A DNA stretch of 34,717 nucleotides from a virus, in IMG/VR virus record IMGVR_UViG_3300033148_005152, positions 1-34,717 of that record; one strand, given 5' to 3'. Positions 1-34,717 of the stretch are shown here, piece after piece. Position numbers and translations under genes: made by a program. The notes beneath the pieces were generated by a model. That model saw nothing but the letters and a program-made list of their open reading frames with translations. It was not told where the DNA came from and did no database searches. Positions within the stretch are counted from its first letter, which is position 1. Each line of letters begins with the position of its first letter.

Positions 1-359
1 ATATTATTATCTAAAGGATAATAAGCTACAAGAGAATCAGAACTTATATCCGATTTTAACGACATTACTGGTTCTCTACCTGCACCTATGTATGCTCTAT
101 CGAATATTGCAGTATCAATCTTTGTACTGTCATCAAGCATAGATATACCAAATGCATTGATTGAATCTACAAAAGCATCTAATTTTAGAAGTTTTCGCGC
201 GCTATCTGATAAAACATCTTTTATGCCATCATTAGTCCACATTCGCAGAATCGTCTGTTCAGAATACGTTGAATCCCAACAAACCACTTGAATATAAGTC
301 TGTCCAAATAAAGAAAAGGGTAATAATAAGATTAGTATTAAAAATAAAATTCTTTTCAT
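1..359 (-). CDS. Secreted tail or virion protein, 3' end missing
   Basis: The gene runs off the left edge; 119 residues are visible. It begins MKRILFLILILLLPFSLFGQ, a typical Sec signal peptide with cleavage likely before or at the Gln near residue 20. The visible part ends SLVAYYPLDNN, the usual opening of a LamG or concanavalin-like carbohydrate-binding domain, so the missing part probably holds that fold. The ATG lies 5 bases after the stop of the gene at 365-1369, and GAGG sits about 9 bases before it. Its place next to tail-fibre-like genes suggests a receptor-end or surface protein. A signal peptide on a virion protein is unusual. Function is inferred from position and from the short LamG-like start only. 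Confidence 0.75.
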   Translation of the reverse strand, partial: MKRILFLILILLLPFSLFGQTYIQVVCWDSTYSEQTILRMWTNDGIKDVLSDSARKLLKLDAFVDSINAFGISMLDDSTKIDTAIFDRAYIGAGREPVMSLKSDISSDSLVAYYPLDNN

Positions 360-364
360 TCCAA

Positions 365-1369
365 TTACCTCGCTATGAATTCATCCGCAATGTCTATGAC
401 AAGTGTTGTTGGAGATTTAACCCAACCAACCCTAACCAAGTATTCCCCGCTCCCACTTGGAGGCGTTTCTGTTAATTCTCCATCTGTTGTGGCAAGATAA
501 ACCTCACCACCAATAGTTCCAAAATTCCAACTTGCATTTGTGATTTCACCATTTATCTGCACATCTCCAAGACTGCCTTCAGCTATGTCTTCCATAGCAA
601 TCCCTCTGATTCTTGCAGAAGTTCTTGACCCGGCATTTGCACACAACACTGTTCCACTATCAGTAACGTAAACAGCATCATATTGCGAAACGCCTCCGGT
701 ACCACCTGTCAGTTCTAATTTTATATAATCCACTGAAGTTATCCCTGTTAAATTATCTATGTCTATATAACCATCAACGGTTAATGAATATGAACTTGTT
801 TTATTTTCTGAAATTGAAACGTGATTAAATAACACGCCTGAATCTGCTACCCCTGTCGCGCCGTCGCCAAACCAACCAAATTCATATAAAGTCCCCCCTG
901 CTGGATTACCGTTTCCACTTGAAATATACAATCTTGCTCTTACCTGCGCTGAAGAATAGGATATGACAGCTACAGTAGTTCTGTATATTTCATTAGATAA
1001 AACTGTATCTGCGATTGAAGGAGAAACTGAAGTATCTCCTACTGCTCCATAAGTAATATCACAATCGTTACTACCACCAGCCAACCTGTTCGCTATTGAT
1101 TTTCTACCCACAGTTGTAGTTACGTTTGAATAAGAACAAATATTAATCGGTTTGTTATATTCAATTAAATCATTTATTTTTAATTGTATTTCATTCAATA
1201 ATTTTCTATTTACTAAAGAAGAGTTATTTTTAAATTCTTTGTAAACTACATTTCTTTTTTTAATCAGAAAATTAATATCGTTTTCCAATACCAAATCTTT
1301 TTTTCTTTTGGAAAACAATACATTACCTTTTAAACCCAATTTATTTTTGTAATTAATTATTCTTTTCAT
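365..1369 (-). CDS. Receptor-end tail protein (fibre or baseplate-like)
   Basis: 334 residues. Residues 1-75 are basic and helical (KRKKDLVLENDINFLIKKR region), unlike the rest. From about residue 78 comes a pattern seen in many phage tail proteins: an ANRLAGG start, YGAVGDTSVSPSIADTVLSNE, then a beta-rich stretch with LYEFGWFGDGA and GVLFNHVSISENKT. The last 100 residues form a second beta-rich block (TDSGTVLCANAGSRTSARIRGIA, then GEVYLATTDGELTETPPSG) of the kind found at the C-terminus of tail proteins. It starts 3 bases after the hub gene ends. The exact role (fibre, distal tail or baseplate appendage) is not resolved. Confidence 0.65.
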   Translation of the reverse strand: MKRIINYKNKLGLKGNVLFSKRKKDLVLENDINFLIKKRNVVYKEFKNNSSLVNRKLLNEIQLKINDLIEYNKPINICSYSNVTTTVGRKSIANRLAGGSNDCDITYGAVGDTSVSPSIADTVLSNEIYRTTVAVISYSSAQVRARLYISSGNGNPAGGTLYEFGWFGDGATGVADSGVLFNHVSISENKTSSYSLTVDGYIDIDNLTGITSVDYIKLELTGGTGGVSQYDAVYVTDSGTVLCANAGSRTSARIRGIAMEDIAEGSLGDVQINGEITNASWNFGTIGGEVYLATTDGELTETPPSGSGEYLVRVGWVKSPTTLVIDIADEFIAR

Positions 1370-1372
1370 TTA

Positions 1373-2845
1373 TCATCCCCAATCAAAAAACCCCCAATCA
1401 CCTTGTTGAGCATCGGGACCCCAAGTAGTAGTGCCTGATTCTATCAATCTAAATGTATGGTCTGTATCGTTTAATTCCATTTCCTCGCTATGAAACGTAT
1501 ATTTATCAATTAATTCATCACCTTTCTTTTCAGTCAATTTTGTATATCTAACAAGTTCAGCTATTACTTCTGAAGCCCATTTAGGTGCTTTTGCAAATTG
1601 TATTGTATAAAAAGCATACCCACCCCCAATCGTTTTCGTAGTTACAGAAGTAATCATATATGTATTATCAACCGAACTATCCCAATTTGGCGGGTCTAAA
1701 GTTAATAACTGTCCTGATTTATAACCTGTGTTATGTGTTTCAAAACTACCACTTATTCTTGGATAAGCATATTCATTTATTTCCGCAAGCCCTCTGTCTC
1801 TTGCTTCATCATTTGAACTGATAGAATTGTCTATTATTATGCCTTCATGTATTCCATCACCACCTTCTATACTTTTAGCATAAGCTTGAGCATCAGCATT
1901 TATTACTTGTGTTATAACCTTTATATTATATGAATATAAACAGAAAACACTATCAGGAACATCAGGAATAGCCTCACCTCCTGCTGTATTACAATAGACA
2001 GTCCTTGCATTATAATCAAGCAAATAAGCATAACTAACATCACCATCATCCTTATCCTTTACTCCAACAGTTTTTTCTGTTCCTGTATCCCAATCTACAC
2101 CTACTCTTATTTCTAAACTATGAGGAGAATAATTCAAAACCCATTCTTCAGTTGTTCCATCCCCAGCAAAAGATTCGGTAGTTGGAGAACTTAAATAATT
2201 TCCACCATGAACCATTACTTGATTTTTTACTTCCGAAAAATCCCAATTTATTTTTAGATTTCTAACTGCATCATTATTTTCATCTATTTTATAAGGAGCA
2301 ATATTTGTTTCTCTTGGAAAGAAATGTACATCTTTTTCGTAATCAACATACCATTCATACCCAGCTATTTTTGCCAGTCTTCTTATGCATTCTGAAATAG
2401 AAACATAATTAAAAACTATTGTATCAATAGTAGGACCTGTATCTACATTAGTTGTTGTAAATCCCCATGTGTTATCTATATAATTATTAAAAATATGATT
2501 TATAATAGTATTACAACTTGAATTTGTATAAGCTTCAGCTACCAATCTATATTCCAAAATCCTTTGATAATCAACACAATTAACATAATATTTAAATTTA
2601 CCAGGAGAAAATTGCACACCATCAACACTGTCTATTATCCCACCAAATAAAATTCTTGAAGTATTATCGTCATCCGTTTGTATTATTTCAACGACTTGTC
2701 CATTTTGAGGTCTATTAGTAGGGTCAACTAAAGTAAATGAACAGGTATTTACTTTATCTGTTACTACATCTTGGATTGAAATAGTACCTTTTTCAATCTT
2801 TTTTGTTACATCAATACTATTAATTGTGGTTTCAATAGATGGCAT
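1373..2845 (-). CDS. Tail hub or baseplate protein (gpD/late-control-like)
   Basis: 490 residues. The N-terminal 110 residues form a beta-rich domain (TTINSIDVTKKIEKGTISI, then VVEIIQTDDDNTSRILFGGI and YYVNCVDYQRILEYRLV) like those of siphovirus tail hub proteins related to late-control protein D and gp27. Residues 155-185 carry SISECIRRLAKIAGYEWYVD, a segment typical of the same family, followed by FFPRE. The C-terminal half is beta-rich and ends in LIESGTTTWGPDAQQGDWGFFDWG. It follows tape measure directly, the usual place for the distal tail and hub genes. No lysozyme or peptidase motif is visible. Confidence 0.75.
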   Translation of the reverse strand: MPSIETTINSIDVTKKIEKGTISIQDVVTDKVNTCSFTLVDPTNRPQNGQVVEIIQTDDDNTSRILFGGIIDSVDGVQFSPGKFKYYVNCVDYQRILEYRLVAEAYTNSSCNTIINHIFNNYIDNTWGFTTTNVDTGPTIDTIVFNYVSISECIRRLAKIAGYEWYVDYEKDVHFFPRETNIAPYKIDENNDAVRNLKINWDFSEVKNQVMVHGGNYLSSPTTESFAGDGTTEEWVLNYSPHSLEIRVGVDWDTGTEKTVGVKDKDDGDVSYAYLLDYNARTVYCNTAGGEAIPDVPDSVFCLYSYNIKVITQVINADAQAYAKSIEGGDGIHEGIIIDNSISSNDEARDRGLAEINEYAYPRISGSFETHNTGYKSGQLLTLDPPNWDSSVDNTYMITSVTTKTIGGGYAFYTIQFAKAPKWASEVIAELVRYTKLTEKKGDELIDKYTFHSEEMELNDTDHTFRLIESGTTTWGPDAQQGDWGFFDWG

Positions 2846-2854
2846 TATAATTAA

Positions 2855-5740
2855 TTATATTTGTACCATTCTTCTTACATTTACAGCTATTCTTTTGTCA
2901 ATTTCATTTACAAGTTCATCAATTCTTTCACTACTATCAATTGTATTTCCAGTTACATTTATATAAATATTATTAACATTTTTGCTACCAAAATCGCCAC
3001 CCCTTATCTTGCTTGCTATTGCTGATGGAATTATCATTTCACCTCTGTGTATATTGGCTAACATATCTGCAGGAACATTGCTTATTCCTGACCGAGCCCC
3101 TATCGGAGAAGGAGAACCCATAGCTCTCCATTCGCTTATATTAGGGGCCATACCTATTCCTGTTTTTACTACAGGTACTCTGGGTATTCCACCAGGATAC
3201 ATTCTTCTTAAATTTCTTTCATAATCAGGGTCGCCTGGGAAAACAGGTTCACCGAATTCATCAAGAACATCTATACCAGACATAGGAACTGTTTTTCCTG
3301 TCCAAGGGATACCCGCTTCACGTAATTTTCTTATGTAATCTGCTTGTGCCGAACCTTGTATAGCTTGTTGTCTTTTTGCCAAATAAGCTTGATATCTATC
3401 CTGTTCTGTATAACCTATATCTGACAATACAGCTGCCCCCCAAGCTGTCCCTGCAGCAAGAATACCTGCAGCAGCTCCAACCCCTGCTCCTACACCAACC
3501 CCAACGCCAGCTCCCGCTCCTGCGCCAGCTCCCGCTCCAGCACCAGCTCCTATTCCCAAAGCAGATGTTATTTTACTTTTAACACCTGAAAATATACTAC
3601 CTATCGTATTTCCTAAACCACTAAATATTTCAGAAATACTTTTGCTTCCTTTTAATGTATCTTCCAATATTTTATCTATAAATTTTCCTTTATAATTTTT
3701 TGCTATTGCATTCCAGTTTCCATCTAAAGCATCTTTCAAATCTTCATTCACTTTTGTAATATCTTGTCCTAAAGCAACCCATAAATTGCTGAATGAGGTG
3801 GGTTCTTCACCCATCAAAATTCCTTTCAACAATTTCTTTTGATTTTCTAAAGATTCTTTATGTGCTTTTTCTGTCTTCTTTATTGACCTTTCATTAATAG
3901 ATTTTTCGTATTTTTCCCAAGCTGTCAACATACTATCGGTTGTTTTTTTTGTTTCCTTTTTTACTACAATATTTGATTCCTCTACTTCTTCTTCCTGATT
4001 TTCCAAGCTACTAATCAAATCTTGTAATTGTTTTTCTTCTTCCGATTTTTTCGTTAAAGTAACTTCTTTTGCCATTCTAATTTTTTTATCAGTATGTTCT
4101 CGAATCTTTGCTTCAACTTTTTCAGTAAATGTTTTTGTTTTATCCAATTCAAATTGTCTATTGGCTTCTGCCCGTTCTCTCATTCTTGCTTCTATTTCTT
4201 TTATATCTGCTTCAACATCTGCTCCAAAAAACCCTTTAGTTTGCAAGTATGTTTTGTAAATAGCGTCTACTGTATTTTTGAAAGCCCCAATTAATTGAGT
4301 AAATCCCCCACTTAAATCGTCCATTAATACTTGAATGGCAGCAATAACCCAAGAAGCTTTTTCCTGTATACCTCCCCAATCCCTTTTCCAAGCTGTATAT
4401 AATAAGCCAACTGCCGTTACTATTGCCATAATGGCAAGAACTACTGGATTTCCAAGAAAAGAAAGATTTAATAACTTGACAGCTGCTGTTATTAATTTTA
4501 TAGAAGTAACTATTTGTGGAAGCATAAGTAAGACTGGACCCATAGCTAACATAAAAGCTCCTATACCTCCAGTCAATAATGTTAAAACAGTCGTTAAAGT
4601 TTCATGTTTTGAAAGTAAATTAGCAATATAACCTATCCATTCTGCAAAACTATCAATAACTTTTCCTATAATAGGTATTAAATTATTTCCAATAACAACC
4701 AATAATTCTTCAATTTGATTCTTCAAAGTTGCCCATTTCAAAGTAAAACTTTCGTTCATCTTTGTAAAAGCTAAATCAGTTGCTCCGACTGTTTTTTCCA
4801 TTGCTTTCATGGTAATATTATATTTTTCATTCATCGCCCCACTTAAAGATAAGGCTGCTGTCAAAGCTCTAACATTTGGAAACAATTGTGCCATTATTTC
4901 TACATTACCGCCAGTGGCCTCTTTCATTTCATTCATAGCACCAATCAAACCTTTTTCCTGCAACGTTGTAGCGCTTAATTCCAACCCAAAACGTGCGGCA
5001 GTCTTTGCTGCATCATCAGTAGGTTTAATAAATCCTGTCATTAAACCTTTTAATGCTGTCATTGTTGTAGCAGTATCAATACCACCTGCTGTCATAGCTG
5101 CCGTTGCTGCTGCCAAGTCTTCAAAAGAAACGCCTGCATTTGTAGCAATAGGTATAGCGTTACCCATTGTAGCAGCCATTTCTGCAACAGTTGTTTTACC
5201 TAAATTCTGCGTTGTAATCAATGTATCCATTACATGATTAACATCAGTCTGTGCATCACCATAAGCATTCATTATTGTAGATAAAAGATTAACTGAAGTA
5301 GCTGTATCTGTAAAACCCGCTGTAGCCAATTTGGCAGCCCCTTCAACAAAAACTAATGCTTCAGATGTGTCAACCCCAGCAGATAAGGCTTGATACATTG
5401 CTTCTGTAAGTGTATTCAAATCTTGTGGAACAGTTCTTCCGATTTCACGTAATCCTTTAGCAAAGACTTCCATATTAACTTTAGCAGTGTCAACAAGTGT
5501 GGAAACTTTATTCATTCCTTCTTCAAATTTAGCTGCTTTTATAGTAGCACCTGTCAGACCTGCTGTGATAGCTGCTCCTGCTACCGTGAAAGCTTTTCCT
5601 ACCACCCTGATACTTGCTTGATGCTTTTTAATAGACCTATCTAATTCATTTAAATATCCTTTAGCATCTGAAACCATTCTGTTTACTGCTGCTGCACTGG
5701 ATTTTAAATTAATCAATATGTCGCCAAGATTAACACTCAT
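2855..5740 (-). CDS. Tape measure protein
   Basis: 961 residues, which would suit a tail of roughly 140 nm if the usual length rule holds. The N-terminal third matches the phage tape-measure core (TIGR01760-like): FEEGMNKVSTLVDTA, IGRTVPQDLNTLTEAMYQAL, GVDTSEALVFVEGAAKLA, MAATMGNAIPIA. Residues 370-457 are strongly hydrophobic, as expected for a protein released into the cell envelope at infection. A coiled, charged stretch with EEEVEESN follows. Residues about 727-760 are an Ala-Gly/Val-Gly repeat. The C-terminus has ANIHRGEMIIP, the common HRGE-like end of tape-measure proteins. Its ATG overlaps the stop of the second tail chaperone by 4 bases (ATGA), so translation is likely coupled. Confidence 0.93.
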   Translation of the reverse strand: MSVNLGDILINLKSSAAAVNRMVSDAKGYLNELDRSIKKHQASIRVVGKAFTVAGAAITAGLTGATIKAAKFEEGMNKVSTLVDTAKVNMEVFAKGLREIGRTVPQDLNTLTEAMYQALSAGVDTSEALVFVEGAAKLATAGFTDTATSVNLLSTIMNAYGDAQTDVNHVMDTLITTQNLGKTTVAEMAATMGNAIPIATNAGVSFEDLAAATAAMTAGGIDTATTMTALKGLMTGFIKPTDDAAKTAARFGLELSATTLQEKGLIGAMNEMKEATGGNVEIMAQLFPNVRALTAALSLSGAMNEKYNITMKAMEKTVGATDLAFTKMNESFTLKWATLKNQIEELLVVIGNNLIPIIGKVIDSFAEWIGYIANLLSKHETLTTVLTLLTGGIGAFMLAMGPVLLMLPQIVTSIKLITAAVKLLNLSFLGNPVVLAIMAIVTAVGLLYTAWKRDWGGIQEKASWVIAAIQVLMDDLSGGFTQLIGAFKNTVDAIYKTYLQTKGFFGADVEADIKEIEARMRERAEANRQFELDKTKTFTEKVEAKIREHTDKKIRMAKEVTLTKKSEEEKQLQDLISSLENQEEEVEESNIVVKKETKKTTDSMLTAWEKYEKSINERSIKKTEKAHKESLENQKKLLKGILMGEEPTSFSNLWVALGQDITKVNEDLKDALDGNWNAIAKNYKGKFIDKILEDTLKGSKSISEIFSGLGNTIGSIFSGVKSKITSALGIGAGAGAGAGAGAGAGVGVGVGAGVGAAAGILAAGTAWGAAVLSDIGYTEQDRYQAYLAKRQQAIQGSAQADYIRKLREAGIPWTGKTVPMSGIDVLDEFGEPVFPGDPDYERNLRRMYPGGIPRVPVVKTGIGMAPNISEWRAMGSPSPIGARSGISNVPADMLANIHRGEMIIPSAIASKIRGGDFGSKNVNNIYINVTGNTIDSSERIDELVNEIDKRIAVNVRRMVQI
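3467..3560 (-). repeat. Ala-Gly repeat tract inside tape measure
   Basis: The coding DNA repeats GCN-GGN codons and encodes about 30 residues of GAGAGAGAG turning into GVGVGVG. Such flexible or membrane-active Ala-Gly tracts occur in some tape-measure proteins. It may also be a slippage-prone spot where length varies between relatives. Confidence 0.8.
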
Positions 5741-6051
5741 TTATTTTTCCTTGTAAAATCAGCTTTTCTTTTCAAGTTTCTTAAATTCCTTATTTCTAAA
5801 ATATTTGGTTTTGCATTTGGGTCAAGGTAATAATCAATATCATTCGGATTTATACCTGCTTTTCGCATCTTTTCCATCATTCTAAAATCTGTTCTCTTTC
5901 CACTTTCCAAGCTTTCTTCTCCTTTTTTGACACTTTTAGCTTCTTCTTTTATTCCTATAAATGCACACAAGGAATCAATTTCAAAAGCTCTTACATCATC
6001 CTTTACTTCTAATATAACACTCGGCCTCGTTCCGTATCGCCTACCCACCAT
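5737..6051 (-). CDS. Tail assembly chaperone, downstream frame (gpT-like)
   Basis: 104 residues from its own ATG. The reading frame is open well upstream of that ATG, back through the end of the gene at 6074-6547, so the protein is more likely made as a fusion by frameshifting (see 6085-6108). It is charged and has DIDYYLDPNAKPNILEIRNLRN. Position between tail tube and tape measure, plus the overlapping open frames, is the hallmark of the lambda G/GT chaperone pair, which binds tape measure and recruits tube subunits. No SD-like sequence is obvious just before the internal ATG, which supports the fusion model. Confidence 0.75.
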   Translation of the reverse strand: MVGRRYGTRPSVILEVKDDVRAFEIDSLCAFIGIKEEAKSVKKGEESLESGKRTDFRMMEKMRKAGINPNDIDYYLDPNAKPNILEIRNLRNLKRKADFTRKNK

Positions 6052-6073
6052 ATCTAAAGCTAAAAGATGATTT

Positions 6074-6547
6074 TTATTTCGTGCGAAAGGGGGACATTTC
6101 TTGCCCCCGCCCCATAGTTAACTCCCAAATAGCAATCAAGTCAGGAAAATCAAAAAAGGAAGGGGGTACATATTCATCTTCCGTCAAGCCTTCTTTCAAA
6201 GCATCTTCATCAAACATAACTCTTGGTTGTATAATTGCTATTGTGGCAAATCTATAAAACAAACTCATCATAGACTTAAAATCAGAATCAGAAAAATTCT
6301 TCATTTTCGTAAAATCACCGCTTAAATCATCAACACTTTCCATCTTTGAAATAAGACTATACGTGAATATGTCCTTTTCTATTAAATCAAAAAGTTTTGG
6401 CGGTCGAACCAAAACTTTTATCTTGGAATTAGGTAATTCAAATATAAAATCCTTTTTTGCTTCCCTCATTTGTGAAGGGGTAACTACTTCATTTTCATTC
6501 TCTTCTACTATTTTCTTTTTAGTTTTTTTAACAACGTTTTCGTCCAT
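6074..6547 (-). CDS. Tail assembly chaperone, upstream frame (gpG-like)
   Basis: 157 residues; AAGGAG lies about 9 bases before the ATG. The protein is acidic after a lysine-rich start (KKTKKKIVEENENE), then DFIFELPNSKIKVLVRPPKLFDLIE, a region seen in siphovirus chaperones, where a short beta domain precedes helices. The C-terminus PSFFDFPDLIAIWELTMGRGQEM is reached just before two five-base homopolymer runs. It sits between the tail tube gene and tape measure, the standard place. It probably coats tape measure during assembly and is absent from the virion. Confidence 0.75.
   Translation of the reverse strand: MDENVVKKTKKKIVEENENEVVTPSQMREAKKDFIFELPNSKIKVLVRPPKLFDLIEKDIFTYSLISKMESVDDLSGDFTKMKNFSDSDFKSMMSLFYRFATIAIIQPRVMFDEDALKEGLTEDEYVPPSFFDFPDLIAIWELTMGRGQEMSPFRTK
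6085..6108 (-). promoter_or_regulatory. Probable programmed frameshift site (+1 or -2) between tail chaperone frames
   Basis: On the minus strand the upstream frame reads ATG GGG CGG GGG CAA GAA ATG TCC CCC TTT, then CGC ACG AAA TAA. The downstream gene lies in the +1 (equal to -2) frame, and that frame has no stop from here to 5740. Two sites could slip: GGGGG at 6104-6108, where a tRNA on GGG can move back two bases and pair again with GGG (as in the phage Mu -2 site), and CCCCCTTT at 6086-6093, where CCC allows either a -2 move or a +1 move to CCT. The two runs can pair as a 5-bp hairpin with a 10-base loop. The fusion would be about 269 residues. Confidence 0.7.
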
Positions 6548-6580
6548 CTTTTTGGCTCCTTAAATTTTAGTATTTAATTA

Positions 6581-7087
6581 TTATGTAGCTACGTCTGTGT
6601 CGCCAAAACAGAATAACTGATAACCAGCACTTTTTGAACTATCCCTATAGCCATGAAAAACAGCAGCAATAGTTTTTACGCTTTCCTTATTATAACCTAT
6701 TTCAAAAGTTTCTTGACATAAAGCTTTGAATATAGTTATTTTCTGATTATCATCCGTTTCCCAAGATGGCTCTAAAACAAGTTCAGCTAAATCACTCGTC
6801 GATATTGTGTCGCCACCAAAATCTAACCGTTCATCATCCCCACTTGTGGTTAATGTTCCTTGCGTGAAAACATAAGATAAATTAGTGGGTCCTGTTTCTG
6901 CAAGAGGAACGGTAGCGGTGCAAGCTTCACCCGTCAAGAAAGTTGTTTCTTTCATAGTGTACTGGTCGGCTGTAAAATCTACAAAAGTTGGAGTATATGT
7001 AAAAGTTACTCCTCCTGCTGACCTGCCTAAATCGTTACCATCATACGTAATGGAACAAGGCCCCAAATGTACATCAGTTAAAGCCAT
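6581..7087 (-). CDS. Major tail (tube) protein
   Basis: 168 residues, beta-rich, beginning MALTDVHLGPCSITYDGNDLG, then GGVTFTYTPTFVDFTADQYT. This order (short start, 'GP' and a strand, TADQ-like segment) matches tube proteins of many siphoviruses. Near the C-terminus comes ESVKTIAAVFHGYRD. It lies directly upstream of the chaperone pair and downstream of the tail terminator, the canonical location. It should polymerise as hexameric rings around the tape measure. Confidence 0.8.
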   Translation of the reverse strand: MALTDVHLGPCSITYDGNDLGRSAGGVTFTYTPTFVDFTADQYTMKETTFLTGEACTATVPLAETGPTNLSYVFTQGTLTTSGDDERLDFGGDTISTSDLAELVLEPSWETDDNQKITIFKALCQETFEIGYNKESVKTIAAVFHGYRDSSKSAGYQLFCFGDTDVAT

Positions 7088-7099
7088 TTTTTATCTCCT

Positions 7100-7540
7100 T
7101 TACCCTACATAGTTAGCGTCTTCCCTTACTTTTACGTGAAAAGAAAGGTATTGTATTGGTAGTTCAATATCTGGGTCTTTCTGCAAATACGGACCCGATA
7201 TTAGGGCAGAAGCAAAAACATAAGCTTCACCCATTTCCAGATTGTTTTTCCTGTGGAGCAAATCTCTTATCATCCAAGCCATAACTTTTGATATTTGCGA
7301 ATCATAAGACCTGCAAAAGATTTCTACTCTTGCATTATCTATTTCAAGATACGTCTCAATCCCAACATTGCCTTGCCTTCTTATTTTAACAGCATTCACT
7401 CCCCTTGCCAAATTCGGAGACCACCTATGCAAACAAAAAGTAGGTTTGGTTGTTAAATTGCTTTCACTCCAGGGTGTTGTCCAATTATCTTCTAAATAAG
7501 TTTTTAATTGTTCTTCTAAATAATTATTTAATGTAGTCAT
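7100..7540 (-). CDS. Tail terminator (completion) protein
   Basis: 146 residues: MTTLNNYLEEQLKTYLEDNW, then PTFCLHRW and a mixed alpha/beta middle with ARVEIFCRS, ending QYLSFHVKVREDANYVG. Size, fold pattern and the slot between the gp10-like gene and the tube gene fit the tail terminator that caps the tail and joins it to the head. Its ATG overlaps the previous stop at TAATG, so translation is probably coupled. Confidence 0.6.
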   Translation of the reverse strand: MTTLNNYLEEQLKTYLEDNWTTPWSESNLTTKPTFCLHRWSPNLARGVNAVKIRRQGNVGIETYLEIDNARVEIFCRSYDSQISKVMAWMIRDLLHRKNNLEMGEAYVFASALISGPYLQKDPDIELPIQYLSFHVKVREDANYVG

Positions 7541-7923
7541 TATTTATTTTCAACTGATTCAAATACATCTTTCTTTAATGCATTGGCTACTAAACTAATA
7601 ACATCTTTCGATTTTTCTTCAAGAGCAGGCCATAAAAAAGGTTGTGCATCCATCTTACTTGTTCCTAGTTCAACATAAGGAGCATAATAAGCGTTAACAC
7701 CCACAATTGTCAAGAAATTTGAAACTTTCTCTACAAAATGATTCCTTTGTAAATTACCTGTTTTTACTGGAACAATTTCCTGTGATTTTGTTTTAACTAT
7801 GTTCCCGCTCTCATAAAGAGCATCACCTAAAACTTCTGCTGTTTCTTTATCAATCCAATCCAATTTTCTCTTTATTGCTTCAAGACCTTCAATTGTCAAA
7901 TCTAAATATTTTTCGGTAACCAT
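7540..7923 (-). CDS. HK97 gp10-like head-tail or tail completion protein
   Basis: 127 residues with the gp10 family pattern: an N-terminal helix (GLEAIKRKLDWIDKETAEVL), then IVKTKSQEIVPVKTGNLQRNHF, then YYAPYVELGTSKMDAQPFLWPAL. The 'P.kTGnL...' and 'Y..yvElGt....aqPFl.PAl' motifs are the defining features. Members act at the head-tail joint of siphoviruses. The gene lies 2 bases after the decoration-like gene at 7926. Confidence 0.9.
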   Translation of the reverse strand: MVTEKYLDLTIEGLEAIKRKLDWIDKETAEVLGDALYESGNIVKTKSQEIVPVKTGNLQRNHFVEKVSNFLTIVGVNAYYAPYVELGTSKMDAQPFLWPALEEKSKDVISLVANALKKDVFESVENK

Positions 7924-7925
7924 AA

Positions 7926-9056
7926 TTAATCCAGCTTTCTGTAAGCAACTGCTATTGTTAATGAATCTATATCTTCTCCGGCACCCGTTTCTGTAAAACT
8001 TAATTTCAAAGTTTCACCGCTTGCCATATCGGCATTTTCAGCATGTAAATCACCCATATCTTCAAATATCCCTGCCGTCAACGCAAGCCCTGCTGCATAG
8101 GGTCCACTTATATATCTTTCAACAATTTTTGATGTGCCATTTTTAATAGAAACTAATACATAATTTGAATCGGAATCAGCAGCATACGTTTCTGTCGAAC
8201 CAATGTAAACTTTATCTATTACAATTCTTCCAGCAGTTATCATTAGACAAAAAACGTGGTCAGCATCATCGGATTTAGTATAATCCCCCAAGTTAAAAAC
8301 ATCTACAAAATATCTGTCCCTTGCTCTTGGTTGTGTCATTATCCCTTCAAGGTCAACACCAAATACTTCCGTTCCACCTTCCTTGAATGAAATATGGTCC
8401 CTAACTGTCTGGTCGCTTATTATAGTGCCGTCTGTTTTTGCCGGTTCGGCGAATTCAATAACTGGGTCGGACTGTGCATCTGTATTAGAATCTGTGCTTG
8501 TAGCTACTATATTATATTCTATTCTTACTGTGAATCCTGAAAGAGCCATGCCATTTCCAGATTTAGCAAACTTAATATAAACAGTTTCATTAGGTAATAT
8601 TGTGGAATAATCTGTATCAATAGTCCCACTTGCACGCCAAGTGTTAAGAGTAAAACCAGCAGAAGCCGTTGTAATAGCTGCCGCTACTGTTCTTTCCGTA
8701 GCACCTGCTCCGGCCTTTTTGCAAATGGAAATAGACTGATAATCAGTGGTATCCAACGCTACGGATGTGTCTGTAGCAAAATCTGCTGTCTTTATTGTTA
8801 CAGGAACAGGCGCTCTGAAAATAGGAAATAAATTCCCATCTTCATTTGCCGCTATATCTCCAAGACAAACGTGGATTGTTCTTGTTTTCCATCCTGAATT
8901 TGAAACGATTTCTCCGTGTTTATTTATTCTACAAACTTCTGTACCGCTCTTTGTCATTCTTATAAAATCGCGACCTTTATTATCATCTATTTCGATAACA
9001 GGTCCCGTTGATTCTTTTAAATCATCAAATAATAGGCACTGATCCCCGGCTGCCAT
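7926..9056 (-). CDS. Decoration-like virion protein with internal duplication
   Basis: 376 residues with AGGAGG before the ATG. Two homologous halves are visible. The first opens PVIEIDDN (residue 19) and has GTEVCRINKHGEI (38-50) and ETVYIKFAKSGNGMALSGFTV (157-176). The second opens PVIEFAEP (198) and has GTEVFGVDLEGIM (228-240) and ETLKLSFTETG near the end. The 'GTEV....D..G' opening is common in phage surface proteins that precede a beta-sandwich. The protein at 9202-9726 is a third copy. It sits between stopper and gp10-like genes, so a capsid-decoration or neck role is possible; function is not shown. Confidence 0.7.
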   Translation of the reverse strand: MAAGDQCLLFDDLKESTGPVIEIDDNKGRDFIRMTKSGTEVCRINKHGEIVSNSGWKTRTIHVCLGDIAANEDGNLFPIFRAPVPVTIKTADFATDTSVALDTTDYQSISICKKAGAGATERTVAAAITTASAGFTLNTWRASGTIDTDYSTILPNETVYIKFAKSGNGMALSGFTVRIEYNIVATSTDSNTDAQSDPVIEFAEPAKTDGTIISDQTVRDHISFKEGGTEVFGVDLEGIMTQPRARDRYFVDVFNLGDYTKSDDADHVFCLMITAGRIVIDKVYIGSTETYAADSDSNYVLVSIKNGTSKIVERYISGPYAAGLALTAGIFEDMGDLHAENADMASGETLKLSFTETGAGEDIDSLTIAVAYRKLD

Positions 9057-9201
9057 ACTTAACCTCCTATATTATTTAAATTTATTTTCAAAACTGTTTT
9101 TTCCTCATTCTATAGTTAAATTGCTTTTTTAATTAAAATTCTTTTTCATTCTTTTAGTATTGTCTTTCCTTCTTTCTATTAAAACCCAATTTATTTTAAT
9201 A

Positions 9202-9726
9202 TCAGGCTTCACAAGTAAACACAAGATGCAATGTGAATCCCTCAAGAGCCATTCCGCTACTTGCTTTTGTAAATGTACAGTAAACTTTCTCATCAGCAGC
9301 CAAAACCTTATGCGTCCCATCTAAAGAACCGCAATCATTAGCTACCCCACCAGTAAGACCTGCTGCTGTAGTCGGAGGCGAGCTGAATATGGCGTTATCA
9401 TCTTTATCATATAAATTAATTGTTTGATAATTAACGGCATCTGCTCCAACATCATCAGCTACACTATAATAAACTTTATATAAAGTAACCGCTTCTAATT
9501 TTTGAAAAATAGGTATTTTCAAAGAATCTGAATCAGCGGCCACGTCTCCTACACAAACATTTTGATAATGATATTGCTGATTATTTGTCTGGTCAGGTAA
9601 TCCATTACAATCTATACTGAAAGTTTCCGTGCTATCTTTTTTACAAACTAAAAAGTCATTGTCAGATTGGTCAAGAATTATAATAGCACCTTTACCCTCT
9701 GGGTTTTTAATTTTTAATGCTGGCAT
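9202..9726 (-). CDS. Decoration-like virion protein, single-domain paralogue
   Basis: 174 residues, AGGAG before the ATG. It aligns by eye with the first half of the protein at 7926-9056: STETFSIDCNGL matches GTEVCRINKHGEI, VCVGDVAADSDSLKIPIFQK matches VCLGDIAANEDGNLFPIFRA, and EKVYCTFTKASSGMALEGFT matches ETVYIKFAKSGNGMALSGFT. So the three copies arose by duplication in place. A 145-base stretch without a gene (9057-9201) separates the two; it is T-rich on the plus strand and shows no other signal. Confidence 0.75.
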   Translation of the reverse strand: MPALKIKNPEGKGAIIILDQSDNDFLVCKKDSTETFSIDCNGLPDQTNNQQYHYQNVCVGDVAADSDSLKIPIFQKLEAVTLYKVYYSVADDVGADAVNYQTINLYDKDDNAIFSSPPTTAAGLTGGVANDCGSLDGTHKVLAADEKVYCTFTKASSGMALEGFTLHLVFTCEA

Positions 9727-9742
9727 TTCTATTACTCCTATT

Positions 9743-9931
9743 TTATATTATTTCAATGTCTTTCCTTATTTTCTTTTTTGATTTATTCTTTTTCAGCTTT
9801 TCTATTCTAACTTTCTTTTCAAGTTCGATATTCGGTTTAAGCCAGGGATAATATTTTTTCAAATTTTCAATTTCTTTTTCTGAAATTTTATCATCTACTA
9901 TATCTTTTATCATTTTTATTCTTCCACCCAT
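9743..9931 (-). CDS. Small basic protein of unknown function
   Basis: 62 residues, almost half Lys, Arg, Glu or Asp, ending KLKKNKSKKKIRKDIEII, with a KYYPWLKPN centre. AAGGAG followed by TAATTAATTATG gives a clear start. YYPWLKPN resembles the minimal 'YPWL+P' segment of small phage head or neck proteins, but this is not enough for a name. It lies between the stopper and the decoration genes. Confidence 0.6.
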   Translation of the reverse strand: MGGRIKMIKDIVDDKISEKEIENLKKYYPWLKPNIELEKKVRIEKLKKNKSKKKIRKDIEII

Positions 9932-9944
9932 AATTAATTACTCC

Positions 9945-10289
9945 TTATATAGTCAACGCTTCTTCTAAAGATTCCCTAACATCCACATGATAACTTAAAG
10001 TTTTTCCAAACTGATTTTTACTTCTCTTTAAATAAATTATTTGATATGTTTTTCCATCATAAACAATCCTGTCTTCTGAATCAATAGAAGCTTTATTTTC
10101 TATTATAAAAGAACCATCCATCAATTCATCTTTACCTGTAATTCCCACTGTCAATCTTTCTCTTTTTGAAAGAAAAAAACACCTTGCTTCCTGTGAAGTT
10201 TTATAACTAACATTTCCATAATCATCATAAGTAACCCCTGAACGTATATAACAAACTTCACGTAGTATTTTATCTATTGGTATTCGCAT
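9945..10289 (-). CDS. Head-tail stopper / head closure protein
   Basis: 114 residues. The pattern 'CYIRSGVTYDDYGNVSYKTSQEARCFFLS', then DSEDRIVYDGKTYQIIYLKR and a final strand HVDVRESLEE matches the SPP1 gp16 / HK97 gp7-type closure family, small beta-barrels that plug the connector and dock the tail. It starts in a TAATG overlap with the connector gene, as in many relatives. Confidence 0.7.
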   Translation of the reverse strand: MRIPIDKILREVCYIRSGVTYDDYGNVSYKTSQEARCFFLSKRERLTVGITGKDELMDGSFIIENKASIDSEDRIVYDGKTYQIIYLKRSKNQFGKTLSYHVDVRESLEEALTI

Positions 10290-11485
10290 TATATTATCAT
10301 TTCCGTAGGTTCAGTCTTTGCATACCAACCCAATTGTTGATATAATTCAGGAGGCAAACCATTTTTAAAATCTGCTGCTGAATATTCATAATCACCATCA
10401 CTAATATTTTCCTTTTTGAATGCTCTATCCAATCTACTCAAACCATATTTGTAAGCAACCATTTCACAACATATCTGTTTTAACGGTTCTGGTATCGTTT
10501 CGTACCCGCCAGTATAAGAAACTGTTATATTCATTACTCTATTAGTTACATTTAAAATAGCACTTGTTGATAAATCCAAAATTCCTTCATCATAAAGCAC
10601 ATCAAAATCAGATAAAGGATTACTGGGCAAATACAACGTTATAGTTGTTTCTTTAGCATTCAAACCAGAAACTTTAAATAAATAAGAACAAGGATAATCA
10701 GCATAATCATTATCCATCAGTTCAGCTGTCCAACCCAAATCACTGTCCAAAGCATTTATGGCATCGACCATTTCTGTTATAGTATCGTCATCTTCAAAAG
10801 TCAAATCTTCATCGCTACCATTTGAATCCCCACCAAATATTTTCAAATTTATCTTGGCAGTTGTTACTTCAATAGGACAGAAAGCCGTATCTGTCAAAGT
10901 ATTTTTTATTGTCATCACTCCTGTCCTACCTGTGCTTACCTTTACATCAGAAACTATTGGATAATTATTTAACATTATTAATCCACTATCAGTTACACTG
11001 TGTCTTTCGTTTATAAATGAACGGCTTTTCAGTTTCCTTCTACATTCATTTTCAATTCCTATAGAAGCATTGTTTATAAGCATTTCTAAAAGAAAATTAT
11101 CATAACAATATAAAATCAATTTATTCGTTTCACCTAAACAACTTGTAGCTTCTTTTATAATTAAATCGGTTGAAGAAACATTTGACCTTCCTTCAAGATT
11201 AACGACCCAACCCTTATCCCAAGTGTCATTTATATAATCAACAAGTTCTGTCAAAGTATCATAATCATCAGCAGTCAAATCTATTGTCTTATCTCCATTA
11301 TTAGCTCCTGAAGAAGTTACACTTAATATCATTGCTTCATCTTTGACTTGGACAGTAGCTGCTGTCGTTACCCCATCAGAATTAGAATTGTAAATTGAAA
11401 TCCCAGAAGTTTGAACGTTCTCCCTTTCTTGCAAATAATTTTTACATTCTTCTAATGAGATTAATGCGTATTCTGAAAGACTCAT
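10289..11485 (-). CDS. Head-tail connector (gp6/gp15-like) with two inserted domains
   Basis: 398 residues, about twice or more the usual size. The connector core is recognisable in pieces: residues 1-23 (LISLEECKNYLQE), 128-190 (LLEMLINNASIGIENECRRK, then GLIMLNNYPIVSDVKV), and 300-398 (VSYTGGYETIPEPLKQICCE, then a helical end). Two extra domains interrupt it at 41-127 and 200-287. They resemble each other: YDTLTELVDYINDTWDKGWVVNL against DDTITEMVDAINALDSDLGWTAEL, each after 'idLt' or 'edltF' and before a 'ss..L' strand. The inserts look like the short FliD-type 'hook-IN' motif. The start has only weak SD (ATGGA). Confidence 0.8.
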   Translation of the reverse strand: MSLSEYALISLEECKNYLQERENVQTSGISIYNSNSDGVTTAATVQVKDEAMILSVTSSGANNGDKTIDLTADDYDTLTELVDYINDTWDKGWVVNLEGRSNVSSTDLIIKEATSCLGETNKLILYCYDNFLLEMLINNASIGIENECRRKLKSRSFINERHSVTDSGLIMLNNYPIVSDVKVSTGRTGVMTIKNTLTDTAFCPIEVTTAKINLKIFGGDSNGSDEDLTFEDDDTITEMVDAINALDSDLGWTAELMDNDYADYPCSYLFKVSGLNAKETTITLYLPSNPLSDFDVLYDEGILDLSTSAILNVTNRVMNITVSYTGGYETIPEPLKQICCEMVAYKYGLSRLDRAFKKENISDGDYEYSAADFKNGLPPELYQQLGWYAKTEPTEMII

Positions 11486-11582
11486 TTTAATCCATTTTTA
11501 GTTATAAGAATAATTTTATTTTTTAAATTTTCAAAATAATATTAAACTTACCATTAATCACCATTTTATCTTATCATAAAAA

Positions 11583-12398
11583 TTAATCATTTCTTTCTAT
11601 CCACCCAATAAGAGAAGCCGTTACATCCGACGCTGCTGTTGTTTCAACAGCAAGATATACATCCGTTCTTTCACTTATTACTATGGGAAAGATAAACTCA
11701 TTTCCTGATGTTGTATATTGTATTTTCTTTACCCATATAGAACGGTCAGTTTTATTATAAGGAATAATGTGTATGCCAAAACTTGCTATTACTGCCTGTG
11801 CAATTGAACATTCAAAATAAGCTAAATATAAAGTATAATTGTCTGGAACGGTATAAAATGCGTGATATGTCTGCCCATCATAAGCGTTAATCATACCAAC
11901 GGTTGTATCTGCACCAAGATTTGTTATACGCAAATTGCCTTTTAATGTATCAGCTCCAGAAGAATCCACCCAAGCCCTGTTCAATCTCAAAAATTCCTTT
12001 GCACTCTTCACTCTATTTGTACCATCCAAATCAAGTGTATCCCTTATTACATTATAATCAGCATCCAACCCTTCAAAAATTACTGTTCTTCCTCCAGTAC
12101 CACCTTTATCGTCAGCCGCATTATTGGAACAAACCATCAAAGATTCAGCAGCCGCCAAAGGATTATAAGTACCTGAACTATCCCAGATAACTTGATGTGC
12201 TGCCCCGGTTGAATTGCAAACCCCTATAATATTAACCGCTTCTGCTCTTTTAATTATACCTTTGGCTATATTAAGATAATACGTTTGGGCAGATACTCTC
12301 AAATCACCATCCTCAAATTCTACTCTACTGTTCCACTGGGCGAATAACGTAGTGGGAAAGAATATAAATAAAATTAAATAGTATAATAATTTTTTCAT
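11583..12398 (-). CDS. Secreted protein in the structural module, unknown function
   Basis: 271 residues starting MKKLLYYLILFIFFPTTLFA, followed by QWNSR: a Sec signal peptide with an AQ end. The mature part is beta-rich (VEFEDGDLRVSAQTYYLNIAKG, GGRTVIFEGLDADYNVIRDT, TTVGMINAYDGQTYHAFYTV, then TTAASDVTASLIGWIERND). The middle looks like bacterial or phage surface proteins with repeated strands; no enzyme motif is visible. The ATG lies 4 bases after the stop of the gene at 12403, so the two are cotranscribed. There is no clear SD, so translation may rely on coupling. Confidence 0.65.
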   Translation of the reverse strand: MKKLLYYLILFIFFPTTLFAQWNSRVEFEDGDLRVSAQTYYLNIAKGIIKRAEAVNIIGVCNSTGAAHQVIWDSSGTYNPLAAAESLMVCSNNAADDKGGTGGRTVIFEGLDADYNVIRDTLDLDGTNRVKSAKEFLRLNRAWVDSSGADTLKGNLRITNLGADTTVGMINAYDGQTYHAFYTVPDNYTLYLAYFECSIAQAVIASFGIHIIPYNKTDRSIWVKKIQYTTSGNEFIFPIVISERTDVYLAVETTAASDVTASLIGWIERND

Positions 12399-12402
12399 TT
12401 TT

Positions 12403-12897
12403 TTATCTCACATTGACTTCCAATGTATAGGGGATAGTTCTCCCCTTATTTACGTTTAATGAATCTGTATTTCTTACTAAAAACAACATATGCTCTGCCG
12501 CTTCAGGATTAATTTTAAAATGATTATATAAATTATAATGCTTAACACTATCTTCAAGATTAATAGCAACTGCTCCAGAAGAATCTGGATGTGGAACTAA
12601 CAAAGTATCCCAAAAAGCATACCCCCATTGTAAATTTATTCTGGGTAATTTTCCTTCAGTGTAAGCGTTTCCCGATGTATCATATTTAAATTTTACTTCA
12701 ACTACCCCAGTAAAAGATTGATTAGCTAAATTGATTCTTAAAGTATCAATATCGAGTTTATTCGTTCCACCGGCATCGACGCTATCAGGAGCAAGTAAAG
12801 TGCCTTGCATTGAAAATTTCACCATTCTTTGTGAATAAATATCTGAAAACCAAAGGACAAAAAATGATATTAATATAAATATAAATAATTTTTTCAT
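12403..12897 (-). CDS. Secreted protein in the structural module, unknown function
   Basis: 164 residues from the ATG at 12897, chosen because AGGTG lies just before it and because it begins MKKLFIFILISFFVLWFSDIY, a clean signal peptide ending SQ. An upstream in-frame start would add 15 residues before the hydrophobic core and is less likely. The mature part is beta-rich with DTLRINLANQSFTGVVEVKF and ends NKGRTIPYTLEVNVR, suggesting a beta-sandwich. It has no recognised relative. Confidence 0.65.
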   Translation of the reverse strand: MKKLFIFILISFFVLWFSDIYSQRMVKFSMQGTLLAPDSVDAGGTNKLDIDTLRINLANQSFTGVVEVKFKYDTSGNAYTEGKLPRINLQWGYAFWDTLLVPHPDSSGAVAINLEDSVKHYNLYNHFKINPEAAEHMLFLVRNTDSLNVNKGRTIPYTLEVNVR

Positions 12898-12915
12898 TGG
12901 ACACCTAAAAAGATT

Positions 12916-12946
12916 TTCCCTGCGGACTATAAAAGCCCGCAAGGAA
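12916..12946 (-). terminator. Hairpin between genes 12954 and 12403
   Basis: A ten-base arm (12916-12925, TTCCCTGCGG) pairs with 12937-12946 (CCGCAAGGAA), one mismatch, 11-base loop. On the minus strand it is followed by AAAATCTTTTT, so it may act as a weak terminator or RNA-stabilising hairpin. Confidence 0.45.
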
Positions 12947-12953
12947 TAATTAA

Positions 12954-13160
12954 TTATTCTTCTTCATTCAACTTAACTTTTTCTTTCTTCTTTTTCAACT
13001 TCACCTTCACTGCCAAACCTTCTGATAATATAGAAGGCACGTCTTCAGCTCTTGCATTAAAAACGCTACCTGGTTCTAACAACATACTCTTTCCGTTAAC
13101 ATTATACCTCAAAAATCTACCCGGCAACATTTTCATTCTAAAAACATTTTTAATAGCCAT
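12954..13160 (-). CDS. Small phage structural-region protein, unknown
   Basis: 68 residues, GGAGG-type SD before the ATG. It begins MAIKNVFRMKMLPGRFLRYN and has LEPGSVFNARAEDVPSIL, then a Lys/Glu-rich tail (KLKKKKEKVKLNEEE). The 'G.f..y.vng...l.pG.....' style occurs in small head proteins, but the match is weak. It sits between two secreted proteins yet has no signal peptide. Confidence 0.6.
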   Translation of the reverse strand: MAIKNVFRMKMLPGRFLRYNVNGKSMLLEPGSVFNARAEDVPSILSEGLAVKVKLKKKKEKVKLNEEE

Positions 13161-13185
13161 AGGACTCCTCCGTAAGTTTAATTAA

Positions 13186-14205
13186 TTATTTTTCAGCCAC
13201 TATTCTATACCAATCTTCAAGTAAATACTGTCCGGCTGTAGTTCCTTCTCCCTTTTTTAATTCTCGGAAGGGCGTTAATTTTCCACCGATTGGTAAATTA
13301 GAAGTACCTGCAATACTGTCTATCAATACACCATTAGCGTACCACCAAACGGCGCAATCGGTACCTTCACCGTCAAAATGAAATCCTAATGTATTCCAGC
13401 CAAGATTCCCAGAAGCAGGTAATAAAATTAACGAATCAGTCAATTCAGTTGTCGCATCTTCAACTACCCCCCTCCAAACTGAATCACCATCTACTATTCT
13501 AAAATAAATACCATCTTCTGTGCCAGCAATAACAGTACTATCAGCTACAGCTAAACCAAAAGCAGCCTCTAATTGATAAGCTGTATGTGTCCCCAAAGCA
13601 ACTCTCCATTCACACCAAATTTCTTTTGTGCTGTCCATAACAATAGATGTGTTGTTTATATGAGAATTGTTAAGACCATCATCTTGGCTTGTTGTAAGTA
13701 TTTTTAAAACCCCACCAGCACTATCTGGTAGCGTATATCCATTTTTACCTGTATCGGAAGAACAATACCATCCAGCTATTGATGAATCCCCGGGTCCTGC
13801 GGATATATCAGCACAAATCCAATCTTCAAATAACTCAAATACTTCTGATGCATTATGCCAACCTATATTAGTTTTAATTTTATTATTCCACATACCTGTA
13901 TTAGGACTTTCAATAACATTGGTACCATCAAAGTATAATTCATAATCATCGTCAGTTCCTAAAAGTATTCCATAATTATCAGCAAAGTTATAATTGGCAG
14001 ACGCATCAGCTATAACTGTTCCTGATTGTATGTCAACAGTAGCGCCGGAATTTAATTGTATTTCACCACCATCTTTAACCACCATTCTATCACCGCCCGT
14101 GTCAAAATAAATCTTTGTTATGTAATCAGATTGAGCAAATACAATTCCAACTACAATCAAAGAAGCGGAAAGCAAAGTGGTTATTAATTTCCAATTCTTT
14201 TTCAT
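13186..14205 (-). CDS. Secreted protein with jelly-roll or lectin-like C-terminus
   Basis: 339 residues, AGGAGGT before the ATG. It starts MKKNWKLITTLLSASLIVVG, then IVFAQSDYITK: a signal peptide with AQ end. After it comes FDTGGDRMVVKDGGEIQLNS, a repetitive beta segment (GATVDIQSGTVIAD), then YELYFDGTNVI, as in phage appendage or decoration proteins. The last 150 residues look like a concanavalin-like sandwich (WCEWRVALGTHTAYQLEAAF, NTLGFHFDGEGTDCAVWWYA, NGVLIDSIAG, YLLEDWYRIV). Carbohydrate binding on a surface is the best guess. Confidence 0.65.
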   Translation of the reverse strand: MKKNWKLITTLLSASLIVVGIVFAQSDYITKIYFDTGGDRMVVKDGGEIQLNSGATVDIQSGTVIADASANYNFADNYGILLGTDDDYELYFDGTNVIESPNTGMWNNKIKTNIGWHNASEVFELFEDWICADISAGPGDSSIAGWYCSSDTGKNGYTLPDSAGGVLKILTTSQDDGLNNSHINNTSIVMDSTKEIWCEWRVALGTHTAYQLEAAFGLAVADSTVIAGTEDGIYFRIVDGDSVWRGVVEDATTELTDSLILLPASGNLGWNTLGFHFDGEGTDCAVWWYANGVLIDSIAGTSNLPIGGKLTPFRELKKGEGTTAGQYLLEDWYRIVAEK

Positions 14206-14246
14206 TATTTAATACCTCCTAAAATTTTATAGTATATAATGAAGAA

Positions 14247-14272
14247 GGCGGGGCAGGAGCCCAAACCCCGCC
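14247..14272 (-). terminator. GC-rich hairpin terminator after the capsid operon
   Basis: GGCGGGG at 14247-14253 pairs perfectly with CCCCGCC at 14266-14272, 12-base loop. Reading leftwards it is followed by TTCTTCATTATATACT. This is by far the most GC-rich spot nearby and sits between the decoration-like gene and the secreted gene at 13186, so it probably reduces transcription into the secreted genes. Confidence 0.6.
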
Positions 14273-14284
14273 ATCTCCCTTCAA

Positions 14285-14301
14285 CGTCCTTCTTCAGGAC
14301 G
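14285..14301 (-). terminator. Second hairpin adjacent to the terminator
   Basis: CGTCCT at 14285-14290 pairs with AGGACG at 14296-14301 around a 5-base loop. It lies 12 bases before the larger hairpin in the direction of transcription. It could cooperate with it or protect the 3' end of the capsid messenger. Confidence 0.45.
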
Positions 14302-14307
14302 AGTCTA

Positions 14308-14712
14308 TTATTCACTTGCATCACTTGAATAATCACTCGTTGCTGGTGAATAAATTGGGTCTTTCCCTATTAATATAACACACACATAAGAATCATTGCT
14401 TGAACCTGTTTCAGTTACATCAACCCTAACGTATCTTTTTATATCGTCAAGTTCAACTTTCGTTAGTCCTGACTCATCAAGTAATGTAGCTGTTACCGTT
14501 GTGTGTGTTGCAAAAGTGCTATCGTCTTCACTATCCAAGATAGTGCAAGAATCAAACGTATCGCTTCCAAGAGTGAACGAAATTATAGCATATGCATCTC
14601 TGCACCCATACATATCAACAGACGTGCCTGTAGATAGACCATTTAATAAATTGGCTCTTATTCCTTCCTTCACCAACATACTAGCGCCAAAATCTCTGGT
14701 TACTGCTCTCAT
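14308..14712 (-). CDS. Probable head decoration protein
   Basis: 134 residues, beta-rich: MRAVTRDFGASMLVKEGIRA, then GTSVDMYGCRDAYAIISFTL, STFATHTTVTATLLDESGLTKVELDD, KRYVRVDVTET. The RYVRVDVT segment with 'D.Y.ai...' strands is a pattern of small beta-sandwich phage head proteins found just downstream of the capsid gene. No transmembrane or signal segment. A decoration or minor head role is inferred from position and size. Confidence 0.6.
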   Translation of the reverse strand: MRAVTRDFGASMLVKEGIRANLLNGLSTGTSVDMYGCRDAYAIISFTLGSDTFDSCTILDSEDDSTFATHTTVTATLLDESGLTKVELDDIKRYVRVDVTETGSSNDSYVCVILIGKDPIYSPATSDYSSDASE

Positions 14713-14750
14713 AATTTTTTACTCCTATATTTTTGTTTCATTATTTTTCC

Positions 14751-14772
14751 TGTTTCAACAATTGTTGAAACA
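14751..14772. repeat. Perfect 22-base palindrome after the capsid gene
   Basis: TGTTTCAACAA is followed at once by its exact reverse complement. It lies 8 bases after the capsid stop. Without a following U-run it is more likely an RNA-stabilising hairpin or a binding site than a terminator. Confidence 0.7.
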
Positions 14773-14779
14773 AATATTA

Positions 14780-15976
14780 TTACGATGCCGCTACTCCTTT
14801 AATAATATAGAAATTCTTTGGTTCTCTGGGAGCGCCATCAGAACGCATAACCGCTCTGAAGTAAGTTTCGTTTCGTAAGAAACTATCACCAGCAACATCA
14901 GAAGCACTGATTTCAATTAATTCAGTTTTTTTCTGAAGAATAGCAAAATCACTCCATTTTCCAAGAATTATATAAGAAAGACTTGTTCCAGTACCAGCCG
15001 TTAGATTTGTTACAATTTGGGTAGTAAAACCAACTTTATATCCCAAAATATCATCAGGTTCTTTCTTTGTCAAATCTCTTGCTAACTGCTGTCCCAGATG
15101 ATAAATATATGAACCTTCTCCATTCTTCAATTGTCGCAAACTATTCTTTGTTCTCGGATGCATTATCCAACCATCACAAGTAGCATCATTAGCTTGTATA
15201 GCGTATTCAGCGTCCATCAGGTCATCAAAAGTAGGCACAGCCCCATTACCCGAACCAAGCGTAGTGCTTGATACAAGAGGGTTGTTGTAAATACCCAAAG
15301 GTTGTGTTCCACCTGTACCTTTTATGAACGCTAAATCTTCAGCAAGCGCAAGAACTTTTGCCAAATCGTCTTTTATAATCGTGTCCACCGCCGGTCCCGC
15401 ATCCGCCAATAAATCATTTTTGACTTTTGTAACTCCCACACAATCTTTTAATACTAAATTGAGCATGGCAAATGCCTGGTCGGAAGCGGTAAAATCAGTT
15501 GTTCTTGCATCCTGTACCCAATAAGCGGTTGCTCCCCCCGTTGTTCTCGGTATTGACATAGTGTTTCCATTCACTTCATAAACGGTAGCACCCATATCTC
15601 TTATGATAGCTTTCGCCCGAAGCAATTCAATGACTTCTGTTGAAACTTCTGGAGGAATAAGAAACCCACCTTTAACACCAAGACCACCACGCATTGTTTT
15701 TATCACTTCTTCTTTATCCGAATTTATTCTTATAAAAGCTTGCTTTTCATAATCAGCATCTTCCCAGTTACCAGTAGTCGAACCACGCAAATACTTTGCT
15801 ATTGAAAGGTACTGCTTTCCACCGGTGACAGGGGTTTCAATCCTATCGTTTTCTGTTGATCTTTCCCGTGCTTTCGTCAAAGGCTCAAGACTTTTCTTGA
15901 TTTGCTCCTTGACAATTTTTTGCATTTCATCAAGGTCAATAGTTACTTTTTTCGTTTCTTTCTTTTTATCAGCCAT
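14780..15976 (-). CDS. Major capsid protein, HK97 fold
   Basis: 398 residues from the ATG at 15976, chosen over a GTG nine bases upstream because GGGGTG precedes it. The first 60 or so residues are a charged helix (MQKIVKEQIKKSLEPLTKAR), a delta domain that is probably cut off. The fold-defining parts follow: GGLGVKGGFLIPPEVSTEVIELLRAK, IIRDMGATVYEVNGNTMSIPR, DLAKVLALAEDLAFIKGTGG, QPLGIYNNP, a P-domain and the final GSFL-like DSFLRNETYFRAVMR. It is the shell protein and the substrate of the protease at 17037. Confidence 0.95.
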   Translation of the reverse strand: MADKKKETKKVTIDLDEMQKIVKEQIKKSLEPLTKARERSTENDRIETPVTGGKQYLSIAKYLRGSTTGNWEDADYEKQAFIRINSDKEEVIKTMRGGLGVKGGFLIPPEVSTEVIELLRAKAIIRDMGATVYEVNGNTMSIPRTTGGATAYWVQDARTTDFTASDQAFAMLNLVLKDCVGVTKVKNDLLADAGPAVDTIIKDDLAKVLALAEDLAFIKGTGGTQPLGIYNNPLVSSTTLGSGNGAVPTFDDLMDAEYAIQANDATCDGWIMHPRTKNSLRQLKNGEGSYIYHLGQQLARDLTKKEPDDILGYKVGFTTQIVTNLTAGTGTSLSYIILGKWSDFAILQKKTELIEISASDVAGDSFLRNETYFRAVMRSDGAPREPKNFYIIKGVAAS

Positions 15977-16011
15977 TATACACACCCCACTAAATTTTAT
16001 ATGTTAATAAC

Positions 16012-16824
16012 TTATTTTTCTAACACTTCTTTAATCCCGTCTTCCACGAGATTACCGATATTTTTAGCTAATTCTTCACCTGTCAATTCAGTTATCTCAT
16101 TTTCATCGGGATTTTCCTCTTCACTTTCAACACCAGCTTCTTTCAGTTCTTCTTTGACTATATCATCAGCCATCTTTTTTAGGTTTTCCCTAATGCTTTC
16201 CTCTGAATCTTCTGAAGCTTCTTCTTCATCGTCATTAGCCTCTTTGGTTTCCCCCGCACCCTCGGCGGATTTCTCCGCTTCTGTGTTTTTGCTTTCTTCT
16301 TCTTTTTCTTCTTGTTCTTTTAATAGTTCAGCAATAACATCAGTAGCTTTGGACAATCCTTCACTCAATTGTTTTAACATATCAAGGGTCTTTTTTGAAA
16401 ACCGAGCGCCAACTTTTTCAATGCCTTCAGCTTCATCTTTTTCTTTGTCATCTTCACTTTCAATTTCCTTTTCTGAAAGAACGGTATCCGCAAGTTTGTT
16501 TATATAAATACCAATAGCATTTTGCAATTCTTTTGGCATATCGTTAGTGAACTGATTTATCAAATCTGCCGCCTCTTCTGCTTTGTTCAATTCTTCAAAA
16601 ACACCACTAACTTTTTCCAAATCTTCTTTCGACAAATCCCTCTGCGAAAGATTTCTGAACATATCGTTGATTTTACTCACTTTTAAATCCTCCATCTTAT
16701 TTTCTTTTTTATTTCTTTTTATCAAATAGAATTTTTTTCTATTAGCAGGATTATCGACAAAAGAAACTTCATCAACTTCTACATCCTCAAGTTTTCTTGG
16801 CTTCTTTCTGTTTTTTTCAAACAT
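16012..16824 (-). CDS. Capsid scaffold-like protein (detached XkdF C-terminal half)
   Basis: 270 residues, very acidic and coiled-coil-like (EEKEEESKNTEAEKSAEGAG). The start LEDVEVDEVSFVDNPANRKK, then FYLIKR is a segment that in XkdF-type proteins follows the protease domain directly, ahead of the scaffold. Here it opens a separate gene, with GAGGAGG before the ATG. The rest has the charge and helix content of scaffolding proteins. Its place between protease and capsid gene agrees. It should co-assemble with the capsid protein and then be cleaved. Confidence 0.75.
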   Translation of the reverse strand: MFEKNRKKPRKLEDVEVDEVSFVDNPANRKKFYLIKRNKKENKMEDLKVSKINDMFRNLSQRDLSKEDLEKVSGVFEELNKAEEAADLINQFTNDMPKELQNAIGIYINKLADTVLSEKEIESEDDKEKDEAEGIEKVGARFSKKTLDMLKQLSEGLSKATDVIAELLKEQEEKEEESKNTEAEKSAEGAGETKEANDDEEEASEDSEESIRENLKKMADDIVKEELKEAGVESEEENPDENEITELTGEELAKNIGNLVEDGIKEVLEK

Positions 16825-16841
16825 TTACGCCTCCTCAAAAT

Positions 16842-16880
16842 AAAAAAAGGCAATGCCAAACTCCTTAATTGACATTGCCT
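16842..16880 (-). terminator. Rho-independent terminator between protease and scaffold genes
   Basis: AGGCAATG (16873-16880 read leftwards) pairs with CATTGCCT (16848-16855) around a 17-base loop, followed at once by TTTTTTTATTTT on the minus strand. The scaffold SD starts only a few bases later. It would lower scaffold and capsid transcription coming from upstream, or mark the start of a separate, stronger unit. Confidence 0.7.
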
Positions 16881-16920
16881 AAAAATAAACTTAAAAAAAG
16901 TCTTATACAGACAATTCTCT

Positions 16921-17020
16921 AAATTTGTAAACAAAAATTATTCATTTGTTTACAAAAAACATACAAACAAACCCTCAAATTTGAAAACAAAAATAACAAA
17001 TTTGTTTTAAAAAAACAAGT
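16921..17020. repeat. Two diverged tandem copies of an inverted repeat
   Basis: The first copy has TTTGTAAACAAA and its exact reverse complement TTTGTTTACAAA, 9 bases apart (about 16924-16956). The second has AAAACAAA and TTTGTTTT, 8 to 9 bases apart (about 16984-17008), with flanking AAATTTG and CAAATTT. The copies lie about 57 bases apart and share long A-rich parts. They fill the gap after the protease stop. They could be operators of a promoter for the capsid genes or RNA hairpins. Confidence 0.55.
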
Positions 17021-17036
17021 TTTATTTTAAAAATAG

Positions 17037-18554
17037 TTATTCCTGCCGAATTTTCGCACGTCCACCTATAGAGAAACCATTAATCTCCCCATCCTTAATT
17101 TTTTTCCATAATTCTTTTGCCAATATTTTAACTGCCATTACCCAACTTCCTTTTTTCACTTTCTCCCCACCAACATTATAATCAACAGGAGCAATAAAAC
17201 TTTCAATAACCTTTGCAACTGTTTTTTCTTTATGCATTATCTTAAAATTTTGACTATATAACATATAATCGTAGGCAGCTTTTCTCACTTCATCGGAATC
17301 CATTTCATCGCCTTGAGCATCAACTTCATTCGGAGAATAAACAACACCAGTTACAATCTGTTCATCTTTATTAGTTTTTATAAAATCAACTTCTATATCT
17401 ATATCATAATCTTCTCCAAACTCCATCTTTTCCAATTTATGTAATTCGGGTGGTTCTAGATCCAACTCTTTGTAGTGCCTTTTCAAATGTTCATAAACAG
17501 CTTTTCTATCTGCATCAGGAATTTTTGTACCTCCTCTTGCTCCAAGCAAAGCCCCCATAGCCGCTATAACACCTCTGCGAACTGTTTTAATCTCCCCATC
17601 AATTACTTTATGATGAGGCAACTTATAAGAAGCTCTTATTTCAGGGTTTTCTGAATCAAACCAGGCATGAACAGATTTATACTTTTCCCAATCTGGATTT
17701 TCTTCATCACCCAATATTTTATTTCCGTCCGCTGAAGAAAAACTCCACGCGACATCATCAGCTAAAGGAAATTTCTTATACGGAACGGCACGTTTTTCTA
17801 TTTCTTCACCTTCTTCTTTTCTCATTTTCTGTCCCGGTCCCGGTCTTTCAACTCTACGCATTTCACCCCCGCATTCTGGACAATCTATCGACCTACAATG
17901 CTTATCCGTTTTTAATTTATACCCACAATCCAAACATTCACATTCATATTCAACTTTTTTAACAGCTGGTTCAAACAATATTGGTTCATAATCATGGTCT
18001 TTACACCACTTCTTTGCTTCTGCTACAGTAAAATCACTGCTATCAAATCTTATTGCTTGCAATTCACTCTTGCCTTCTTTGATTCCATATATAGCATGTA
18101 TGCCTGTACCAAATGCATTATTCTTTCTGGCAAACCTTGTATATTTACCCGGAGATGTTAATCTCGCTGAATGCTCGTTTGGATAAGGTTTCAATATATC
18201 AGTTTCATAAGATTCAATAGCTTCTTTCAGATTTGTTATTTCAGCTTTCAATAGTCTGTTGTCCATTATCAACTTATCATTATCAATTTGCTTTTTAATT
18301 TTTTCATCCAGCTTCCTATCGAGATTTTTATGTAATAATTTCAGTTCCCTTCTTTCCATTTCATTTTTAAGCATTCTAAATTTATCGAAAAAATTATCAA
18401 TATAAATCTGCTCAAATATGTTTCTCAAAATATGCAACTTCTCACTGGAAAGTTTTTTCAAAACATCGGCATTTACTTCTTCAACTTTCGGCACAGATTT
18501 ATTTGTATTTCTTTCAAAGCCCCTTTTATTCGATTTTACAAATTGTTTTCCCAT
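17037..18554 (-). CDS. Capsid maturation protease, XkdF-like, multidomain
   Basis: 505 residues, AGGAGAAA before the ATG. The N-terminus is a long charged helix. Residues about 130-195 (TSPGKYTRFARKNNAFG) resemble a module found in other phage proteases. Then come CECLDCGYK and CPECGGEM, a four-Cys zinc ribbon. A following domain has AWFDSENPEIRASYKLPHHK and GVIAAMGALLGARGGTKIP, common in putative prohead proteases. The C-terminal domain (377-505) is XkdF-like: VTGVVYSPNEVDAQGDEM, FKIMHKEKT (His 441), GSWVMAVKI (Ser 470), GEINGFSIGG (Ser 495). The usual scaffold extension is missing and lies in the next gene. Confidence 0.8.
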   Translation of the reverse strand: MGKQFVKSNKRGFERNTNKSVPKVEEVNADVLKKLSSEKLHILRNIFEQIYIDNFFDKFRMLKNEMERRELKLLHKNLDRKLDEKIKKQIDNDKLIMDNRLLKAEITNLKEAIESYETDILKPYPNEHSARLTSPGKYTRFARKNNAFGTGIHAIYGIKEGKSELQAIRFDSSDFTVAEAKKWCKDHDYEPILFEPAVKKVEYECECLDCGYKLKTDKHCRSIDCPECGGEMRRVERPGPGQKMRKEEGEEIEKRAVPYKKFPLADDVAWSFSSADGNKILGDEENPDWEKYKSVHAWFDSENPEIRASYKLPHHKVIDGEIKTVRRGVIAAMGALLGARGGTKIPDADRKAVYEHLKRHYKELDLEPPELHKLEKMEFGEDYDIDIEVDFIKTNKDEQIVTGVVYSPNEVDAQGDEMDSDEVRKAAYDYMLYSQNFKIMHKEKTVAKVIESFIAPVDYNVGGEKVKKGSWVMAVKILAKELWKKIKDGEINGFSIGGRAKIRQE

Positions 18555-18586
18555 TTGAAGTTTCTCCTAATTTATTTTATAATTAA

Positions 18587-19972
18587 TTATGTTTTCTTTT
18601 TTCCTTTAGGCGGTGCTTGAAATTTAGGCTTGCCTGTAGGTTTTGTCAATGTATCCTTATCATAAACAGGTGTCCAATAGCACATACAATTGTGGACTAA
18701 AAATCCTTTTGCCACATAGCTTTCATCTTCTTCAACTGAAAGATTATACAAATCAATTTCTTCTTCTATTTTATATCTTTTTATTGCTTTTATTTCATAA
18801 ACTTTGAATCCATTATTAAAAGATAAACAAGATAACTCGCCCTTTAACTCTGCCTTATCAGCTTCTTGCCATTTACCGTTCAGCATTATTTTATGATTAG
18901 CAGAAAGAGTCAATTCGTAATTAAATTTTTTATCTATAAATAAACTAACCATACTGGTATTTACATTTTTATATTTGTGTAATTGTATTACTTTTCTAAA
19001 TCTACTTTTATGCGTATAAACTAAATCATTTACTTTTACATCTTCTATCTTCTTCCAACCTTTAATTGTATAAACAATAACTCCTGATTGGAAGCAATGA
19101 GGGTGTAAAGGTATTACCCCCCTTGCACTTTCCAAAGTATATTCCTGCATATTTAAAGCTTGGCAAATAGGGCAGGGTCGAACAGAATTTCTTAATTGAA
19201 CTCTTTTAACTTTATTTGCTTTGTAACTTTGCAAAGTCCCTTCAGCATAAGCTCTTGCTGTTTCCGTTCTTGCTATCATTTCAGTTCTATATCTATGCAA
19301 CTTATTTGTATATCTATCTATCATTTGTTCATATTTTTTTCCGCTGATTCCTTCACTTATTAATTTATTTCCATAATTATCAACGGCTTTCCACTGTCTC
19401 GAATGCAACCCTACTCTCCCTTTGATTTCCCTGCCGAGTTGCGCGATGTCTTTTCCTTCTTTAATTCCTCTTGAGATATAAGTCCGCAAAGTTGATTTAG
19501 TATCATCAAGAATTTCCGTAACCAAATTAGCACAGCTTTTTTCAGCAAATTTAACCGCAGGGGTGTTCACAACTTCAAAACTCATTTTCAAATTACCAAA
19601 TTGTATCATCTTATTTCCAGACCTTTGCATAAATCTTATTTCAGCTGGTAAAATTTCTTGCATACCCATTATTTTAATACATTCCCACCCCGCCAATTCA
19701 GCTACAATTTTTCCAGCACTTGCTTTTTCTAATTCTATAAATTTCTTATACGATTTTTTCTTGATTAATCTATTCAATCCATAAATTAAGGTTTCCCTCA
19801 TTTCATTATACCAACCTGCAACTACTCTTTCAAATTCATCTACATCGGATTGTATCAGTCTTCTTAAAGTTTTTGCTTCTCTTTCAGCAATGCCTGATTT
19901 TTCAATAAACATCTGAACAGAATCATTAATGTTTAATTTGACATTTTCTATTTGTTCAACAATCGCTTCCAT
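18587..19972 (-). CDS. Minor head protein, MuF / SPP1 gp7 family, with a mini-intein
   Basis: 461 residues from the ATG at 19972, chosen because GGAG lies 4 bases before it; an earlier in-frame start would overlap the previous gene. The N-terminal 220 residues are helical. The MuF domain shows HRYRTEMIARTETARAYAEG, then RPCPICQALN and PLHPHC.., ending CYWTPV. Between His and Cys of HPHCMC a 136-residue intein is inserted (18689-19096). Spliced, the host protein would be about 325 residues. MuF proteins enter the head at the portal and are packaged in small numbers. The C-terminus is Lys/Pro-rich (QAPPKGKKKT). Confidence 0.85.
   Translation of the reverse strand: MEAIVEQIENVKLNINDSVQMFIEKSGIAEREAKTLRRLIQSDVDEFERVVAGWYNEMRETLIYGLNRLIKKKSYKKFIELEKASAGKIVAELAGWECIKIMGMQEILPAEIRFMQRSGNKMIQFGNLKMSFEVVNTPAVKFAEKSCANLVTEILDDTKSTLRTYISRGIKEGKDIAQLGREIKGRVGLHSRQWKAVDNYGNKLISEGISGKKYEQMIDRYTNKLHRYRTEMIARTETARAYAEGTLQSYKANKVKRVQLRNSVRPCPICQALNMQEYTLESARGVIPLHPHCFQSGVIVYTIKGWKKIEDVKVNDLVYTHKSRFRKVIQLHKYKNVNTSMVSLFIDKKFNYELTLSANHKIMLNGKWQEADKAELKGELSCLSFNNGFKVYEIKAIKRYKIEEEIDLYNLSVEEDESYVAKGFLVHNCMCYWTPVYDKDTLTKPTGKPKFQAPPKGKKKT
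18689..19096 (-). mobile_element. Mini-intein in the minor head protein
   Basis: Residues 293-428 of the gene product. Starts CFQSGVIVYTIKGWKKIEDV (block A with Cys1, then KVNDLVYTHK), has YELTLSANHKIML (block B with the His), and ends LYNLSVEEDESYVAKGFLVHN before Cys+1 (blocks F and G with His-Asn). All residues for standard class 1 splicing are present. There is no LAGLIDADG or HNH block, so it is a mini-intein that cannot move by itself. Removing it restores HPHCMCYW. Confidence 0.88.
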
Positions 19973-19973
19973 G

Positions 19974-20249
19974 TTACTCCGTTTCCAGAATAGCAAATTT
20001 TTTGTAACTTCTCAAATGCCTTTCCAATCTATTTACTAATTCTAAAACTCTTTTTGGCAATTCTTCTTTTGGTATATAATCTAATTCATCAGCCAAACCC
20101 CTTGCAAAGAAAGTATATCCGTTTTCCACAAAGAATTTAGAATGAAGCTGATTATATTTTTTTAGCCAGTTGAATAAAGATTTAATGTCTATTATTTTGT
20201 CAGCTACTTTTTGTTTTTTCCCGTCTATATTTTTTAATGTGAAAAGCAT
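19974..20249 (-). CDS. Small protein of unknown function in the head module
   Basis: 91 residues: MLFTLKNIDGKKQKVADKII, FNWLKKYNQLHSKFFVENGY, FFARGLADELDYIPKEELP, then a basic helix. No family recognised. It begins in TAATTAATTATG directly after the 40-residue gene and ends so that its final GAGTAA is part of the SD for the MuF gene. So it is very probably translated with its neighbours. Confidence 0.65.
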   Translation of the reverse strand: MLFTLKNIDGKKQKVADKIIDIKSLFNWLKKYNQLHSKFFVENGYTFFARGLADELDYIPKEELPKRVLELVNRLERHLRSYKKFAILETE

Positions 20250-20255
20250 AATTAA

Positions 20256-20378
20256 TTATTTTTTTTCTTTTGGTTTTATCTTTCTATCCGACTCTTTTAT
20301 CTTATAAGGATTATATTTCAGTGAAGCCGTTTCATCGTTTATTGTAAACACAACTTTATCTTTTTTTTTCTTTTTCAT
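20256..20378 (-). CDS. 40-residue basic protein
   Basis: Translation: MKKKKKDKVVFTINDETASL, then KYNPYKIKESDRKIKPKEKK. The ATG overlaps the stop of the gene at 20375 as ATGA, and its TAA is followed after 6 bases by the next ATG. Such tight packing on both sides, with no other frame in use, is good evidence that this short gene is real. Function unknown. Confidence 0.65.
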   Translation of the reverse strand: MKKKKKDKVVFTINDETASLKYNPYKIKESDRKIKPKEKK

Positions 20379-21088
20379 AACGCAACCCTCTTATAATCTA
20401 AATCTAAAGTTGAACTTATTGTTTGTATTATTCTATGACTATGCTCTTGGAAAGTTAATGTTCCAGCATCTTCAGGTGATAAACCTTTTTCATCAATTAA
20501 TCTCCAAAAATCCTTTTCAAATTTAGAATGAAGTGCCTTATTAGTATCATTATAAATAGTCTCTAAACGATATGGTGTAGGCCAATATTTTTTTGGTTTC
20601 AATATGTATTCATATTTATCAGATATAACTCTTATTTCTTTTGCATTTATTTTATTTGCAAATATTATATCATCCATAGAAAAACTACAAGGATTAGGAT
20701 GATTATGTATAAAAGTAGTTCCTTGTGCTTTCATTATGTCTGATTCAGTAAATTCAACCTTATTAACTGTTCCTCTTGTTTCAAGCACAGTATTTCCAGC
20801 ATCATCAATTGCTATACTATGTTCTAAACCATCTTCATGGTATTTTTTCATCAAATCTTTTTCTGCGTTATTTATAGCTTCTTTTCTTCCAGGTTCTTTA
20901 ATGGTTTTTTCATTAACAACTTTCCCTTTCTTCTTGCTTTCATCTATTATCTTTTTCGCTTTCGGAGAAATCACTCCACTCAAAGTAGTTCCTGGTACAG
21001 TGCAAGGATTAAATTTTCCTTTTATAATTTGAACCGTGTCGGAACAAATAATATTAACATCTTCTATTATCTCTTTCAAATCCATCAT
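20375..21088 (-). CDS. JAB/MPN-like putative metallopeptidase in the head module
   Basis: 237 residues. Residues 124-150 read TTFIHNHPNPCSFSMDDIIF: His128-x-His130 followed by Ser137 and Asp140, the JAMM-like H-x-H...S-x-x-D zinc motif; the upstream glutamate could be Glu89 or Glu103. After it come VISDKYEYILKP and a helical end. Domains with 'HNHP...SFS..D' are found in phage head-morphogenesis proteins and in some toxin-like proteins, so the role here (processing, or a cargo domain) is uncertain. It starts in an ATGA overlap with the portal gene. Confidence 0.55.
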   Translation of the reverse strand: MMDLKEIIEDVNIICSDTVQIIKGKFNPCTVPGTTLSGVISPKAKKIIDESKKKGKVVNEKTIKEPGRKEAINNAEKDLMKKYHEDGLEHSIAIDDAGNTVLETRGTVNKVEFTESDIMKAQGTTFIHNHPNPCSFSMDDIIFANKINAKEIRVISDKYEYILKPKKYWPTPYRLETIYNDTNKALHSKFEKDFWRLIDEKGLSPEDAGTLTFQEHSHRIIQTISSTLDLDYKRVAL

Positions 21089-22563
21089 TCCGCAATATTT
21101 ATCTCCTCAATTTTATTTCCAAGTTTATTCAAAACTTTCTCTATTTTCTCCTGAAAATTCTCAATCGCTTCTATCATAATTTCATCTCGTTTTTTCAAGG
21201 TTTCCTGCTCGCCTAAATATCTGCCTGGTTCTTTTATTTCTTTCCCTTCACCAGGTTCTCCTGGTTCTTTGCCTGGGACAACATTCCCACTTACACTGCC
21301 TACAGGAATCAAAGTCGATTTGACGAAGTGCGTATCTCCACCTACATATTTTTCACCTATTTCCTGCTCTTCTATTACTTGATTAGGTGTCTTTGCACCA
21401 ATCTCAACAGCTATTCTACTTCTGTTCATTTTTTCAGTCTTATCATCGCCAAGTATATCAGACAAATCAAATCGCAAATATAGCGTTTCACCTTCCTTTG
21501 CAAACTCGGGTAATAGAAAAGCATTAATGGCACTTTCTATTTTATGTAGTTTCGGTTTCATGGTATGCTTATAAAATGCTTTTACTTGCATTCGATAATT
21601 ATCAAACGTCATATTTTTTGTAATACCCAATATAGCGTTGTTAGTACCAAGAACCGCAAGTTGTTCTTCTCTATTCCATTCTCTTTGCAATCTGAATTCC
21701 ATATCTTTTGGGTCCGTGCCTATTGCCTGAAATTTTAAATTAAAAGGTAATACAACCGTTCCATGTGCTTTTGAATATCCCAAAGCCCACTCGTCCCACC
21801 TCAATTTTACTCTTTTCGCTGATTCTTCACCCATTCCTCTATCAGTGTATAATACACCTCTCGGTGTAGCGTAATTTTTGAAAAAGTTTTGATTATAATT
21901 AATAGCATACTCTTCACTTTTAATCGTTTCTACCAAAGGTTTTATCGAACCCATACCATACCAATCATTGAGAGGGTCAAAGTATTTTATGTGAACTATA
22001 TCATCAACATCAAATTCTATTTCTTTTCCGCCTTGTTTTATTCTAAAAACATAACCTTTAACCTTTTTATTCTCTCCATCAGAAATTACTTTCATTCTAT
22101 CAGGTCTTATTACGTGTAATTCTGCTGTTCTGTTTCCAAGTTTATTTGGTACTTTCTCCCAGTAAGCATTTCCGTTTAATTCAGTATAAAGCAAAGTTGA
22201 TTCAAATAAATCAAACCTACTCATTGTATCATTAGGTTTTTCTAAAAGTTTTATAACCGGATGTGTCGGGTCGGTTATTTCCTTTTCTTTTCCATCTTTC
22301 CCCTTACTGATAAGTTTGTAAGGCAAATCCGCTCCTGCCGTTGCTATAGCAAATATAGAAGCGTATACCCAAGGCATGTCTTTATATACACGTGAAAAAC
22401 TTTCATAATTATCAGGTATAGCTACACCTTTTTGTCCTGTATATAATCCTTCCAGTAAAAGCGGCCAAGTCTTGGAAGCTTTTTCAAGCCATTCCTTCTC
22501 TTCTTCTGGACTCACATAATCCCTGTGTAAAATGTTCTTAAAAAATTCTACCGTTTTCGACAT
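21085..22563 (-). CDS. Portal protein, HK97-like family
   Basis: 492 residues, AAAGGA before the ATG. Family features: FSRVYKDMPWVYASIFAIAT near the N-terminus, ELNGNAYWEKVPN, ELHVIRPDRMKVI, DVDDIVHIKYFDPLNDWYGM (the conserved 'hik.......G.g.l'), NFFKNYATPRGVLYTD, LQREWNREEQLAVLGTNNAI, and a final 'KTPNQVIEE' region with the charged tail. It forms the ring at one vertex through which DNA is packaged and to which the connector docks. Confidence 0.95.
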   Translation of the reverse strand: MSKTVEFFKNILHRDYVSPEEEKEWLEKASKTWPLLLEGLYTGQKGVAIPDNYESFSRVYKDMPWVYASIFAIATAGADLPYKLISKGKDGKEKEITDPTHPVIKLLEKPNDTMSRFDLFESTLLYTELNGNAYWEKVPNKLGNRTAELHVIRPDRMKVISDGENKKVKGYVFRIKQGGKEIEFDVDDIVHIKYFDPLNDWYGMGSIKPLVETIKSEEYAINYNQNFFKNYATPRGVLYTDRGMGEESAKRVKLRWDEWALGYSKAHGTVVLPFNLKFQAIGTDPKDMEFRLQREWNREEQLAVLGTNNAILGITKNMTFDNYRMQVKAFYKHTMKPKLHKIESAINAFLLPEFAKEGETLYLRFDLSDILGDDKTEKMNRSRIAVEIGAKTPNQVIEEQEIGEKYVGGDTHFVKSTLIPVGSVSGNVVPGKEPGEPGEGKEIKEPGRYLGEQETLKKRDEIMIEAIENFQEKIEKVLNKLGNKIEEINIAE

Positions 22564-22576
22564 ATCTATTCCTTTC

Positions 22577-25102
22577 TTATATTAAATAAATATCTACGTC
22601 ATCACCAAAACCAGGGTCAGCGAAAGCCATTACAATAGCATCCGTTTCATCTGGCGACCTTTGTCCTCGACTTTTCATGTCCTGTTTTGATTCTATTTGT
22701 ATTTTCTTTTCACGTGATATTTTATATTTTATACCAGACATTTGTGAAATAAGTTCAGGATCGTTTGGTATATCTACCTTCCCTTCTTCAAGTTTCTGTC
22801 TGAAATTCCAATAAGCTTCTGCTCTACGATTCAGAAAATCTATCTTGACAGAAGAATCAGCAAACGCTTCTTTCAAAGGTCTTTCCCCAGCAATGAATTC
22901 CCTAACATCAATTTTTAACTGTTTTAATCTGTCATAAACACCGCTACCAACTCCGACCGTATCAACTAAAGTGATAACTCCCGTCTCATTTTCAAAACTA
23001 TCTTCCTTTTTCTCATCTTCTTTTTTTTCTCTTGCTTCATTATATTCAGATATTTCTTCTTCAACTATCTTACCCGTTTCTTCAACCGTTTCCATAGTGT
23101 CTAATTTCGTGTCCTTGAATCTTATTCTTACTTTATTCCCTTTCCGAACTGCTACCACAATTTTATCACCGCCATACCTTGCAGGGTCAACACCGATTTG
23201 TATATCACTGTTATCTGGTTCTGTTTCTCTTTCAGCCGCCTGCTTTACAAGATGATATGGAAATACAAAATTACCAGCCTGTGAAAAAACCCACAATCCT
23301 TCAACATACTTTTTGACAAGTTCGGGGGGTAAACCCTTTCTCAATCTCTGCTCGTAATCCTTTGGCAAATAAGGATTATCCTTTATCCTTGAAGGAATAA
23401 ATCTATAATCTGGGTCCGGGTTCTCCACAAACGTATCGTGTACCCAACCTATTTCTGGGTTGCTTGTACACAACCCTTTATAAATGGGTCTTGTTCCATT
23501 CGGTAAAAGTATTCTCAATCTTGTTAGCAATAGTTCAAAATATTCCTTTGTAGTTTCTGAAGCTTCATCAATACCAAACCACCCAAGCGTCATTGACTTA
23601 ATCCTATCAACTGGTTTGTCTGTTTGTGTGGGTTTCAATCCTCCGTAATATATAGCCGAACCATTTATAAATTTAATAACCTGTTCACTCTTATTATGTT
23701 GCTTCACCGTTTTATCCCAAAGCCTACGAATGAGAACCTCCTCCAATAAAGTAAGTAAAGTCGTTTTTTTGAAAGTCGTATTTTCATGTCTGCAAAGATA
23801 ACCCCTGTTTCCGGGAAAGATTAAACTCAATAAGACTGCATACCAACAAAGCCAAATGCTATTATGAGTTACTATAAAATCATCTGTTATATATAAACCA
23901 TTTGGATTATCAACAGTAATACATTGTGCTTCTTCTTTTCCAACGTATTCAACATCTATAATTCTTCTTGACAATTCAGAAACCCCACCATTAAAACCAT
24001 TATTCATTCTTTCTCTTTTCCTTGAAAGAAAAACAAGCTGGTCATTTATTTTCGTATTAAAATAAATCGTATATGCCTTCTGTCCATTAAATTTCACATC
24101 CTTATAAACATAAGTAGGTATTTTATCCGTTATTGTAGCTTTCCCCCCTAAAGAATGAATAACAAATTGAAAATCTTTTGCTAACTTTTTGCTAACTGTC
24201 ATATATGACATATGACCCCTATCATCCACATAACCATCCGAATCCATAAGTCCTTGAATCAATTCTATTCTTTCTTCAATAGTCCCCCATTTATAATATT
24301 TAGGAATAAACTTATTATTTGCTATGCAACCAAATATACCTAATTTTTCCAATTTATTTTTCAAAATTTTATTTTTATCTTCTATATACCAAGATTTTTT
24401 ATTTTTACCACATTTTACCTTATACCCATATTCTTTCAATCTTTTACTTATTTCAATATCAAGTGATGTATAACTGATAAAATTGCTCTTATTAGTTAAA
24501 CTACCATCACCAATTAAAATACCCAATAAATATGGTTCAACTGTTCTTGGATTAACTGAATATGACTTTGTAAACCTTAATGGTTTACATAAAGGAATAA
24601 GTAAATTAACTCCTTTAATATAAGCTTTCTTATCTGCTTTTTCTTTATTTCGCAAAAATTCTATAATTTGTTGTGTTGTCCAAATCCTGCTTTCGCCTTG
24701 ACAAAAATCAGTATCAACCAAATAATTCCAATCTTTTCTCTTTGTTTTATGTGGCATTGTCTTTTTAATAAGCCATAAGTGTTCAAGACCAACTTTAGTT
24801 GAAGCTCCATCTGCAAAGGTAATTCGATATAAATCTTTAACTCCTTGTGGATGAACAGCAATAACTTTTTGTGGGGAACCATTAGGATTAAGAATGTTAT
24901 CCCCTACTTTTATATCCCCCATTTTTCTTGTACCATAAGGCGTATATACAATAGAATCAAGGGACTGTAGCTTCCCCCCGCCGACGGCGCCTCCAAATAA
25001 TATATAGAGTTCTTCTGCTGAAACCGCCATCCTTTGTTGCTTATGCAATTCAGGCATCAATACATCTATTGATTCAATTTTCTTTTTTCTTGCTTTTGCC
25101 AC
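22577..25102 (-). CDS. terL: Terminase large subunit interrupted by an intein
   Basis: 841 residues encoded; 471 after splicing, a normal size. GTG start, with AGGTGA before it. N-terminal ATPase: LYILFGGAVGGGK at 32-44, then the intein (45-414), then Ser415 completes Walker A as GGAVGGGKS. Walker B is GWFGIDEA (Asp512, Glu513). The nuclease domain shows GVDPARYGGD (Asp639), ITLVDTVGVG (Asp714) and PDETDAIVMAFAD (Asp818/Asp821), the acidic residues of RNase H-like terminase nucleases. It cuts and pumps DNA into the prohead at the portal. It abuts the portal gene, as usual. Confidence 0.95.
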   Translation of the reverse strand: MAKARKKKIESIDVLMPELHKQQRMAVSAEELYILFGGAVGGGKLQSLDSIVYTPYGTRKMGDIKVGDNILNPNGSPQKVIAVHPQGVKDLYRITFADGASTKVGLEHLWLIKKTMPHKTKRKDWNYLVDTDFCQGESRIWTTQQIIEFLRNKEKADKKAYIKGVNLLIPLCKPLRFTKSYSVNPRTVEPYLLGILIGDGSLTNKSNFISYTSLDIEISKRLKEYGYKVKCGKNKKSWYIEDKNKILKNKLEKLGIFGCIANNKFIPKYYKWGTIEERIELIQGLMDSDGYVDDRGHMSYMTVSKKLAKDFQFVIHSLGGKATITDKIPTYVYKDVKFNGQKAYTIYFNTKINDQLVFLSRKRERMNNGFNGGVSELSRRIIDVEYVGKEEAQCITVDNPNGLYITDDFIVTHNSIWLCWYAVLLSLIFPGNRGYLCRHENTTFKKTTLLTLLEEVLIRRLWDKTVKQHNKSEQVIKFINGSAIYYGGLKPTQTDKPVDRIKSMTLGWFGIDEASETTKEYFELLLTRLRILLPNGTRPIYKGLCTSNPEIGWVHDTFVENPDPDYRFIPSRIKDNPYLPKDYEQRLRKGLPPELVKKYVEGLWVFSQAGNFVFPYHLVKQAAERETEPDNSDIQIGVDPARYGGDKIVVAVRKGNKVRIRFKDTKLDTMETVEETGKIVEEEISEYNEAREKKEDEKKEDSFENETGVITLVDTVGVGSGVYDRLKQLKIDVREFIAGERPLKEAFADSSVKIDFLNRRAEAYWNFRQKLEEGKVDIPNDPELISQMSGIKYKISREKKIQIESKQDMKSRGQRSPDETDAIVMAFADPGFGDDVDIYLI
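23861..24970 (-). mobile_element. LAGLIDADG intein in TerL, class 3 type, inside Walker A
   Basis: Intein of 370 residues starting LQSLDSIVYTPYGTRKMGDI and ending DDFIVTHN before Ser. The first residue is Leu, not Cys or Ser. Block B GASTKVGLEHLW has His and Trp two residues later (B:12); block F has AQCITVDN (Cys at F:4); block G has TH-N with Thr before His. This Trp-Cys-Thr set defines class 3 inteins, which use the block F Cys as first nucleophile. Two endonuclease motifs are clear, YLLGILIGDGSL (147-158) and LIQGLMDSDGYV (237-248), so it may still be mobile. It sits between Lys and Ser of the Walker A motif. Confidence 0.9.
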
Positions 25103-25110
25103 TCAATCAC

Positions 25111-25740
25111 CTAAATCATATGATTTAAAATCTTTCCAACTAAATCACCGTTACATCTATAACAGTTATCATAAATGGAAATCAAATCGTTTGTCTTTCT
25201 GTTTCTGTAAACATTTTCTCCCCATTCAGCTCCACATATACCACAAAAACAATGAAAGAATGCATCTTCATATATAATACAATCTTCTGGTATTTTTGAT
25301 AAGTCTATTTTTCTGAATTCTAAATTCAAATCACGCCTAACCTTTATATAATCTTTTTTTTCTATTTTCTCCTTAACAACATCAAAACTGAATATATTTC
25401 TATTATTTCTTTCCAACACATAACTTTCTACATCTTCAAATAACATCTTTTCCATCACACTTTTTGGTTGTATCGTTTTGAAATAAGAATAAGAAGATTC
25501 AACAAGGCTTGGTATGGATAAATTCTTTTGTCTGATATGTTTTGGTATCTTAAAGCTCCATCGAGCAGATTGATTACTATCAGGTTGGCTCACGTTCAAT
25601 ACAAAATACAATCTATCGTTCAAAGATAATATTCTATTGCCCTTTTTGCTTAATACTATTTTCTCTTTTGCCAATCTGTCGCAAAGACAAGACAAAACTT
25701 TCAACAGGAAACTCAAGGACTTTCCAATTAAAATTTTCAT
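25111..25740 (-). CDS. Unknown protein with C-terminal zinc ribbon, next to terL
   Basis: 209 residues from the ATG at 25740; a TTG 36 bases upstream is the alternative, but a GGAG lies between. The body is mixed: RLYFVLNVSQPDSNQSARWS, then a helical middle (SSYSYFKTIQPKSVMEKM). The end has CFCGICGAEWG and, about 20 residues later, CYRCNGDLVG, giving a likely zinc ribbon. Its stop is followed by the SD of terL, so the two are probably coupled. It could be a packaging accessory or nucleic-acid-binding protein; nothing proves it. Confidence 0.6.
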   Translation of the reverse strand: MKILIGKSLSFLLKVLSCLCDRLAKEKIVLSKKGNRILSLNDRLYFVLNVSQPDSNQSARWSFKIPKHIRQKNLSIPSLVESSYSYFKTIQPKSVMEKMLFEDVESYVLERNNRNIFSFDVVKEKIEKKDYIKVRRDLNLEFRKIDLSKIPEDCIIYEDAFFHCFCGICGAEWGENVYRNRKTNDLISIYDNCYRCNGDLVGKILNHMI

Positions 25741-25869
25741 AAATTTTTGTCTCTCCAAAAAGATATAATTCTTCAAAAAAAGAAAATAATTCTTTTGTTT
25801 TAAAGAAACAAGAAAAAATAATTAAATTAATTTTCTCATTTTGGGATTTTATTTTGTATATTGTTATGA

Positions 25870-25998
25870 AAAGGCGTTGTTCTGAATGATTTATTGATAA
25901 AAGCAGGAACTAAAGTTATTAATGATGAAGAAAACTGTGATATTAATCTCAACCCTATGAAACTGGAAAAAGATACGATTATAAAAATTATGAAATAA
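25870..25998 (+). pseudogene. Possible remnant of a plus-strand gene
   Basis: An open frame of 43 codons with no good start: it would read ..KGVVLNDLLIKAGTKVINDE and end DTIIKIMK. The composition looks like protein, and TAATTAATTA begins with its stop codon, as at several real gene ends. The nearest possible start is TTG at 25894; upstream an ATG in another frame (25866) meets a stop after a few codons. It could be the tail of a decayed gene. Together with 25741-25869 it is the divergent spacer between terL-side and plus-strand genes; I see no convincing promoter there. Confidence 0.3.
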
Positions 25999-26021
25999 TT
26001 AATTACAAAAGGAATCCAATT

Positions 26022-26426
26022 ATGAGCATTAAAAATATAACAAATAAAAATAAGATAAACCCTTATTTCCCAAAGGACTATGAAAAGAGGCTGGAAGAAG
26101 AAAAAACAATTGAAATAAATACTACTGAAAACCAAAAAGAAAATTTCCAAAGCCCTAATCACATTGATTCTGCTCCCATCTCCATAATATCAAATATAAC
26201 AGCTCCTTTATTTGAAAATGTTATCGACCTTTGCGAAAAACAAATGAAACTGAATAGTTACAAAGACCACTGGTCAACGAGGTCAAATATATATCTGTTC
26301 AGAAACTTGTTGAACAAATTAGATGAACTTGAACAGGCAGAGACAAGGGATAAGACATTGGAATATTGTGCTGATGCTATAAATTATTTGCTTATGATTG
26401 TCGATAACGAAAAGAGAAAGGAATAA
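26022..26426 (+). CDS. Small protein, possibly MazG-like nucleotide pyrophosphohydrolase fold
   Basis: 134 residues, AAAGGAA before the ATG. The C-terminal 60 residues read SNIYLFRNLLNKLDELEQAE, then KTLEYCADAINYLLMIVDN, in the pattern of short phage MazG-like proteins (E..EL near the start of one helix, a D..N.... helix near the end). The pattern is weak and lacks a full ExxE motif, so the call is tentative. Residues 13-24, NPYFPKDYEKRL, closely match NPYLPKDYEQRL of TerL, also at DNA level. It is the first gene of the plus-strand cassette. Confidence 0.6.
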   Translation: MSIKNITNKNKINPYFPKDYEKRLEEEKTIEINTTENQKENFQSPNHIDSAPISIISNITAPLFENVIDLCEKQMKLNSYKDHWSTRSNIYLFRNLLNKLDELEQAETRDKTLEYCADAINYLLMIVDNEKRKE

Positions 26427-26434
26427 TCAATTTT

Positions 26435-26761
26435 ATGGAGACAAATAGAGATAAAATAATTTCCCATTGCCGAATAGGTAGAGAAAACAAAATGGGAAAC
26501 TGGATAACAAAAACATATAAAATAGAAAAAATAAAACCTGAAAAAAGAGAAATAATATCTGGTATTTTTACATGCGAAAAAGAATTAAAAGATTCAATAG
26601 AAAAAACAGTCCATTGGATGAAAAAGAATAACTACGATGTAAGTGTTGAATATAAATATTTCCATGATGATAGATGTATGGTAGGTCATATTGATATACA
26701 CGGTAAAAAATATTTTAAAAAGGGTCGAAGATATAAAATAGTTAAAATTGTAGATGATTAA
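26435..26761 (+). CDS. Unknown small protein
   Basis: 108 residues. It starts 9 bases after the previous gene, with AGGA before the ATG; a second ATG at 26492 is possible. It is basic and mixed alpha/beta: MGNWITKTYKIEKIKPEKRE, KKNNYDVSVEYKYFHDDRCM, GHIDIHGKKYFKKGRRYKIV. The last part looks like a small beta-barrel. No family recognised. Confidence 0.65.
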   Translation: METNRDKIISHCRIGRENKMGNWITKTYKIEKIKPEKREIISGIFTCEKELKDSIEKTVHWMKKNNYDVSVEYKYFHDDRCMVGHIDIHGKKYFKKGRRYKIVKIVDD

Positions 26762-26821
26762 AAGAGAAAGGATAATAAAAAAATTAATAAACAAATTAAG
26801 AAAATATAATAGGAAGGAAAG

Positions 26822-27172
26822 ATGATTGACTTTTATCCTGTCCTGGTTGCCTTAACAATATTAAGTGCATGTTTTATTTATATTATTTATACTGACTGGA
26901 AAAAAAGAAAAAAACGAAAAGAATTATATAACGATAAAGAATTAAAAGCTTCCCTGCTTTGGTTCAAAGATTATGCTGAAAACTTTTTAGAAAAAGAAGA
27001 AGCAATAAGATATAAAAACACAATATTACAAATGCTGAACAACCACACACCTAAAGAAGAAATAAAAGCATATATTGAACACATAAAACCTTTTCAAGAA
27101 ATGCTTGGAAAATTAAATAAATTAAATTGGAATAGAAAGGAAATTTCTAATTATAAAACTAAAAAATTTTAA
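26822..27172 (+). CDS. Small membrane-anchored protein, unknown
   Basis: 116 residues, GGAAGG before the ATG. A single hydrophobic helix at residues 5-25 (YPVLVALTILSACFIYIIYT) is followed by WKKRKKRK, which would leave the rest in the cytoplasm. The rest is helical: ELKASLLWFKDYAENFLEKE, KEEIKAYIEHIKPFQEMLG. Nothing links it to a known superinfection or lysis family. It lies in the plus-strand cassette. Confidence 0.65.
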   Translation: MIDFYPVLVALTILSACFIYIIYTDWKKRKKRKELYNDKELKASLLWFKDYAENFLEKEEAIRYKNTILQMLNNHTPKEEIKAYIEHIKPFQEMLGKLNKLNWNRKEISNYKTKKF

Positions 27173-27191
27173 ATTATTTGGAGAAAGTAAA

Positions 27192-27584
27192 ATGGAAAAA
27201 GAATATGATTTTTCTCCGGATGATGTTATTGCGGGAATTTTGGCTTATTCAGAGTTAAAAGAAATGACTAGTTCAAAGGATAAGATTCATAAAATTATTT
27301 TTAACTTAAAAGAAGAATCAAAATCAGAACATCCTGAATTATTAGAAGATTTGAATTTCCCTCAAAACAATGTTTATCCTTTTTCAAGAGAATTGGAAAG
27401 CATTTTAATAGGTTTACAGATTAGTGGTATAATTGAAGCCAAAAATACTAAATATTTAGAGTATTTAATTGACGAATCTGGAAGAGAGTATATAAAAAAT
27501 GAATTGATAAAGAATTTTGATATTGAGCAAAAAGAATATATAAAAGAGTTAGGAAAGCGATTTAATGAATTGATAAAAGAATAA
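27192..27584 (+). CDS. Helical protein, possibly winged-helix type, unknown
   Basis: 130 residues, GGAG before the ATG. Helix-rich with YPFSRELESILIGLQISGII, a pattern like the end of a winged-helix or antitoxin-like domain, then KYLEYLIDESGREYIKNEL and a charged end. It may bind DNA or a partner protein, but I cannot name a family. It lies 19 bases after the previous gene. Confidence 0.65.
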   Translation: MEKEYDFSPDDVIAGILAYSELKEMTSSKDKIHKIIFNLKEESKSEHPELLEDLNFPQNNVYPFSRELESILIGLQISGIIEAKNTKYLEYLIDESGREYIKNELIKNFDIEQKEYIKELGKRFNELIKE

Positions 27585-27705
27585 AAAATGCTAAAACAGT
27601 AAATCAATTGCATAAAGACGAAGAACCTCTTTTTTATATTTTTTTGTAAAAAATTTAACGTCGTTTTTCACATCAGAAAACTTTAATTTTTCCTGGATTT
27701 TTTAC

Positions 27706-27897
27706 ATGACAAAGAAAAAAGATTTTTCAAAGTCATTAAAAAACTACGAAAGCAAATGGGTAGCGTTATCATTCAATCAGAAGAAGATAGTATCATCTTC
27801 AAATAATCCAAAACAAGCATTAAAATTAGCTATAGAAAAAGGCGAGAAAAACCCATTAGTGTTTAAAGTGTTAAACAACCATTATCGTTATTTCTGA
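27706..27897 (+). CDS. DUF5678-like small protein
   Basis: 63 residues with the DUF5678 pattern: LKNYESKWVALSFNQKKIV, SSSNNPKQALKLAIEKGEKN, PLVFKVLNNHYRYF. The family pattern is 'Y.gkWVAl......vvasg.t..eA...A...g..dp...kV'. Function is unknown. No SD is visible before the ATG. It is the last gene of the plus-strand cassette; 27585-27705, before it, holds nothing recognisable. Confidence 0.55.
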   Translation: MTKKKDFSKSLKNYESKWVALSFNQKKIVSSSNNPKQALKLAIEKGEKNPLVFKVLNNHYRYF

Positions 27898-28059
27898 AAT
27901 AATATCTTTCCTTAGCGTAAAAACAATATTAAAATAAAAAAGAAGTGTTAATATATTATTAAAATATTAGCAAAAGCAAAAACTACTCTCTATACCATAA
28001 AAACAGAAAAACCACTCCTATTTTCACTTAATTTTTCCAAAAAATCAAATATAATCCCT

Positions 28060-28073
28060 CGCGCGTGCGCGCG
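28060..28073. repeat. Alternating CG tract
   Basis: CGCGCGTGCGCGCG: 14 bases of strict pyrimidine-purine alternation, almost self-complementary, in an AT-rich setting. This is a classic Z-DNA-forming sequence. Chance occurrence is unlikely at this base composition. Confidence 0.8.
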
Positions 28074-28759
28074 TTTACATGATCATGATTTATATATATA
28101 GATAAATAAAATACTAGGTCATTGTTTAAAAAATTTTTACTGTTAAAATATTAATAAAATATCAGTAAAAAAAATTATAATTAAAACATTAGTGTTAGAA
28201 AACAGAGGAATATTTAGTTTAATGTGTGTGTGGTATATTACCTGTTTCCATATCTAACGTGAAAACGTGTTTAAAAAAATAATCTCTTTTTATGTTTTGT
28301 TGATTCGTGAACGGGTGGCATTTCATAAACACACTCTTCAATCGTTTTTCTCGATTTTTTATATAAACACACATCATTTAAAAATAACATGAGTTGTAAT
28401 ATACTGTTAGAATCGTTTAAAACACGTCTGGGAACGTCTGTATTGAAAGATAATAAAAAAGGTATGGTATTATATGCCTAAAAAATAAAAACACCTTACA
28501 AGTGGTATTTTAAAACAATAACAAAAAAGATTGCTTGTAAGCTACTTTCTCATTTTAGTTATATATTATCATTACTTTTTAATAAAAGTTTGTTAGAAGA
28601 CGTCTATGAAGCATATAGAGGTGTTTTTATGTTATGTTTCAGACTGGATATTTACCTAATCGGTAAGGGTACAGTGGACAATCAACATCAGAACACGTAA
28701 CAACTTGGTTTCTACCCTCGTATTTAAAAATAGAAATTGTTACCCGTAAAATAAAATTT

Positions 28760-28790
28760 TAGAATATATATATAATATATATATATTCTA
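28760..28790. repeat. 31-base perfect AT palindrome
   Basis: Each arm is 15 bases, TAGAATATATATATA and its reverse complement, with a single A in the middle. It could extrude as a cruciform or act as a duplex-unwinding element. On neither strand is it followed by a U-run, so it is not a normal terminator. Confidence 0.85.
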
Positions 28791-28967
28791 CTACATGTCA
28801 TTTACTATAGTGTTCATGACGATATATCAGGTTACAATGAACAATCTTATCACATTTATTACAAAGCATAACAATATATTTCATAATATTTCCCTTTCAA
28901 TAAAAACAATAACTTATCAACTATCCATCTTTATAACTACTAATAATAATAAATACTTATTACAAGT

Positions 28968-29585
28968 TTACATAATACTTATTATGCGACATATATAAAT
29001 GAATAAAAACAACAGGTTAGCTTTTACGATAATAACATACTTTTTCTTCACTTCTGTATATTCAGCTTCTTCTATATTCCCATCTCTAATTTCCTTCATT
29101 GACTTTCCTGATATTTTCTGTAAACCTCCTATTTTCAAGTTAATAGATACAGGGGCTTGCTTAACTGCTTTAACACTTTTAGGTCTCTGTCCAAACTCCT
29201 CTGGTAGATTTCTTTCCAAAATCCAAGAATATGCCATCCAAAATTTCTTTCCGTGTATCCTCAATGCTTTCAATATGTTAAGCACTCCTTCAGCTCTTGC
29301 TTTGTTCAGTTCCCGGGCTAGATTATCGTTGTTTTCCATCGCCTCTCTCACCTCATCCTCATATAATCCTACTGCCTCACAAGAATACTTAAAATTTCCC
29401 GTTTCCTTTAAATTTCTTTTAATTTTCTCTTTTACTTTGTACCATATTCCTTTTCTTCCTATTACCCCCGGCTGCCTCTTTTTCACTGGCATATTACTCC
29501 TGTACTTTCTCTTTTCTATTATCAAAGAAGCAAACATCCGCCTGATTTGTTTTTTCAACTGTGTTCTATTATATTCCTTCTCCAT
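28968..29585 (-). CDS. terS: Terminase small subunit (probable)
   Basis: 205 residues, GAGAAAG-type weak SD. Residues 58-140 carry a helix-turn-helix-like stretch followed by helices, as in small terminases: LKETGNFKYSCEAVGLYEDE, VREAMENNDNLARELNKARA, then LKALRIHGKKFWMAYSWILE and RNLPEEFGQRPK. It would recognise the packaging site and load TerL. The last 25 residues (KKYVIIVKANLLFLFIYICR..) are hydrophobic, which is odd for this family and may mark a recent change of the 3' end. About 3.2 kb separate it from terL; in most phages they adjoin. Confidence 0.7.
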   Translation of the reverse strand: MEKEYNRTQLKKQIRRMFASLIIEKRKYRSNMPVKKRQPGVIGRKGIWYKVKEKIKRNLKETGNFKYSCEAVGLYEDEVREAMENNDNLARELNKARAEGVLNILKALRIHGKKFWMAYSWILERNLPEEFGQRPKSVKAVKQAPVSINLKIGGLQKISGKSMKEIRDGNIEEAEYTEVKKKYVIIVKANLLFLFIYICRIISIM

Positions 29586-29599
29586 TGTTTCTTTCTCTT

Positions 29600-29640
29600 T
29601 AAAACTGAAAGTAAAAAATTCTTTTCCGACTTTTAAAATC
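29600..29640 (-). promoter_or_regulatory. Leader repeat upstream of terS
   Basis: A 26-base identical block is shared with 29918-29943. Reading leftwards it contains AAAAGAATTTTTTACTTTC followed by AGTTTTA, and similarity extends upstream (TTTTAAAA, GAC/GTC). It ends 15 bases before the terS start. A shared promoter or leader is likely; no standard -10/-35 pair is evident. Confidence 0.45.
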
Positions 29641-29685
29641 TCACTATTTCAATCTTGATTTTTTTTTGAAAATTTAACTTAATGT

Positions 29686-29904
29686 TTACTCGTCTACACC
29701 AAAAAACTTATCTTGGCATTTCTGACACATTCCAGAAATATTATATTCTTTCCAGCTCAATCCATCTCTAAAATCTTCTATTCTACACTTATCCGAATTA
29801 CAAAAAACACATACTTTTTCTTTTTGACTTTTTGAAAGACCTCTGCCAAATGACTTTTTGGCAAAACTATCAACAGCATTTTGCAATTCTTTAGTTCTTT
29901 TCAT
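29686..29904 (-). CDS. Small zinc-ribbon protein
   Basis: 72 residues from the ATG at 29904, chosen because AGGAGG lies 8 bases before it (only 2 bases from the ATG at 29908-29910). It has a basic start (MKRTKELQNAVDSFAKKSFG), then CVFCNSDKC and CQKCQDKFF, a four-Cys metal-binding pair about 25 residues apart. It lies directly upstream of terS and shares its leader, so it may be co-regulated. Function unknown. Confidence 0.65.
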   Translation of the reverse strand: MKRTKELQNAVDSFAKKSFGRGLSKSQKEKVCVFCNSDKCRIEDFRDGLSWKEYNISGMCQKCQDKFFGVDE

Positions 29905-29917
29905 TTTCATTTCCTCC

Positions 29918-29960
29918 TAAAACTGAAAGTAAAAAATTCTTTTTGACTGTTTTAAAACGT
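29918..29960 (-). promoter_or_regulatory. Leader repeat upstream of the 72-residue zinc-ribbon gene
   Basis: Second copy of the block at 29600-29640, ending at the AGGAGG of the gene. Conservation of a non-coding block before two successive genes suggests a promoter or regulator site. The wider spacer 29905-30057 contains no gene. Confidence 0.45.
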
Positions 29961-30057
29961 GTTATTTTAGATTGTGTTTTTTTACTGTAGTTCTTTTATC
30001 CATTCTAATCTTCTTTTTATCAGGTGTCGTTACATTTCCTAATGTGGAGTCAAAATG

Positions 30058-30555
30058 TTAAAAACGATATGTAAAATTAACTAATGTCTTATTTTTGCCG
30101 AATGACAAATCAACATTGTATTTCTTCTTAAGATTTTCATTTATTTTTTTAGCTGAACTATAAGCGTCTGTTGAACTATAAACTATGTCAGTCAGAAGAA
30201 CAATTGCTCCAATTGTGGCTATTGTGTTATTAGGTTCTGTTCTTATTCTTTTGAGATAGGGCGGCCATCCATCGTCGTAGCTATATATTACTTTGTCTTC
30301 TGGTTCTTCATAAGTAGCCATCATACCTGCTGATATTATGCCTGTAAGTAAAAATAATGTACCTTTCCCGACTTCACCGTTATAAAACTGACCGCTTCCT
30401 ACAATTAATAAAGACAATAGAGCTGCTACTCCTTGATTCTTTTTCTCCATTTGATATTTCATAAGGTTTTTCATTTCATTGTCTATTTCCTGTGAAATAG
30501 ACAAATTTGGTGTTAATATTAACAAGACTATCAAAATCATTATTGATTTTTTCAT
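30058..30555 (-). CDS. Secreted or membrane protein with TM2-like hydrophobic hairpin
   Basis: 165 residues from the ATG at 30555, chosen because AAAGGA precedes it and it opens MKKSIMILIVLLILTPNLSI, a signal peptide ending SQ. A hydrophobic pair follows: GVAALLSLLIVGSGQFYNGE, VGKGTLFLLTGIISAGMM, with GQFYNGE..KG, the turn seen in TM2 / DUF5683-like envelope proteins of the FCB group. A third hydrophobic stretch (TIATIGAIVLLTDIVYS) and a C-terminal beta strand FTYRF follow. Likely inserted in the host envelope and perhaps borrowed from the host. It could modify the host surface or block superinfection; that is speculation. Confidence 0.65.
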   Translation of the reverse strand: MKKSIMILIVLLILTPNLSISQEIDNEMKNLMKYQMEKKNQGVAALLSLLIVGSGQFYNGEVGKGTLFLLTGIISAGMMATYEEPEDKVIYSYDDGWPPYLKRIRTEPNNTIATIGAIVLLTDIVYSSTDAYSSAKKINENLKKKYNVDLSFGKNKTLVNFTYRF

Positions 30556-30574
30556 AATTAAGTCCTTTCTAAAA

Positions 30575-30916
30575 CTAAATTGATTCCTGTTCTTTTTGGT
30601 TCTCATATATCTCGATTAACTTTTTCAAAGAAACCCTTTCTCCATTTGGCATATCAATTAATGTTTTTGGCTCTGATGGAAAACATATCAGTTTCCATTT
30701 ACTTATTTTATTTCCATGTTTTTCGTTTATAAACTCAAGCAGGCATTCTGAAGAACAGAAAAAACAAGAAATATATATTTTATCGTCGTGTCTAAACTGC
30801 CAGACAGGTTTATCTGTTATGTAACTTGCTTTTTCTTCAAGCAACACATTATTACATTGATTGCAACGAATCAATGAATACATTGTTTTTTTCACTTTAA
30901 ATGTATTGGTTTTCAT
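30575..30916 (-). CDS. Small zinc-finger protein
   Basis: 113 residues from the ATG at 30916, chosen because GAGGGGG precedes it; a TTG 18 bases upstream is the alternative. Pairs of cysteines: IRCNQCNNVLLE, then CFFCSSECLLEFINE about 30 residues later. The FCSSECL..F pattern is like treble-clef TRASH or MYM fingers. It may bind nucleic acid or protein. No other clue to function. Confidence 0.65.
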   Translation of the reverse strand: MKTNTFKVKKTMYSLIRCNQCNNVLLEEKASYITDKPVWQFRHDDKIYISCFFCSSECLLEFINEKHGNKISKWKLICFPSEPKTLIDMPNGERVSLKKLIEIYENQKEQESI

Positions 30917-30958
30917 AATTAAATACCCCCTCAATTAAACTTTTTTATTTCCCTTTAA

Positions 30959-31114
30959 TCATTTTAATTTATTATTTCTGATTAATTCTTTTATCAATTT
31001 TAATAAATCATTTCTTTCTAATGTGAGCCAAAAATCATCGTGGTTTATTAATTCAGTAAAATGCAAATAATAATATCCAGGTTCTTCTTTATCTTTTTCA
31101 ATATGAAATTCCAT
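30959..31114 (-). CDS. 51-residue acidic-basic protein, unknown
   Basis: Translation MEFHIEKDKEEPGYYYLHFT, ELINHDDFWLTLERNDLLKL, then IKELIRNNKLK. It opens 3 bases after the stop of the duplicated fragment at 31115-31197, with GAAGGG about 11 bases upstream. Compact beta-then-helix pattern, reasonable codon use. Too short to assign. Confidence 0.5.
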   Translation of the reverse strand: MEFHIEKDKEEPGYYYLHFTELINHDDFWLTLERNDLLKLIKELIRNNKLK

Positions 31115-31197
31115 TTTTTAAAACCCTTCAAATTCAGGAAGATTATTATATTCTTCATCAGTTAAATGAACAACACAGATTTCATAGACTTCATTTT
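31115..31197 (-). pseudogene. Partial duplicate of the 3' end of the gene at 31901-32089
   Basis: These 83 bases match 31898-31980 at 79 positions. They encode NEVYEICVVHLTDEEYNNLP EFEGF, whose counterpart is the C-terminus of the gene at 31901. The frame has only a GTG upstream and no SD, so this is a left-over fragment, not a full gene. It marks a recent duplication. Confidence 0.65.
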
Positions 31198-31199
31198 TT

Positions 31200-31487
31200 C
31201 TACTTCTTTTCAGAAGAGAAATCACTCTCTATATCCGCCTCGAGTATAATATCTCTCAATTCTTTATAGGCTTTTATCAATTTAGAAAGCACTACAGCAT
31301 ATTCAGCCATTCTTTCCTTTAGACTTCTAACATAATTTCGCATTGAAACTAAATCTTTTGTTTCACTTTCAAATTTTCCTTCTTGCTCACCATATTCCTC
31401 TCCTACCCAAAACTGTTCGGGTCCTCCCCATTTAAATTCAAAATCTGGCAACCTTGCCACTTTTTCCGCTAATATTCTTAATTTCAT
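31200..31487 (-). CDS. Coiled-coil small protein, unknown
   Basis: 95 residues from the ATG at 31487, chosen because AAAGGAG precedes it by 7 bases. An earlier ATG (31520), overlapping the previous stop as ATGA, would add MKRIINKRRNT. The protein has LPDFEFKWGGPEQFWVGEEY, then helices NYVRSLKERMAEYAVVLSKL and KAYKELRDIILEAD. No family recognised. Confidence 0.6.
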   Translation of the reverse strand: MKLRILAEKVARLPDFEFKWGGPEQFWVGEEYGEQEGKFESETKDLVSMRNYVRSLKERMAEYAVVLSKLIKAYKELRDIILEADIESDFSSEKK

Positions 31488-31516
31488 GGTATTTCTCCTT
31501 TTGTTAATTATTCTTT

Positions 31517-31828
31517 TCATTTATTCTGATATACAAAAAATAAACCATTTTTGTCTATCAAATCATTTTTATTTTTCTTTCTACAATAATTATCCAAAAG
31601 TATTCCTGCTATTTGACTCAAAAAATGAGTTTGATTATGTGTTATCAAGTTTATGTCAGAATCTTTTATAATTTCTTTAAAAGTTTCAATCAGACAACTT
31701 TCATCTAATTCAATTTTTTCAGAATGTTTTATCCATAATCTCACTTTTTCTAAAACTATTTTTTCAAACGTATCCCAGCCTTTTATCATATAAATAAATT
31801 CACGTTGTTCTATATTATATTTTGTCAT
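31517..31828 (-). CDS. Unknown small protein
   Basis: 103 residues; AAAGGA, then TAATTAATTATG at the start. Helical: DTFEKIVLEKVRLWIKHSEK, then IETFKEIIKDSDINLITHNQ and FLSQIAGILLDNYCRKKNKN. No recognised family. Its final codons overlap the ATG at 31520. Confidence 0.6.
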   Translation of the reverse strand: MTKYNIEQREFIYMIKGWDTFEKIVLEKVRLWIKHSEKIELDESCLIETFKEIIKDSDINLITHNQTHFLSQIAGILLDNYCRKKNKNDLIDKNGLFFVYQNK

Positions 31829-31900
31829 AATTAATTATTCCTTTTATTATAACAAATATAAATAATTCGGTTTCTCTAACAAATATATCAAGCATATCTT

Positions 31901-32089
31901 TTAAAATCCTTCAAATTCAGAAAGATTATTATATTCTTCTTCAGTTAAATGAACAACACAGATTTCATAGACTTCATTTTCTACATCTTCATCCAACATT
32001 TCATCAATAATATTCATAAAATCTTTTATTCTGGTAATATACCAATTGCCTGTTTTCTGATGTTTAATTTTAATAAATTGCTTTTTCAT
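31901..32089 (-). CDS. Unknown small acidic protein
   Basis: 62 residues from the ATG at 32089, chosen because AAAGGAG precedes it; an upstream ATG at 32107 would only add MIKGEI. Sequence KKQFIKIKHQKTGNWYITRI, DFMNIIDEMLDEDVENEVYE, then ICVVHLTEEEYNNLSEFEGF. The last 25 residues are duplicated at 31115-31197. Confidence 0.6.
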   Translation of the reverse strand: MKKQFIKIKHQKTGNWYITRIKDFMNIIDEMLDEDVENEVYEICVVHLTEEEYNNLSEFEGF

Positions 32090-32091
32090 TA

Positions 32092-32122
32092 TTTCTCCTT
32101 TAATCATTTTAATTTATCACTA
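32092..32122 (-). repeat. Gene-junction repeat, copy 1
   Basis: 31 bases identical to 32523-32553. Reading leftwards it supplies GATAAATTAAAATGATTAAA and GGAGAAA, that is, the end of the upstream gene plus the SD of the next. A 21-base part recurs at 30952-30972. Such shared borders promote recombination between gene modules. Confidence 0.7.
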
Positions 32123-32522
32123 TTTTTATCCAATGGTAATCATTACCCACACGGCTACCGTAAATGTAATTATGACAACCAATATTTAATTTCTCCCATT
32201 CTTCCGGGGGATATATTTTTACTGTTTTTCCTTTTACCCATACAAGAGTATCATTATCAACAAACGTCTCAATTGAATCGTAATCATGGAAATATATTTT
32301 ATTTTTATATTTATATATATCACCTAAAAATACATATTCTCTAAAAGCCACAAACTCATTAGGATTATACCAAAGGGTATCCTGCCCTTCTTCTAATCTC
32401 ATATTACCACACATAATTGTTGTTGTATCCTGCCCTTTCGATTCCTTAATGGCAAGCATAATTATCATTATAATTATTGACAATATAGCAAATATAACAA
32501 ATATTAACTTATCTCTTTTCAT
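32109..32522 (-). CDS. Single-TM membrane protein, unknown
   Basis: 137 residues, AAAGGAG before the ATG. MKRDKLIFVIFAILSIIIMI, then IMLAIKESKGQ: an N-terminal membrane helix or uncleaved signal anchor. The rest is beta-rich with tyrosines and acidic residues (TTTIMCGNMRLEEGQDTLWY, NKIYFHDYDSIETFVDNDTL, GNDYHWIKIVIN). Its first 30 residues are duplicated in the gene at 33342-33485. Confidence 0.6.
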   Translation of the reverse strand: MKRDKLIFVIFAILSIIIMIIMLAIKESKGQDTTTIMCGNMRLEEGQDTLWYNPNEFVAFREYVFLGDIYKYKNKIYFHDYDSIETFVDNDTLVWVKGKTVKIYPPEEWEKLNIGCHNYIYGSRVGNDYHWIKIVIN

Positions 32523-32553
32523 TTTCTCCTTTAATCATTTTAATTTATCACTA
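32523..32553 (-). repeat. Gene-junction repeat, copy 2
   Basis: Identical to 32092-32122; placed between the pentapeptide-repeat gene and the membrane-protein gene, where it provides the SD of the latter. Confidence 0.7.
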
Positions 32554-32570
32554 TCACTATTTTTCTCCAA

Positions 32571-33338
32571 TTAACTCTCTATATATAAATCTTTCAAAGC
32601 GTTTTCCAGTTCATCTATTGACAATTTTCTCAATATTTTCATTTTCTTGACTCTAAATTTACCACTTGAATTATAAGGAATAGCAACTATATCTTTTGCT
32701 GTAAACTCAACTTCAATATAAATTTTCGATAAATCTTTTTCTGTATCTCTCAAACACCAATCAAGTGTAGCAACATTATACCCACTCCCACACGAGTATC
32801 TTTCGTCATCATTATAGCCATATGTTTCATACGCTTTTCCTATTTCATATTTGAATTTTCGATAAGGGGATTCAAAAGTATTATCTAAATATTTATAAGC
32901 TCGTAGTTTTCCTGGTTGATATTTAAGAATATTTAATGAGGTTCTAAATATTGATGGTATGTTTTTTGCTTTTTCAAGATTTGCTCCATAAAGATTTGCC
33001 TTGTAAAGAATTGCTCCTTCAAGATTTGCCTTGTGAAGATTTGCCCCATAAAGATTTACTCCATAAAGATTTGCTCCATAAAGATTTGCCTCTACAAGAT
33101 TTATTCTTTCAAGATTTGCCTCTTGAAGATTTGCCTCTTTAAGATTCGACTCTTTAAGATTTGCCTCTTTAAGATTTGCCTCTACAAGATTTATTCTTTC
33201 AAGATTTGCCTTGTGAAGATATGCTCCCTCAAGATTTGCCTTGTAAAGATTTACCTTGTGAAGATTTACTTTATAAAGAATTGCTTCTGAAAGATTTTTA
33301 TCTTTTTTATACTTCTCCAAAACTTCTTCTCTGGTCAT
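32571..33338 (-). CDS. Pentapeptide-repeat protein with C-terminal domain
   Basis: 255 residues. Residues 15-125 hold about 22 pentapeptides of the A(N/D)LxX type: YKVNL, YKANL, EGAYL, HKANL, KEANL, YGANL, repeating at 15-base periods. They should form a right-handed four-sided beta helix. The C-terminal 130 residues (PSIFRTSLNILKYQPGKLRA, then SCGSGYNVATLDWCLRD) are the type of domain (DUF5758-like) seen attached to phage pentapeptide proteins. DNA mimicry that inhibits gyrase or another host factor is known for the family but not shown here. Confidence 0.85.
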   Translation of the reverse strand: MTREEVLEKYKKDKNLSEAILYKVNLHKVNLYKANLEGAYLHKANLERINLVEANLKEANLKESNLKEANLQEANLERINLVEANLYGANLYGVNLYGANLHKANLEGAILYKANLYGANLEKAKNIPSIFRTSLNILKYQPGKLRAYKYLDNTFESPYRKFKYEIGKAYETYGYNDDERYSCGSGYNVATLDWCLRDTEKDLSKIYIEVEFTAKDIVAIPYNSSGKFRVKKMKILRKLSIDELENALKDLYIES

Positions 33339-33341
33339 AAA

Positions 33342-33485
33342 TTAATCCTCATAATTTTTAGTATAAAAACCGCTGTTTAATGTATTTTGTTCTTGCCCTC
33401 TTGATTCCTTAATGGCAAGTATAATTATCATTATAATTATTGCCAATACAGCAAATATTACAAATATTAACTTATCTCTTTTCAT
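33342..33485 (-). CDS. Short membrane protein, paralogue of the one at 32109
   Basis: 47 residues from the ATG at 33485, chosen because AAAGGA precedes it. MKRDKLIFVIFAVLAIIIMI, then IILAIKESRGQEQNT, nearly identical to the start of the gene at 32109. After that it diverges and ends early (SGFYTKNYED), so it may be a truncated copy. The 86-base block 33403-33488 matches 32440-32525 at about 82 positions. Confidence 0.55.
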   Translation of the reverse strand: MKRDKLIFVIFAVLAIIIMIIILAIKESRGQEQNTLNSGFYTKNYED

Positions 33486-33642
33486 TTTTTTCCTTTGATT
33501 TTTGCCATTCTTTATAAATCTTTGGATATACCCATTCAATTCTTTTGCAATTAAATTCACCTATGCCAAGAGAGCCACAATCGGGACACCACCACGTACC
33601 TGATACTACATATCTCTTATTTTTATGTCTGCAATATTTCAT
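33472..33642 (-). CDS. 56-residue zinc-ribbon protein
   Basis: Reads MKYCRHKNKRYVVSGTWWCP, DCGSLGIGEFNCKRIEWVYP, then KIYKEWQKSKEKNEKR. CPDCG plus Cys4 and Cys32 could bind zinc. Its ATG overlaps the stop of the HD gene (ATGA) and its end overlaps the start of the next by 14 bases. This tight overlap supports a real, coupled gene. Confidence 0.7.
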   Translation of the reverse strand: MKYCRHKNKRYVVSGTWWCPDCGSLGIGEFNCKRIEWVYPKIYKEWQKSKEKNEKR

Positions 33643-34163
33643 TTTCTCTTCTCTTTTATTTCATAATAACGTTCTAAAAAATTCTTTTTAGCTTTTTCTG
33701 AACACCAAGAATTTATTTTATAGTCAAAAGTTTTATATTTAGTATATCTATTCTTCATTAATTGCTTTTCTTCAGTCGATAACATTCTTGAATCGACTAT
33801 TTTTACTTCCTCTGGTAAGGGAAATATCAAACCAAACTTTTTAGCTACTACTTCCAATATTCTTTCTTCTTTAAACCACGCAGGAAAACCTAAAAATGAA
33901 GTAACTTTTTTTATCGGTCCCGGTATATCTATACCAAAGAATGCCTCCGCTGAATCGTGTAATAAGCCCCACATTTCAAATTTTGATGGACAGAAATAGG
34001 AAACGTTTACCGAATGCTGTGCTACCGAGTAAAATACTTTTGTATGCCCACCAAACCTGCAAATTTGACTTAATGAATGCGCTATATCTTCTATTTCAAA
34101 ATCATCTTCTTTCAATTCAAAAGGACTTACTAATTTTCCATTCAATAGTTGTATTGATGTCAT
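33639..34163 (-). CDS. HD-domain phosphohydrolase (YfbR-like)
   Basis: 174 residues. Metal-binding HD pattern: FYSVAQHSVNVS (His), then LLHDSAEAFFGIDIPGPIK (His-Asp) and a late Asp (VDSRML). The opening DDFEIEDIAHSLSQICRFGG, HTKVFYSVAQHS is characteristic of a phage group of HD hydrolases related to YfbR, which remove phosphate from deoxynucleotides. Probably adjusts nucleotide pools or modification. It lies in the small-gene region. Confidence 0.85.
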   Translation of the reverse strand: MTSIQLLNGKLVSPFELKEDDFEIEDIAHSLSQICRFGGHTKVFYSVAQHSVNVSYFCPSKFEMWGLLHDSAEAFFGIDIPGPIKKVTSFLGFPAWFKEERILEVVAKKFGLIFPLPEEVKIVDSRMLSTEEKQLMKNRYTKYKTFDYKINSWCSEKAKKNFLERYYEIKEKRK

Positions 34164-34181
34164 TTACTTTTCCTATTCAAT

Positions 34182-34385
34182 TTATATATTTTTCCTTTTT
34201 GGTTTTCCATTTCTTGGTCTCACTCTTTCGATTAAATTTTCAAGTCTATTAAAAAATTCTTCACTTGTGAAATATTTATGAACACCTCTTTTTGATTTGG
34301 GTTTGTCCCAATCTACTTTTAATTCCGCTCGTTTATAATACTTAAAAAATTCCTGAAAATATTTAGTATCAGTTACAAATTTCAT
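34182..34385 (-). CDS. Unknown small basic protein
   Basis: 67 residues: MKFVTDTKYFQEFFKYYKRA, ELKVDWDKPKSKRGVHKYFT, SEEFFNRLENLIERVRPRNG, KPKRKNI. Basic and helical. It starts 1 base after the stop of the upstream gene. No family recognised. Confidence 0.55.
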   Translation of the reverse strand: MKFVTDTKYFQEFFKYYKRAELKVDWDKPKSKRGVHKYFTSEEFFNRLENLIERVRPRNGKPKRKNI

Positions 34386-34386
34386 T

Positions 34387-34704
34387 TTATTCGATGTTAT
34401 AATGTTCTTTCAAAATTTCATCCATCTTTTCATAAATAACATTAGAACTAAAAGGAGAGACACCCTGTTTTGTTTTCTTTTCAAAAACAATCTTTTTTGT
34501 TTTTATATTTACAATTTTTGTAATAATTACTTTATCAATTCTATATTCCTGACTTTTTCTTATCACATAACAATAGACCCAATAATTTCTTTTTTTATAA
34601 ACTATTTGAAATTTATAATAACTCCTTTGTTTTAAAAATTCATATCCTTTTACTGATTCTATGCTCTGAACGGTCTGCGGTTTCCAAACTTTTTCTTTTT
34701 GCAT
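34387..34704 (-). CDS. Unknown basic protein, start possibly outside the window
   Basis: 105 residues from ATG at 34704, with 'IIEE' codons still open up to the window edge, so the true start may lie beyond it. Basic beta-rich body (YYKFQIVYKKRNYWVYCYVI, RIDKVIITKIVNIKTKKIVF) and a helical end. No family recognised. Confidence 0.5.
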   Translation of the reverse strand: MQKEKVWKPQTVQSIESVKGYEFLKQRSYYKFQIVYKKRNYWVYCYVIRKSQEYRIDKVIITKIVNIKTKKIVFEKKTKQGVSPFSSNVIYEKMDEILKEHYNIE

Positions 34705-34717
34705 TTCTTCAATTATG

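Follow-up and report, generated by a model that had tools for sequence, protein, structure and literature searches.

The window is the whole stretch of 34,717 nucleotides analysed here, positions 1-34,717 of IMG/VR virus record IMGVR_UViG_3300033148_005152, from an uncultured tailed virus. A second contig, G001 (IMGVR_UViG_3300033141_003356), is 99.8% identical to the window across 22 kb and runs beyond its left edge, where it supplies complete fibre genes. The minus strand of the window holds a standard siphovirus-type late operon, in which several gene names were assigned by eye from translations. Terminase, portal, MuF, an XkdF-type protease, a scaffold-like gene and the HK97 capsid gene are followed by the gene at 14308-14712, a cluster of genes with signal peptides, the head-tail adaptor and the tail tube region, and the operon ends with the tape measure, baseplate and fibre genes. 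The three signal-peptide genes (11583, 12403 and 13186) are contiguous on the same strand between the capsid and adaptor genes, with gaps of 4-102 bases. The features considered below, with predicted cleavage sites marked by an arrow, are:

3..359, minus strand: LamG/ConA-like tail-end protein with a signal peptide (LFG↓Q), N-terminal 119 aa (Laminin_G_3, E=4e-27)
10289..11485, minus strand: head-tail adaptor with inserted repeats (phrog_442 connector, E=2e-13)
11583..12398, minus strand: signal peptide (residues 1-20, LFA↓Q) and all-beta phage domain, phrog_8198, 271 aa (PHROG, AF2)
12403..12897, minus strand: signal peptide (residues 1-22, IYS↓Q) and 142-aa mature part (corrected start)
12954..13160, minus strand: basic 68-aa protein without a signal peptide, between signal-peptide genes (ORF)
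13186..14205, minus strand: signal peptide (residues 1-24, VFA↓Q) and 315-aa mature part (ORF, signal-peptide rule)
14308..14712, minus strand: 134-aa protein adjoining the capsid gene, phrog_5707, without a signal peptide (PHROG)
14780..15985, minus strand: HK97-type major capsid protein (Pfam Phage_capsid, E=1e-54)
30058..30555, minus strand (gene also given as 30058-30606): signal peptide (SIS↓Q) and TM2-like membrane protein, encoded away from the structural module (signal-peptide rule, domain search)
32109..32522, minus strand: long hydrophobic N-terminus ending SKG↓Q, a signal peptide or membrane anchor (signal-peptide rule)

Elsewhere in the window, positions 26000-28900, between the terminase and the early genes, have 25-28% GC, divergent transcription and opposite skew; this AT-rich region is probably a regulatory switch. 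Four genes of the phage have intein-like interruptions. In a Pfam search the terminase (22577-25102) showed LAGLIDADG/homing-endonuclease domains, and splicing domains appeared in MuF (18587-19996, under the curated cut-off) and in an NlpC/P60-like lysis-region protein of G001 (L017:4921-6468), while the interruption in the G001 helicase (L016:9741-12398) was judged by eye only. Capsid-protein alignments were too divergent to yield sister phages, and polymerase and portal similarity gave no informative host assignment.

The four minus-strand genes 11583, 12403, 13186 and 3-359 open with clear n-, h- and c-regions: lysine-rich residues come first, then a hydrophobic core, then a small-x-small site. 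The predicted cleavages are MKKLLYYLILFIFFPTTLFA↓QW in 11583-12398, MKKLFIFILISFFVLWFSDIYS↓QR in 12403-12897 from its corrected start, MKKNWKLITTLLSASLIVVGIVFA↓QS in 13186-14205 and MKRILFLILILLLPFSLFG↓QT in 3-359, which is cut by the window edge. The original prediction of cleavable Sec signals on these genes held when signal peptides were called with a home-made rule, the same for the window and the control loci: all four were positive, with the positive n-region, hydrophobic core and small-x-small site of Sec/signal peptidase I substrates. By that home-made rule, signal-peptide-like starts are found in 3/8 head-module genes here versus 13/834 control ORFs of at least 100 aa from about 90 phage loci (Fisher p ~3e-4), and those 13 are mostly holin/spanin-type proteins or spurious frames. 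For 12403 the signal peptide stood and the gene start did not: the called TTG at 12942 gives way to an internal ATG at 12895-12897, which has AGGTG upstream and is most likely the real start.

Gln occupies position +1 after the preferred cleavage site in 8/8 signal peptides of this phage, although Gln accounts for 2.1% of the residues counted in window proteins. Under the Bacteroidetes Q-rule, signal peptidase I substrates expose Gln, which is then cyclised to pyroglutamate (PMC5837995). Q-values are above 48% in over 99% of Bacteroidetes species, and Q-type signal peptides also occur in some other groups, such as Ignavibacterium with 77% (PMC5837995). The phage peptides resemble these substrates in having Gln directly after the predicted cleavage site, but the rule was described for cellular proteins, with phages unmentioned (PMC5837995), and here it appears in phage proteins. 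Because Gln is at +1 in every case, the signal peptides look really processed. A Q-rule match would be unexpected from a random hydrophobic start; it implies real periplasmic cleavage and indicates the host group, which is probably a Bacteroidota-type or other high-Q bacterium.

No type IX secretion C-terminal sorting domain was found by Pfam or NCBIfam in any signal-peptide protein tested, and the Cys at +1 of a lipoprotein (signal peptidase II) is absent from 11583, 12403, 13186 and 3-359, all of which have Gln there. This indicates plain export by Sec and signal peptidase I, after which escape from the periplasm would require lysis. Disulfide-driven export was considered and dropped, as the mature proteins have 3, 0 and 4 Cys, not above their neighbours without signal peptides.

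Comparison with G001 suggests that these genes are maintained by selection. Genes 11583, 12954 and 13186 together show 12 synonymous and 0 non-synonymous differences (12954, 6 and 0; 13186, 5 and 0), a pattern that we read as purifying selection. The tail-end gene 3-359 has 8 amino-acid changes between the contigs, none of them within the signal peptide. Positions 13002-13339 hold 13/26 of the differences to G001 found over positions 420-15119, those in genes being synonymous; this cluster suggests a small recombination tract.

The protein encoded at 11583 belongs to a known phage family. It matches phrog_8198 over most of its length (E=3.2e-28, profile 39-241 of 262), and has relatives among cyanophages, in a Vibrio phage, among spring-water phages and on more than 500 IMG/VR contigs. 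When eleven members were aligned, 0/10 of the others had a signal peptide and most started near the domain start. Checking every possible start in 86 further relatives gave one with a signal peptide (L021). About 94 members in phage contigs begin directly at the domain without a signal peptide, a number that does not count independent lineages, as relatives were sampled in order of their similarity to the window protein and include a few near-duplicates. The 11583 protein shares the same domain (residues 38-270) with cyanophages S-SKS1 and S-SCSM1, Vibrio phage 104E43.1 and many IMG/VR phages, but departs from the usual family state in having a 20-residue signal peptide and a linker ahead of it.

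As at 11583, some phages encode the family between their capsid and connector genes. Vibrio phage 104E43.1 has its homologue, which lacks a signal peptide, between capsid and head-closure genes; the homologue is downstream of the capsid gene in L013, L086, L093, L103 and L085, and that of S-SCSM1 is annotated 'virion protein'. Since the relatives lack signal peptides and several of them neighbour capsid or head-closure genes, this lineage has added a signal peptide to a protein of virion type. This gain on a known virion family and the head-module location of the signal-peptide genes are, as read from the genomes, the surprising parts of the locus. The suggestion of a secreted arm within the structural module is thus partly sustained: signal peptides do lie inside a structural operon, and an extracytoplasmic phase is probable, but 11583, as a phrog_8198 member, is not a foreign secreted protein.

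Structure prediction, proposed for the mature parts, gave a confident model for 11583 (AF2 with 48 sequences, pLDDT 89.8). Residues 37-271 form a folded all-beta body and residues 1-29 a loose, detached N-terminal helix. In a fold search, PDB matches were weak (TM 0.15-0.25) and the viral matches were uncharacterised phage proteins.

Two phrog_8198 copies lie in less typical surroundings. At L021:9860-10735, in a gammaproteobacterial MAG, a chromosomal copy with a signal peptide adjoins multihaem/cytochrome genes, and is possibly a phage structural protein domesticated for export. At L096:5941-9926, an IMG/VR contig, a homologue is followed by a signal-peptide protein (LLAQ) and then a CHASE2-cyclase gene; this locus may be the edge of a provirus or a further copy outside phages.

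The neighbouring proteins are more obscure. The 12403 protein had no phage match and no family, and IMG/VR returned only its own phage. A family search with the 12954 protein gave nothing convincing. Residues 27-63 of the 13186 protein match a short phage repeat-like motif (phrog_12102, E=3e-5), its IMG/VR relatives were from the same phage only, and its single-sequence AF2 model (pLDDT 33) was too poor for use. Neither 13186 nor 12403 has relatives linking it to virions.

At the tail end, gene 3-359 is full length in G001, where it encodes a 394-aa LamG fibre protein. It is followed there by a 142-aa gene without a signal peptide and then by a 704-aa fibre gene with one, and G001 also has a 146-aa gene with a signal peptide. 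An IMG/VR search for relatives of the fibre genes returned the same phage only. In another part of the window, 32109-32522 and 33342-33560 have near-identical leaders, MKRDKLIFVIFA(I/V)L(S/A)IIIMII(M/I)LAIKES(K/R)GQ, ahead of unrelated short tails; from the sequences, the shared leader appears to be a duplicated leader cassette.

The original prediction had also stated that virion proteins normally carry no signal peptides, yet isolated phages offer a precedent for them. We scanned nine isolated Bacteroidota phages for signal peptides on structural genes. Cellulophaga phi10:1 (gp091-095) and phi19:1 (gp101-104) have them on 4-5 consecutive tail-end genes, nearly all with Gln at +1. All but one of these nine genes (8/9; the exception is phi10:1 gp095) carry the GenBank note 'experimental MS/MS proteomics', which records adhesins with signal peptides in virions, with the caveat that MS of virion preparations can include co-purified envelope material. 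Every other MS-listed structural protein of the two phages is without a signal peptide. In related Cellulophaga phages the signal peptide and the first 40-120 residues make up a conserved N-terminal cassette, behind which the C-terminal modules are exchanged, so that, by analogy, the cassette behaves like an N-terminal virion-attachment part. P12024L, FCL-2, B124-14, phi12:1, 11b, phi18:1 and phi38:1 had no such signal peptide on clear structural genes; with seven of the nine lacking it, this is a lineage trait and not a general one. A literature search, with subscription journals mostly outside its coverage, gave no account of signal peptides on tailed-phage virion proteins. What the window shows belongs to a pattern that has drawn little notice and does not amount to an entirely new system.

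There are several possible ways to account for the signal peptides. The proteins of this locus may each be an envelope coat, a surface lectin or a decoration acquired outside, the three roles first proposed for them. If they were exported and never entered the particle, they would cover the host surface or work outside the cell, in receptor masking, superinfection exclusion or polysaccharide binding perhaps, and their place in the structural operon would reflect late timing. This may apply to 13186 and 12403, phage genes without structural relatives, and the clean signal peptides, the Q-rule and the LamG lectin fold of the tail-end gene all fit it. The 11583 family, which sits in structural clusters and has no signal peptides elsewhere, and the adhesins listed in phi10:1 and phi19:1 virions speak against it, and we consider it unlikely as the general explanation, although it is a serious alternative. 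It is less probable still that the N-termini are membrane-targeting segments, retained as anchors or bypassed, with assembly in the cytoplasm and the leader either kept or removed by a phage protease. Beta proteins that fold quickly can evade Sec, and 32109-32522 has a long, anchor-like h-region, but Gln at +1 in all the signal peptides would have no reason to persist without signal peptidase I cleavage, and the signal peptide of 3-359 stays constant while the mature part changes.

Host-derived cargo is harder to reconcile with the locus. Were 11583, 12403 and 13186 morons in the head module, unrelated to the particle, the lack of phage relatives of 13186 and 12403 beyond one weak motif would be explained, as would the copy with a signal peptide beside cytochrome genes in L021. 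However, phrog_8198 is overwhelmingly a phage family, with the capsid or connector gene as its neighbour in several phages, and the three genes are closely packed on one strand, which makes this very improbable. Chance hydrophobic starts or an annotation artefact we regard as barely credible: the calls do come from one home-made rule, but the enrichment over control ORFs, the invariant Gln, the ribosome-binding sites and the conservation between contigs would all have to be coincidental.

The explanation we prefer, with somewhat more confidence than doubt, is that beta-rich particle proteins are exported through Sec, cleaved, and join particles outside the cytoplasm at or after lysis. A phage on a Bacteroidota-type host would export its fibre adhesins and three head-module proteins, signal peptidase I would cleave before Gln, and host glutaminyl cyclase would make pyroglutamate. 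The mature proteins would stay in the periplasm or the envelope until lysis opens it and then bind capsids or tails that had assembled in the cytoplasm, or alternatively coat the envelope. The particle would thus be completed outside the cytoplasm. For this phage, export is an inference with good support from the genome, its timing is a proposal, and 11583, 12403 and 13186 encode putative virion proteins. More tentatively, and short of what we would call probable, the capsid itself and not just the tail fibres may be completed outside the cytoplasm, with Sec-exported pyroglutamate head decorations joining heads released by lysis and a formerly cytoplasmic virion protein rerouted in this lineage.

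Assembly of tailed phages is taught as wholly cytoplasmic. The selected export signals seen here and the phi10:1 and phi19:1 isolates make periplasmic addition of adhesins or head decorations by some phages directly testable. If it occurs, receptor-binding proteins of Bacteroidota phages need different prediction and expression, and pyroglutamate N-termini would mark both host type and extracytoplasmic maturation.

Known systems resemble this locus in different respects. The coat proteins pIII and pVIII of filamentous phages are virion proteins with Sec/YidC-dependent signal peptides that are added at the membrane, but these phages are of an unrelated type and are extruded through the envelope, while the window phage is tailed and of lytic type. 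The adhesins of phi10:1 and phi19:1 are closer: like the window genes they are consecutive structural genes with Q-rule signal peptides, and they encode beta-rich adhesins or lyases at the tail end, as does the window's own tail-end gene. Their proteins show no sequence similarity to those of the window, and their signal peptides are confined to distal tail genes, whereas in the window they also occur in the head module.

Follow-up and report, generated by a model that had tools for sequence, protein, structure and literature searches.

The large terminase gene (terL) of an uncultured tailed phage has very probably been invaded, as judged from its sequence, by a class 3 intein that carries a LAGLIDADG homing endonuclease and lies between the codons of the Walker A lysine and serine. 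It is one more class 3 terminase intein, the same arrangement being already known in named phages, and as a case it is ordinary. The part worth following is the family pattern of P-loop junctions to which it leads.

The intein and its host gene

The window (the whole stretch of DNA analysed, 34,717 bases of an IMG/VR virus record) contains terL and its intein with the following parts:

22577..25102, minus strand: terL, large terminase precursor with intein, 841 aa, GTG start at 25102; Terminase_3, PHROG terminase large subunit
24971..25102, minus strand: N-extein, 44 aa, with Walker A GGAVGGGK at its end (24971-24994)
23861..24970, minus strand: putative class 3 intein with LAGLIDADG homing endonuclease, 370 aa, precursor residues 45-414
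24773..24781, minus strand: block B His64-Leu65-Trp66 (B:10 His, B:12 Trp), His and Trp in 141/141 relatives
24503..24529, minus strand: LAGLIDADG motif 1, LLGILIGDG, residues 148-156, acid D155
24233..24259, minus strand: LAGLIDADG motif 2, IQGLMDSDG, residues 238-246, acid D245
23921..23923, minus strand: block F Cys350 (F:4), proposed initiating nucleophile, Cys in 141/141
23861..23869, minus strand: block G Thr368-His369-Asn370, THN in 141/141
23858..23860, minus strand: Ser+1, second nucleophile; in mature TerL the Walker A serine
22577..23860, minus strand: C-extein, 427 aa, with FGIDEASE, which we take to be Walker B-like, and the terminase family match

The original prediction, made from the sequence alone, had placed an intein at 23861-24970, exactly inside the Walker A motif, and these boundaries proved to be exact. 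The intein takes up 370 residues (45-414) of the 841-residue open reading frame and splits GGAVGGGK↓S (the arrow marks the junction) between Lys44 and Ser415 of the precursor, the N- and C-terminal junctions reading GGAVGGGK↓LQSLDS and FIVTHN↓SIWL, and its removal leaves 44 + 427 = 471 extein residues, as had been foreseen. The C-extein matches Terminase_3 in Pfam (1.1e-9, above the family cut-off) and the terminase family phrog_979 in PHROG (4.7e-18), and the extein matches TIGR01547 at 4e-16, a value below the cut-off of that family. The portal gene (21085-22563) adjoins terL, positions 28968-29585 encode a candidate small terminase (PHROG, 6.9e-7), and the portal, capsid, protease and tape-measure genes near terL are all open. 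The intein has a lower GC content than its exteins (29% against 42% and 37%; GC3 of 0.17 against 0.39 and 0.29), in keeping with a segment that is mobile or under weaker constraint.

An assembly artefact was also considered, and a second contig with the identical gene counts against it. The IMG/VR contig L002 (sample 3300033141) aligns with window positions 22115-28931 with 0 mismatches over 6856 bases of gapped alignment, and because it is identical through the gene an error in the assembly of terL or of the intein is argued against. The same contig has one extra 39-base tandem copy near window position 28453, outside terL.

Three further features were observed in the window. A second, different intein, a mini-intein of 136 residues with Cys1 and an HN↓C end, lies at 18689-19096 (minus strand) in the open reading frame 18587-19996; it matches TIGR01443 at 2.9e-7, over the cut-off, and neither the Trp-Cys-Thr (W-C-T) set nor an endonuclease match was found in it. 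Its host is an SPP1 gp7/MuF-like minor capsid protein, split at HPH↓CMC near the C-terminus. Matches to this mini-intein occur in 13 phage records (E ≤ 0.01), in one of which (L242) the gene is not MuF, and in IMG/VR in one identical contig and one partial match (L244). The open reading frame at 20375-21088 (minus strand), between the portal and MuF genes, encodes an FIHNHP motif and weakly matched one PHROG family of unknown function, with no match in Pfam. Finally, an array of 22 copies of a 15-base repeat (32965-33297) lies inside the open reading frame 32571-33338, which encodes ANLxxANL pentapeptide-like repeats.

Class 3 signature, fold and splicing

Relatives were found by patterns inside the intein, so that the junction was not selected for, and being the top matches to the query they are not a random sample. 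The wide set, built from the best 80 viral loci, the best 80 genome loci and 21 further loci, gave 183 open reading frame hits, 180 inteins once L105 (two frame-split pieces) and the truncated L119 were left out, 142 clusters at 90% identity, and 141 without the fragment L062. The original prediction had held class 3 inteins to be few, and this part of it did not survive: 753 of 50,697 phage records match the window intein, and relatives are encoded in at least 572 IMG/VR stretches and at least 254 stretches of GTDB genomes.

The intein begins with Leu, with no Cys, Ser or Thr at position 1, where class 3 inteins do not require one, and its W-C-T triplet is complete (W66 at B:12, C350 at F:4 and T368 at G:5), which confirms the combination that had been read from the sequence. 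H64, W66, C350, T368, H369 and N370 are invariant in all 141 relatives (clustered at 90%), and the catalytic positions are invariant also in a smaller alignment of 15 sequences. The Thr of the block B TxxH, which class 3 inteins generally do without, is absent from the window intein (Gly61-Leu-Glu-His64), and that column holds Thr in 21 of the 141. The residue at +1, which is Ser or Thr in class 3 inteins, is Ser in the window intein, and Thr in 112 and Ser in 30 of the 142 clusters. At position 1 Ala is found in 102 and Leu in 9 of the 141 relatives, Leu being thus a minority state, and these counts include three TerL rows with a longer N-terminus in which position 1 is misplaced. Other splice sites were rejected, the relatives ending at the same THN in both alignments (15/15 and 141/141).

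As controls we took other inteins from genomes also holding relatives (loci from 19 genomes, 24 matches), using the C-terminal blocks that were recovered for 11 of the matches. None of these 11 combines a block F Cys with a block G Thr; L225 has a Cys at a place like F:4 without the G Thr, and L219 has THN without the F Cys. Among named-phage records the W-C-T set is complete in 13 of 15 and missing in two (L212 and L215). The set is therefore not general to inteins, and the class 3 assignment is strongly supported.

The AlphaFold2 model of the intein is confident (pLDDT 87.3, pTM 0.87). It matches PI-SceI, the VMA1 intein, from end to end (338 residues, Z 27.8), sharing with it the architecture of a splicing domain plus a LAGLIDADG endonuclease, although at 15-18% identity; PI-SceI splices by the class 1 route and resides in a yeast V-ATPase. 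The splicing domain shares its fold (Z 18-19, rmsd 1.5-1.9) and its W-C-T set with the class 3 DnaB inteins Msm DnaBi1 (6bs8; Z 18.9, rmsd 1.5 over 123 residues) and MchDnaB1 (6rix; Z 18.1). The class 1 intein Gp41-1 (6qaz) reaches Z 17.1, within 2 of the class 3 structures, and the fold alone hence does not assign the class. By sequence the best solved structure is that of the class 3 DnaB intein 6bs8 (7e-9), in line with the class predicted. DnaBi1 likewise interrupts a P-loop, whose Ser is its +1 residue (PMC6195587), but it is a mini-intein that lacks an endonuclease, begins with Ala1 and is hosted by a replicative helicase. Two LAGLIDADG motifs had been said to remain in the window intein, and indeed both acids (D155 and D245) are present and the region matches Pfam LAGLIDADG_3 at 5e-11. 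Both acids are found in 134 of the 141 relatives, and parts of the endonuclease are lost in some of them (L021, L022). The endonuclease of the window intein looks intact.

Class 3 splicing proceeds through a branched intermediate at block F, for which the Cys at F:4 is obligatory. This chemistry rests on experiments in other members, in which mutation of the Cys at F:4 abolishes splicing (PMC5222942). For the window intein we infer splicing, cleavage, homing and an inactive precursor. The chain would be transferred to Ser+1, Asn370 would cyclise and release the intein, and an acyl shift would then link GGAVGGGK with S, so that the 471-residue TerL regains its ATP-binding loop. With the P-loop Lys and Ser 370 residues apart, it is a sound inference that the precursor has neither ATP binding nor ATPase activity, and RadA is described as a precedent for a precursor with an intein-split P-loop that does not bind ATP (PMC6195587). 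In co-infection the endonuclease would cut intein-free terL alleles and the intein gene would be copied across, a step suggested by the two intact LAGLIDADG motifs together with the existence of intein-free TerL relatives. Eight alignments to TerL relatives span the junction, six of them from intein-containing genes and two without intein: L035, with GGRGGSK↓S aligned across the junction without a gap, and L024, with GGRASGK↓S and an alignment gap of 5 residues directly behind the Ser. No near pair of alleles with and without the intein was seen, the junction-spanning intein-free TerL proteins being about 25% identical.

The simplest reading is that of a selfish homing element persisting at an unmutable site, the element surviving because its insertion site cannot mutate. 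It is possible that splicing acts as a regulated gate for packaging; the fuller version of that idea, a post-translational switch in which redox, zinc or host state delays splicing and packaging waits until late infection, we consider unlikely. The splitting of Walker A in the precursor speaks for it, as activity should require splicing. Also in its favour, the class 3 intein Msm DnaBi1, itself in a P-loop, is subject to redox inhibition that involves the Cys of block F together with another Cys that is not conserved (PMC6195587). However, both endonuclease acids are kept, as expected of an actively homing element, and five terminase inteins elsewhere spliced readily, with the precursor readily visible for one (PMC5050341).

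The reading as a selfish element has also to be weighed against decay, in which a non-splicing intein would leave TerL dead and the contig would be a defective phage or prophage remnant. The AT-richness of the intein and the missing endonuclease parts of some relatives would agree with this, but the 841-residue frame is open, the catalytic residues are all there, the model is confident, the structural and packaging-related neighbours named above are open and L002 is identical through terL, so that decay appears very improbable. That the window intein belongs to class 1 or class 2 (with Ser+1, for instance, as the direct initiator) and only resembles class 3 is the least probable of these readings, for even though the splicing fold is common to all classes and L215, in a Jerseyvirus helicase, sits at the same Lys↓Thr junction with Cys1 and without the block B Trp or block F Cys, position 1 of the window intein has no Cys, Ser or Thr, its W-C-T set is complete, and the set is not found in the 11 controls, W and C being missing in the two named-phage exceptions.

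The P-loop junction in terminases and other extein families

The same arrangement is found in the named phages Eureka, Thiohalocapsa phage MD04 and TaPaz, the gene of Acinetobacter phage TaPaz being already annotated as intein-containing. The TerL1-a intein of mycobacteriophages lies between the invariant Lys and Thr of the P-loop, and of the mycobacteriophage terminase inteins five were shown to splice and two to cleave alleles that lack the intein (Kelley et al. 2016, PMC5050341). Judging from its site, the intein of Eureka gp8 (L209) would belong to the TerL1-a group and, judging in turn from Eureka, the TerL1-a inteins would be class 3. Like the window intein, that of Eureka gp8 has the full class 3 signature, the LAGLIDADG acids and a place in a large terminase between Lys and Thr (RKNGK↓T); unlike it, it has Ala1 and Thr+1 instead of Leu1 and Ser+1, and the two inteins are 25% identical. 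Thiohalocapsa phage LS06-2018-MD04 (L203, OP947166) has GGAAGGGK↓S, Leu1, a full W-C-T set and both LAGLIDADG acids. Its precursor can be matched over 79% of the length, at about 32% identity, and carries no intein annotation. Its gene is named 'DarB-like antirestriction' and that of L216 (MK359330) 'HNH endonuclease', which look like misannotations driven by the intein. Across the named-phage records the junction is Lys↓Ser/Thr in 12 of 15, and L204, L210 and L212 differ, with boundaries that were set automatically; one of the 12, L216, has VELK↓T, which is not a P-loop.

In the wide set the junction is Lys↓Ser/Thr in 139 of 141 relatives (136 as scored and three TerL inteins after boundary correction), and the exteins fall into 25-27 sequence groups. 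Among 40 representative C-exteins scanned against Pfam (E ≤ 1e-4) we found DnaB_C, RecA, PhoH, SNF2, RecD-like, ClpA/B/C- and ClpB/ClpX-type AAA_2, DNA_pol3_delta2, RecG, AAA_24, AAA_23, AAA_34, ResIII, TraG-D and T7-type terminase; a Pfam match was absent in 9 of the 40, and L130 and L135 had matches under the family cut-off only. The extein labels are our own assignment: 36 TerL rows were labelled by clustering with the window and not by Pfam, and 11 helicase-like exteins (three of them scanned, with no Pfam match) were counted as SF2 by appearance, another choice shifting the counts slightly. The coarse labels join PhoH with RecD2 and RecA with DnaB, a grouping that we assume.

The extein labels were mapped on quick LG+G4 trees of the W-C-T inteins, and the change counts are approximate, as 54 of the 138 inner branches of the main tree are open forks and 29 rows have unusual composition. 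The fewest extein-family changes on the intein tree were 30 for 24 labels (minimum 23, shuffled mean 96), and the supported branches by themselves require that PhoH was gained or lost at least 5 times and SNF2 at least 3 times. When 132 of the rows were assigned to five coarse superfamilies and the other 9 set aside, the lowest number of changes was 15 (minimum 4, shuffled 75), and for families and coarse groups respectively the lowest numbers were 32 and 17 on the splicing-only tree and 34 and 19 on the endonuclease-only tree. The window intein falls in a clade of 31 TerL members (support 99), all at Lys↓Ser/Thr after three boundary corrections. Closely related inteins thus tend to share an extein label, but the lineage seems to have moved repeatedly from one unrelated NTPase to another while staying at one junction.

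Several members of the set are unusual. Two sister inteins (support 95) occur in neighbouring genes of phage contig L006, in PhoH at GK↓T and in a ResIII helicase at GK↓S (L006:3998-5059 and L006:7559-8662). An open reading frame of a Neisseriaceae MAG that clusters with PhoH (L166:3228-6200) has two intein-profile hits and two VTHN ends in one frame, and is perhaps two inteins in one protein. The TerL inteins L058, L099 and L148 share a conserved N-terminal extension, xGRCPDRAxPSY, which follows the Walker A Lys and precedes the normal intein start. The exceptions in junction are L190, placed after the GKGR of an AAA_34 NTPase, and L150, in a helicase away from Walker A, and L178 has Lys↓Thr without a recognisable Walker A and a C-extein without a Pfam match.

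Targeting and retention at the P-loop

Taking these results together we lean, if not strongly, towards one class 3 lineage having specialised in the Walker A Lys↓Ser/Thr junction, not in a single gene, and having moved repeatedly among P-loop NTPases that are not related to each other (terminases, DnaB, RecA, PhoH, SNF2, RecD2, RecG, ClpA/B/C-type, clamp-loader-like and others), with the P-loop Ser or Thr of the host as its +1 nucleophile. The motif would then be a universal landing place for a parasite that lives at the level of the protein. A transfer of class 3 inteins between DnaB and TerL was proposed by Kelley et al. 2016 (PMC5050341). The pattern across many families was not found in the literature that we searched, which was limited to open-licence papers.

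Whether such a pattern is due to targeting of DNA or to retention at sites that cannot change requires taking into account the sequences that flank the junction. Intein distance and flank identity were weakly correlated among the 8,680 cross-family pairs (Spearman -0.25), and at the third codon positions of the flanks the same pairs gave no signal of DNA targeting (Spearman -0.03). The 1,190 same-family pairs gave -0.58 overall and -0.21 at third codon positions, and the flank bases conserved most are the GxxxxGK↓T codons. Because the third codon positions give no cross-family signal, a choice of sites by the endonuclease cannot be shown, and this counts against the strongest form of the P-loop-hopping reading. 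Moreover, L215 is also at Lys↓Thr, so class 3 inteins are not alone in this preference of site, and much of the preference may come from retention where the sequence cannot change.

Why inteins concentrate in P-loops has been posed as an open question in a review (PMC5874633). A single lineage found at one junction in some two dozen extein groups offers a natural experiment in which DNA targeting can be set against selective retention. Its splicing domains lie at GK↓S/T between N- and C-exteins that differ widely, and as a panel they may be useful for protein engineering.
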